Notes under the pieces: model-generated
The model's database searches: none
Told to the model about the DNA's origin: nothing
What the model saw: only the letters and a program-made list of their open reading frames with translations
Assembly (NCBI GenBank): GCA_009602725.1
Contig: WELB01000023.1
Coordinates: forward strand, 827,973 to 891,972
Direction of reading: 5' to 3'
Source of the DNA: Spirogloea muscicola
Taxonomy: Eukaryota; Streptophyta; Zygnematophyceae; Spirogloeales; Spirogloeaceae
DNA length: 64,000 nt
Translations under genes and position numbers: made by a program
Part shown: in pieces, positions 1 to 64,000 of the stretch
Position numbering within the stretch: position 1 is the first letter of the stretch
Layout of the letters: every line of letters starts with the position of its first letter

Positions 1-3000
1 TGCATGCAAGGCGTGTGCCTAATCCTCCGTATTTGTTGATCACGTGCAACAGCTACGAGCCACCCAGCTTGGGCCTCGTGGTGCGAGACGATGACAGCGG
101 GGCTGTCGCAAAGCCAAAGCGCTTCCAACTCAGGGCCGAGCTGCGGGGATTGAGGGGACTTGAGGACTGCTGCTTCTGGTTCCCTGTGGCTCCACCAGGC
201 AGTCGCTCTCGGCTGCGTGGGTGCCAGGGGCTTGCAGCCTCCTGCAGTAGACTGCTGCCGCTGCCTTCGCATGGACCTTGCAAGCCAGGGCACGTTTGCT
301 ACAAGGGCTTTGTGGTCATTACCCCTCCCGTCATCGAGCAGCAAGGCAGGCGCGGCTTCAGCATGCACCATCTGGACAGTCGAAAATCCGGCTAAAACCT
401 TCATATGCAGAGCTGACAACAAGAAGCCACCATGGCGCATGGCCTACAGCTTGGCAGAAGTAGGAAAGAAGAAGCTGCCTGACAATGTGAATGCAGAAAT
501 CAAGATCGGTCGCATCTCCTGCACTCTTCTTGATGATCTCAGCGGTCTGGTGAGTGCGTCAGCACCATCATTCACTCGTTGCAGGTGAAGAAGCGGCACC
601 CATGGCGATGGCACTACGTGTTCACAAAGAATCCGTTTTCATCGAAGTCCATGTTGGAGCACTCAGTAGTCCTGACTACCACCTGTTATGCCAGGGCCAA
701 GCTCTTTATCAAGCTTAACCTCTACTTGGCGGTTGTCGACACCGCCTGTGATGGTGCCTGTCTGCAGACGACACCAGTAGTTGATTCGACAGTTATGGCT
801 CTCAATGTGGCTGCCGATGGACGACCGGAGGCCTTGAATGCAGTGGCCGTGACGTCCTTGGCTGCGTCCACTTTCAACACGCAGCTAGACACATGGGAGC
901 CCTTGCTGGAGCCCTTTGAGGGCATCTTCAAGTAAGCCGCCTCCTACCATGACTCCTCAATGCTGGTCATGCCTCCCTCACTGCGTGCAAGCTTCTGAAC
1001 CTGAGCTTTTCCAGGTATGAGTCCAACCACGGCGGATCTGAGGCAGCTCTCAAGGCTGGCACACAAATTCGCATCGCAGCAAAAAGCATTGTCAACCTGA
1101 ACGTCACTGCAGCCAACACTGAGTCCCTCACAAATGCTGCTCTGGGTTGGCATAAGGCCTCTGAGCTAGAGCAGACTGATCGAATCAACATTCAGCTGGT
1201 AAGAAGTCCCTGCTCCCAGATCTGCAATCATCTGCCTCTAGCGCCTCTTAAGACAAAGCTGAGCATGTGCCCTGATCTCTGCAGGGGGCAGCTAAGGTGG
1301 AGCAACCAGGGAATGTGCAAGCACCGGCTCTGGATCAGAAAGAGGAGTCTTGCATCGTTCTGGACAATGCACTAGGGTGTGCCATGTACGCACAAATGGC
1401 TGCAGATGGCTTCTCGGCTGTGGTGACACTGGCAGCTGGAGAGGCCTCTGTGCTCCAAATCCCCCCACGACGCTACCCGGGCCTTGTCACTGATGACCTT
1501 CTGACATCAACCTCCTCAGCATACCTTCCCCGTCACTTCGTTGCTGCGCACGTCTTTGGCGCCCAGGTGAGAGATTTTATGCCACTTGGCAGGTCGCATC
1601 ACACGAGAAGTTGCAACCGTGCATGGGTACCAACCCCCACTCTCACATGAGTGCAGGACTTGCCGGTGCTCGATGACCTGAGCATGCCCGAGTATCTCTG
1701 CGCATTGAAGCCTAGCTGTACCCATTTCACCTGCGAGGGACCCCAGTAAGGGTGGGGTACAAGAGGAGGAGTATGAGCTTAGGCCGCTGCCCAAGCAGGT
1801 GACGACGGCAGTATGTTTTATTGGGTCGCTTGATGCACGCCAGGCATGTTGAAGGATGCAGTGCTTTGCGCATTTTGCAGTGGCCGAGTCGTACTTACTT
1901 TTCTCTTTAATCAGAAATGTTCGGAAAGGAGACTGCATGCTGAGCTTGACAGCAACATCTGAGAACCATGGATGCAGGGAGAAACAGCAGCAAGCAGTGT
2001 CAAGTTGGGTATCATGCGGCTGGGGATCTGCCACTTCACGATTGCAGGGCAGGCACAAGATGTGCAGCGTGCTATTGCTGAAGCTCAGCAAGTAGGCATT
2101 GCGGTGCACACCGGAGCCACATCTGTGCAGATTTCAGATTCACCAGAAGGGCCATGGACTGGTATACGATGGCTGCAGAGCACAGGAATCCGCATTGTCT
2201 TATGCAGGGTTGGCCAACGCGGGCTAGCTGTGGAAGTGCATTCCCTGTCCTCGGAGCGCCTGGGGGCCGGTACTCATGCTCGTCTTCGCTCCCTGGCCAC
2301 TCTCGTGAACAACTGCGCTGTGCCCCTGGAAGCACGCTGCTGGCCTAGGGCCTTGCTCGACGAGGCAGGGCCTGCCAGTGAGGCAGCGCAGAGTAGGAGC
2401 ACAACTCTGATGGCGGAGGAGGTATTCGAGAACCAGCGGTATCAGCCAGTAGCAGGGTGGGGCTCCTCTTGGCCTGGCCACCTGCGACCAATGGATCCTC
2501 CACGATGGACCTCAGCTGATGGCTCCCAATCCTCCTTGGCAGGCGGCTCACGGCACCTCTATGTGGGCGTCGTGGAGCCGGGCAATTCTCAGCCACTTCC
2601 ATGGGACAGCGAGGCACCTGGCTCTGACCTCTGCCTGCAGCTGAGGCCACACGCTGGGCCTGGCCAGCCAGCCGTTCACAAATGGGGCCGCTCAGTGCCC
2701 CAGCATCCCGCTTCCAAAGCAGCTGCCTTCATGCTTGGCGACCTTGGTTGCACAGAGGAGCTGGTGCTCTGTGAGGCCACCGGAGGCCGGGGAAGAGACT
2801 CGTTCTGGCTCAGTGTTGAGGCAGTGAGCAGCCTGCTGCACGGGGAGAGCGGGGGCATGATGGCTGTTGAGGACTGGCGTGTTGTTGCAGCTGCGCCGTT
2901 GCGAGTGGAAAATTGGCTCCCCTGTCGTGCAGAATACACACTGTGGGAGAAGCCTTCCCATTCTCCACCAGCATCTCGCCAACGAGCCATCGCCGAGTCA

Positions 3001-6000
3001 GGGGCGACCATACAGTGTCACTCCATCGACGTCCGTCGTCCTATCCTGCTGACGTGGCTACCGCAGGGTGGCTGGAAGCCAGAAAAGGTGAGAAGTGTCA
3101 GCTGCCTGTGCAAGCGCTACAATAACGTGAAAATGTGCATACACATCCCATTCCACCTGGTGCTTGGCTGGTGCAGGAAGCTGTGCTCATCTCGGATACC
3201 ACTGCTGGAGATGACCTTCCCACTGGCTTCATGATGACCAACTCTGCCAGCAAGAGGTGTGCAACAGATGTGAAGCCTTGACTTGGGCCCATACCCAGAA
3301 TTTGCTTCTGGGCTTGGGCCCAGTCAGTCACATGCAGTCCAATGCCTTAAGGCCTTTAGCCTGGCACTTGTCAAACTTGGACCCCTGAGCAGACGACCGA
3401 TCTGAGTGCAGGCAGCTCAGGGTGAGCGTGGAGCACGACATCGGCAAGTCTGAAGTGTCAGCGAAAGTTGTGCGCCTCTTTGTCCCTTACTGGTTGATGA
3501 ACGATGCCAACTTGCCTCTGGCTTATCGGCTCGTGGAGATTAAGGCCTCTGCTGCAAAATCTGAGGAGGAGGGAGGACTTGGAAAATCATTGCCAAGGTC
3601 GTCCTCTGCCAGCAAGCGCGGTGGTCAGCGAAGCATGCCAGCGCCCCTGCAAGCACACAAGGTGCTGCGAGCTCTGGAAAGCATTGATGACACACCTCCC
3701 GGGCAGCCAGCCATGCTCTCCTTGGCCCAGCTGGACCGAGTCGGACTCTCGGTCGCTCTCACCTCCTCAGGCGTCTTCTCATCTGCCATCTGCTTCAAAT
3801 CCTTTGAAGATCAGGTGCATACTTCACTACCTTGTGCAGTCGAATTTATGCTGCAATTCGAGTCTAAAAGCTCAACCAGATCAAATCACTGACAGCATTA
3901 AGACGCAGAGTCAATTCTTTGTGCAAGCACAGCAAACGCAGTCCTGATATCTGACTTCATGCTGTGCAGATGCAACGCGTTGACATGAAAGCTGTGGACC
4001 AGCATGGTGCTTTCTTCAAGCTGACTGGCTGGCTTGACATGTCCTCCCTTGGCTTTGAGAGAAGCAAGGTGCCAGGCCTTATGCATGATGCACTTCAACT
4101 GCAAGCAGGTGCAAAGATGTGTGCTTCTGTGACTCTCATCTGACAGCTTGTGTGTTGATGATGGTGCAGGTCGTATGCATCCAGCCTCACACATTGTTGA
4201 CAAACAGGCTTGGAAGGCGCATGCATCTCCAGCAGGCCAACAAAGGAGCACATGCCCAAGTCCTACAGCCTGGGGATCTAGCCAAGCCCTTCCTTTGGCC
4301 CTCCATTTGTGAGCCGGAACTTCTGCAGGTCCTTCTCAAGCCCAAGCCCTCCTGGCTTCCCCTGCCACACGTACTGGTGCAGTGGCTGATGAGTACTGAG
4401 ATATGCTTTCAAGGCCGACAATGGCATACAGATTCATGTGGATGACTATGAATGGAGCAAGCCTTTTCGCACTGATGTGGAAGGCATCATGCACATCTAC
4501 ATGAAGAGCAATAGATCAGATTGCACACAGCACTTGATAGTGCGCGCCGAGGTGCGGAACGGAGTCGACAGTTCCCGTTTTCTTGTTGTCCTTCGACGGC
4601 CGTCCTCATCTGGACCCTATAGGTATGATGAAGTCGTGAGTTAGGTACATTCACTTCAGCCATACGGCAGGCTTGTCAATTCACTAGCACAATAGCATTG
4701 TCTGCGCCAGCCCCTGCTGGGTTGACATTTGTTGCTGGGCAGAGGCTTCAAGGGTTGTTTGCTTTGCAAGGGTTTCGAAGCTGAGGATGCAGTGTGAAAG
4801 GATGCAACGCAGTGGCAGACAATATGCTTGGTTGCTACTTGGCCGTGCAATAATAGAGAAGTGGCCAAATGGTTGGCGCATGCATCCGGCATTGTCAGCT
4901 GCACTGGAGTTCTTGCTCAAGGCGCTTCTCAAGACCAAGCATGCCCAGCAAACACCTATGTGGCACTGGTATTCAAGCTTCTCGTTTGGCCGGTGCTTGT
5001 GGCCAGGATTGAGAACAGGACAGCAATGCTGCCCTTGAAAATGCGACAGGCTGGCCCGAGGGACAGTACCTGGCTGCTGCTGCAGCCAGGGAGCAGCGCT
5101 TCATTTGCATGGGAAGCTCTGGAGTCCTCCCAGTTGCTGGAGGTGTTGGTGAAAGGTGCATCAGCAGACAGTGCCAGCACCTTCAGCATCAATGACCCCG
5201 GGGACCACAAGCCAGCGGTCACCTCATCAGGCGCTGTAGCAGCAATTCACGTGCTTGTTGCTCAGGAGCTTCTGGGTTTCACCGTTGCATGCATCTGTGA
5301 CTGGCATCCTGGTGACGCTTTGGAAGGGGCACTTGCACTGACCTCGTCTTCACAGGAGGAAGTATCTGCTTCCACCAGAATGCGGCAGCAGGCTGAGGCA
5401 GCTGCAGACGGAGGCAGCAAGAACCAGTTCCACATCCAGCTCCATCTTGAGGATATTGGCCTGTCAGTTGTCAACCACACGCCTCAGGAGCTGCTCTACG
5501 TGTCCATGCAGACAGCCATTTTCTCCTACTCGACTGGACTTGGGTCTGGCATCAGCAGGTGCTTAGCCTGCTAAGATGTGCAGACTGCATGTTGAACTGA
5601 TGCTAGCCTCAGGTGTACTTGTCTTACTCTCCTATCTGGCAACCAGGGTCTGATACGTTGCAAGTCTGCTTTCAATGGTGCCTCCTGCCTCCTGGTTAGA
5701 CAATGACTGGCAATCTTTGCCTGCCACTTATGCCATTCTCACCTGGGTGTGCCATTCACAACTGGGTTGCGGACGCACTGCAGGCTCAAACTGCGCATTG
5801 GACACATTTAAGTAGACAACCAGCTAGCATCCACACCGATGCCAGTACTCTTGGCACCAACGAGTCCTGCAATGAAAAGGCCAGACTTTGTCATTAAAAT
5901 TGTTGTTGCCATACAGGACACTGGAGCAGTTGACGAGCAGAGCTTTCCATATATCAGTCTTCAGGTGATTTGTCTCAGCTGGACATGCATCTCAGCAGAT

Positions 6001-8301
6001 TGTACAAGAGAGGCTGCTGCATTGCGCATACTGTTGTAAGTCCAATGGGTTTTACTGCATATAGTCTTACCTTCTCAAAATTATTGCAAGAAGCGCTATG
6101 TTGCCTGATTGTTAAGCTACTCATCATATGGCCAGTTTATGTAGCGCCGAAATTATGTATGTTGCTACTTTGGAAGCTTGCATCAGCTGAACCTTACGAG
6201 CCTGTTGTCCTTGTAGCTCTCTCCTTTGAAGCTGCTTGGTGCAGGAACTCTTTGCTTGCCAAACTGACACTGCTGATGCCATGCAGTTGCCGAGCGAAGC
6301 GTGGTTGTTAAGTATCCATGAGCCGAACATATGGCGGCTTCATGATCTTATGCGTCACCTAGACTTTTCCCGCCTGACTTCACACGAGGAAGAGACGACT
6401 GCTGTGGCAGTGGATCCCCATGTCCGGATTGGGTATGCTTTCAGTCAACAACTGCACAGGCTTATATTGCAGGGTATTTTCCCACCTTCATGCAGTGACC
6501 AATATGAATTTTGGCATATTCTCAGGTTGCTGAATCTATCAGAAGGACTGCTCAAGGTGACATCATCGGTGGCCCCATCTCAACGGCCACGGGATGTGCT
6601 TGGTGTCTACTCAACCCTTATTACCTCCTTGGGAAACACCGATGAGATGCCGGTAAGAACCCGATGCGATGAATGCAGTGATAGTCACCGGTGCAACTCC
6701 ATCAATTGCTCTGATGTACACTCTTTGCAAGCTGTCTTTCAAAGATTTCCGAGATTCTTACTCTCACACATCCTGTCCAGATACGAATAACGCAACGTAC
6801 GGTGGAGAATGCGTACGTGCGAAAGAGCCAGATGCTGACTTGTGCCCTGGAAAGTGTCCGCAACGACCTGCTGAGTCAGCCATTCCAGCTCCTATCGGGG
6901 GTTGACATTCTGGGCAATGCCAGCAGCACCCTCAGCCACATGAGCAAGGGCATGGCGGCACTGTCAATGGACAAGCAGTTCATCCGCAGCCGTCAGCACC
7001 AGGTATTGGCTCATTTCAGAGGGCCCTCCTAGACGTATGTGGACTTCAACGAGGTGAGGTGGGGAGCCATGTCCTGGTCATGCATTTGTGTAAAGCCTGA
7101 GGACAGCTCTCAGGTTCTTTCAGCATCTTTCTCCAGGAGAGCAAGGCCACGGTGGAGGGCCTGGGCGATGGCTTGCGCGAGGGGGGAGAGGCCCTGGCCA
7201 AGGGCCTGTTCAGGGGGGTCACGGGCATCCTGACAAAGCCGTTGGAGGGTGCCAAGAGCCGGGGCGTGGTAGGGTTTGTGACTGGCGTGGGGAAAGGCGT
7301 CATTGGAGCTGCAGCACAGCCCGCTTCCGGCGTGCTTGACCTGCTCTCCAAGACCACCAATGGCATGAATGCTAGCCGCCTCCGCTTGGCAGCTGCAATC
7401 ACATACGAGGAGGAGCTGTCGCGGCGGCGCTTGCCTCGCGCCATCGCTGGGGACAATGTGCTGCGCCCATACGATGACTACAAGGCCCGCGGCCAAGTGC
7501 GTCCCCTCTCGGATGCTGGCTTCCTCCCGCTGTTGTCCTGCTGATTGACCTGAGTGCTTGTCATCAATGCATGACATGCTTCATGGCAGCCTCCTTGCAC
7601 GTCAACTCAACTATCTGCCTGGCCACAGTCTTGTGTACTTGTCACTATGCAGCTCCGCCATGCTTGAGCTTTAGTGCCTGCAGTTGCCTCAGTGGGGCAC
7701 TGCTGTCTCAATCACTGATACAAGGGGTGCGCGGGTTGCAGATCATTCTTCAACTGGCCAAGCGTGGGATTTTTGGGGACATCGATCTGTTTCGCAAGCG
7801 GGGGAAGTTTGCAGTCACTGATGCCTATGAGGATCACTTCAACCTGCCAAAGGGTCACAGTCTCATGCTCACAGATCGCCGTGTCATGATGCTGCAGGTA
7901 AGCTCCTTGCACTCCAGATGTAGCTGCGGCTGCTGAAGGCCTGGCTGGAAGATGAAGTGCTGACACATCTTGTCCTTGCTCTGCAGCACCCGAGCGGCAT
8001 GGTTGTGGCCAAAAATGCAGACATTCTGAAAAAGCCTTGCACCATTGTGTGGAACATAGCGTGGAAAGACTTGATGACAGTGGAGCTGGTGCATGGCAAG
8101 GATGACCCGCCAGAGTCCCCCCCGACGCGCCTGCTTCTCCACCTGCGAGACTGGTCCCAGGATACACGCATCTTCGATGCCAAGGTGATTGTGCGGCTGG
8201 TCAAGTGCCACCCCGGCACAAACCAGGCGATGGTTGTCAAGGATGCGATCCGGCAGGCCATGCAAGTCTATGGTAAAGACAGATCTTCGTCGGCAGCCTA
8301 G
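1..8301 (+). CDS. VPS13-like (SHRUBBY-type) bridge lipid-transfer protein, 3' part
   Basis: Partial; the N-terminal chorein domain lies left of the window. VPS13 proteins form grooves that move lipids between membranes at contact sites. Readable exons: 207-549, 585-931, 1015-1198, 1285-1566, 1657-1748, about 1960-3078, 3179-3255, 3420-3814, 3970-4078, 4170-4328, about 4400-4621, about 4900-5558, 5784-5964, 6245-6432, 6526-6652, 6781-7002, 7137-7496, 7742-7897, 7987-8301. Family marks in order: WEPLLEP (about 890), a DysF-like EEVFENQRYQP..GWG segment (about 2420), an SHR-binding segment with LFVPYWLMNDANLPLAYR (about 3480), VAB-type repeats around ARIENRT and VNHTPQELLY, PMPVLLAP, then the C-terminal EGLGDGLREGGEALAKG...TKPLEGA region and a PH-like end stopping at TAG. 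Two lesions, a frameshift near 200 and an in-frame TAA at 5809-5811, leave open whether this copy is intact. Confidence 0.93.
195..210 (+). other. Frameshift inside the VPS13 reading frame
   Basis: The reading FWFPVAPPG ends near 204 in one frame. Its expected continuation, VALG followed by a PP motif, is in another frame starting near 205. Plant VPS13 proteins read PPGYVALG here, so the Tyr codon appears to have lost two bases. No GT-AG pair fits between the halves. Either an assembly error or a real lesion. Confidence 0.6.
5809..5811 (+). other. In-frame TAA in a conserved VPS13 exon
   Basis: Exon 5784-5964 joins the previous exon in phase and reads RLKLRIGHI-stop-VDNQLAST then PMPVLLAP. 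The family has a Gln-type residue here (LQ-V/I-DNQ), so CAA to TAA by one C to T change is the simplest explanation. Sense continues in the same frame on both sides. Confidence 0.75.
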
Positions 8302-9689
8302 GTAAGCATCATAATGGCGGCCCTGTTTTGCCTGCGGGCTGTTGCATATCTTAGTTGTGCCTGTGTCTAAGTCTTGCAAGTGCTTGCCCCTTAACTCTAC
8401 AAGCGCTAAACTTTGTATCTGGCCGCTTTTGGCCCTCTGTCACTTACTGTGTCCTCTGCAGCTCATCCAATTTTGTGACAGGTGAGACCGCGTACTGACT
8501 GGAAATTGAGCTCCCCGTCTGCGCCTTGTGTTAATGTGCAATCACTCCAACTGCATGGACTTAGCTGGCTTTCGCAGCTGCCCTTGTATATCAGCAGCTT
8601 CTACCACAGCTTCTACCCCCTACTCTCGTCCAGAGCCTCATGAGCAGAGGGGCTGCCTGAGCTGTTGGCATAGAGATTGTTGCCACCAACATTGTTGCCA
8701 CCATGGAGACGACGGCCTTGTGGCTGCTGCTTCGCAACCAGCCCATCAAGATCCCTATCTCTAGTGTCCATGATGTCTCTCCATTCCTTATGCAAGATGA
8801 TATGCAACTTCTGCAGTCTGGCCCATGTTGTCTAGCCAATAGCCAAAATAGCTCATATATGAAGCAGCATCCAAGATCAAGCTTACTGCCTTGCTCAGCT
8901 GCGCTGCAATGCAACAGCCGCGGGGATCGTTGGGCTGGCGCTCTGCATGGAAGCATCCTCACAACCATCGCCCGTTTTGCTGTTGCTCGTTCTTCTGCTG
9001 CAAGGATGCAACTTGCCTATGGCGGTTGTCAGAAAACAGATTGGCTAGCACGAAGCATCAACTTCCCACACCTTAAAGCGATAGAATCAGCAACTCGGTG
9101 GAACAGAGTTGGGACGCTTGCTCATCGTTAAAAGGAGCTCTTCAGTACAGCTCTTCTAGAGCTCAGGTCCAGGCTTCTGGTCATCGCTCATCTGAGGCTC
9201 TGGCGATGGAGACGCGGCTCTCCTTGAAGGAGTGCTGCGCTCCCCCTTGCCCATTGCGGCGATGGCAGCAGGCCCTCTGGAAGCAGGCCGGCAGCAAAAT
9301 GAAGAAGAAGCTCTGGCAAAGGGGGCAATGGCTTTGCTAGGCCAGCCAAAATGAGTTAGCCCAAAGAGGCCAATGGCTGTTGAAGGCCAGCCCAAGATAT
9401 AGTTGGGGCACACTTGACAATCTTTGAAGGGGCCCTAAAGAGCAATGACCACACAGCTAAACGAATGGCTACAAAAGATTAGGTGCTCAATAAGCCCTTG
9501 TCAACAATCGCAAGTCAGAGTAGCTAGCAGCCGGATATATGTCACCGCGTCGACAAGTAGAAGCAGCAGCCACAATGCAGCCTGCCCACAGATGCACGGC
9601 AAATGCCAGAGCCCTGGACTGAGAGACGGACTAGAACACCCGAGCAAATGACTCGGCAGCATTGAAGTGGCGCTCCAGACTCTTGAAGC
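8302..9689. other. Intergenic, VPS13 3' flank; no gene recognised
   Basis: Begins as the presumed 3' UTR of VPS13. ORFs on both strands (for example 8703-9131) carry no recognised motif. From about 9120 to 9420 there are decayed pieces of the hairpin repeat family, such as GGCTTTGCTAGGCCAGCC and GAAGGCCAGCCCAAG. Confidence 0.5.
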
Positions 9690-10540
9690 TCTTTTGCACA
9701 TCAATCCACCAAGACCAAATAGTCTGGGTGCGAGTCCAAGGTCGCCTTGGACCCCGTGGCCCACAGCTTTACCGCCGCTTCTCAACCCAGCGCCATACTG
9801 GTGGGGTGCAAGGTGGGCCTGCGCTTGCCCCACATGTTGCTGCCACAGCGTGCGCGCCACCAGGTGATACAGTAAAATAGGACGGACTCCGCCATTGGTC
9901 TTTTTGGTGACGAGCAGGGTGGTAGAGCAGAGTACCATGCATATGGCTGCAGGCACCTTGTCATGCCCCACGAGCTGACACATGTGAAGCAGCGCCTGGA
10001 TCCTGAGTCCTCTCCCTTCAAGGAAAGCTCTTGCAGATGCAGATGCTCCATAAGCATGTGGGAGGGGCCGCCTGCTGCTGCGCGCCCTGCTACTGTGGAG
10101 TACCCTGCGGAGGGCAGCAGCGTCGAGGACCGCCTCCTCTTGCCGCTCAAAGGAGGGCAGCCAGGGGGGAAAGGATGCGCGTGCCTGGGAGTGGAGGGCT
10201 TCCAGGGCTTGTGGCTGCAGACTTTGAAGGCGCCATCAAAGAGTCATCCAGTACTTTGCACAGCCTGCAAGAGCTAGCCGGCGTGCCCAAAGCGAAGAGC
10301 AAGCCGGATAGCTGCTGCCCTGTCGGGCTCTTGATGTCGCATGCGAGGCACGACAACTGCTGCAGCCGCTGCCACTGTGGCGTCGTCCTGCCTCAGACAT
10401 TCTTGACGCCTGCTCCCAAAGAGGTGGATGAAGGGGCTGGCGGCCCTGGCTGCGGCCCTCATGGGGCACGCGTCCCAGCAGCAGGCGTGGGAAGAGGATG
10501 AAATTGTCAAAGGCGGCCTGCTCACGGTGATCACTTACGA
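9690..10540 (-). mobile_element. Degenerate non-LTR reverse transcriptase fragment
   Basis: Minus-strand pieces in shifting frames match the RT ORF at 61-62.8 kb: ALRFGHAGELARAVQ near 10290, AAAGGPSHML near 10060, then GGVRPI, LWQQHVGQAQAHLAPHQYGAGLRSGG near 9850. This is the region before and including the RT fingers. The YADD box and the endonuclease end are absent. Multiple frameshifts and stops mark it as dead. Same family as the 60.6-62.6 kb copy by shared residues. Confidence 0.85.
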
Positions 10541-10874
10541 TACGTTGCATCACGGGGCGGAGGGCGCTTCAAAGATGCGGGGGCGCGCCTGATAGGGAAC
10601 ATGGCGCAGGAGGGGAGCGCTGCCTGTCTGTGGACGGCGGCCAGGTCGATGTCCACGGCTCACTGCCAGTGGTGGCGGCCGGGCTGCGCTGGCATCGGTG
10701 GGACTGTCCTCCCTTGCCAAGGCTGACACCTGCTGATGCTGCATGCTGCGCCTGCTCCGCTGGGTTATCGCATATATCACACCTATCGCACCTTGCACCC
10801 GTAAGTCGCCCACATTGCTTCACCAGTTTTTCCACCTGGTGCATTTCTCACGTGCTTCCCTTGCTCTCCTCCAG

Positions 10875-11276
10875 ATTAAAATCCGTGCAAGGCTGCCTTG
10901 GAGCAAAGTGATCTTCAACATGCTAGACCGATACGTGGCCTCCAAGTGGTGGAGCTTGCTCTTGGTCGACCGACTGCCTCAAAGAGAACAACTAATTGAA
11001 GGTCACGATGCAGCAATGGCCAACTCTGTGCGCCAGTGTGCACTGCATCCGGCATATGCAAGACAGTACAAGTAAGCAAAAAGCCTGCAAAATTTGGACA
11101 AGGATGTATGCTGCACGTCTCACGTCTCATTCCTGCACAGAATGCATTCTTTGAGTGCGAGAACACTGTGCCAAGAGACCTGCCATAAGCTCCGCAGGGA
11201 AGACAGTGGTATTCTGTTGATCCGGACAGCTGTGGGGGTCTTGAGCTCTTGGCAAGGAAGTGTCTGGTTCAGCTGA
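10875..11276 (+). CDS. Unidentified protein, last two exons (tentative)
   Basis: Exon 10875-11071 follows a CTCCAG acceptor, reads KIRARLPWSKVIFNMLDRYV then SKWWSLLLVD, and ends at AA|GTAAGC. A second exon from 11141, after CTGCACAG, joins in phase and runs to TGA at 11274-11276. The splice signals and uninterrupted frame support a coding region, but I recognise no family. Upstream exons would lie left of 10875, next to RT debris, so this could also be a gene remnant. It converges on the minus-strand gene at 11784-12906. Confidence 0.35.
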
Positions 11277-11783
11277 TACGTTTTGATTCACATGTTGGCT
11301 TTTCTCTCCCACCGCTGTTTAATACCTTGCCTGCACATGTGAAGACTTGCCAGGCATGACACAGATGTTCTCACCATCAACCCAAAGAGATCAAAGAGCA
11401 CAACTGCGTGATCTACGAGCTTGCACTTGCACAGCAGCAGTGAAGCTGTGTAGATTATGTGCCCATCAATGTGACATGCTTTTGAGAAGGTTTGGTTGAC
11501 ATCCTCACCTCCACTGCAACTTTTGCCTTTTCCGCGCAACTGCAATGTGTTTGTCATCCTGTTTGTGTACGCACAGAAATTAGGAATGGCGGGACAGCGC
11601 GTCACGTTCTCAAGTAGTCATAGGCTCGCATGCATCACATCAACAGCAGCTTGTTTGCCAGCAGCTTAATCTTGTGTCTTAGGCCTTACACTTGCAGCTC
11701 TCCAAGACAACAGGAGAAACTACTCTTAGTGCTCAAGTTGTCTGACAGAAAACAGAAGACATCGCAAGTCGTCCCACCGACTG

Positions 11784-12906
11784 CTGCTAACTTAGGCAGA
11801 TTGAGCAAAAGAAGTGGATGGAGCACAAGGATATTCTGAGATGGAAACTGACCTGTATAAGACGGCCAGACAGCTGCTGCACTGCGTTCTGCACACGTGC
11901 ATCAGAGGACTCCTCCCCAAGCTCCTCACTCAGCTTGTGAGCATGATCATAGTCCCTGTTGATGATTGCTAGTTGCAGCCGCTCTTCCAGTTCCAACTGC
12001 AACAAGTTGGCAACCACATTATTGCTTCCAATTACCTGAATGGTTATTTGTAAGAAGTGGAAATGAGCTATTACAAGAGCATGGCTATAAGGTTGTAAGA
12101 AGCTTTCGGGTTACATTCACCTGTTTTGGAAGGGAGCCATGCGAGATGCCACAAAACCTCTGCTGAGACTTTACTTCTTGCAGCACTGCCAATCTGCTGT
12201 CTTCGTTCCTGGAGGATGTAGTTGTTGGCGCATCTGTCGTCAGACCCAACTCTTGTCTCGATATTTTCGGACGACCTGAAAGAAGCCCGCCCGGAAGTTC
12301 CAGCCATGCAGGACACAGTGCCACTTCATGTTGGTCAATTGCCATACTCCTGCCTACTTACTGTGTACTGAGTTACACGCAGTGAGCAAGGAGTCTGGCT
12401 TTACATTGCTGATGGGCTTAGAGAAGAAGTGAGACTCCAAGCAAGCCGAAGGGAGGGCAGCCTGCATAGAAATTGATCAGGGGCGTGGGTAGTCGAGTTA
12501 CATGGAAATGGGCCAACCTCTTCCGTAGCTTGAACTTTTCTTCGGCTGGCCCTGCGCTAGCTGGAGACGGCGGGCACGGAGTTCCTGCGGCGCAGCACCG
12601 ACAGAACCACAGCGTTAAACTATGGCAAGTGCGTGCAAATAGGGACTCATTTTCGTATCCCTTTCGCCAGCTGACAAAGCAATCGCGGCAGCAAGCCTGG
12701 CGCACGTAGCGGCCGGTGCAGACCCGCAGCTTGGCGAGCTGGTCGGGCCTGACGGCGGCCGCTGGCGCGACGTCGTCCAGCGCCGCCACTCCGGCGGCGG
12801 CTGTGGTCGCTGGGGGGGGCTGCTCTATCAGGCCCGTGGCGGGAGGGACGGCCACCCACTGGCGCCTTGCCAAACCGCCGCCGCCGGTGCAACGGCCGGC
12901 CGCCAT
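11784..12906 (-). CDS. Possible UVR-motif protein, GC-rich N-terminus
   Basis: Minus strand. A GC-rich first exon from ATG at 12906 reads MAAGRCTGGGGLARRQWVAV and is Ala/Pro-rich, which would suit an organelle transit peptide. A second exon (about 12130-12293, after a CTTTCAG acceptor) reads GRPKISRQELG and ends SLPKQ before GTGAATG. A third (about 11847-12024) contains LLQLELEERLQLAIINRDYD then HAHKLSEELGEE, which has the spacing of a UVR (UvrB/C-like) helix pair. Such motifs occur in several plastid proteins, so no function is assigned. The exon 1 donor is not clear, and downstream exons may be missing; if none exist the frame stops at about 11784. Confidence 0.45.
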
Positions 12907-13029
12907 GGAGCTGCCGCAGAAGCTACGAGGCTGTCGTCGAAGAGCTGCATTGGACAATCGTTCTCGTATGACTCCACACGTTCCCAGCCACCAGTCAATT
13001 CGGCCGCGCTTTTCTCACACGTTGCGAGA

Positions 13030-13110
13030 AGACAGTTGTTGGCAGAAGGAATCTTCGTGTATTTGAAACAAACGAAGGCCAAATGAAGGGGGCGATGGCT
13101 GAAAAGCCAG
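13030..13110 (-). repeat. Retroelement 3' terminus (A2 tail) fused to a hairpin-repeat relic
   Basis: Read on the minus strand it ends in CGTTTGTTTCAAATACACGAA, the terminal signature shared with copies at 32.7, 33.68, 33.96 and 34.45 kb. A hairpin relic, GGCGATGGCTGAAAAGCCAGCC, abuts it. Confidence 0.65.
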
Positions 13111-13189
13111 CCGCCAACGGGAACTAGGTCCGACGAAGCAATGTTGTCTACAGCTTGTCCACCTTTTGTGCCGGCCATTCGTTGGATAC

Positions 13190-13352
13190 TTACCGTATGA
13201 GATTGTCTGTATCCCTTCAGCGGTCCATGGCCCACGCTCTGCATCTGCGTGCTGGCCGTGCTCTCGCTGCGGCCTCCGGCTTCGTCGGGGGGATAGTTTT
13301 CCGGCAGCTAGTCTGTCGGATCTGCGGCTCCTCACTCGTAAATACTGAGTGA
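13190..13352 (+). mobile_element. 5'-truncated retroelement C-terminus (LLTR-type)
   Basis: Reads RMRLSVSLQRSMAHALHLRA then GRALAAASG, a frameshift, and SDLRLLTRKY-stop. It is the extreme C-terminus of the endonuclease-bearing retrotransposon ORF, and closely resembles the copy at 32270-32430. Confidence 0.8.
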
Positions 13353-13410
13353 TCCATCCTCCCCCTGATCTGACATAGCATCTTCCGACCCCTTTCACGA
13401 TGAAGAAGAA

Positions 13411-13690
13411 GGGCTCGCCCATTGAGGATAGGGGCTGGGAAAGCCAGCCCAAAAAGAATGAACAAAGTACGAGAAGGGGGGCCAGAAGAAAGGGCTCGCC
13501 CATAGAGAAGAGGGGCTGGCAAAGCCAGCCTTAAAAAAAGAATGGACAATGTCCAAAGCCAAAGAAAGAGATGCCAAAGAAGACTACTCTACCTGGAGGA
13601 AACGCTAAGAAAACAAAGCACACAAAGAAAGAAAGCGCAAATCACACAGTAACCCCTGCTAAGCAGCCGCAAATCAGAGAGGCTAGGGTC
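13411..13690 (-). repeat. Two hairpin-repeat modules plus long tail
   Basis: Modules at 13411-13480 and 13491-13560 contain GGGGCTGGGAAAGCCAGCCC and GGGGCTGGCAAAGCCAGCC, next to GCTCGCCCATTGAGGATA or GCTCGCCCATAGAGAAG and AAAAAGAATG(A/G)ACAA. The downstream stretch, with CGCTAAGAAA, GCACACAAAGAAAGAAAG and CAGAGAGGCTAGGGT, recurs at 51.5 kb, so the full repeat may be near 180-250 bp. Confidence 0.8.
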
Positions 13691-13754
13691 CTGAAAATGG
13701 GTCCCCTGGCCAGAGCCAGAGGCAGCAGCAAGTTCTCGATGGGCCCCCATTGGT

Positions 13755-14200
13755 GCTGAGCAGAGAAAGCTCCGACACTACTCTGACTACCCCCGCAGCG
13801 ACCACCTTCTCCCGGCCGCAATCGACACGTTCGGCTGCTTGGGTCCTCGCTTCCATACCCTACTTGGGAACATAGCGAGTCTGGGATATGCACGTCGCGA
13901 GGATATGCTTCCAGCCCAGATGGGTATGCCGGCAGCCTATCTGTCATGTTTGCGACGTCGAGTGTCAGCTTGCCTGCAGCGAGCTCAGGCTCATGCGTTG
14001 CATCAGAAAGCTGGTCGAGCCTTGGCTGGTAGTTCAAGAGCTTGTCGATTGCCGTCCGGTATTCGAGCATCAGTTAGCGTCTATGTGCTGACTCGTGCTT
14101 ACTTAGCGGGTCAGCTTAGCAGCAGGTGACGTTCATTCGTCAATGTGCTTGCCTTTGTACTTGGCCACACATGGCCTCCCCATCTCTTAATACACACGTC
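13755..14200 (+). mobile_element. Retroelement C-terminus, A1 tail, stop codon lost
   Basis: Reads AEQRKLRHYSDYPRSDHLLP, then FGCLGPRFHTLL, MGMPAAYLS, LHQKAGRAL and VYVLTRAY. The usual TGA after TRGY is TTA here. The A1 tail follows (GTGCTTGCCTTTGTACTTGG, then CCACACATGGCCTCCCC). The 5' part is missing. Confidence 0.88.
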
Positions 14201-14225
14201 CTTTCATTGGGAGTGCCACTTCGAG

Positions 14226-14310
14226 AGAGAGGGGGCTCGCCCATTGAGGATAGGGGCTGGAAAGGCCAGCCCAAAAAAGAATGAACGAAGTACGAGAAGG
14301 GGGAGGGCCA
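14226..14310 (-). repeat. Hairpin-repeat module
   Basis: GGGCTCGCCCATTGAGGATA, GGGGCTGGAAAGGCCAGCCC and AAAAAAGAATGAACGAAG. Same layout as the 51.44 kb module. Confidence 0.8.
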
Positions 14311-14359
14311 GAGGAAGCGCTAAGAAAACAAAGCACACTGATACTGAGCTACCGAAGAA

Positions 14360-14535
14360 GAGAGAGAGAGAGAAGGCGCGCGGTGCGCATGAAATTGAAA
14401 GGGAGGCTTGTTCAAGCCAATACATTATTCAAGCAGAGGCTAGTGCAAACTAAACAAGGCTACATGATGCGGAGACCTAAACTAAGGTGCCTAAGGTGAC
14501 ACTAGTATCCACGGGAGAGCACAAACAAATCTGGC
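14360..14535 (-). mobile_element. Retroelement 3' end, family B tail
   Basis: The reverse complement reads DLFVLSRGY-stop followed by GTCACCTTAGGCACCTTAG, and matches 58150-58320 almost base for base, including the end near GCGCACCGCGCGCCTTCTCTC. Only the last codons and the 3' UTR remain. Confidence 0.85.
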
Positions 14536-15560
14536 CAAGGGCCGAAGGGGCCGGCGAGCAAGTTGCTGACGAGGATGGCTCGCCGCGGCTCAACACACCA
14601 TCAAAAGAGCAACCGCAATGCCTTCAAATAAGCGAAGGCGCACAGCGCCAGTCGCCTAGCCCCCCGGGCGTGACGGAGGCTGGTCCAAGAGCGCCCCGCC
14701 CGCCGAGGCACCCGGACCTCGCCAGGCCATGGCCGCCGGCTGCCACGGCGCGGCCCTCGCGCGCCTGCCCGGTGCCGTGCTCGCTGCCGGCGAGCGAGCC
14801 GGGCGATCGCCGTCGCTGGCCACGGCGCGCCTCGCCCTGGTGAGCGCTGCGCTCACCATCGAGCTTAGCTTCCAGGTGGCTGTAAGAGGTACCGGTCGGC
14901 GGGTCGTCTCAGCTGCGGCACATGTGGGGACGACGAGCGGCTCGTAGGAGCTGGCCTACGCGTCATCTCCCACGATCTCTTTGTCTTCGATCGTGCACTC
15001 TGAGTTTGCGTCAGCCTGCTCGCTCGTTGGCCACAATCCGATGTGAATCAAGTTGTGGGTTTGTCAATTTGGGACGATCGATGCAGTGGGAGCCACGACC
15101 GTCCGGCTGCTGGCGGTCTGGGCGGAGCTTGGGCTTGAAATTGAGGCAAAGCAACAAGACAAAGAAGGTCATGAGGGCTGCTGAAGCTTCTGCTTCAGTT
15201 GGCGGGACGAGAGCAGTAAAATATGGTACATGCGTCAGCTTCCTATGCAGAACATGCTGGCGGTAGCGCATGTTTTTCCTATCTTTGTGGAGGGCTAAGA
15301 AATTTGGTGAAGCTAGCACGTCAAGATGCTGCTTGCAATATCGATCGTACTACTTATCAGCACCAGTTGCACACACTGTCTGTGGTAGTCACATATACAA
15401 AGCTGAGGTAAGAGCTTTGATCATTTTCAAAACACGAGGGCTGATGCCCAAAAGCTGCAGCCAGTATGGTGGGGTATCTGCATAGAGTGTGGCCTTTCTT
15501 ACTCACTGTAAACAATCAAGTTTCTCGCTGCTACAGATTTCATAGAGGTTAAGCATGCAT
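14536..15560. other. GC-rich gap before the thioesterase gene
   Basis: From 14640 to 14940 the sequence is strongly GC-rich. An ORF from ATG 14729 reads MAAGCHGAALARLPGAVLAA and meets a good donor (CCCTG|GTGAGC) at 14839. It could be an upstream transit-peptide exon or the promoter/5' UTR of the gene at 15561; the phase does not fit an obvious acceptor. From 14950 to 15560 I see nothing recognisable. Confidence 0.4.
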
Positions 15561-17500
15561 ATGAGCTCATCCGGAAAACTGACTCCCTTTGCAGGCCCGC
15601 CTGCTGCTGCAACGGTAGTTGTGCCTCCAATTGGCGTGCACACCACCACGATCATCTGGCTACATGGACTTGGTGACACTGGCACAGGGTAAGCCATAGA
15701 TTTAAGCCTTTACCTGGATATCTGCACATTGTCCACCTCTTTTTCCGCTGCACCAAAGGGATGAATGCATCAGAGTCTTGTCTTGGCTATCTGCGATCGC
15801 TATAATTTGGATGATGTGCTGGTCCACACTGGAGCAGGTGGGGAACAGCGCTCAAAGCTCTAGCTCTTCCTCATGTAGGTGGTCATCCAGGCTGTCACAA
15901 GTGCATTGTGGCTTGCCTGTCCAATGTTTATACTACTGGTGTAGCCCATAGCAGTCGCTTGATTGTGCCTGTTGTACTGGAGGTGTTCTTCCTCTTGCAT
16001 AACTTAAGCACGCACTAGGTGACATATCTGCTTCAGTGTAGGCTGCTTAAGCCATTTACTTGGCCTTGCTTGTGATGAGGTGCTATGCAGAATATTTTAC
16101 AGTCGATGCGATGCAGGAATCTCCTTTGAGAGATTTTTTTTTTTGTTGAGAGTCAGTTTGCCTTGTGTTCTTCACTCGTGCAGGTGAAATGGGTGATACC
16201 TTCAGCACCAATTCGCCCAGTGACACTAAATGGAGGCTTTCCATCTCCTGCTTGTAAGCTCTCTCGAATATGATCATGACCTTGCAAACTGCGGTGCATC
16301 TTTTGTACTTGATGCAGCTCTGGGGCTCTCGCAAGGTCCACTGCAAGTCGCCCCTATCATCAACTGAACAACACCTCAATTGCAAGCTGTCAGTCATAAC
16401 TGAGGAAGCCGAAATTGCTGAATACCTTGAGCCTTGACAAGCACACGAGATTGTGTCTTGACACTTGTCTGTTGGTGAAGGGTTTGATATCAGAGGTCTA
16501 TCAGCAGACTCTCCAGATGATGTGCGAGGCCTTGATGCTGCTGCCTCCTACATATCAAGCCTGTTTGAGGCAGAGAAAGCTCTAGCTCCAGGTAGGACCT
16601 CCCAGCTTGCCTTCTGGCTTATTGCCTCAGCATTACCGCAAAAAGTCCTGCAGAAGGTGCAGATATTCAAGCTAGTTGTGAAGACAAAGAGCTGACTGCA
16701 TAGGCAGCCATGCCTGTTCTGCTTGTGCTTGTGATGCTGTGCAGGTGTGAAATATGCTGTTGGAGGGTTCAGTCAGGGTGGAGCCCTGTCTCTGTACCTG
16801 GCATCTCGGAAAGCAGCTGGCACTTTCAGCAATGGCACTGACGCGTCATCAATACCAATCTCTGCTGCAGTGTGCCTGAGTGGTTGGTTGCCCAATGCTA
16901 AGTAGGTCCCATGTTGTTACACTCTGCAGCACTTCTATATCTTTTGCCACTAAAGATGCTAGACAATCAACAGCAAGTGTTTGCTCGTCTTCTTGCTAAC
17001 TGCAGCCATCCTGCTCAATATCTGTCAATTGGTGCAGGGCACTGAATGTGACCAAAGAATCAGCAAAGCGAGCAGGAGAGTTGCCTGTTCTATTATGTCA
17101 TGGGCAGGGCAATCTCAGCAGCTTAATAGCCAATCCTTGACTAGGGTTGAGTGGGCACTCTTACGGCGTGCAAAGTAATTGCATGATGTCCTGTGCATCA
17201 GTACACAGGATTGTACGTTTCAGATACTTGTGGCTATGCGCAGATGACATGCTTGTGCCTTACCAATATGGAGAGTTGTCCCATCATGCTCTGCAAGCAT
17301 TCCAGTTTCTTCAGGCCGAGTTCAAAGGCTATCGAGGGTGAGTTAAGAGATTCGTGGAAGTTGCTGTTTGATCTCCACTACTAAAAAAAGGCCTGACAAC
17401 CAGCTGGATGACAAGTGTCACCATGCATACTTAATCAGCTTCATGCTTCGCGCATAGCCCATGACCAGGGCAGGTTGCTCATTCCAACGGCTGGATGTAT
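15561..17500 (+). CDS. Acyl-protein thioesterase / carboxylesterase (LYPLA family)
   Basis: An alpha/beta hydrolase expected to remove palmitate from proteins or hydrolyse lysolipids in the cytosol. Exons: 15561-15688, 15838-15874, 16184-16253, 16481-16591, 16745-16901, 17038-17108, 17244-about 17338, then a C-terminal exon I could not fix. Motifs in order: IIWLHGLGDTG (oxyanion loop), VIPSAPIRPVTLNGG, WFDIRGLSADSPDD, GGFSQGGA (nucleophile Ser), LPVLLCHGQDDMLVPYQYG (acid Asp). The catalytic His exon should lie near 17450-17520, where an AHSNGWM reading exists in one frame. The intron after 17108 appears to be GC-AG. Start chosen as ATG 15561; another ATG lies six bases earlier. A targeting exon upstream is possible. 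Confidence 0.9.
17109..17243 (+). other. Probable GC-AG intron in the thioesterase gene
   Basis: Joining CAGG (ending 17108) to ATGACATGC (from 17244) restores HGQDDMLVPYQYG exactly in phase. The intron then begins GCAATC and ends GCGCAG. No GT donor nearby gives a family-like reading. Confidence 0.65.
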
Positions 17501-17519
17501 CGCACAGGGTAAATCATAG

Positions 17520-18345
17520 TATTGGAGAGAAGGAGTGGCAGGATGTGCGTACGTGGTTGCTTACTCACTTTCCGCCTCCCTAATGTAACCCAACAGTGGT
17601 GCTACTACAGAAATACTGAAATGTTTCTCCCATCTGGGGCACATGAATGACTACTGACTTCTCCTAAATTTCTTCCTTACACCTCAGTAGGAAGGATGGG
17701 ACATTCTTTCCACGTGCTATGAGCACGAGGCTAGCACACTCATATTAGTGCCATGCAGCACACTGCCGGTCCAAATTTGGCCAACATTTAAGCAGCAGAC
17801 AGCTCTAGCTACTCAATGTGGCATTGTCATTATGGATGTCTGAGCTATTTCTGCTACTGATGTCAGCAAAGTGGTGTCGAGAGTATAGGCCCACGCCCAC
17901 ACTTGCTGTTTCCGCAACAGCATCTTGCAAATTAACCACAAATCTAGCACCTCCATCCACAAGGACGACGCCTATGACAGCGTGGCAGCAGCCATCATAC
18001 TTCCTAGCTTATGGCTACAACATCTTTTCTCAGAGACCAGGATTAGTTGCAGCTGAGCTCTCCCAGCTTGGCTTCCCCCTTCAGAGACACTGTTTCTTTT
18101 GCAGGGCATCTTGCGGTATCCCGCGCCGAGCAATCATGTGATAGCAAGGGTGTTCTCATTCAAAGTACCAGTTTAGGTGACTGTACGTAGCATTCCCTGA
18201 AGCAATTTGGAAACAAAGCTGCACCATCACACTGTCATCGGCCCTTGGCCCATTCAGGTCAGCCAGCTCCTTTACAGCACTTGGCATCTGACAGGAGCTG
18301 CCAGCCTTGCTCGCTGCAGGCAGGCTGACACACCACGTCGCCAGA
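17520..18345. other. Thioesterase 3' flank; no gene recognised
   Basis: AT-richer than its surroundings. Short ORFs such as 17818-18141 show no motif. Probable 3' UTR and spacer. Confidence 0.4.
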
Positions 18346-18349
18346 ACGA

Positions 18350-18540
18350 CAATTATGCTGCCGGCATGCCCATCTTGGCTGGAAGCATAGCCTCACATTG
18401 TACATATCCTAGATCCGCCATGTTCTTAAGCAGGGTATGATAACGAGGAGCCATGCAGCCAAAAACGTCAATTGTGGCCGGTAGGAGGTAAGCGCTGGAG
18501 TAGTAAGAGTAGTGCTGCAGCTTTCTCTGCTGTGCTCGCC
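18350..18540 (-). mobile_element. Older retroelement C-terminal fragment
   Basis: Minus strand reads AQQRKLQHYSYYSSAYLLPA, then FGCMAPRYHTLLKNMADLGY and MLPAKMGMPA. It is the same protein segment as the plus copy next to it, but well diverged and broken at MGMPA. The younger copy at 18560-19247 landed at its upstream end. Confidence 0.85.
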
Positions 18541-18559
18541 CTCCACAGTCCTCGACCCC
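18541..18559 (+). repeat. Target-site duplication, left copy
   Basis: CTCCACAGTCCTCGACCCC. Identical to 19248-19266. The two copies bracket the retroelement insertion exactly at its 3' terminus. Confidence 0.85.
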
Positions 18560-19247
18560 CTCCACGGGACGCCCTGGCGGGCTTGATGCGCGACGCCGGC
18601 TACCGCGCCATCGTTGAAGTGAGCAATGTAATGCCCATCACCACGGATTCCCAGGGAGGCCATCACCGTCGCACCCTGGACATTGTGGGTGTACAACCTG
18701 GCGGAGGCCCACGAGCTTTGGTTGATGTGGTGGTGACTGAGGCATACAAGAGTTCCGCTTCCACACACATTGCTGGCCACGCAGTGGGAGGTGCTGAGCA
18801 GAAAAAGCTCCGACACTACTCAGACTACCCCCGCAGTGACCACCTCCTCCCGGCCGCAATCGACACTTTCGGCTGCTTGGGTCCTCGCTTCCATACCCTA
18901 CTCGAGAACATAGCGAGTCTGGGATATGCACGACGCGAGGATATGCTCCCAGCCCAGATGGGTATGCCGGCAGCCTATCTGTCATTTCTGCGACGTCGAG
19001 TGTCAACCTGTCTGCAACGAGCTCAGGCGTATGCTCTGCATCAGAAAGCTGGTCGAGCCTTAGCTGCTGGCACAAGAGCTAGTCAATTGCCGTCCGGTAT
19101 TCGAGCGTCAGCTAGCGACCTCTATGTGCTGACTCGTGGTTACTGAGCGGGTCAGCTTAGCAGCAGGTGACGTACATTTGTCCAATGTGCTTGCCTTTGT
19201 ACTTGGCCACACATGGCCTCCCCATCTCTTAATATACACGCATTTTC
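18560..19247 (+). mobile_element. Young 5'-truncated non-LTR retroelement (REL-endonuclease end, A1 tail)
   Basis: ORF in frame to TGA at 19144-19146. Order: HDALAGLMRDAGYRA-like region, VMPITTDSQGG, RRTLDIVGVQPGGGPRALVD (T-L-D-x14-D, the catalytic spacing of the restriction-like endonuclease of R2/CRE-type elements), then AEQKKLRHYSDYPRSDHLLP, FGCLGPRFHTLLENIASLGY, LHQKAGRALA and DLYVLTRGY. The 3' UTR carries GTGCTTGCCTTTGTACTTGG and ends GCATTTTC. It has 19 bp target duplications on both sides and is about 99% identical to 63791-64000 over the shared 210 bases. The CCHC finger and RT are lost by 5' truncation. Confidence 0.93.
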
Positions 19248-19266
19248 CTCCACAGTCCTCGACCCC
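19248..19266 (+). repeat. Target-site duplication, right copy
   Basis: CTCCACAGTCCTCGACCCC, directly after the element's 3' end. Confidence 0.85.
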
Positions 19267-19743
19267 TTGTACTTGGCCCCTCCATCACGTGATACGCACT
19301 TCATTTCTTTCCGAAGAGCCCCTTGCTCAGCCCTCGGGCATTATGGAAGAGCTGCTTCTTTCCGCAGCCATCGCTAATTCCTGGAAGAGCTGGGTTCTCA
19401 ATTTTGGGCTGGCCAATCACATCTCTCTGCTTACTTTGGAAGGTGTTTCCGATTTTCCCGTACTCTGCGTAGATTGTTGCCCAGCCAGGCTTAAGTCTTG
19501 AGGGGAAGGCACACCGTGTGCATGAAGTGAAGGGGAGGCCAATCTGACTGGCTCTGCCAGCCACTCTTCTCTATGGGCGAGCACTTCTTCTTAATCTGAC
19601 CAATACTTTGGTCAGGTGAAAAGCTAGTGCAAGAAACAAGGCCACATCAAACGAAGCCTACTACAACGTGGCTAAGGGAGGTCAAAAAGCTAGCCAGGGG
19701 CTAGCCAGGGGGCAGGTCCCCCCCGACTCCGCGTCTACCGCAA
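19267..19743. other. Spacer before the methionine-salvage gene, with one hairpin module
   Basis: A hairpin module at 19545-19592 reads GGCTCTGCCAGCC then ACTCTTCTCTATGGGCGAGC. The rest is unremarkable; the last 70 bases before 19744 become GC-rich, as expected for a first exon and promoter. Confidence 0.55.
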
Positions 19744-25088
<5,345 letters not shown>

Positions 25089-25426
25089 CAGCAAGCTAGC
25101 TCAGACCTCTTTGTGTTAATTAGTAACCCATTCGCTTATTCTTTGCTGGGAAGTTCGAAGCAGTGATGAGCTGCGACATGCTTGCAAGCACTATTTGCCT
25201 GGATGGACGTCTACTAAGCACGCCAGTCATGTCTCCTTAGCCAGCATTACTCTGAGCTTCGCTCCCACGTTGATGTGGACTGGAGCTCCTTTGCGCTGGT
25301 CAATCAGGCCCCATTTGTACCCCAAGGACCGCTGCCAATGATCTGAGTATTTGCTGCATATACTGAACAATGAAATCAAGTAAACTAACAATCTGGTGAT
25401 CGAGATGTGGGCCTGTGCTGAGGGTG
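25089..25426. other. Convergent intergenic spacer
   Basis: Shared 3' flank of the MTR fusion gene (+) and the J-protein gene (-). No feature seen. Confidence 0.5.
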
Positions 25427-27351
25427 CTATCTGCCAAGCTCCTTCTTCAGCTGGGCCAGCATGTCCTCGACCTCCTCTTCCCTGCTTTTAGCAGGCTCTG
25501 CCTTGACCTTGTCCTTGACAGCGTCAGCCTTCTTCGCACCATCAGTTGCCGTGGCTCGATATCTGTCGCTGTCCTTGTCATGCCCCTGACTTGAGTCAGC
25601 CTGAGGCGGCCCGATGCCAATCTCCTTCTCCAGGAACTCCACAAACTCCTCACCGAGCTCCTGCAATGTAGATGAGTGTCAACATTCGCATTCTTGCAAC
25701 TGAGTTGAGATCTCATGAGGTAAGATTCTATGTGGACTGAAAAGTCATGCCAAGGCCTGCAGTTCAAGAGTCACGTCTGCTGCGGCAAACATACAGAAAT
25801 CTCCTCCCATAGGCTCTTCGGCGTCTCTCGCCGAGCTGCTGAGCGCCGTTCAAGATCCTTCTGCAAGTCTGCAAAGAAGTCCCCTGCATCGCACGACCAC
25901 GTCCACATGAGCTCTATATTCCGCTTGAGGACACCTTCGCACATGGCAAGCTGACACCTTCTGTATGATCTGCAGCGACGCGTTTGATATTGCAGATCAG
26001 CCTGCCTTTGCTGTGCCACTCTTAGGGAATGATCAAGCACTCTTGTTGCCCACGATGAGATATTGGTGATATCTTTTAGGACCCGACCCAGCCATGCAGC
26101 TTCCCCAGAATCTCATCCCCATCACTAGCGGCACCCAGCACCGCCCCCTTTCCCCCCCCATCTTCCTCCTCTCCCGGCCGCCAAACCCTCCCCAGCAACC
26201 CCAACCACAGGTTAGGTTGTTAGTGAGCTTCTGGTGGCTGTACCCAGAGACTTCTGCACGTCTTTGACAAGCAGTCCTGCATGCCAGGGTGCAGGCGACG
26301 CGCGGATATGAATGCCGGGCTTGCATGTGAAAAACGAGGCTAGCCACCTACACATAATGGCAGCCCCTTCAGCAATGAAGCCGTCCAATCCGAGCAAGTG
26401 TGCCACGCTTGCATGCGCGGGAATTTCGGCCGGCGGTTGCTGCTGCCGCAGGTTGCAGCGCTCACCTATGCCGTAGAAGGCCTCCTCCGGCGATGGAGCC
26501 TTGGCGCCACCGCCCCCCGTGGCCCACTTGAAGGGGTCGAAGTCCTGGGCTGACGCCGCTCGCTTCTCGCCGCGGTCGAAGCGCGCCCTGCTGCCGTCGT
26601 CGCTGAGCGTCTGGTACGCCTGCTTCACCCGCAGGAACTGGTCCTGCGCGTCTGGCTGCCGCACCACGACCAGCCCGACCGTCAGAAGCGGCAGAGCGTC
26701 AGATGGCCGCCCAGCGTGACGGAGTAGGGAGGAGAGGAGCAGCCGAGGCGCCCGGAAACGACGCCAAGCTTCATGCACGAATTCCTCGGCACTTGGCTGG
26801 CGATGGAGCGGGTGACCCCGTCTGGCCAGGAGCTTCGCGGCAGCCCGCAAGCCGAAGCCCGAGCCCGCAACGGCGGCAAGCGTCGCGAATGAAGGGCAGA
26901 TGGACGGGGCGGGCTCCAGCTCCACGAGGTGGCGCGGCACACCCACCGCCTTGTTGACGTCCGGGTGGAGCTTGAGCGCCAGGCGGCGGTACGCCTGCTT
27001 GATCTCGCGCTCCGACGCGCTGCGCGGCACCTTGAGCACGTCGTACGGCGACTCCGAGGCCGCCGACGCTCGCGCCGCGCCCGCGCCCGCGCCGCCGCCG
27101 GCGGCNNNNNNNNNNNNNNNNNNNNNNNNNNNNNNNNNNNNGGCCCCGGCGGCGGCGGCGGCGGCGGCGGCGAGCATGGCCACCGGGCCGCCGAACCAGC
27201 CGGGTTTCGCGGCGCCCGCCGCGGCGCGGCTGCCGGCGTCAGTCCAAGGGGCTGACGCGTGCATCGGCGCCTTGGGCGCCGCCACGTGGCCCTGCGGCCA
27301 GCCTAGCTGCACGGCAGCCCGACGGGACGTTGCACGTTCGTTTTGCCGCAC
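25427..27351 (-). CDS. J-domain co-chaperone, probably plastid-targeted
   Basis: Stimulates an Hsp70 through its J domain. Exon 1 (27351 to about 26950) encodes an Ala/Gly-rich leader interrupted by the N gap (27106-27141), then SPYDVLKVPRSASEREIKQA and LALKLHPDVNKA with the HPD triad. Exon 2 (about 26654-26467) reads QDQFLRVKQAYQTLSDDGSR then FDRGEK and PEEAFYGI. Exon 3 (about 25893-25804) reads DFFADLQKDLERR then PKSLWEEI. Exon 4 (25661-25427) reads ELGEEFVEFLEKEIG and ends in a charged tail with TAG. The J domain plus DFF-LQ, PKSLWEE and GEEFVEFLEKE is the layout of a plant chloroplast J-protein group (At5g59610-like, from memory). The true start and leader length cannot be fixed because of the gap; a second Met lies near 27177. 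Confidence 0.88.
27106..27141. other. Assembly gap of 36 N
   Basis: Lies in a GCC/GCG-rich tract coding for the Ala-rich leader of the J-protein. True length unknown. Confidence 0.99.
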
Positions 27352-27439
27352 TGTGGCTTGGAATCAGGCCATAATAAGCGGCCGTCGCTGGATCTTGTTG
27401 CAGCAAGAGCGGGTATGGCTTTGCTTCGTCTGAGAAACC

Positions 27440-27640
27440 GTTGTACCTTGTCCATTCCATTGGGCTGGCCTCTCCCAGCCACCAGTCAATCTGGCCGCGC
27501 TTGCTTTTGTACTGGCTCTAGAGGCGTGCAAGTAGAATCGTCACCCTATCAGCGCTTTCCGGCCGCTTCGGACCTTGTCAATTATGCTCGGGCTGGCTTT
27601 TCACAGCCCTCGCCCCCTTTTGGGGTAGCCACTTTCTTTC
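27440..27640 (+). repeat. Two hairpin-repeat modules with different tails
   Basis: 27445-27508: CTTGTCCATTCCATTGGGCT, GGCCTCTCCCAGCC, tail ACCAGTCAATCTGGCCGCGC. 27571-27635: CTTGTCAATTATGCTCGGGC, TGGCTTTTCACAGCC, tail CTCGCCCCCTTTTGGGGTAG. Same head, different tails, 65 bases apart. Confidence 0.8.
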
Positions 27641-30600
27641 TTTCTTCAGTTCAAGCATACATGACTCATATCTGAAGTGAAGTCAACGCCAGGCGTTCGC
27701 CTTCATCTCTAGAATCATGTGCGAAGCTGGAGTTGGACGGATAGGATCTCAAGTGGCATGATGGTCACACTGTGCTTGGCTCTTCAGCATGAGGCGGCAG
27801 TTTCCTTGTTGCCGATTACGAGCTCAGTAATTGCAACTACCTCAACACATGCATTTGCAGTGCTTCTCCTCTTCTGCAGCTGCTAGCTACTGACTTTGCC
27901 TCCAATGGATCTTTGTAGAGGAGACTTGAGTATAATTTCAATAAGCAGATGGCCGTTGTCGCAGCCTTCTTGTATAATGAGTATTCAGTTGCGCGCCTGC
28001 TGCCCTAGGTGTAGCCAAATTTTCGGGCTCGCGGTCAGTGATTGAACACTATTCCTCCGTGCCCATTGTCACCCTACCCTACCCTACTGTCAAACGTTGT
28101 CCATATCAGGCATTTGCAATGCAGCCCAGTAGTTTCGAAGTACAAACAATGCTCTAATTCCTCAAAGCGGTACTTGTCATGTTTCTGCTCACACACACAG
28201 AGTAGGAGGTCAGGATGTCCTTAATCAGAGGTCAATGACCGGGGGTTAAGGAGCTAACCCAGTACATAGCGAAGCACTCGTGCACACAGTGCAGACGAGG
28301 ACCTCACTCCATCGGGCTGCCGCAAGGCTGCTTCACCTCCTGGGCAACACCAACGACTGCTCTGTAGAGGGACGCAGCCACAGGCTCCTCGCAGCATGCC
28401 AGGAACGAGCTGTGGCTACGAGCTGCAGCAGCAGGCAGGCAGCAGCAGGGCTGCGTCCACAAGGCTTCAAATTCTCGAACTCCCTTCGCCTGCAGGCCCC
28501 TCCGGACCTTGACAATGCCTCCTGGGCTGGCCTTCTGTGAGGAGAGAAAGACTCTTCCAGTAGAGGGCGATGGCTGTAGTTGGCCAGTCAGAAGAAGAAT
28601 TGAACAATTCACAGCTAGTCGCCCTCTTTTGCTTTTTCGGGAAGAACTTCGTATAATTTCTCAGCCCAAAGTTTCCTGTGCTTCCTGTGCCAATGCCCCT
28701 TAGGGTTTGTTTAGGGTTTGTGTGGGAGTTGCCCCGAGGCCGACTCCGTGAGGGGCAGGCCTCACGAATACACGAGGGCCACCGAGGGCCACCTGAGGGC
28801 AACCGGAGGTAATCTGAGGGGCCATCCGGAACGAGCAAGGTTCCGGAGGCGACACGGATCACATGAATCACTAGCTCTTACAGTACAAAGCAATGCCTGT
28901 GAGAGGCCAGCCCAAGAGAAATGAACAAGGTCTCAAAGGCCGGAAGGCATGAACTTACGTAACTATTGTCTGTAAGTTCTGCAACGGACGCTTATTTATC
29001 TCAACTTAGGGAATGCAGATCTGAGTCACTAGAGGGCGGCAAAGCGTCACCTTGAAATCACAGCGTGTCAGAGTATGACAGTCTCATAGAGAAAGTAAGC
29101 TCTTCCAAAGGGGGCGAGGGCTGTGAAAAGCCAGCCCAGAAAAAGTGGACAAAGTCTCGTAGCTCGGGCATGTTCAGAGCACTTGCCTGTGACGCTGCAC
29201 AGGCATGTAGTGGTACCAGCACCAATTTGGTGCTCACATTACGTGGAAGTCAAAACGCCGGGCAAGCCAGCTTTGGCTTGACATTGACCGACCTTACACA
29301 AGTACCTATTGACATGTCTACCATCTAATGAGTGCACACTTCGGAAAAATTCACGTATTGGCTGTGAAGAGCATCACGAGTAAGAAGATAACGTCAAATG
29401 ACGGCTGATCCTATGAGCTATGCACGGCTTCACATCAATTTTAGCATAACACATTAATTGTACTCTGGGGAGTATACAACGCCTACCAAGGAGCTACAAA
29501 TTTGGCCACACCCTGCACTGCTCAGCCAACAAGCTGCCACAAAGCAAATCATGGCCACGCAAATGCAGGTGCAACTTTGTTCAATCAGAGAACAATTCCG
29601 TGGGTAAGGCAACCTCTTGATGGCTGACCTACCTAACTAAGGCCCCTCGCTGCCCTCCCTCTCCACTACAGGCTTTTCCGCCCTCTACTTCTTTCGATCC
29701 GTACTTGCTGACTAGAGGGTATTGAGCGTCCACTCGCAGAAGTCACGTAGAGTAGCGTGCTTTTGAGCCTTGCGGCCCTTCTTACACCTTGTACACTCTG
29801 GGCTGGCCTCTCACAGCCATGCCTTACTTTGCAAGAGCTATTCCTTCACCGAACGTCGTCAAGAGTCGACACTCCCGGGTGAATCTGACTCCGCCTCGCC
29901 TGCACAAGCGGGCGCACGCACTTCCCAGGCCGTGCCAGGAGGGCGCGAGCGTGTGCACTAGGCAAGCCAGACGCCACAGAGCCTCACTACGGTGGACTCC
30001 GAGCATTGACACATGATTGAATAATTTTGCAAGGCAATTGTGAAACTTGTGTGACAGCGTAAATTTAAGCATAGCCCTGAAACAATTGTTAGAGGTGTGG
30101 CATGTGGGCTCTCCTGCTTTACCTACGATGTTGAGGAGATGTGAGTCCTAGAGCCTATTATCGATCCGCTGAACATTGCTCCAGCGGCACTTCATTATAT
30201 TTCAGGGTTACTTGAGGTGGACCAATTCTGCCACTTCATCTCTTGTGAGGAGAGACGCCAAGAGACCTAGGTGCACCTGCGCATTCCTCTGCCAATCATT
30301 AGCAAATAAAATGCTGACCTCTTTCAATTGAACATGCAGGACATCAGCCGCGTTGATGCCATGTTGCTGTTGGGTCGTGATCTCTGTGACGAGGCAGGGA
30401 ATGCTCTCCGTCGTCTGCAATCTTCCGCTTTACTCATGGCCCAGCCTAACCATAGCAACGCTACTGCAGCAGGCATTTAGAAGGGTCCCGGCCTGTGAAG
30501 ATTCCTGGTTTGAGATGTCTAAGCGTCTTGCTTAGCAGAGATTGACTTATGCAGTCCACTTGACACACTCCTGCACTGCTCGGCCGCACTTCAGATAGCT

Positions 30601-31780
30601 ACCACCGCTTAACTCAAAGTCGTGATTTAGGTCCAGCAGGGACAAGTTGGCAGTGCTGTCTGTACGTAGTATGTCGGGCAAAGCTCATTCTCAAATCCAA
30701 ACATGACTAACCAGACGTTTATGACAGTTGAGGAAGGGGTTTTTGACATGGAGGACATTTACAAACTAGTGATTGCTTAAGAGGCCACTGATGTCACATT
30801 CCATACCATTCATGAGGGGTTTGCTGGATAGAGCTTTGTTAAAGCTCGCTGAGTAAGAGGAAAGAACCGGGCAGGATGCATGACCAACCTCAAATTTGAG
30901 TCCTTGCAATGCCTTTTCATGGGATGCGATATGTCAAGCTGCCATCTTCATGGAGGTCATCTGGCTACTCCTTTCAGCATCAAGCTGCTGTCATGGGAGT
31001 ATTGACGGTTTTGAGGACTCCTGACGTTTCCAATGTATGGTTGAATACATACTGAGAGTAGCACTTCGTTGAAGAAGCATGTGCAAATCGCCCGGCTGGA
31101 CATCTTACGTCAAATTTCACAAGGGCCCACGACCATCCGCTGTAGCGGGTACAAGCTCAAGCTGATGGACCAACTGCTGTCAGTAATCAAGTTTTTCTCA
31201 GTCCGTATGCAGGCAAACGCTTCAACCAACTGTGATGCATCTATGCTCTGAACGCGATAGGGCATGAATTTTGTGCATTATCTAAGATTGTCTATAGATA
31301 CCACTCATTAGCATTTCTTGGTTGGTTGAGAATCACTTAGTTGGGTGCTCGCTGAACTCCTCAGCCTGTTCTAGGATCCGCCATTTTGGAGTTGGGTCGG
31401 CAGTTCACCCATCTGTTGTATTTGATACTTTTTACTGAATGTGCAATTCATCATGCTATCCATCATCCATGTATGTTGTGCTTGTATGAATCTCAGAGCC
31501 AATTCCTCTCCTGATTATCACGCTGTCTTTCTTAACATCTATAAATCCGTTGTCCTGCATGCCACCTAGATTATGACGTCACCTCTGACCCTGCTGACTT
31601 GACTGGCCTAAGACTGTTGTTGGCAGTCAACGCCTGATGGCATGACAGTGCCTTCTGCGAGGGGAGGCACGCCCCGCTGAGGCTGCAAGAAACAATGTCC
31701 TGGCGAAGGTGTCATCACCCGCATTTTTCTTGTGTAACTCTTCGTCCCTTGACGAGCAGGGGTGTGCATAAGGCAAGGTA
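27641..31780. other. Gene-poor stretch with scattered hairpin modules
   Basis: No gene recognised. Hairpin modules or relics lie near 28550-28615 (GGGCGATGGCTGTAGTTGGC), 28885-28940, 29095-29165 (GGGGGCGAGGGCTGTGAAAA then GCCAGCCC) and 29785-29855. A TTTAGGG-like pair sits at 28700-28720. At 30341-30480 a possible exon follows an ACATGCAG acceptor (DISRVDAMLLLGRDLCDEAG), but no partner exon or family is visible. From 30500 to 31780 I see only AT-richer unique sequence. Confidence 0.45.
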
Positions 31781-31784
31781 CGAG

Positions 31785-31865
31785 AAAGAAAGTGCGCGCC
31801 CATAGAAAACAGGGGCTGGCAGAAGCCAGCCGAAAAAGAATGGACAAAATCCAAAGAGCTCCAAC
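31785..31865 (-). repeat. Hairpin-repeat module
   Basis: GTGCGCGCCCATAGAAAACA, GGGGCTGGCAGAAGCCAGCC and AAAAAGAATGGACAAAATCC. Confidence 0.8.
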
Positions 31866-32034
31866 AGATGCCGGAAAGAAGGGAAAAGACACAGCTAGGC
31901 ATCTAGACAATTAGACACGACAACTCCACAGGAAGCTCAATAACCGCGGGAAGCTCAATACCCGAAGGAAGGTACGAGAGACGGCAAGCATCAGGCCGGG
32001 CAAAGACTTTTGAGGACGACAGGCCTGCTGCAAA

Positions 32035-32152
32035 ACCGCCGGCTGCAAAACCCTATACCCTAAAGCCTAAGTCCTGAACCCTAAACCCTTAAGCCAAAAG
32101 CCTAACCCAAAACCCTCAACCTCTAAACCTAAACCAAAACCTAAAACCATAA
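32035..32152 (+). repeat. Degenerate interstitial telomeric repeat (CCCTAAA type)
   Basis: Runs such as CCCTAAAGCCTAAGTCCTGA, ACCCTAAACCCTTAAG, AACCTAAACC and AAACCTAAAACC. They fit decayed CCCTAAA units, the plant and green-algal telomere type. Confidence 0.75.
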
Positions 32153-32269
32153 CGCGTCTCCTGACACATTTGGTGGGGCTTCCTCCTCCATTTTGTCGAT
32201 TTGATCTGGACTGGCCTCCGCAGACGCGGCGAGCCAGCCGACTTCAACGCCGCTGGCTCGTGGGCTCAG

Positions 32270-32430
32270 GTATACCGGATGCGCCTCTCTGTATCCCTGC
32301 AGCGGTCCATGGCCCACGCTCTGCATCTGCGAGCTGGCCGTGCTCTCGCTGCGGGCTCTGGCTTCGTCAGGGTGATAGCTTCCCGGCAGCTAGTCTGTCG
32401 GATCTGAGGCTCCTCACTCGTAATTACTGA
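32270..32430 (+). mobile_element. Retroelement C-terminal fragment (LLTR-type)
   Basis: Reads RMRLSVSLQRSMAHALHLRA, GRALAAGSG, then SDLRLLTRNY-stop after a frame change. Sister copy of 13190-13352. Confidence 0.8.
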
Positions 32431-32509
32431 GTGATCCATCCTCCCCCTGTTTTACCATAGCATCCTCAGGCCCCTTTGTAGCTGCTCACCGCTCTTAGGC
32501 CCCTCTGAA

Positions 32510-32585
32510 CCTTTGTGAATTCTTTTTGGGCTGGCTTTTCGCAGCCCTTGCCCCCATTGGGAGTGCCACTTCTTCTTTCACAGCG
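32510..32585 (+). repeat. Hairpin-repeat module (GCCACTTC tail)
   Basis: CTTTGTGAATTCTTTTTGGG, CTGGCTTTTCGCAGCC, tail CTTGCCCCCATTGGGAGTGC then CACTTCTTC. Confidence 0.75.
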
Positions 32586-32694
32586 ATCGCCTTACACCGA
32601 AAGAGCTGCTTCATATCGTGTTTCACAACGAAAATTGCTCCTGTAGGAAGGCGATATCTGTGAGAGGGCAGCCAAAAGCGGTAACTCGTTCTAA

Positions 32695-33105
32695 AGGAAA
32701 ATTTCGTGTATTTGGAACAAACATAGGCCAATGGCCAAGTACAAAGGCAAGCAAGCACATCTAAATATCTACATAACCTACAGCAGGTTGACCCGCTCAA
32801 AATCCACGGGTCAAAACATAAAGGTCGCTAACCGATGCATGAATACTAGATGTCAGGTACGAAGCCCTTCTGTCACCAACTAGAGCTCGCCCAGCTTTCT
32901 GATGCAAGGCATTAGCCTGAGCTCGCTGCAAACAGGCCGAAAGTCGACGTCGCAAGAACGACAAATATGCAGCTGGCAAGCCCATTTCAGCCGGAAACAC
33001 ATCTGCACGTCGTGTGTAGCCTAGATTGGCAATGTTTTGGAGGAGGGTGTGGAATCGAGGACCCAGACAGCCATAGATGTCGATTGCCGCTGGCAGGAGA
33101 AAAAA
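32695..33105 (-). mobile_element. Retroelement C-terminus with A2 tail
   Basis: Minus strand reads LLPAAIDIYGCLGPRFHTLL, ANLGYTRRADVFPAEMGLPA, LSACLQRAQANALHQKAGRA and DLYVLTRGF-stop. The 3' UTR runs to about 32695 with GTGCTTGCCTTTGTACTTGG and ends in CAAATACACGAAATTTTC. The 5' end is cut near 33105, next to hairpin sequence. Confidence 0.9.
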
Positions 33106-33109
33106 GGGG

Positions 33110-33265
33110 GCGGGGGTTGTGAAAGAGAGAAGGGCGCGCCCATAGAGGAGAGGGGCTGGGAAAGAGAAAAGGCTCGCCCATTGAGGAAAGAAGAAGGCTC
33201 GCCCATAAAGAAAGAGGGGCTGGCAAAGCCAGCCCAAAAAGAATGGACAATGTCCAAAGCCGAAG
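33110..33265 (-). repeat. Stacked hairpin-repeat modules
   Basis: Three GCTCGCCCAT/GCGCGCCCAT boxes within 90 bases, then GGGGCTGGCAAAGCCAGCCC and AAAAAGAATGGACAATGTCC. Looks like nested or recombined modules. Confidence 0.75.
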
Positions 33266-33309
33266 AATGAGAAGCCGAGGAAGGACTCCTCTACTCTACC
33301 AATCACGAC

Positions 33310-33365
33310 AACATACTAGGGAAGCTCAGTACCCGCGAGTGAGCAACATCAGGTCCGAGTAGCTC
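33310..33365 (-). mobile_element. Retroelement terminal codons
   Basis: Minus strand reads SYSDLMLLTRGY-stop only. Confidence 0.6.
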
Positions 33366-33384
33366 GAGGCAGGGAAGGAGGCAC

Positions 33385-33570
33385 TGGGCTGGACAGGGGC
33401 TGGAAAAGCCAGCCCAAAAAAGAATGAACAAAGTTCGACAGGGGAAGCGCTAAACCAAAAGGAATAAGCAGCTATTGAATTACTCAGTAGAAAGGGCTCG
33501 CCCATTGAGGATAGGGGCTGGAAAAGCCAGCCCAAAAGAGAATGAACAAAGTACGAGAAGGGGGCCAGGG
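33385..33570 (-). repeat. Two hairpin-repeat modules
   Basis: 33390-33445 and 33490-33565. Both have GGGGCTGGAAAAGCCAGCCC followed by AAAA(A)GA(A/G)AATGAACAAAG. The second has GCTCGCCCATTGAGGATA and ends GAGAAGGGGGCCAG. Confidence 0.8.
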
Positions 33571-33671
33571 GAAGCTGCTAAGAAAGGCAAGCACAAAAAG
33601 AAAGAAAGCAGCTACGAAGCACTCAGTAAGAAAGTGCTTCGTAAGGGAGGACGACTCTTCCAGTAGAGAGG

Positions 33672-33790
33672 AATTTTCGTGCATTTGAAACAAACGAAGG
33701 CCAAATGGCCAAGTACAAAGGCAAGCACATCTAAGACCTACATAACCTACAGCAGAATGACCCGCTCAGTAACCGCGGGTCCAGTAGAGG
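33672..33790 (-). mobile_element. Retroelement 3' UTR remnant (A2 tail)
   Basis: The reverse complement carries ACCCGCGGTTACTGAGCGGG, GTGCTTGCCTTTGTACTTGG, GGCCATTTGGCCTTCG and CAAATGCACGAAAATTC. Only the last two codons plus the tail remain. Confidence 0.8.
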
Positions 33791-33799
33791 GCGATGGCC

Positions 33800-34330
33800 A
33801 TTTGGCCTTGTTTGTTTCAAATACACGAAAATCTTCGATGGCTGTGATTGGCCAGCTTAGACAACACAATTGAACAAAGTTCGAAGTGCCAGAAAGAAAG
33901 AAAGAAAGTGCTCGCCCTGAGAAAAAGAAGGTGCTCGCCCATTGAGAAAGGGGAGATTTCGTGTATTTGAAACAAACGAAGGCCGAAGGCCAAGTACAAA
34001 GGCAAGCACATCTAAAGAGGGGGCCAGCAAAGCCAGCCCAGAAAGAATGGAAAATGTCGAAAGCCAAAAAAAACACACAGCTAGGCAGCTAGACAATTAA
34101 ATACGACCAAAACACAGGAAGCTCAATACCCACGGGTGAGCAACATCAGGTCGGAGTAGCAGGAAAAGATGCATTCAGACGCGACCCACAAAAAAAAAAA
34201 CACACAGCTAGGCAGCTAGCAAGCGGGCCAGATTCAGTGGTGGCAGACTTCTTGCAGAAGCAGCCGCGATAGCGCGGCCGGCACGCGAGTGGACGGCATG
34301 AGCGAGGGAGCGTTGGAGGGACACGGAGAG
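33800..34330 (-). repeat. Mosaic of A2 tails, hairpin modules and an SLQRS fragment
   Basis: 33800-33890: A2 terminus on plus strand plus a hairpin relic. 33915-34060: GCTCGCCC boxes, an A2 tail (minus) and GGGGGCCAGCAAAGCCAGCCC. 34105-34330: minus strand SDLMLLTRGY-stop preceded by SVSLQRSLAHAVHSRAGRAI. The pieces interrupt one another, suggesting repeated insertion into the same target. Confidence 0.65.
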
Positions 34331-34374
34331 ACAGAAGGGTTGGACAAGTTCACGGCCACTGTTTACCTCTTTGG

Positions 34375-34815
34375 CTTGGGATATTGTCCATTCTTTTTGG
34401 GCTGGCTTCTCCCAGCCACCAGTCAATTCGGCCGCGCTTTTCCCCTGAAGAAAATTTCGTGTATTTGAAACAAACATAGGCCAATGGCCAAGTACAAAGG
34501 GCAAGCAAGCACATCTAAGAAGGAGGAGAAGGAGAGGGCGGTGGCTGAGAGAGGCCAGCCCATAAAAAAGAACAAAGTAAGGCGGCTCTCCAATGTAAAG
34601 CTTTCCGGCTGGCTTTGCCAGCCACTCTTCTCTATGGGCGAGCACTCTTACCGGAAAGTAGAAGAAGAAAGTAACAGCTCCGCAATGAAAATCAAGAAGA
34701 AATCCCTCCTCAGTGAAGAAAGACGCTTCCAGGAGAGGAAGAAAGCGGGGCCAGATTGACTGGTGGCTGGGAAGGCCAGCCCAAAGTAATGGACAAGGTC
34801 TGAAGGAGCTGGAGT
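34375..34815 (+). repeat. Cluster of hairpin modules and an A2 tail
   Basis: 34380-34442: ATTGTCCATTCTTTTTGGGC, TGGCTTCTCCCAGCC, tail ACCAGTCAATTCGGCCGCGC. 34445-34515: A2 tail, minus strand. 34535-34600: GGCGGTGGCTGAGAGAGGCC AGCCC type. 34606-34655: CCGGCTGGCTTTGCCAGCC plus TCTCTATGGGCGAGC. 34745-34803: minus-strand ACCAGTCAATCTGGCC type. Confidence 0.8.
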
Positions 34816-34894
34816 GCGAAGGAGAGGTTACTAAGAGTTACTGAGAGCCTCCTTGTCGTCTTAGCACTTAGTCCCCTGCTTTCTGCTCCATTCG

Positions 34895-35700
34895 GCTCCT
34901 CTTGACCTTGTCCATTCCTTTTGGGCTGGCTTCTCCCAGCCACCAGTCAATTCGGCCGCCCTTTTCCCCTGAAGGAGAGGGCGGTGGCTGAGAGAGGCCA
35001 GCCCATAAAAAAGAACAAAGTAAGGCGGCTCTTCAATGTAAAGCGTTCCGAAGAGCCTCCTCCCGAACCCAAAGCGCACGAACAGTTCCGCTAGTGACCG
35101 CCTTGTACTGGGGCGCACTGCTGGCCCGCAATTTAGCCCACCGTTCTGCGCAAGGCTCATGCCGTTGGCCCAGCCGGACGTCTCGCGGCCGTCGCGACGC
35201 CTAGGGCAGGGCAGGGCGGCCGGCAGAGCCGCCCTGCCCACTTGGCTGCCCTGTCATTTTGCAAGAGCTGTTTCTCCGGCGGCAGAGCCGAGCCTGCCGC
35301 CGCCAGCAGCGGAAGAAGAAACGAGCTCTCCCAATGAGAGCTCTCCCAATATGTAGGTCTTCAGATGTGCTTGCCTTTGTACTTGGCCATTTGGCCTTCG
35401 TTTGTTACAATCACACGAGATTTCTCTCCTAAGTCTTTTGTCCTTGTCATTCCTTTTGGGCTGGCCTCTCCCAGCCACCAGTCAATCTGGCCGCGCTTGC
35501 TTCAGGTCTTTCGTAGCTGCTTTGTTCCTCACGTGCTTTTGTTCCATTGTCCATTCTTTTTGGGCTGGCTTTGCCAGCCCCTCTTCTCTGTGGGCGAACC
35601 CTTTCTAAGCCTTCCCCTGGCCCCTTCGAACCTTGTTCATTCTTTTTGGGCTGGCCGTTCCCAGCCCCTTTCCTCAATCGGCGAGCACTTCCTTTCCGCT
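34895..35700 (+). repeat. Second dense cluster of hairpin modules
   Basis: 34903-34968 and 35445-35505 carry the ACCAGTCAAT-CGGCCGC tail. 34975-35040 repeats the 34535-34600 module almost exactly. 35550-35605 and 35632-35695 carry CATTCTTTTTGGGCTGGC with tails CCCTCTTCTCTGTGGGCGA and TTTCCTCAATCGGCGAGCAC. A plus-strand A2 tail lies at 35365-35430. A GC-rich unique piece (35150-35330) separates them. Confidence 0.8.
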
Positions 35701-35866
35701 GTGGTCTGTCAGATGAACAACTGAGCGGGGCCGGTGGCGGCTCCCCAGCGGCGGCGGCGCTCGCGGACAGGAAACGAATATTCGCGCCGTCCTCTCTTGT
35801 GCGCGGCGCGCCCGGCGGCGGCGCACGTGGCAGAAAGCAGACAGTGAGCGGCCGCCACGTGGCAAC

Positions 35867-36424
35867 ATGGCGGCCCCCGCGGCAGGCGCTGGCAGATGCC
35901 CTCCCGCCCTAGAGCAGCTCAGCATCTGCGGCGAGGATATTGGAGGGCCCTGCACTCGGTGTGCACTTGGCCGTCTGCTCCGAGTGCCCTTCTGTCTGGT
36001 CAGTGAGTTCCGTGTGCTTTGCGAGCCTCTTTCATGGCTTTGGACATTGTCCACTCTTTTTGGACTGGCTTTGCCAGCTCTTCTCTATGGGCGAGCACTT
36101 TCTTTAGGTAACTGAGGTGACAGTGCGAATGTACCCACATTTGAGCACAATGGAGCTGCCGTGCGGCGGGAAGGCTTCTGATCTCCCGGCTGGCGAGGAC
36201 GTCGCCGGCGCCGTCTGGGGAGGCGTCGGCCCCCCCCGCCCACCTCCAAGCAATGTGTTGGCTCAGATGGGCCACCCCATCATTTCATGCGCAGGGCGCG
36301 CCGTCTCCCGGCCGCCCCGTCATCCACATCCACACCGAAACTCCCGCCGAGTGCGCGGGCCCCCCCCCGGCACCGTCCACCCGGCGGCCGGGCCGAGCTC
36401 CAGCTCCCCGCCCCCCACTGACTG
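35867..36424 (+). CDS. Possible two-exon start of an unidentified gene
   Basis: ATG at 35867, in a GC-rich promoter-like setting, opens MAAPAAGAGRCPPALEQLSI then CGEDIGGPCTRCALGRLLRV, ending at a donor-like CTG|GTCAGT near 35999. After an intron containing a hairpin module, a reading VTVRMYPHLSTMELPCGGK begins near 36117 and runs Pro-rich to 36424. I recognise no family. It could be the 5' part of a gene or chance coding in GC-rich DNA. Confidence 0.25.
36040..36105 (+). repeat. Hairpin-repeat module
   Basis: TTGGACATTGTCCACTCTTT, TTGGACTGGCTTTGCCAGC and TCTTCTCTATGGGCGAGCAC. The outer TGGACATTGTCCA is itself a short palindrome. Confidence 0.75.
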
Positions 36425-37107
36425 ACCTTCCTTCACCGCCAGCCCCCTTGGCCATAGCTCATCCTGCTTGCTCGCAGCCCGTCTCTGGCGAGCGTCCGAC
36501 CCCCCGCGCCGGCCCCCTTCCACAGGTGGGCTCTCGCCGCTCCGCCAGCCCCGCTCGCCGATCGCCCTTGTTGCGCTGCCCCAGCGCACAGCCCAAACAT
36601 CTCTGGGTGGTGGGGAAGAGGAGGACTCAGCGGCACCCCTCCATAGCCCCCTCCAGTCGGCTCTCTCTGGTGCCCGGTTGTGCTGGCCAGCTCGTTCCAA
36701 CCCAGGGAGTGCCAAAGTCCGGCCGAGCTGCAGGAGGAGGAGAAGCTCAGTAGCAAGCCCTGGGTGCGCAACCCTCAGGCACACGCCCGCCGGGAGTTCC
36801 TTGTTACATGAGCGTCCTAGCATGATGGGAGGAGCCAGTAGCGATCGTGTCACTTGTCACTCTAAGCTGGCGCAGCTCCCTCTCCTAGACCGCCTGTCAC
36901 CACTTGTCGATCAGAACAGTCCTCACTTTGGGTCGCCTGACAGCAGCCATGGACTTGCAGATACCTTCATTGCCCTTTTCATCGGACTTACTCCCCCTCC
37001 TGTTGTGATTGCTGGAGATGATTGGCATTGCTTGGCAGCGAGCCAAGGCGCGATTCCACTAGTCTCACTCCTGCTTTGCTTGCCACAGGGAAGCCAAATC
37101 TACGCCA
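36425..37107. other. GC-rich upstream region of the 5'-nucleotidase gene
   Basis: Pro/Ser/Arg-rich ORFs on both strands, typical of GC-rich noncoding DNA. Probable promoter/5' UTR. No motif recognised. Confidence 0.4.
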
Positions 37108-40100
37108 ATGGCGGCTGTAATGAAAGTGCTCTTGGCTGTGACCGGTCTTGTCGCTCTTGCTTCCATTGTACAGCCTGGTAAGCTGTCATTGGCAGCAAGC
37201 TTGCCAGAAGAATCACCAGCAATTTACCAGATTGTACTCCTCCTGCTGCACAAAATTTGGAATGTGTCAGGAGCCCATCTCTGCAGGTAATCGACAGCGA
37301 CCAATCAATATGCACAGTGGCCCAATTTTGCGGGTGCTTGGTGCTTGGTGCAGTGCTCGGCCATCACGTGGACATCATTGCCTACAACGACCAGCATGGC
37401 CACATCGAGTCATCTGACCGCTTCTTCAGCCTGTGCTCGAAGAACTCTTCTGCTAACCTGGCTGGTGCAACTTCTAGCGGGCTAATCGACTCGCCCTCAC
37501 CCTGTTGCTGTCGGCCGTTGCTTAGAGGAGGATATGCATTGAGGAGGGCACCTGTTACTTCACTGCTCCTGCCAATCAGCCAGAATAGACTGCTCATTGA
37601 GCTGTCATTCTTGACCATGTTGGCTAGCCTGCTTCTGATTGAAGCACCTAAATTCAGGCCTTCTTACCATGCTTGCATGGCTGTCCTGTACAGGCAACTG
37701 CCTTGGTGGCTTCGCCCGCATTGGCACCCTGGTGAAGCAGTGGCGCGCCAAGTTCCCCAAAACTGCGCTGTTTGTGCATGCCGGCGACGAGTTCACGGGT
37801 ACCATCTGGAACCTCGTGTACAATGGCTCTGAGGCCGCCATCTTTGACAACCTTGTGGGCGTCGAGGTTGCTGTAAGTACAGCTTGTGATTCACCGGACA
37901 TGATAACGGTCAGGCTGGTGCTTACATTCTGCTGGCAGTGCCGTTAATTCTGCATTTATCTGGCGCTTGACGCTACTGCCATTGTTCGCGCCTCCATATG
38001 TTCAGACCCTCGGCAATCACGAATTCGACAAGGGCCCCCAGGTCCTGGCTGATAACTACCTGAAGAAAGTCAACTTTCCCATTGTGTCTTGCAATGTGCA
38101 CGCCACACCAGACTCCCCCATCTACGGGCTCTACCAGACCACCCCTCTCGTCAAGAAGCTACCCAAGTATGCATGCAAGAGCACCCTCCTTACATGCCAC
38201 TGCTTGCTTGCTTCTGCAGTGCTTGCTCCTGTATCCCCCTGCTAGGCTCATCAATGCTGCTCAGCAGTTGACTTCAGCTCGTTTTGTTGGTGATGATGCT
38301 ACAGCGGCTTGACTATCGGCATTGTCGGCTGGACGACCACAGACACCAACACTGACTCCAGCCCTGGACCAACAGTCAATGTTGCTGACTACGCGCCAGA
38401 CGTCCAACGGTGCATTGATGAGCTTCTCGCCAAGAACATCACCGCAATCATTGGCCTGGGCCATGCCGGTGTTGATGTGGATCAGGAGGTCATCCGGTCC
38501 ACCCACGGTGAGCATGGCAACACTCGTGCTAGCCTCAGCTTGCTTCTCTTCTTTGAGACATCCGTGGCAGTTACCATCGTGTGTTGTCCCCAGTCACGCT
38601 GAGCTTCAACATGGTGCGTGCAGTGCTCATAGTGCTGCAATATTCTGACCTGGAGACCACTGTCTACGGCATACTGTAGCATGCCATATCCTGAGCAGTG
38701 CATTTCTCTGCACCATCCTCTTAACAATGCAGGCCTCCTTGAGTGCAGATCATGCAGCCACTTGTGCTGATCTGTAAGGGACCTGCTCTGTGTACAGGTC
38801 TGAGCTTGGTCGTGGGTGGCCACAGTCATACATTCATGTGGCCACCCAAGCAAGGATATGCCCCTCTCGCTTACGGCAAGAAATATCCCAAGGGACCTAT
38901 TGTTGATAGCAGTGGCTACACTGTAAGTTCAATCCACCAGGATACATTGATGTCCTTCTTTTGGAAAGCACCAACAAACTGCCTATGATGTTTGTATCAC
39001 AGTCGAAATAATGCTTGACCAGTATCTCCTGACCACTGCAGACCTTAACATACAAAGTGCGGAACCTTTGGCTGACATAGTCAGCAACCGCTGTGCAGGA
39101 CCCAATCATGGCAGTGAACTACCCTGAGGTCTCCACTGACACCAAGGGAAGACAAGTCCCTTACTACCAGGCACTGTGGGGCACCCATTACATGGGTAAG
39201 GCTTCCTTCCCTCTCCTCTTCTCAGTTACTCAATAAATCTTGCCACAAGCTCTGGTTGCACTGCAGCACCTTAGCAGAGAGAAGGTATTCAGCAGCCTCC
39301 TGTCCTCGTCTTGGATGTGGGCAGACACAATCAGCGCTTGGATCTACGAGGATGGGCATGTGAACATGGGCTTCTGTATTGCCCAGCCCGTGCTGCTCGG
39401 AGGGGCCGCCAGCTCCAACCCGGTTGCAGAGGACCCTGCAGTCACCGCGGTCATCGACCAGCTCCTGCCGCCCATTACCGTGTTCCGCGGCAAGGTAACT
39501 TACTTGTGCCCCTCTTCACTCAGATCATGACGAGGCGTCAATGTTGCCCCAAGTCGCTTGGGACCAGGCTTGATATTTGTGAATTCAAGGCATGATGCTG
39601 CAATGGCCGCAAGTCGGAGTAACTTGCAGCCGGATAAGAGTGACCCTGACGAAACCCAGAAGTAGCAGCCGGCGAGAAACTCTCCATCTCTGATTCTGAT
39701 TGAATGTGCTGAGATCAGGTCATTGGCCACACCAACCAGAACCTCATTGCCCCGTTCAACCTAGCCAAGCAGCCGGGTGAGAGCAACCTGGGCAATGTAG
39801 TGGCAGACGCTATGGTGTATGCGTTCCAGCACCAGGCCTCATACCCCAATTTCGTCCAGCAATATGGGCCCGTTAACATCGCCGTTACCAACCCTGGCGG
39901 CCTTCGAGTCAACATCCAGGCAGGCGACATCACTTTCGAGCAGGTCAGTTGCCACATGGGGCTTGTACAGCGTTGTGCTTGCTTGTGCCATGGTTTCTTG
40001 CGAAGAAGTCACCTGGACCCTGCATACTTGACTAGCACACATCGCACAGCTGCGAGCATTTTCCATCCATTACTGTAAGAGAGTAGTGCGATGTCACCAG

Positions 40101-40746
40101 TCTACGTGCCTGAGAATGTCGTTTCTTGGTGGCAGGTCTTCCAAGTCCTTCCGTTTGGTGACTACGATCAGGTTGTGGCAATCAGTGGCTTTGGTCTCAA
40201 TCTTGTCCTGAATGCCAACATCCCGTCCAATGGCCAATTCCTGGATGTCGGCGTGGTAAGAGCTCAAACTCACTGCTGCGATGGTGCATCATTGCACAGA
40301 AGGAAGGGCAAGCATTAAAGCAAGGGCGAGCATTTTCTGTATTGTGTTGACTTCTACAATTCTCATACTTATGATGGCAGTATGTGTCCTCTCTTACATG
40401 CTGAGGAGTCCACGATCTTGAGATTCTCTATTGGTGTGTTGCACTGCTCCAGTTCTCCGGCGTAAGAGCTGTACTGGATGCCAGCGACTACAAGACGGCC
40501 CACTACACAAGCCTGCTGGTGGACAATGGTGGCGGTAACTACGGGCCCATTGACCCCAACAAGACATACTACGTACTCGTGCAGAATTTCATTTATGGCG
40601 GCGGCAGTGGGTATGGAGCGATTGCCCAGTATGGCACGCTCCTAGTGAACTTTGGGCCCCCCCAGTCTGATGATGTTGTGGAGTACCTACAGGCTGTGAG
40701 CCCCATCAGCGGCAATCTTGACGGACGTCTCATTGTTAACTTCTAG
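37108..40746 (+). CDS. Secreted 5'-nucleotidase / UshA-like metallophosphoesterase
   Basis: Hydrolyses nucleoside monophosphates or related phosphoesters outside the cell or in the secretory path. Exons: 37108-37177, 37354-37464, 37694-37872, 38006-38166, 38305-38507, 38798-38922, 39099-39195, 39325-39494, 39719-39943, 40136-40255, 40453-40746 (TAG). The first exon is a signal peptide (MAAVMKVLLAVTGLVALASI). Metal-site motifs in order: IIAYNDQHGHIE, FVHAGDEFTGT, TLGNHEFDKG, LGHAGVDVDQ, VVGGHSHTF. The C-terminal nucleotidase domain shows ESNLGNVVADAM, VAVTNPGGLR-like (IAVTNPGGLRVNIQAGDITF), VLPFGDYDQVV and YYVLVQNFIYGGGSGYG. All metal ligands expected for the family are present. It ends LDGRLIVNF without a hydrophobic GPI-type tail, so a soluble secreted enzyme is likely. 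Confidence 0.94.
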
Positions 40747-41523
40747 GCATAAGTCGTCATCTGACTCCATCTGAAGGAAATCAGTTAACTGCTGTATGTC
40801 CTGGTTTTGTTAGGTTGCTAGCCAGCTATTTCTTGGCATAGCGCTGTAGCGAGGCTGCAGAGTAGCAACTAATGAGAGTCCATGCACCTACTACCCAAGG
40901 TGGACTGAGGAGCATGTTATCTGGCCTCGCAACCATCTCAATTTTGTCAAGCTTGGCATCCTTTGAGAAGCCGGCACTGCATCTTTGCTACCGACTGGAC
41001 CACTTGGCTGGAATGTGATATGTTTTGGCCTTGCCTGAAATTTGGACTGTGAAAATGGTAGGCACTAAATTATGTCGTTTGGCCTTGCCCCAACTTTAAA
41101 TCGTGAATATTGTGGCATGAGATTGCGGCTTGGTTCAATGTTGCTGGCGACGAGTGTCACAACACGGTGTTTGCAAGCCTGCATGACTTGATTGCATTTG
41201 CCACTGCACTCAGTGTACATCTTAATGCAGCCCTCGCACAGCATGACATTAGCTGCTCTTTTCGGAAATGGCACTTTCTGCACGAATGCTGTGCCAGTGA
41301 TCAGCGGAGGACCGATTGTACGACGCCGTTTGGATAGGATAAAGTGTCGAGTTCCAGAGCTTGCAGTAGCTGTGTGTGGCTGTACATGCCGAACATGTCA
41401 CAATGTGTGGAGAGCGGTGACAAATGATCCTCAAACCTGCGAAGAAAGAGCTCATGTGTCAACTTCGTAGCCAAAGAGAAGGCGGGCGATGCACACAAGT
41501 TGAAAGGGTTGCCAAGCAAGCCA
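40747..41523. other. Convergent intergenic region
   Basis: Shared 3' flank of the 5'-nucleotidase (+) and C2 protein (-). Short imperfect repeats (GTCGTTTGGCCTTGCC and TGTTTTGGCCTTGCC near 41020 and 41075). No gene seen. Confidence 0.45.
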
Positions 41524-43620
41524 TTACACTATATAAGGAAAACAAGGAATGTTTGATGGGGGCTCAGCTAACAAAACGAAAACCAGCAGTAAGAGGGTGC
41601 CCAAAGATGCTCTTTGTACTGAGTATGTCAAGCAGAGCCACCGTGCAGACCTCGTGAAGGGTTTCGGTGATGAGCAGGTCCACGCATTCGCCTGCTGGGG
41701 GCATAAGGCAGGCGCTGGAGGCGCCGGACTGGGATACGGCACCACTTCAGATTGCAGCAGCTTATCCAGATCCCAATCCTCGTCCAACCACAGCTCTGCA
41801 TCTCGCAGGAGAAGAATTGTCATCAATTCGTAGGCGTTCAGACATATTTATGCAAGCTCGTCTTAAAATCTCATACGATGCAACAACTCAACAATGACTG
41901 TCGACACGCTTGCTGTTCTACTCACCAGGCATCACCAGCGACTCCAGTCCGTGGAGTGGGTCGTCGACTGCATGTAGGCTGCTGTCATCATCTAGGAGGC
42001 GGTCTGTGGAGCTGTCGGTGCTCTCCTTGTCCTCCAACGTAGTTCCTCCAGGTGGGCTAGCTGCTCCTTGCAGCTTGCACAACCGGCTGGATGTCGTAAC
42101 AGCGACTGTGGTGGACTGTCCGAACCCTTTGCCCGGCGAGTTGCAATCAAGGGGACGACAATGCGCGAGCACCTCGGGAGACGGCATCGTAAGTTCCGCA
42201 ACATAAGCTGCTGTTGAGGGATGCTTCGGCCCCATGCCAGGGCCATGGCTCCAGCTGCACTGGCTGGTCTCGAGGACACTGGAGGCGGCGGCAGGCACCC
42301 ATGCAGGCGGAGGCCAAGCGGCAGAGAAGAGGGGGTCCGCTTGATCCTCCTCCAGGGCGCAGGCATTGTCAGAGGCGGCGGACGTTCTGAGCGCCTGCCA
42401 CAGCCAGCTCTCAGGACAGTCGTGGCCTTCCGTCGCCGGCGTGGCGGGCGTGGCCACAGAGGGCGTCGAGGCCGTGCTGGCGCTCGTGGCCGTGCAGCAG
42501 CTCTCAAAGCTGCCTGCTGGCAGGCATGCCCGGGCCGCGGTCTCGCCGCCACTGCCATTCCTGTGGTCCTCAATGGACGACACAGCGTTGCTGCAGGTCG
42601 TGGTCTCGGAGCCGGCCTGCGAGGGATCCGTCGGCACATCCGTGGGCAGCCTCGTTGAGCCTTCCAGGCCATCCAGTGAGGCCGGCATCGTTGGCTGCTC
42701 GGGCTGTCGTGCATTGATGGTCCGCCTCTTCATCGCTGGCTCTGAGCCGGATGGCCAGGAGGAAGAGCAGAGCTTGGCGCCAACGGAAGCGTGCTGGGCG
42801 AGGCGTGCAGGCACCGCTGCAACTGGCGTCGCCGAGGGACCGGCATGGCGTGCGTGGTAGGCCAGCGTGGCGCGGACGCAGCCAGCGCCTCCGCCGTCGA
42901 GGTTGAAGTCCTGGCGGGGGAGCCGGCGGCTGCCACCGCCGCCGAGGTCGAGCTTGGGGAAGGGGATGGGGATGGCGACGGCGCCCAGGAGGCGGTCCTC
43001 GAAGCTGCCGCGGTGATGGCTGGACACCCACACCTCGCACCGCACCTCCGCCTCACCGCCCACAACTGCCACCTGCACAGCTTGCACAGCTCTCACAGCG
43101 GTCAGCGCAGCAGCGCAGCAGCCGCGCCGCATGGTGCTCGTGGCTCCGAGCGACTATGCCAGAGCACGAGCTTGTCACCTGGAGGCACTGGTTGAAGTTG
43201 GGGTTGCTGCCACCGCGGCGGATGGTGCGGGTGAGCAGCGCAACTGGGCCAGCCGCTCCGCCAGCGGCGCCGTGCAGCAGCTTGACATACACGTCCTGCA
43301 GGAATGCCGAAGCGCGAGACAGGTTAGCACAAAATTATCCGCAATCGAGCGAGAGCAGTAGCGTCCTCGTCAATGGCCACTCCCTCGAGCAAGGACAGGC
43401 GCTTGAAGGCATCGTCAGGCTCGCAGCGGCTGGCGGGTGACGGTGGAGCTCGCAGTGAGGTCAACTACGTGCAGAAGCACACCTGAGGACCGAGCGGGCT
43501 GATGTTCCGCAGGCCGCGAGCTCCGTGCAGCAGAACGTCCAGGATGCCCACGACGCGCGGTACCGCCTCGTTGCCACCGCCGCCGCCGCCGTCCCGAGGC
43601 CGCTTGCGCTGCCGGCCCAT
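41524..43620 (-). CDS. C2-domain protein with long low-complexity region
   Basis: C2 domains bind membranes, often with calcium. Exons on the minus strand: 43620-43483, 43295-43179, 43072-41926, 41795-41524. The C2 fold is split over the first three: GILDVLLHGARGLRNISPLG, then DVYVKLLHG...RTIRRGGSNPNFNQ, then VVGGEAEVRCEVWVSSHHRG with FEDRLLGAVAIPI. The phases fit (138 and 117 bases, both multiples of three). About 300 residues rich in Ser, Thr, Pro and Ala follow, then ELWLDEDWDLDKLL and a hydrophobic end (LGTLLLLVFVLLAEPP) that could anchor the protein. Of the usual calcium-binding Asp residues I see only some, so calcium binding is uncertain. The start is the first ATG before the C2 domain; an upstream ORF is probably UTR. 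Confidence 0.75.
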
Positions 43621-45386
43621 GGTGCGGGCTGCCGCGGTTCCTGCCGTCGACTTCGCAAGAGCGTACTCGAGGCACAGAGAGCCGGCCGAGCCCACAGCGC
43701 GCTGCGTCGACGGGCCGAGGCGCCTGCGTGAAGCACGCGGGCTTGCACTGCAGTAGCGGTGTGGCGCAACGAGCGCTGGCGAGCGCCTGAGGATCGGGTG
43801 CCGGGCCAGGCCAGCGGCGTCTCGCGGGTGAGCTCTCAGGGGAGCGCTGCCGCGGCGGCGCAGAGGCGGAGGAGGGGGAGGAGGGCTGCGGAGGCGGAGG
43901 TCGCGCAGGCGGGGGGCAGCGATGGAGGAGGGGGGCTGGTGGCGCCGGAGGAGGGCGCCCAGTATGGGCGGGCCTCGGGGGACGGGGCCGCCACATTGGC
44001 GGCGGGGCCACAGCCGGAGACGCCCCAGCGATCACCACTGTGCCGCGAGGCCAGGTCCGCACTGCCGCCTGATCTGGCGGCGCCGCCACGCCTCTAGCGA
44101 CGGTTTGACTCGCTCGGTGGCGTGGAAAAGCTCTTCTGCGTCATTCCATCATGTCGCGCTTGTCAGCGCATCCCCGGCTTCGTGTAGTCAAAAGCATGGC
44201 GACTGCCCCGGACGCCTGTCGAGTTTTGTAATAGTGAGCAGATGAAGTCCAGATAAGCAAGCGCGGCGCTGCTTCACTGGCCGCGGGGGACAGATGGCGT
44301 GCAGTCATTCGGAGGACGATCTGGCCGACCCATCTTCCAGGAAAGGCGGCGGCCTCCGCCTGCCCCTTGGGCGCCGCCCAAACAACATTCTCATCTGCAC
44401 TATTCCCTTATTCAAGACTCATCAAGACTCGCAGGAATGGAATAACGTGTCACTCACTTCCACGTACAGCATTGACATCCAATCGCATCGATGCTGCTGT
44501 GTTACGGCAGGGGGATTCAGCAGAGCCGCCAATGCACGTCAGCCGGGCGCTCTGTCAGCCAGGCCGCCATACTCCTTCGCGGCATCGCGGAGTACGCCAG
44601 CGGGCCCGCTCCACAGGGGGGGCCGCAGGTCGTGGCCCGCGCTGAGAATGACGTGAACACGCACTGTTGACGGGTGGGCCCCCTCGGCCCCCGCAAGCCA
44701 CCAATCAGCATAGACCGCCTGGAATGCCTGCTTGTCCCAAGGGGCCACGCCGCGGCTCTGCTGGCGCCCCGGCTCGCTAACCGCCGCCTGTCAAGGGCGG
44801 CCAGAAAGCCAGTTATTTATTGCCGCCACACCTGCACGCTACCGCCCGAAAGCATGTTCCACGACGCGCCTCGCTTCAGCACCACCCACGCCGGCCGTGC
44901 CTTGGCTAACCCTCAAGGCACAGGGCGACTCCTTTTGGAGTAGCTTACTTCAACTCTGCACTCTCCGCTTCCTTGCACCTTGTTCTTCCTTCAGTGGCTG
45001 GCTGTCAACAGCCCTCGCCTCCTTCAGGTGCCACTGCTCTTTCTGTTGCTACTCATACCGACTTGCGGCTGTTGACAAGGGCTCTTCTGAAAGGCTAAAG
45101 AAATGTGGTTACTGTTTCTTTGGCTGAGTGATCGACGCTTGCAGTTGGGGCCTAGGTCTCGTCCATCCTTTGGCCTGCTTTTCCACGACCACCGCTCGTT
45201 GTAGCACCTCTTGTCATCCAGCCCCTAAACCATTTACAAAAGATTGGTGTAGCCCTGATGCAAATACCTCTGCAGTTACATGGATTCTCTTCCAGCCTGC
45301 GCCTCAAGGCTTCCTCTTGACATGACTTCAATTTGCTCCCAGGGCAATGATTCAATGCTCGACGTCTTATATCAATAGAACCAAAA
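43621..45386. other. Region between divergent C2 gene promoter and P450 3' end
   Basis: GC-rich to about 44100 (promoter/5' UTR of the C2 gene). A minus-strand ORF at 44539-44748 reads MAPWDKQAFQAVYADWWLAG but has no recognised family. A hairpin module lies at 44972-45035 (CTTGTTCTTCCTTCAGTGGC, TGGCTGTCAACAGCC, tail CTCGCCTCCTTCAGGTGCCA). From 45040 to 45386 nothing is seen beyond the P450 3' UTR. Confidence 0.45.
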
Positions 45387-48300
45387 CTATGTCCGTGGCG
45401 TGAGTTGAATCTTCACCTCTCCTGCTGGTCGCAGGGTAATCATTGCACGAGGCCTAGGAGGGTCCTCGCCGTCCGGGAGTCTTAATGTAAATTTACGAGC
45501 CACTGAAGCAAGCACCTGCAGTACACATCCCAAGCATCAGTCAGTTGCCCATCTGCACCATCTGCTTGGCATTGGACAAAGTTGCAGATGACACCAGTGC
45601 AGTTTCAGGCCTACGGCCAAATTAGGCTCTGGGAAGGTTTCTCAAAGTCGTATATGACTTGGGGGGGGAAATATGCGATCACCAGAGATGCCTCCATCAT
45701 GGCAAAACCCATGCCTATGCAGTTCCGCGGGCCCCCACCAAATGGCCAATAGGAAGTGTTCTCGTTCAAGGGAGGTGCATCGCCTCCCTCAAGCCACCTA
45801 TCAGGGTCAAACTCAAGGGCTCTGCCAACAGTGCACAATCTATAATATATCAGGCTCGGCACTTCCTGAAATACTTTGAACTTTAGTTGAAGGCTAGCAT
45901 GGAACATCTATCCGATGTAGTTTTTGCTCTTGGTGAGGCCAGTAAGTATAGCAATTTATGACTGCTGCTGTCCATGGCATGACCTTGGCTTCTCAATGAG
46001 ATATAGAGAAGTACCTACGGGCGGTGCAAATCAACATTGCTGACAAAGACAATGATGAACACACTTTGAGCAGCTGAGATGTATGCTAGGATGGACAGCG
46101 ACCTGGGCCAGTGAGCAGGGTCTCGGTGCAGCAAATACGGGCTGACCAGCACCGTGGTGCCGGCCTCTACATGCCAATCTGCCAGCTGGGTGCTTTCGCT
46201 CGCGCACCGACCAACGATGTACGCAGGCGGCATCAGCCGCATTGTCTCCCAAATTACTGCTTCCGTGTACCTGCAAGAAAACCAGCACAACACATGAAGG
46301 CCAGTGCTTCCTGACTACTTTTAATCTTGTCAGGTCACCTCAGCAACCTGAGAAACTCCAACAACTCTGTAGTGAACCTGATGATTGAGGCTTGAATTCA
46401 GCTGCGCTTGCTCATGTCTCAATGCTCCTGGCGATGGACGTACTCACAATCAATGCGGCTTACATGATGTGCTTGACATGACAGCACTGTGAGGCAGCTA
46501 AAGGGAGGCCTTGTATTGACCTGAGTTGCTGGCAGTTGACATGGTCGAGCCTCTCATTGCCGACAAGCTTGTCAATCTCCGCTACCAATTTGACCTGGCT
46601 ACCAGGATGAAGAGCCAACAACGTGCAGGCCCATGCCAAGAGGATAGCCGATGTCTCCTGGCCCTGCAGAGGCCTCAAATTGGTGAAGGAGAGGGTTCTG
46701 ATGTATTCAATGTGATCCAAAAGCGAATGATTCGGAAGCACAACCTATGACAACACCATGAAGGATCCAAGCTGACTACTAACTATCAGAAGTTGGATAC
46801 TGACAAGACAATATTTAGGTGCTTCCAAATGTGAACAAATATAGATGCTTGAGGAAATCGAGAGTATTGAAAAGTACATGAGGTGCTAATCAGCAGCCCT
46901 AATGTAGACTCACTGCAATGAGAAGTGTCATAAGCTCATCTCGAAGCGCTGTATTGCTCATCCCTGAGCCATCGTCGTCTTTCACCTGGGGAGCTGAGGC
47001 TTATGGTCAAGCGCCGAGGCTATCGAGTGAAATGGCGATTTCTAGTCACCTTCTGGGTTGCCTGCCTAATACGTCGCCAAGGTCAGGACGAATGACTCAC
47101 AAGACCTGCACAAACGAGCTGCCAAATTTCCTCGACATTTCCTGGTGCATGAGAATGTACATGCCAAAGCATGCCCAGCTACAGCAAGAGTCAGTGTGAG
47201 GCTGCTTTCCAGCTATAGCAGGAATTAGTGCTTGTGCTAGTACTAGTGCTAGGTACCTGCAGCATCCGCGTTAGGAGATCCACCGGGTGATGGCATCCAG
47301 CTACGTCAGGAATATGGCTCGCCATTCCCTCGAGGCTTCTCCTCCTCCGCTCAATGAGGTCATACACCAGTCTGTCGAGTTGCGAGACAGCGGCATTGTA
47401 CTGCATGTTGTCGGGCGTCGGAATCCACTCTGGGACTGGACCGTGCAAAGCTCAGACATGGGTCAATTCCAAACACCTCAAACGCCACAGATCGCCTGGA
47501 ATCATAAGATAGCGCGTGCTTTGAAGATGCCCTGCAGCCAGATGCCACCTCCGAGAATACAATCTAACAATCAAGCCAATACAGATTGTACAAGCACAAT
47601 GGCATCCCTATGCAATTAAATGACAACTGATAAATTGGCCATCGAATAAGTAACACTTCTCATGAAGTTCCCGCAAGCTGACCTCACCTATGATCATGGA
47701 CGTTGCCCTGCGTGCGAAAAAGTCAAAGGCAGTGGTGACTGCTGGCCCCACATCCTCCATATCTTCTCCACCTCCAAAGAGGGCGGTGAGCACGACCTCC
47801 AATGTCAGCTTGTTGAAGTCCCCGTAAATTTCTTGGATTCCGCCACGGTTCCAATTACTGTTCAACAGTCGCTCTGTTGCGTCCACCATTGCCTAAAAGA
47901 GCAGAGGTGTCAGCAACAAGCGCCTCAAATCGTGACAATGCATGATGGCAATTATGTCCTTCTTCCTGTTGGGCTTAATTGTCGGCCTGCACTACTCAAG
48001 CTTTGACATGAGCTCTCCCCCTTGCATAAACAAATCCCTGCAAATTGACTTCTCCCAATTACAAGCATCTGCCCCATGAAGAAGTGAGTAGCATATGACA
48101 AATGAGGTGCACAAGACACTAGATGGTCAATGGAGGACGCAAAATGTCCTCACTGCAGCATATGTGTCAACAGCAGATTTGCGGAAGGCCGGATTGGCAA
48201 GGCGCCTCTGCCGGCGCCAGGTCTCGCCGTCAGAGACAAGCAGGCCATTGCCGGCCAGGCTGCTTCCAGGGAAAAATGCAGTGCCTGCCTGACAGAAGCA

Positions 48301-49783
48301 CGGAGTGCACACATAAGAACAAGCTCAGGCACAACTACCACTTGACATATCAGTGTGTGAAAGAGCACTTTTCACACGTGCATGTTGTATTTCAAGTGCT
48401 CAGGCCCCAAGTTTGAGATGTGCAGATTGTGCTGGCCAGACCAGGCAGGACTTAGGTGAACCACCTTGACAAAGATGTCTGCCTTGGTCACCAGGATGTC
48501 CTTTGCCAGGTCCCTGCATTCGAGAGGCGGGCATCACCACCAGATCCTACATTGCTGAAGGTGCTCGGCTGTAAGGGCAACTAAGCTACTTCCAAGAGGC
48601 AGGGAAGTACTGTTCCAATCAGTAGGAGCACTCTGTAGTGTAGTAAAGTCAAGTCTGCTAGCAAATGAGCCAGGGAGTTCTTAGCCATATGTACTGGCAA
48701 TGGTAGCAGAGCGAGCAGCAGTGCAGATTATTCCCAAGCAACTTCAGCGAGTACGCACAGGCCTGGACACAGTCGCTACGAGATCCAGATAGTTACAGCT
48801 CGTCTCGTGGGCTGTGGGCATGCTAGCAGTCTCACGGGTCACTGACGACAACGACGGGCTCCCCAGCGAGCTTGATGCCAACTGCTCCCCCAAACTCCTC
48901 CCGGAGCCGCTCCAGTGTTCCCAGGGGGTCACCCGCCAGAGCCACTGCAGAGTCGCCGCCAGGGCCGGGAGGGAAGCTGCTGGGGAGAGGCGACAGTATC
49001 TTGCGGAGCCTGGACGCGCCATGGCTGACCAGTGCAGTCGCCTGCTGGACCTGAGACGACGTCCGAAACGACGTGAAAGGCTGGCTGTCAGAAAGGTGCG
49101 CTCCTTGACAGATACGTTGGCGAGGGTAAGCAGTCCGGGGCTTCAGCACGAGCCGGTGACGTTGAGCTCAAGCTCATGAATTATCTCGAAGCCCCAGCAG
49201 CTTTGATGGCCACAAGGTCAAGAAGCGGACAGGAAGAGACGCAGCATAAATTACACATGAACCAAGCTACTGTCTAAGGTGACAACCACTAAGGTTACCA
49301 CTATTTGACTATCAAGCAAGACAACCCAAGAGGCATCAAACATTTTCGAATTCTTCAGATCGGAAGGGCTTGCAAGCTACTTCGTGTGCTGGCGGGGAGG
49401 AACGGCACACCAGTGTGCAAGGCCACGATCCAGACCTGCTGTTGCCAGCTCGTCGCCGCCAGCGCCGCCAGCAGCGCCAGCCGGACATCACCGGTCGGTG
49501 CGGGGGAGCGGGCTTCTGGGGCGCCACGCCGCCGCGAGTAGCGGGGCTCGCTGACTTCTCGTGAGCTCCACGTGGACGACTCGGCGATGACTTCGGCGCC
49601 GCTTCCGCCGCCGACGGCTGTAGCGCCATGCGGCCGGGCGCCGGCAGCTGGCGCGGGGCCGCTCGCCTTCCTCGCCGCGCCTGCGCGAGCTGTGGCCGCG
49701 CCAGCTGTGATTGCCACGAGGTTTGCACTGGGTGAAGCGGCAGCAGCCGCGGGCCCGGACATCGGCGCGCCGTTGCCGGCCAT
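45387..49783 (-). CDS. Cytochrome P450 monooxygenase, subfamily not assigned
   Basis: Haem monooxygenase; substrate unknown. Exons on the minus strand: 49783-49436, about 49053-48836, 48513-48465, 48288-48154, 47892-47688, 47435-47257, 46985-46914, 46663-46522, 46270-46103, 45821-45683, 45515-45387 (TAG). Junction phases agree. Motifs in order: [38 protein letters not shown] (C-helix WRRQRR), [39 protein letters not shown] (I-helix, with Gln where many have His or Asp), [15 protein letters not shown] (ExxR), FDPDRW (PERF-type), [17 protein letters not shown] (haem-binding Cys), [13 protein letters not shown]. The Ala-rich exon 1 lacks the usual hydrophobic anchor and may be an organelle leader. 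Family resemblance is to bacterial and algal P450s with the PEWIPTPDN block, not to the usual plant A-type. Confidence 0.93.
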
Positions 49784-50930
49784 GGCCACGGCGGCGGCGG
49801 GAACGCCGTCCCCGGACGGCAGACGCCGCAGCGGGCTAGGGGTTGGGTTTGAGATTGAGCTGACCAAGAAGTTGTAGTGAAATTCTTCGAAGCTCCAAAG
49901 AAGTAGAAGGGTTAGTAGTAAGGCTGGACCGAAACATATGGGGCTCGCAAACAGATGCGACGCCTTTCTATGGAGAATATGGGTTTGAGAGGCCAGCCAA
50001 GAAGGAAAGGCCAAGCCGAAAAGGTAATGGACGATGTTCAAAGGAGCTGAACGGGTAAACCCTAAACCCTAAACCGTAAACCCAAGGTGGACGCAGCTGA
50101 TGCTGGAGCTGGGGCTAAGTGGTCGGAGATGGTGGTGAGCTATGGGTTCAGTGGGTCGTCGTGAGTGGCCGCCCAAGAAGAGGAAACGGCTGCTGACTAG
50201 AAAAGTAGCTATTTGAAGGCCGATCAGAACGTGTAAAACATGGCAGACATTAGATGACGTCACAGTGCCAGAGCCTCAGGCTTAAAAAGCTGCAGAGTGT
50301 CACAGTACCCCTTGGAGGCATTGGACGAGCTACGCTGGCGAATGTGCGGTCCTCCATGCGAGCTAGCAGCAGCTGTCAGGCTTGACTAGCAATGCAAGAC
50401 ATCACTCCTCCAAGCGGTGCAGCAAGTGTGGGCATGCTTAATTCTGCAAGACCCTTCCCTGCCGGTATGAGAGCGCCCATGAAGTGCCAGTACGGTCATT
50501 GGCAGTGCTTCCACGTATGTTAATGCCACGCGCTGCAATTCTGCAATACCTCGATGACGCCTTGTTTACGTGCAGGGCGAGCTCCAAAAGATGTCTGCTC
50601 AATAGCTCTGGCATATTGCATACATATGCTGGTGTATGGCTGCTGTGTATGCCAGTTCACCATGATTGCTTTCTCTAGTCAACAGCCGCAAGTCGAAATT
50701 AGAGTAAGTCGCAGCTGGAAAGATTCGTTAACCCAGAGGCGGCAGCCAAGGCAGAGCTTTTTGGAATGCACGGCGGAATGCTCCTTCGATTTGCAGAGGC
50801 GCACACGTACACCTGAGCGAGTGACCCGGCGCAGCTTGAGCCACTCGCCCTGCTGCAATGTGGACAAGGGGTAATTGAGCTCCTAATAATAGTCGTCACT
50901 CAGTGTAGCTGTGTGCTTTGTGCTTTCTGG
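49784..50930. other. Region upstream of the P450 gene; no gene recognised
   Basis: The P450 promoter probably lies in the first few hundred bases. Telomere-like repeats occur at 50055-50090. Short ORFs (50484-50874) show no motif. Confidence 0.45.
50055..50092 (+). repeat. Interstitial telomeric repeat (CCCTAAA type)
   Basis: GGGTAAACCCTAAACCCTAA followed by ACCGTAAACCC: about four units, better preserved than those at 32.04 kb. Confidence 0.8.
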
Positions 50931-50934
50931 TCCT

Positions 50935-51600
50935 ACCGGACTTTGTCCATTCATTGTGAGCTGGCCTCTCACAGCCATTGCCCTGTTTGCAAGAGCTTCT
51001 GCTATCCAGATGAAGTTGTTTGTGCTTTTAGTAGTTTATTTAACGCCGGGTTCTTGAGAGAGCCAGAAACGAGCTGGACATCAAAGTACGATCAAACGAA
51101 GGAGAGACAGCTCTGCCATTGTAAGGCAATGGCTGTGAGTAGAAGAAAGAAAGGGCTCGCAAAGCCAGCAAAGGAATGAACAAACGGCCGGGAGGAACCA
51201 AAGACTGCGGAACGCGGGAAAGTAAGAGAAGTGCTCGCCCAGAGAAGAGTGGCTGGCAAAGCCAGCCCAAAAAGAATGGACAATATCCCAAGCCAAAAGA
51301 AAAAGGTTTCGAAAAGAAAGGGCGCGCCAAAAGTAAACCATGAGATCGGACGCGGGAGTAAAACGAGGAGATTGCGGTGCTGATATTGAAAACGAGAGGC
51401 CTGACCCTACTAGCCCCCGCGGGGGGAAGAAAGGGCTCGCCCATTGAGGATAGGGGCTGGACAAGCCAGCCCAAAAAAGAATGAACAAAGAACGAGAAGG
51501 GGGCCAGAGGAAGCCAGAGGAAGCGCTAAGAAACCAAAGCACACAAAGAAAGAAAGCAGCTACAAATTACTCAGTAATCAGAGAGGCTAGGGTTGTAACG
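50935..51600 (-). repeat. Cluster of hairpin modules, including the best long copy
   Basis: 50938-51000 (plus): TTTGTCCATTCATTGTGAGC, TGGCCTCTCACAGCC, tail ATTGCCCTGTTTGCAAGAGC. 51118-51180: relic. 51228-51300: GCTCGCCCAGAGAAGAG, TGGCTGGCAAAGCCAGCC, AAAAAGAATGGACAATATCC. 51433-51595: GCTCGCCCATTGAGGATA, GGGGCTGGACAAGCCAGCCC, AAAAAAGAATGAACAAAG, GAGAAGGGGGCCAGAGG, AGCGCTAAGAAACCAAAGCA and CAGAGAGGCTAGGGT. The last stretch gives the fullest extent of the element, near 165 bases. Confidence 0.8.
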
Positions 51601-52320
51601 AATGCTGTAGATCGCCAAGCCCGGGCTGCCGGCGGCGCAAGGAGAAGCGGGAGGCATTGGGATGGGGCCGCAACGGTAAAATTGACAAACGGTTACTGCA
51701 GGGGCAAGGGTCCAGGGGTCCGAGGTTGGGTGAAGAACTCACCCCCTCTCCCATCTCGGGTGCCCCCTTTATAGCCCGACGGACTGCGAGCCCGGCCATA
51801 CGGGCCCGGGTGGGATGTTCGGCACCCAGTCTCTCGTTGATGACCCGTCCACGACCTGTCGACGGCTATCAACGGCTACCACCGACAATCTACCCGTCAC
51901 TCGCAGCTGACGGTCACTACCCCCAGGCTATCGTCAGCCGTCTATCATCCCCGTCAATACTAACGGCTAACAATGCCGTCAAGGCAGTCTACAGCGCTGC
52001 CACCTCCCGTCGCCGTTCCAGCGCCAGCACCATGCTGTCTCGCGTGTCACGACTCCGGGTTGCGCCGCTCTCAGCTCTATATCAAAGCCACGCTGCCCAG
52101 CCTGGTGAAATTGTCCGTCTCCAGGCATCTGTCAAGCCTTTCCTGCGGCACTGACAGTCAATTTATTTATCAGCCGGATGAGGTATCTAATCTCCAGGCA
52201 TCTGTCAATACATTACAGCTGCATTGACATTCCAGCCATGTAAATTCGTTACAAGGGTCCTGGAAGTGGATCCCACGGGCGGGGGCTGGCCACGAATTGG
52301 GCCACAGCTTAAGTGATGGT
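51601..52320. other. Unclassified unique region with a small duplicated motif
   Basis: An ORF at 51657-52154 has no motif and is rich in short repeats. TCTCCAGGCATCTGTCAA occurs at about 52120 and 52194, each followed by a GC-AC tract ending in TGACA, an imperfect 75 bp tandem pair. No gene supported. Confidence 0.4.
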
Positions 52321-52321
52321 A

Positions 52322-52745
52322 AAAAAGAAAGGGCGCGCCCATAGAGAAGAAGAAGGCTCGAGAAAGAGAGAGAAAGAGAAAGAGGGGCTGGCAAAGCCAG
52401 CCCAAAAAGAATGGACAATGTCCAAAGCCGAAGGATGAGAAGCCGAGGAAGAAAGTGCTCGCCCATTGAGAATAGGGGCTGAACAACCAGCCCGAAAGAG
52501 AATGAACAGAGTACAAGAAGGGGGCCAGGGGAAGCGCTAAGTAACAGAAACAAAGAATGAACAAAGAACGAGAAGGGGGCCAGAGGAAGCGCTAAGAAAC
52601 CAAAGCACACAAAGAAAGAAAGCAGCTGCAAAAGGAGAGGAAGGACTCCTCTACTCTACCAATCACGACGAAGAGGGGCTGGCAAAGAGAAAAGCGCGGC
52701 CGAATTGACTGGTGGCTGGGAGAAGCCAGCCCAAAAGCAAAGGTG
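52322..52745 (-). repeat. Three hairpin-repeat modules
   Basis: 52328-52430: GCGCGCCCATAGAGAAGAAG, GGGGCTGGCAAAGCCAGCCC, AAAAAGAATGGACAATGTCC. 52455-52620: GCTCGCCCATTGAGAATA, GGGGCTGAACAACCAGCCC (mutated stem), then the long tail twice over. 52670-52740: GCGGCCGAATTGACTGGTGG, CTGGGAGAAGCCAGCCC. Confidence 0.8.
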
Positions 52746-53375
52746 ACTGACAGGCCAACGACCAAAAACACCGGCAATCAGCGAATTGTTGCATCCTGCG
52801 GGGGTATCCTGTCTCGCCATGAAATTCTCATAATTCGCACTGAATATGCAGATGGAGAATGAGGGTGAAATCAGTTGAGCAGAGGAGCATGGGGCAGAAA
52901 AGGCGCGCCGTGTGGCACTTTCGGTGGCGTGTGCAGTTTCGTCTGTTCGTGCATCGTCGTCAGGTGACAAATGGGCGGGCCCCGCCCGCTTCGGCGAGTT
53001 GACCGCCACGGGGGGCCGGTTGACTACCCGTTGCCCCTTCGCGACCAGCTTCCTTGCTTGCTTCCCAGCCGCTCGCCAGCCCCCAAACAGCTGAGCGCGC
53101 GCCTGCTCGCCCAGCAGCTGCCGCTCGAGACGTACAGACGAGCCCTCCAGCTCCAGGAAGGGGCGCGGCGATCTCCGCCTGGCCGTCTCAGAGGACCCGA
53201 GGCGCCCTCTCCCAGCCGGCTTTTGGCTTTCACAGCCGCTCTCTTGACATCAGCAGCCGCATTCTTCCCAGCCGCCCCGCCGCTCAGCCGCTTCGCGCTC
53301 TGCCCACAAAAGAGTGCTGCTTCTCTGCTACTCCGACGCGGCACTGCAGAGCGCAGCCACCCGTCGCAGGCGGCG
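52746..53375. other. GC-rich upstream region of the gene at 53376
   Basis: An open frame runs without stop from 52971 into the gene, but it lacks any family signal and is GC-rich. Probable promoter/5' UTR. Confidence 0.4.
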
Positions 53376-54345
53376 ATGAAAGTTGCGCCCAGCACTGGCG
53401 CTGTGGCCGCGTTGCTAGTCCTGCTGCTAGCCCGCCTGACCCCAAGTGAGGCAGCAGCGGCAGTCCCTCCGGCAGCTGAGGATCCCAGCAATGACTTCGT
53501 CATCTTCAGCGAGGACCAGGCTTGGTCCTACGGCCAGCTTGCTCTCGGAAACAAAGCTTTGGAGGCCGATTTGCCTCAGCTAAAGCAGCTGCAGCAAGCT
53601 CCTGCCCGAGAAGAGGAGAAGCAAAACGACGTACAAGCACACAGTGCAGGTTTGCTTACATCCGAGCTCTCCATCTTGCTGCTGTCTTGCATCATTGACC
53701 AGTACTTTTGGAAGGCCTCTTCACGAGGTTGCTGTCAGAATTTCCACATATACCAAATGTGGCACACATGGAAAACATTGCATCTTCAGCTGCAGTTGTT
53801 AGACGTAATGTCCCTTGGGCCTTGTGTCATACTAAATTAGGACTCTGATAATTTTCCTGCACGACAGGCTTGAGGGGAGGGCACCATCGAAGAATTTCCA
53901 TTTCTCAGAACCCAACTGTGTATGAAGTGACAGATGGTGATATCCAAGTATGGTACTTTCCCCTCCTTGGCAAGCTGTACAAAAGCAGTCCAGTGGTGCC
54001 TTGGCACCTCAATTGCACACGCTTGTCTTGCATTCAGGGGTCTGATGGCTAAAATTGAAGAAGAGCACAACATGGTCGCTGAGAATATCTGAACAGCCTT
54101 TGGTGGACCTTACCAACACACTATCAAATTGCAGCGACGATGCCTGAGTATCATCTGACCAGTAATTTCTGGCCGGCTTTGCAGAAGACGGTTGAGCAAC
54201 TCAACAAGATTGAGACTGCCCTTCAAGCTCTTCGGCGAGCACGAAAGGCTATCGTTTTGCAGCTTCCCCCTTCTTGGACGTACAGGAACCGAAAGTTTCT
54301 CTTACACGAACCTTCATCGTATGACTCAATACCTGAAACCTAGAT
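53376..54345 (+). CDS. Unidentified secreted protein (partial model)
   Basis: ATG 53376 opens a textbook signal peptide (MKVAPSTGAVAALLVLLLAR then LTPSEAAAA). The same exon continues NDFVIFSEDQAWSYGQLALG and LPQLKQLQQ to a donor at 53649. A second exon, 53868-53947, reads GGHHRRISISQNPTVYEVTD and GDIQ. Later readings that could belong are LMAKIEEEHNMVAENI (about 54046) and VEQLNKIETALQALRRARKA (about 54195), suggesting a helical or coiled-coil region, but I could not join them in phase. No family recognised. Confidence 0.45.
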
Positions 54346-54500
54346 AGTATGACTCACATTCGTGAAATCTGCACATTGCAAGCACTGTAGTGGCAATCTC
54401 GAGGCTGGCAGGCAAACTGGCAAGATAATCTTCCAGATGCTTCCTTGCTGTTAATTAGGAATATATACAAATTTCTCTGTCTTAGAGGAGTTGTTGAATT

Positions 54501-54768
54501 AAGCCAAGAGAGCATGCAATTCCTGGAAAAATTCCACCCGTCTTCACCATCACGCTACTCGTGATGTAGATTTTGAAAAAGATTCTACAATTTTCAGCAT
54601 CCAGACCTTGTGTTTTGTTGCCCAATAGCCATTGAAATAAAGCCAAGAGAGCATGCAATTCCTGGAAAGTTCCACTGGTCTTCACCATCACGCTACTCTT
54701 GATTTTTAAATTTGGAAAAGATTCCACATTTTTAGCATCCAAACCTTGTGTTTTGTTGCCCAATAGCC
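54501..54768 (-). repeat. Tandem duplication, period about 139 bases
   Basis: Copies start at 54501 and 54640, both AAGCCAAGAGAGCATGCAAT, and end CCCAATAGCC. About 85% alike by eye. On the minus strand an open frame (54482-54898) crosses both, each giving WLLGNKTQGLDA...SSVMVKT, so the unit might be coding, although no gene around it is recognised. Confidence 0.75.
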
Positions 54769-54899
54769 AGTTTGCTTCAGGAAAGTCTCGTGGACATACT
54801 GGAAGTGTGACAAAGAAATTTGCCATGCCATCAGTTTCAGGCATACCTTGAGTTGTGGAACATAGGATGTTGTAGTCGTACTTGTCAAGCATATACAAG

Positions 54900-56097
54900 C
54901 AAGTCTGCTACGCAGGTAGAAATTGAGAGATCTTTCAGCTTCTCTGTCGTTAATGTAATCATTGCCGGCTAGTCATCGTTAGCAACAACTATTACTCTGC
55001 ATACGCTCCAGCAGATGGGCCAGACGGATGCTAGGCTGCCGCTGGCGCCTAGGGAGGGGGGGGCTTCTCAAAGTCTAGCCACGGCTCGCAATCAGTACAA
55101 TCCCAGCAAGAAAACAAGCAAGACCTTACACCTGCCCATTAAGCAACTTCGTCCAGATATTGACGCCCCTGGGCGGCCTAGGTGAGAGGGTTGGGAGCGA
55201 GGAGAGCACCACCATGTAGACATCATCTGAGAATGATATGGCCACAGCTCGTATTGGTCACCTTCACGGACTTGGCAGCCCAGGCTGTGACCATTCCAAG
55301 TTGCCAAAAGCATAGTTAATTGACTCCAATAACGGTCACATTCTCTAATATGTGGATTATTACACTCCGCGCCCACCTTGGAGAAGCTACAGTCTTTCTC
55401 AGCGCAGTTTTGAAGCAAATTGTAATCCTTGAGGCCAATGGTGGTGGCATTGGCAGGCGGCAATGGTTCCCCAAACAGCTGCTATTCTAGCTGACGCTGT
55501 TGCACGGAAGCATACAGTGTCATTGCAGGTTCAAGGGCCAAGGGCTGTGCGCAAGTTGGCCTGCAATCAACTGCCTTACTTTCCTGACCTCAGAATGCCT
55601 GTGCCTCACTTCCTCTGCTGGGCAGTGGGGACCTCTTGTGGCAGTTCCATATGGGAGTCTAAGTGGAATCCAGGATGACCTCTACAGGTCACACTGAGCA
55701 CACGATGTGATGTCAAAGACCATAGGACTTCGTGTGCTAGTTGCTAGGAGTAAAAGTCTAAGTGAGCAAGTAGTCCAACTGGCAAAGTGGCAATGGGGTC
55801 GCAAGTAGCTGCTGGCTGCCCAAGGTGCAGGACCATCGGGCAGCTGGCGACTCGAGGCAAGTAGAAGCTCGGCAGCCACTTGGTCAGCCTACAAACTGCT
55901 GAGCCTCATCGTCCTGCACTTGTGCGGCGAGGTCGAAGGCGTTTGCAAAGCGAGGCCGGGTCTCCCTGCTCAAGGAAGCTCGGCCAAGCTTGGCCAAGAG
56001 CGACCCACTCTCTCACTCACAATCCTGATGTTGGGTGCTGAACGTGAGCGTCGGCGAAGGACGGGCATGCTTGAGGAGGGCAAACGCCATATGGCAG
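54900..56097. other. Intergenic with one possible minus-strand exon
   Basis: At 55380-55463 the minus strand reads PPANATTIGLKDYNLLQNCA then EKDCSFSK up to a good GTGGGC donor, but no second exon or family is visible. The rest (55470-56090) shows nothing recognisable. Confidence 0.35.
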
Positions 56098-56690
56098 TCA
56101 GGCACCTTCAGAGCGCTGCTGCTGAACCTCTTCGTCATAGCGTCGCCTGTCCTCCTCAGCCCGGATCTTATACGGCTGCTTTTCTTCAGGCGACAGCTTC
56201 AACCACCGCTGCACATGCTGGGCGTGGCTCAGCATCTCACAGTGCATGTACGCGTCAACGTACCTCTCCTTCTTAGGCAAATGTATCTCGAGGCCGGCAG
56301 GCTCCGGACGAATGCCGCTGGCAGCTCAGTGGCCCCGACGAGAGCCCGCATGCACTACATGCAAGGCCGCAGGCAGAGGCACGCTGAGGTGTGCCCCACG
56401 CCCGCTGGCAAGCTCCGTGTCAGCTCGCAGTCAAGCTGCAGGTAGGCACTGGCCGGAGACTGGACTGACCTCGCCGAGGGCCTTGCTGAGCTCGCCGAAG
56501 GAGAGGCTGGGCTGCTCCTCCTTCATGGCCGTCCGCTTCTCGATGCTGAAGTACAGATAGGCCGACATTGGCCGCTTGGGCCCGCGGCGGGCGAGGCTCT
56601 TCGCCGGGCTCCGGGTCGCGAGCGCCCGGGCGGCGACGCCGCCGCCGCCGCCTTCGCCGGCTGCCGACCTGCGCCACCGCCATTGTCAAT
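56098..56690 (-). CDS. HMG-box DNA-bending protein
   Basis: A single HMG box in two exons. Exon A (about 56590-56472) reads KRPMSAYLYFSIEKRTAMKE then QPSLSFGELSKALGE, and ends at GTCAGT. Exon B (about 56206-56098), after a TGTGCAG acceptor, reads RWLKLSPEEKQPYKIRAEED, then RYDEEVQQQ, and ends TGA. The joined box has the conserved RPxSAY, W, EEKxPY and DxxRY positions of a chromatin-type box. Upstream of KRPM the frame is open and basic (AARALATRSPAKSLARRGP) to a TGA near 56690, so the true start is unclear: either an unseen upstream exon, or a frameshift joining the ATG at 56685, which lies in the neighbouring frame. Short (about 90-100 residues), probably nuclear. Confidence 0.8.
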
Positions 56691-56699
56691 GGCAGGTCG

Positions 56700-57160
56700 T
56701 CAAGCATGGTTAGAGGCGACTCTCTCAGCGACGCAGCCCGCAGCCCGCAGCCCGCGTGGTGTGCACCGGACGAAGCCAGCTCGGCGAGAGGCTCCGCCAA
56801 AGGCTGTCCGAAGGCTGTGCGTGGCAGCTGGCCGCCGCACCTTGAGAGCGCGGCCCGCCAGGGCGCCGCCAGCAGGCCCCGGAGCGCCATGGCCGCCGCG
56901 CCACGCTAGGCGCCTCTCCCGGCTCGGCCGCGGCTGGCGAAGGCGGAAAGGCTTGCCTGTCCGCCGTCTCAGCTCACGCCTTGTGTCTTCACTGTGTCAC
57001 CGGCGTCGCCTGCTAGCTACTCAGATTTGCATCTACTGACGAGAGGTTACGAAGAAAGCGGCTGCTGATATTAAAAGAGCGGCTGTGAAAGCCAGCCAGA
57101 TGCATACATGCATGAACACATAGGTGTTCATGACGGAGCCACAGGCTAGAGAGCCAGGGC
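56700..57160. other. GC-rich upstream flank of the HMG-box gene
   Basis: Probable promoter. A minus-strand ORF to 56890 (MALRGLLAAPWRAALSRCGG) could be an upstream exon of the HMG gene; the splice phase is not settled. Confidence 0.35.
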
Positions 57161-57164
57161 GCTC

Positions 57165-57425
57165 TTAGTAACCCCGTGTCAGCAGTAGGAAGTCAGATGA
57201 GCTGAGGGGAGGAAGAGCAACCCCGCTGCGCAAGCCAGAGGCTGCTGCAAGGGCACGACCAGCGCGGCGATGCAAAGCAAGCGCTTGGGAACGCTGTAGC
57301 GACATAGACAAACGCATACGGTCGCAGGACACAAGACCCAAAGGCACCGAGCCACCGGGAAGGGCTGCACCCTGTTCCCGGCGCCGCTGGTCAGCTTGAG
57401 ATGCCAGCAGCGAAAGTAACGAGGA
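57165..57425 (-). mobile_element. Retroelement C-terminal fragment, third lineage
   Basis: Minus strand reads MDIHGCYGGRWSSLLSLLAS, RMRLSMSLQRSQALALHRRA and DFLLLTRGY-stop. It resembles family B but has its own end. It lies head to head with the next copy. Confidence 0.85.
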
Positions 57426-57429
57426 CCAC

Positions 57430-58340
57430 CGACCCCCGTAACACCCATGGATGTCCATGGCCAGGGGGTAAAAGGTATCACCCGCCGNTTCGCCAGTGCG
57501 AGTGTGGCCACACTGCCGACGACAAGCTCGCCCTCACTGCGCACATGCTGAGGTGTGGTGAGGGGGGTGAGCGCATCGCCTCGCACGACTTACTGAGGGA
57601 TGCTATGTTTGGAATTGTGCGCGAGGCGGGGTACCACCCGGCGCTGGAAGTGTCTGGTATCATGCCCATCTCCTCAAGGCGCGGCAAGCCCTACGTGCGG
57701 CGCCTGGACGTGGTCGGCACCCCCCGGGGCGGTGGGCCTCGTTTGCTCCTGGACGTGGTCCTGATTGACGCATACAAGGCTGGCGCACCCACGTCAACCG
57801 TGTCTGGTTGGGCCACGTCCAGCGCCGAGCGCAAGAAGGAGCGGCACTACCAGGACCATCCTCGAGGGGACCATCTTTATCCGTGTGCCATGGATATCTA
57901 CGGAGGCTACGGCGCAAAATGGTCCTCCCTGCTCCAGCATCTGGCCCGGCTGGTTGATGCGCGTCGTCGAAGTCGGGGGGGCAGCTTGGGCCACTCCAGC
58001 ATTCCGAAGGCCTTAGTTGCATATTATAGAATGCGGCTCTTGCTTAGTTTGCAGCGCTCGCAAGCATTGGCTATTCATCAACGTGCAGGGCGTGCTCTAA
58101 GTCAGGCCTCCGGCTCTCGTGGTGGCGCTCCAGCTCCCCAAGTTAGCTTGTCAGATTTGTTTGTGCTCTCCCGTGGATACTAGTGTCACCTTAGGCACCT
58201 TAGTTTAGGTCTCCGCATCATGTAGTCTTGTTTAGTTTGCACTAGCCTCTGCTTTGAACAATGTATTGGCTTGAATAAGCCTCCCTTTCAATTTCATGCG
58301 CACCGCGCGCCTTCTCTCACCTTGTCCATTCCCACGTCCA
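57430..58340 (+). mobile_element. Non-LTR retroelement C-terminus with CCHC finger and REL-endonuclease, family B
   Basis: The longest endonuclease copy here. The frame is open from about 57430 to TAG at 58181-58183, apart from one n at 57487. Order: CECGHTADDKLALTAHMLRC (C-x-C...H-x3-C finger), HDLLRDAMFGIVREAGYHPA, MPISSRRGKPYVRRLDVVGT, RGGGPRLLLDVVLIDAYK (R-L-D-x14-D), ERHYQDHPRGDHLYPCAMD, RMRLLLSLQRSQALAIHQRA, DLFVLSRGY. A finger followed by a D-x12-14-D nuclease core after the RT is the layout of R2/NeSL/CRE-type elements. The family B tail (GTCACCTTAGGCACCTTAG) runs to about 58320, then hairpin sequence. The RT part is missing. Confidence 0.92.
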
Positions 58341-58615
58341 ATCCTGCTCTTCTTCTGGGGGGGCCTCTCCGAGCCACCAGTCAATCTGGCCGCGAATTCC
58401 TTTTTAGTTTTCCCCCAGAGCCATTGCCCCACATTGGAAGAAGTGGCACTTGCAACGTGGGCAAGGGCTGTGAAAAGCCAGCCCGAAAGAATTGGAAGAG
58501 CAGTTCTGTGTATTCCACTTTGGGCCTGGCCGTTTCCATTCTTGTCCATTCTTGTCTGGGCTGGCTTTTTCCAGCCCCTATCCTCAATGGGCGAGCCCTT
58601 CTTCTTTGCTAGCCT
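58315..58615 (+). repeat. Three hairpin modules directly after the retroelement tail
   Basis: 58316-58400: CTTGTCCATTCCC, GGGGCCTCTCCGAGCC, tail ACCAGTCAATCTGGCCGCG. 58430-58500 (minus): GTGGCACTTGCAACGTGGGC, AAGGGCTGTGAAAAGCCAGC. 58540-58605: TTGTCCATTCTTGTCTGGGC, TGGCTTTTTCCAGCC, tail CTATCCTCAATGGGCGAGCC. All three tail types occur within 300 bases. Confidence 0.8.
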
Positions 58616-59200
58616 GTCGTGCGACAGGGCGTCGACTGCCACATGACGTCGAGAAGTCAGATCATACGAAAGTAGGCAACAAATCAGGCTCTACGTGGTG
58701 GGCACTCAAGGAAATGAGGTGAAAAAAAGGTCTGCGAGATGTTAAGTAGCTACATCGATGTTGAAAGACAACAGTACAGAAAATCACAGAATAGGAGTAA
58801 CCAACAGATGATGTGGTTGGCAATTGAGAACTTGGAATGAAATGAACAATTTATCCCCCCCCCCAGCTGCAAGTCCTTGGACAGGCAAAGGAGNCCCCAC
58901 TGCAAGTCCTGGCATAGGCGAAGGAATTGGGTCTGATTCCAGACAAGTTCTGCAGAACCATCATCTGTGGGCATGCTAGTAAGCGGTGGCGTTAGACAAT
59001 GATGTACCACCCTCTATCACAGACAGAACACAATAGCATGACAGCAACTGAATTTCCTTGACAGCAAAGGTCACACGATTGTGTGGATTGCGCATCATAG
59101 GAGGATCAATGTAGTCAAACATCATCAAACATAAACATCACGAACAAATTGCATAATAATCCAGCAGAATTATGTTCCGAAAACAAATTACACACATAAT
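58616..59200. other. AT-rich spacer
   Basis: Contains an imperfect 34 bp pair around CTGCAAGTCCTTGGACAGGC (58867 and 58901) spanning the unread base at 58894. No gene seen. Confidence 0.4.
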
Positions 59201-59204
59201 GCAC

Positions 59205-59730
59205 AAACGAGAAATCCAAACAAGCCACAAAGTACCCTCAATGAGGGTTGCTCTTAGGAAACAGTAACCAAGGCAGTACCCTCAGAGAGGGTTTCACGAG
59301 TAACAGTATCACGGATTGATAATAGTGACAGTATCACGGATCATTTGTAGTGACAGTAACAAGTTCAAGGGCACTAACCCAGGTAACCGAACCGAGCCAG
59401 GAAATGTCCGAAGGACAAACTCCCATGAAACGTGGCAACAGTGGCAAGATGCAAAAGATGCCACTTCATGATGCACCAGATGCAGTAGATATAGTCTCAC
59501 AACGAGTTCGATTGGCCTAGTGAACGAGATCGGAAGGAAAGCCACAAGCAAAGCGTGCGAACAAGAAACCAGAACGAGCCAAAAAGTACCCTCAAAGAGA
59601 GTTTCAAAAGTAACAGTAACTCAAACCAAGGGAGTGGCCCAGAGTAACAGCGAATTCGAACCAAGGGAGTGGCCCAGAGTAACAGAGAACTTCGAGTAAC
59701 AATGGCAAGATGCCAATGAAACAAGCTCAC
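59205..59730 (+). repeat. Nested short tandem and long-period repeats
   Basis: AAAGTACCCTCAATGAGG (59228) and AAAGTACCCTCAAAGAGA (59582) are about 355 bases apart, each after ACAAGCCA/ACGAGCCA. CAGTATCACGGAT is doubled at 59306-59345. AACCAAGGGAGTGGCCCAGA is doubled at 59625-59680 with period near 34. GGCAAGATGC recurs at 59442 and 59705. Satellite-like or a decayed element; no ORF recognised. Confidence 0.6.
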
Positions 59731-60640
59731 AATGCAGTGGATGCAATCGAGCACAATGTGAGTCGCTTGCGTATATTTGCCAAGGCACTCCGAAGGTCCA
59801 AGGTTAGCCTTGGAGGCAGTTTCGCACAAGGTCGCGATGTTCGCGGCTTACCAATTGCGTGCCCGGTCGGACGCGACCGGATGCGGGGCTCGTTGGGGTA
59901 AGGCTCTCTGCAGGCCTGTGTTCTGTGCCTGTGCCCACGCCTTCTTGGCGTGGCCCTGGTTGCGCGCGCTGCGCTTACTGGGAAGCGGCACCAGCAGCGG
60001 CGGCGGCAGCGGCAGTGGCGGCAGCAAAGGTTGGTAACAGCCAAAGGGAGAGACTAGGCCGATCGAACTGCTCGGCCCCGGCCCTCCACACCCTTTATGC
60101 TTGGTCAGATAAAGAATTACATCGTTTGTTGGGGTGGGCCATTTGGCCCATCTGGACCCCCAGGTCTTGAAGGCCAGTGTAGCCCGAGACTCGCATCTAC
60201 CACTACCTACCAATTCCCCACCAATGCCCAGCCGGTTGTTCACGGCTTATCGAGTTGTATAACGCCTTTCGACGTGCTTTCGCGAGCTTTCTCGGCCTAT
60301 AATGGAGGGGGCTTTGTGTGGTCTGGGTGGCAAGATGGGCACTGCTCTGCACGCCGTTGATGGAGGAGGCAAGGGCTCAGCATCGGATGGTGCGCCAGCT
60401 CCCAGCCAGATCTGGGCGTATCTTCTTGACCGAAGCGGGTTGGAGGTGCCGCGCTCGCGACCCCATCTTCACACCAGGTTGAGAAATGACGCACCCTCGG
60501 AAATCCACGTGAGCAGCCACCTCCGCATCCTTGTCATCACCGACACCAATGAGCCACCGACGGGATATCGCACGACAAGCACCTCTTTTGCTATGGGCGA
60601 GCAATTTCTTCTTTACTGATGCCACAGCCACCGCCCGCTC
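59731..60640. other. Unclassified region next to the RT palindrome
   Basis: A GGC-rich codon run at 59995-60030 and several ORFs without motif. Near 60580 a hairpin tail remnant (TTTTGCTATGGGCGAGC). No gene supported. Confidence 0.4.
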
Positions 60641-60644
60641 TGCA

Positions 60645-60945
60645 TCGCCCCCTTTCGGGTGAGGTGGAGACCCTCCATTCCACCAGGGGCGCGCGCCAAG
60701 GGGACCCACTGGCGGGGTTCTACTACGCGCTGGCACACCACCGCGCGCTCCAGGCAACGGTCGCGGCTCACCCTGGCGTCCTGGTGCCGACGTACGCTGA
60801 TGACACTACTCTGGTGGAACCGCCTGCGGGCGTCGTGGCAGCCTTTGCCACCCTTCAAGTGCAGCTGAGCGCGATCGGCCTGGACATTCGGGCGGACAAA
60901 CGCAGCGCCTGGTCCCCCAGGGCCTGCCAGCCCACCTGCGCCTGT
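60645..60945 (+). mobile_element. RT fragment with QGDPL and YADD boxes, plus arm of a palindrome
   Basis: Reads GEVETLHSTRGARQGDPLAG (motif B of RT), FYYALAHHRALQ, then VLVPTYADDTTLV (motif C, catalytic Asp pair) and IGLDIRADKRSAWSP. The frame is intact through this part. It is mirrored on the minus strand at 61025-61320. Confidence 0.9.
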
Positions 60946-62500
60946 AGCTGCTCCGTCACAAAGGCAGGTGCGCCTAGGGGAACGCCGAGGAGTGTGAGGC
61001 CCCTGGCTGGTGTCTGGCAGCCAAAGGGCAGGCGCAGGTGGGCTGGCAGGCCATGGGGGGACCAGGCGCTGCATTTGTCCGCCCGAATGTCCAGGCCGAT
61101 CGCGCTCAGCTGCACTTGGAGGGTGGCAAAGGCTGCCACGACGCCCGCAGGCGGACCCACCAGAGTGGTGTCATCAGCGTACGTCGGCACCAGGACGCCA
61201 GGGTGAGCTGCGACTGTTGCCTGGAGCGCGCGGTGGTGTGCCAGCGCGTAGTAGAACCCCGCCAGTGGGTCCGCGCGCGCCCCTGGTGGAATGGAGGGTC
61301 TCCACCTCACCACCCCCCGTCCCCAACAGCAGGTCGCAGGGCTGACCATACCCCAGCCTGAAGAAGGGTAGAAGGCTGGGGAAGGCCTCTCTCAGCTGCT
61401 CCTCCGCAATGACCTCCCGATCAACGCAGCTGAATGTGTTGCGGACGTCGACTGCCATGGCCCACCCACTCGGGGTGCAGGTCCAGGGCGGCCCGTACGC
61501 CATGCACGACCGTCTCCCCACCGCTCCGCAGCCCCGCGCCAAACTGTTGGGGCGCCAGGTGTGCTTGGGCCTGCCCCGCGTGCTGTTGCCATAGCGCGCG
61601 CCCCACCAGACGGTAGACCACTTCCCCAATGGCGATGGGCCTGACCCCCCCGCCGGCCTTGCCGAGCACCAGCAGTGTACTGGTGCACAGGACGTCGCAA
61701 ATGCTGGCTGCGACCTGGTCGCGAGCGAGGAGCTGGCACACCTGATGGAGCGGCGCGAAGTCTGCGGGGTCCCCCTCCAGGGAGAGCTCGCGGAGATCCT
61801 CGGTGAGCATGTGTGACGGACCTCCAGCTGCTGCGCAACGGCTGCTCTGTAGGGCCTGCTGTAGAGCGTCGGTGTCGAGGGCCACCTCCTCCGGCGGTGC
61901 GAAGGTGGCCAGCCACGGAGGCAGGGGGGAGCGGGCCTCAGGGTGCAGGGACTCCAGGGCCGCCCATGTGGCTGCGTTGGTTGGCGCCAGCACTGAGTCG
62001 TCCAGGGCCTGGACTGCCCTAGACAACTCGCCCGCATGACAGAAGCGCAATGCCCGGCGGACGTTGGCGGCCCTGTCTGGCGCTGCCCGGACGCAGGAGG
62101 TGGCGAGGACGACGGGGAGCGGCGACAGCGCTGGTGGCAGAGGCGCGGCGCGGGGCTGCCGCCTCAGCCTGATCCTTGGACGAGGCGCCCGGACCACCTC
62201 GCACAGGTGCTTGGCTTGGAGGTACTCCGGGCTCTGACTCCGTTGGCGGCGCCGTGAAAGCGCGGTAGGGGCGACGGGGAGCGGTGCGGCAGAGGCGCGG
62301 GCGGCGGCGGCGGGCGGCATGGCGACAGCGGGAGCTGCGGCGGCGGCGGGTGCGAGGGACAGGCCGGGAGGGGGCCGACGCGCCGAAGACCACATGGCGG
62401 GCGCCGCCGGCAGCGACGCTGACGGCGGCCCGGGGTTTAGGAGGGCTTTCCTTTTGTCCACCTGAGGAAATTCCTTGTTCTCTGCAAAGTCAAAGGAGAC
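60855..62500 (-). mobile_element. Non-LTR reverse transcriptase ORF, two frameshifts
   Basis: Minus strand, best RT copy in the window. Order: RRALRFCHAGELSRAVQALD near 62030, SRCAAAGGPSHMLTEDL near 61800, LLVLGKAGGGVRPIAIGEVV near 61650 (fingers), LWQQHAGQAQAHLAPQQFGA, then a frameshift near 61470; AVDVRNTFSCVDREVIAEE (motif A, with Thr-Phe where AFN is usual), FPSLLPFFRLGYG; a second frameshift near 61285, where QG of the RQGDP box is lost by a 5-base deletion; then ADPLAGFYYALAHH, VLVPTYADDTTLVG and IGLDIRADKCSAWSP. Two frameshifts make it inactive. No endonuclease end follows, because the sequence turns into the inverted copy. Confidence 0.93.
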
Positions 62501-62599
62501 AGCGGGGGGTGGCTGAGGTGGCATCCAATACCAGCCTGCTTTGTAGACGCCATGGACGCCATAGACGCCACATCGGTGTGCCGCTTTTATCCCACCACG

Positions 62600-62755
62600 A
62601 GCTGTCGGACCCTCCACGGGGTTTATGTTTTGACCCGTGGTTATTGAGCGGGTCAATCTGCTGTAGGTTATGTAGATTTTTAGATGTGCTTGCCTTTGTA
62701 CCTGGCCATTTGGCCTACATTTCTTTCTAATACACGATCTTTTCCACGGGCATAG
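62600..62755 (+). mobile_element. Retroelement 3' end (A-type tail)
   Basis: Reads VYVLTRGY-stop, then GAGCGGGTCAATCTGC, GTGCTTGCCTTTGTACCTGG, CCATTTGGCCTACATTTC and ends TAATACACGATCTTTTCC. It is on the opposite strand to the RT ORF it lies beside. Confidence 0.8.
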
Positions 62756-63099
62756 CCTCGGGGTACAAAGATCCATCGTCTGCGTATTCTCTATCATCCC
62801 ACACTTGGGTGCGCTGCCTGCTCTTTCCATCTCTACATTCTTCTTCCATTCCTGCCGGGCGCGCTGCTAGCCTTCTTCCTGCCGGGCGCGCTGCTTGCCT
62901 TCTACAACCTGCTTGGAGTCTCTGGTTCATTCTTTGCTTGCTTGCTTGCTTCTGATTCTCCATCATTTGCATTCACTTCTGTTGCTTCCTTTCCAGATAT
63001 CAATCTCTTCGGTTCCCTTCATATTTCTGGTCATATCAACTGACTGAGGTGTCGTTATTGAATTATCGGTGTTGTTGTTATTGAGTTATCCTGCATCAT
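62756..63099. other. Spacer with a GCTT microsatellite
   Basis: (GCTT)4 near 62936-62951 and a doubled CTTCCTGCCGGGCGCGCTGC-like unit (62845-62900). No gene seen. Confidence 0.5.
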
Positions 63100-63612
63100 G
63101 TGCGCAGCAATCAGCCGCAGCTGTCCAAGATGATAGATCATGATACAGCCGAAGAGCTCCTGTTACATGACGAAGACTTCCCTCCCAACTATGTCAACAT
63201 GGTGCACCCAAAAGACTACGAGATTACAAACAGCTGTTCTTCGGCGGAGTTTATCATGCACTCTAGGTTTGGTTGCCACGACAGGCTCATTGCAAGGGTA
63301 TCCTGGAAGCTGCAAGACAACCAGTAAATGCCGCTTAGTTTCGTCTGCAACACAGGAGCACCTTCACACTTATACCTCTCTATAAGGACAATCAACGAGC
63401 TTTCCAAGTACGACGTGCTGAGGACAGACGAATTTGGCACTCCGTATGTAGAGATATTCAGGAACAACGTGAAAACGTTCCTTGCCAAGAAAGAAGAGAC
63501 GCCGCATGTGCCCAAGATTGCCAACATCATAGGGCTCAAAGCCCTGCAAAAGCTGGAATTGCACCTAAAAGACGACGGCTTCTCGTTTAACACAGACTTT
63601 GCGCACTTTTAG
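63100..63612 (+). pseudogene. Aspartic-protease-like ORF, stop in frame and active-site Asp replaced
   Basis: Two open segments in one frame, separated only by TAA at 63325-63327. The first (first ATG 63130) reads MIDHDTAEELLLHDEDFPPN to VSWKLQDNQ. The second reads MPLSFVCNTGAPSHLYLS, then NELSKYDVLRTDEFGTPY and ends SFNTDFAHF with TAG. FVCNTGAPSHLYLS lines up with the retropepsin-type hydrophobic-DTG/DTGAP flap start, with Asn for the catalytic Asp. Retropepsin-like domains of this size occur in retroelements and in some protist proteins. With the stop and D-to-N change it is unlikely to be an active protease. The assignment rests on one motif. Confidence 0.5.
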
Positions 63613-63790
63613 AGCCCATCGGACGCCTTACCATGTATGATAGCAGATGTTCCTTGTTATCTGTACCGTCAGGCCCTGCGTAGTGCGGCATTACGAGTTT
63701 GGTGCCTATCCCTGTAATGTCATCTTGCGGGTGCCTCAAACTCGTGTGCGGATGTACTTAGTGGCTTGGGCCACGGCCTCTTTAAAATAA
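63613..63790. other. Spacer; no feature seen
   Basis: Unique sequence between the protease-like ORF and the edge retroelement. It includes TTATTTTAAA, the flank immediately after the element's 3' end. Confidence 0.5.
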
Positions 63791-64000
63791 GAAAATGCGT
63801 GTATATTGAGATGGGGAGGCCATGTGTGGCCAAGTACAAAGGCAAGCACATTGGACAAATGTACGTCACCTGCTGCTAAGCTGACCCGCTCAGTAACCAC
63901 GAGTCAGCACATAGAGGTCGCTAGCTGACGCTCGAATACCGGACGGCAATTGACTAGCTCTTGTGCCAGCAGCTAAGGCTCGACCAGCTTTCTGATGCAG
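63791..64000 (-). mobile_element. Retroelement C-terminus, A1 tail, cut by the window edge
   Basis: Minus strand reads LHQKAGRALAAGTRASQLPS, DLYVLTRGY-TGA and the A1 tail ending GCATTTTC. It matches 19031-19247 base for base except for a two-base deletion (CTCAATATAC for CTCTTAATATAC). The rest of the element lies beyond 64000. Confidence 0.93.

Follow-up and report, generated by a model that had tools for sequence, protein, structure and literature searches.

The hairpin repeats described here are almost certainly LINE 3' ends, most of them severely truncated at the 5' end, that belong to several sister lineages within a single clade. They were analyzed in 64,000 nucleotides of Spirogloea muscicola DNA (the window), in which a library search found 36 copies of types A-E with the 3' end, including 19 at 27,440-36,105 (Table 1). 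The count includes the library members C4, E2 and E4 matching themselves, and a copy at 34379-34443, found in another listing, is additional to it. An earlier note on this DNA had described a head, a GGGCTGGC hairpin and four tail types in about 30 copies, and all of these were present where it had placed them, in both orientations. Retrotransposition, which it had considered as the source, agrees with the copies being LINE 3' ends. For types A-D, which are the 3' end of the LINE itself, its other proposals (a non-autonomous element distinct from the LINE, a recombining mosaic or a processed structured RNA) do not hold.

Table 1. Features of the LINE clade in the window
Feature	Position	Strand
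Type E 3' end	9316..9354	-
Reverse-transcriptase remnant, 49% identical to L011	9723..10211	-
Type D 3' end, CACACGTT on each side	12982..13007	+
Type F 3' end	13054..13085	-
Type B and type A 3' ends, adjoining, same orientation	13414..13592	-
Type B 3' end	14236..14338	-
Type G 3' end (97.6% identical to 58152-58318)	14369..14533	-
LINE C-terminal coding remnant, F-like lineage	18565..19143	+
Type G 3' end	19505..19543	-
Type A 3' end, ~45 bp, 8-bp target-site duplication AATCTGAC on each side	19548..19581	+
Type D 3' end, tail ACCAGTCAATCTGGCCGCGC	27445..27498	+
Type C 3' end (library member)	27540..27630	+
Type E 3' end (library member)	28879..29060	-
Type C 3' end	29100..29156	-
Type E 3' end	29799..29835	+
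Type A 3' end	31797..31856	-
Type C 3' end and part of LINE C-terminal coding region (32219-32365)	32225..32570	+
Type F 3' end (GGCCATTTGGCC hairpin family), overlaps LINE C-terminal coding 33087-32800 and lies downstream of it	32703..32925	-
Type B 3' end, short	33137..33164	-
Type A 3' end, extends into LINE coding sequence ending at 33329	33196..33385	-
Type B 3' end, adjoins type A copy (33196..33385), same orientation	33391..33444	-
Type B 3' end	33497..33629	-
Two type F 3' ends, head to head	33676..33829	.
Type F 3' end	33958..34015	-
Type A 3' end (75% identity)	34015..34160	-
Recombinant (upstream part type A; hairpin loop and tail type D)	34379..34443	+
Type F 3' end	34456..34518	-
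Type A 3' end, truncated at hairpin	34602..34643	+
Type D 3' end	34751..34836	-
Type D 3' end	34893..34959	+
Type F 3' end	35350..35418	+
Type D 3' end	35449..35494	+
Type A 3' end, adjoins type B copy at 35602..35685	35545..35597	+
Type B 3' end	35602..35685	+
Type A 3' end	36026..36095	+
Type G 3' end (77% identity)	36251..36307	+
Type G 3' end (78% identity)	41476..41528	-
Type C 3' end, short, weak	44996..45024	+
Type E 3' end (tail d of the earlier note; library member)	50760..50990	+
Type E 3' end, short	51111..51139	-
Type A 3' end	51234..51315	-
Type B 3' end	51436..51577	-
Type A 3' end, adjoins type B copy at 52458..52566	52377..52451	-
Type B 3' end	52458..52566	-
Type D 3' end	52696..52740	-
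LINE reading frame C-terminal part, lineage G: CCHC-type finger and restriction-like-endonuclease-type motif	57401..58183	+
3' UTR and type G 3' end of lineage G copy at 57401..58183	58184..58317	+
Type D 3' end	58350..58393	+
Type C 3' end	58442..58494	-
Type B 3' end	58542..58595	+
Broken reverse-transcriptase region, same LINE clade; 62044-61463 74% identical to L011, 61358-60870 40%	60870..62044	-
Type F 3' end, TCCACGGG on each side	62622..62737	+

Genome-wide, the hairpin core TTGGGCTGGC-N3-9-CAGCC had 13,921 exact matches versus one in the reversed control, and GGGCTGGC-N3-8-GCCAGCCC occurred 2153 times in 153 Mb versus none. Thus, the abundance of the hairpin is not a matter of chance, and the family comprises thousands of copies. 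Among types A-E, tails were counted for A, B and D, which gave 3601, 7589 and 4010 matches with up to two mismatches (reversed controls, 0). The pairwise identity of the A-D consensus sequences was 1.00 over GGGCTGGC, 0.70 in the TTGTYCATTC head and 0.37 at 17-35 nt upstream; the stem is therefore the best conserved part, as the earlier note had it. The tail diverged outside the hairpin, which itself hardly changed. It is not uniformly paired, since eight pairs are held in type A, seven in type B and five or six in types C, D and E, and the compensatory changes that had been predicted came down to one double change in 960 cells, itself within a target-site duplication. A second palindrome, TGGACAATGTCCA, was confirmed in type A among the listed copies and was absent from the other types. 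Pairing of head with tail in an outer helix, computed for 93 of 120 copies, reached -8.4 and -7.7 kcal/mol in types A and B versus -3.0 and -2.6 kcal/mol for shuffled tails; it did not exceed shuffled tails in C, D and E, and it lacked lineage specificity in these copies, the A head pairing better with the B tail than with its own. The 120-copy set includes L005:6421, which has a false hairpin and was retained in later counts. Six sequence motifs of the repeat, searched as strings in the literature, gave no match.

The tails had been thought interchangeable. Among 182 places, 19 of which had no recognisable hairpin and 105 of which were unclear on at least one side, upstream sequence and tail were of matching type in 55 of the 58 copies classifiable on both sides; type E had no upstream reference. 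The reading frames upstream of the tails were compared in a tree of 21 hand-chosen rows. These include D_L011 (gap 151) and exclude, as short, five of the 19 copies for which a coding end lay at a distance of 54-96 nt. Rows of B, C, D, F and G formed one cluster per type with support of 0.98-1.00, the F2 rows of L015 and L008 being labelled by nucleotide match to window positions 18559-19249, whose end is F-like. Type A was coherent except for the short row A_L020 (51 columns), which was placed outside A. Row A_w33 (47 columns, at most 53% identical) fell within A on a long branch and was judged unfit for the tree, its first half reading the neighbouring B copy. Frame identity in the tree rows was 78-85% in B, 90-100% in C and 90% in D, and 51-77% between A, B, C and D when A_w33 was excluded. 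In all, six 3'-end types (A, B, C, D, F and G) are tied to related reading frames, F and G having hairpins other than that of A-D, and type E showed no such link in any of eight copies. In A-D, each lineage has its own 3' terminus, passed on together with its reading frame; the tails are neither exchanged modules nor mere breakpoints, and they differ because the lineages diverged.

It is very unlikely that the repeats are instead a recombining mosaic whose constant stem gains new tails by a process such as template switching within the hairpin or end-to-end template jumping. The copy at 34379-34443 is the sole convincing recombinant, and 55 of the 58 copies just mentioned are unrecombined. Abutting copies had the same orientation at 42 of 59 junctions (binomial p 0.0015), as template jumping predicts; on the other hand, the outer duplications of 24 abutting chains were not above chance (one of at least 6 bp versus 2.2 expected). 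Inner copies of the chains alone gave 5 duplications of at least 6 bp versus 5.8 and 7 versus 6.6 (n=31 each). Since they showed no excess either, the chain duplication test does not discriminate the origin of the arrays. Exceptions were single cases, such as a 12-bp match around one inner copy in L010.

The anatomy of the copies is that of truncated LINE 3' ends. They all end at one point, behind the tail and a brief CTTTCTTC run; their 5' reach varies from 24 to 609 bp (median 134, n=120), and these values are lower bounds because reach was scored on the best-matching other copy. In 22 of 120 copies (10 of type A and 4 each of types B, C and D), a LINE reading frame had its C-terminus 50-100 nt before the copy, on the copy's own strand; three controls gave 3, 0 and 1. 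This is contrary to the earlier statement that no coding was seen. The other 98 copies had no coding end in this bin. A looser first count (39 versus 26 and 12 in controls) was superseded by the 50-100 nt bin. These data bear on another reading, a SINE, in which a short element distinct from the LINE and transcribed from a promoter of its own would be moved by the LINE via a common 3' hairpin. We consider this reading very improbable and largely refuted for A-D. Most copies are indeed short (at most 200 bp in 86% of 243 copies holding the 3' end), but they have no fixed 5' end, and the longer A, B, C and D copies run into LINE coding sequence. On its opposite strand, type C contains the B-box-like string GGTTCGAA; the candidate was rejected as a sign of tRNA-like A/B boxes, being missing from the A and B consensus, and the window gave no tRNA with ARAGORN and no Rfam match up to E 0.1. 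SINEs are described as borrowing stringent LINEs through common 3' tails (PMC4176376).

Target-site duplications were in excess of the expectation from shuffled flanks. In a first test on 104 copies, 11 were of at least 8 bp versus 1.4 expected, and 184 solitary copies gave 16 of at least 8 bp versus 2.5 and 46 of at least 6 bp versus 19.9. The duplications, found in a minority of copies, varied in length from 6 to 11 bp. About four of the 14 longest matches listed resemble element sequence of a neighbouring copy (L008 B2, L007 E3, L005 A2 and L016 E3), and some matches are pyrimidine-rich, so the true excess is smaller than counted. A TACTGAGT match at window positions 33490-33553 was rejected as a duplication, as it is element sequence. 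A DNA transposon derivative (a MITE or Helitron end), suggested by the short hairpin near one end and the thousands of copies, can practically be dismissed in view of the single constant end, the mixed duplication lengths and the tie to a reverse-transcriptase frame.

An unbroken frame of 1270 aa in L039, a relative (RVT_1 E 8.3e-15, Pfam), has a 3' UTR of ~130 nt and a type G 3' end of its own; the reverse transcriptase of L011 matched more weakly (RVT_1 E 1.2e-5, below the curated cut-off). In this frame, a zinc finger at the N-terminus is followed by the reverse transcriptase and, at the C-terminus, by a motif of restriction-like-endonuclease type. The closest solved chain was R2 (E 0.005); retron-type or group II intron-type reverse transcriptases came next, with E values of at least 0.2. 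The C-terminal CCHC finger and PD-(D/E)XK-type motif are conserved in the alignment as read by eye; a profile match to a restriction-like endonuclease domain was absent, and the predicted model of the window's C-terminal domain had a pLDDT of 37.7, too low for use. The endonuclease is hence a putative one, assigned by motif reading. No APE-type endonuclease was found, either in the 1270-aa frame, where RVT_1 was the sole Pfam match up to E 5, or in L011:3549-4709. This abundant clade was probably recently active: in the genome, 22 places scored 479.7-480.1 bits and were 93% identical to the search query.

Among the RLE LINEs (R2, R4, NeSL, HERO, CRE and Utopia), the one-protein layout reported for Utopia, with an N-terminal zinc finger, a middle reverse transcriptase and a C-terminal zinc finger plus restriction-like domain (PMC4640811), resembles the one read here, in which the endonuclease is putative and assigned by motif. 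The present frame also lacks an APE-type match and has an R2 protein as its closest solved chain. The present element has no single insertion target, since duplicated target sequences differ between copies; many HERO elements are also described as non-specific (PMC4640811). Light-harvesting genes place the host in the green lineage. Dualen, Zepp and ZeppL are likewise LINEs of green algae, and Zepp and ZeppL, L1 elements with an endonuclease-plus-RT region, form clusters as seen here (PMC8226300). However, Dualen has two endonucleases, APE-type included (PMC4640811), whereas our frame had no Pfam match to that type; this comparison is by published description.

A full element consists of a frame of ~1270 aa and a short 3' UTR, which closes with a small hairpin, the tail proper to its lineage and a short run of pyrimidines. 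In LINE insertion, DNA copying begins at the 3' end of the RNA. Copying would usually halt early, an outcome seen in the anatomy of the copies, so the genome fills with copies of a common 3' end that differ in length. The repeats are thus ordinary in kind, and 5' truncation can mimic a modular RNA family, which removes their apparent oddity.

Among stringent-type LINEs, UnaL2, ZfL2-1 and ZfL2-2 need a 3' stem-loop recognised by the cognate protein, and R2Bm and SART1 likewise require their own 3' UTR (PMC4176376). As in those elements, the stem-loop here lies close to the 3' terminus. By analogy, the head and hairpin are most likely the recognition site of the element's own enzyme on the RNA, where the reverse transcriptase would start copying; this would explain their conservation in a 3' UTR that otherwise diverges. 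Covariation in the stem gives such recognition no support. Unlike in those LINEs, one hairpin sequence is kept here across lineages at ~51-77% protein identity while the distal tails differ, and its recognition is predicted. In a tentative and rather doubtful extension, each lineage's enzyme may copy the RNA of the others, one head-plus-hairpin signal being common to at least four LINE lineages; with F and G carrying other hairpins and with rare recombinants at the hairpin, the genome would then form a natural series of change in the 3' recognition signal of a LINE. The six frame-linked 3'-end types and E offer useful material for studying joint change in a LINE enzyme and its RNA signal.

The clusters probably arose as new copies inserted into and next to older ones. 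One G element, L039, sits within the coding sequence of an A-like copy, as read by eye.

The head, the hairpin and the four tails described in the earlier note were all found in the window as stated, and the abundance of these repeats is far above chance. Across the 153-Mb genome, we identified 13,921 matches to the core TTGGGCTGGC-N3-9-CAGCC, compared with 1 in a reversed control, and tail searches allowing at most two mismatches yielded 3601 (A), 7589 (B) and 4010 (D) matches with 0 in the controls. The light-harvesting genes of the host indicate membership of the green lineage. To describe copy anatomy, we used the window and 20 stretches of 9.9 kb (262 kb in total), a biased sample in that these stretches were chosen around exact hairpins. 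Profile searches of this sample revealed 182 places belonging to five types (A-E), which are 3' ends with a common hairpin and different tails, and most counts reported here rest on the 120 places with a clear tail.

The copies have one end in common, at which, in the orientation of the earlier note, the tail is followed by a short CTTTCTTC stretch; past this stretch, the family consensus did not contain any common base. In the opposite direction, the length in common varied from 24 to 609 bp (median 134 among the 120 copies, all values being lower bounds). Such a combination of a fixed and a ragged end is characteristic of target-primed reverse transcription that stops early. The repeats are an ordinary LINE phenomenon, in which sister lineages have left truncated 3' ends in their thousands. 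Among 184 solitary copies, flank matches of at least 8 bp were observed in 16 (2.5 expected) and of at least 6 bp in 46 (19.9 expected); the real excess of duplications is below these counts, because about four of the 14 longest matches listed resemble element sequence of a neighbouring copy. One clear duplication in the window is given in the table.

The C-terminal end of a same-strand reading frame was located 50-100 nt upstream of 22 of the 120 copies (A 10, B 4, C 4 and D 4), compared with 3, 0 and 1 in three controls, and none of the eight sampled type E copies was tied to a reading frame. In addition to a reverse transcriptase, this parent frame encodes a finger of the form CxC...HxxxC, and a conserved block containing D, D and K reads like a putative restriction-like endonuclease; profile searches with this block gave no match and structure prediction no usable fold. 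A relative with an unbroken frame of 1270 aa, showing the full layout and an N-terminal zinc-finger motif, was found in another genome stretch (L039). No APE-type endonuclease was found in this frame, whose best solved relative is an R2 protein (E 0.005) and whose stop lies ~130 nt upstream of the element's own type G 3' end. Since coding sequence of an A-like LINE copy lies on both flanks, the element appears to be a nested insertion. Genome-wide, 22 places matched the G-lineage C-terminal domain with scores of 479.7-480.1 bits and 93% identity to the query, suggesting recent activity.

The earlier note had also proposed that the tails are interchangeable, which was not borne out: tails are inherited with the lineage and are not swapped. 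Both the upstream sequence and the tail could be assigned to a type in 58 copies; the two agreed in 55 of them (A 19, B 19, C 8 and D 9), and only one of the three mismatched copies, a recombinant in the window, was convincing. Rows of the C-terminal-domain tree (21 hand-chosen rows, unrooted) also grouped by tail type, with B, C, D, F and G forming one group each (support 0.98-1.00). Type A rows grouped less cleanly: A_L020, a row of 51 columns from one sampled stretch, fell outside A, and A_w33, from the window near 33 kb, was placed within A but on a long branch, which is explained by its first half, taken from an adjacent B copy. Identity in this domain was 78-85% within B, 90-100% within C and 90% within D, and 51-77% among the A, B, C and D lineages (A_w33 excluded). 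Lineages F (GGCCATTTGGCC) and G (TGCGCACCGCGCGCC) carry hairpins other than the A-D type and formed one branch separate from the others (support 0.998), with A_L020 basal to it in this unrooted tree.

The feature worth keeping is a common hairpin on diverged proteins, plus two lineages with other hairpins. The consensus sequences of types A-D agreed fully over GGGCTGGC and had a mean identity of 37% at 17-35 nt upstream. Five core pairs were kept in at least 97% of the 120 copies; some types had lost the outermost pair and the innermost one, and an outer head-tail helix was present in types A and B only. Compensatory stem changes, which had been predicted, were absent among the 120 copies; hence the conservation is of sequence, and support for the predicted hairpin structure comes from folding each consensus, not from covariation. 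In stringent-type LINEs, the cognate protein is described in one report as recognising the 3' stem-loop (PMC4176376). By this analogy, we infer that recognition by the element's protein is the best account of hairpin conservation.

Abutting 3' ends were often from different lineages, and 42 of 59 abutting pairs in the window and the 20 stretches had the same orientation, above chance (p 0.0015), as would fit same-orientation arrays produced by end-to-end template jumping. This explanation expects one duplication around the whole chain, but outer duplications were not above chance in 24 chains, and it is not supported. For inner copies alone, duplications were likewise not above chance, with single exceptions such as a 12-bp match in one stretch (L010). 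Separate insertions into or beside older copies are the simpler reading of the clusters, although the duplication test does not discriminate between the two, and the orientation bias is not explained by it.

Coordinates of individual features in the window and in stretch L039
Stretch	Positions	Feature	Detail
Window	19548-19581	~45-bp type A copy with clear duplication	AATCTGAC on each side
Window	34379-34443	Recombinant copy	type A upstream, type D loop and tail; switch at hairpin
L039	1-5001	Type G LINE	flanked on both sides by A-like LINE coding sequence (by eye)
Window	60625-62044	Reverse-transcriptase remnant	part repeated inverted (60625-60944, plus strand)
Window	32048-32149	Degenerate AAACCCT-unit array	telomere-like, in the middle of a repeat cluster
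Window	54497-54769	Two tandem copies of a 138-bp unit	88% matches
Window	26212-27351	DnaJ-domain reading frame	E 2e-18
Window	near 27106-27141	Run of N	inside the DnaJ-domain frame
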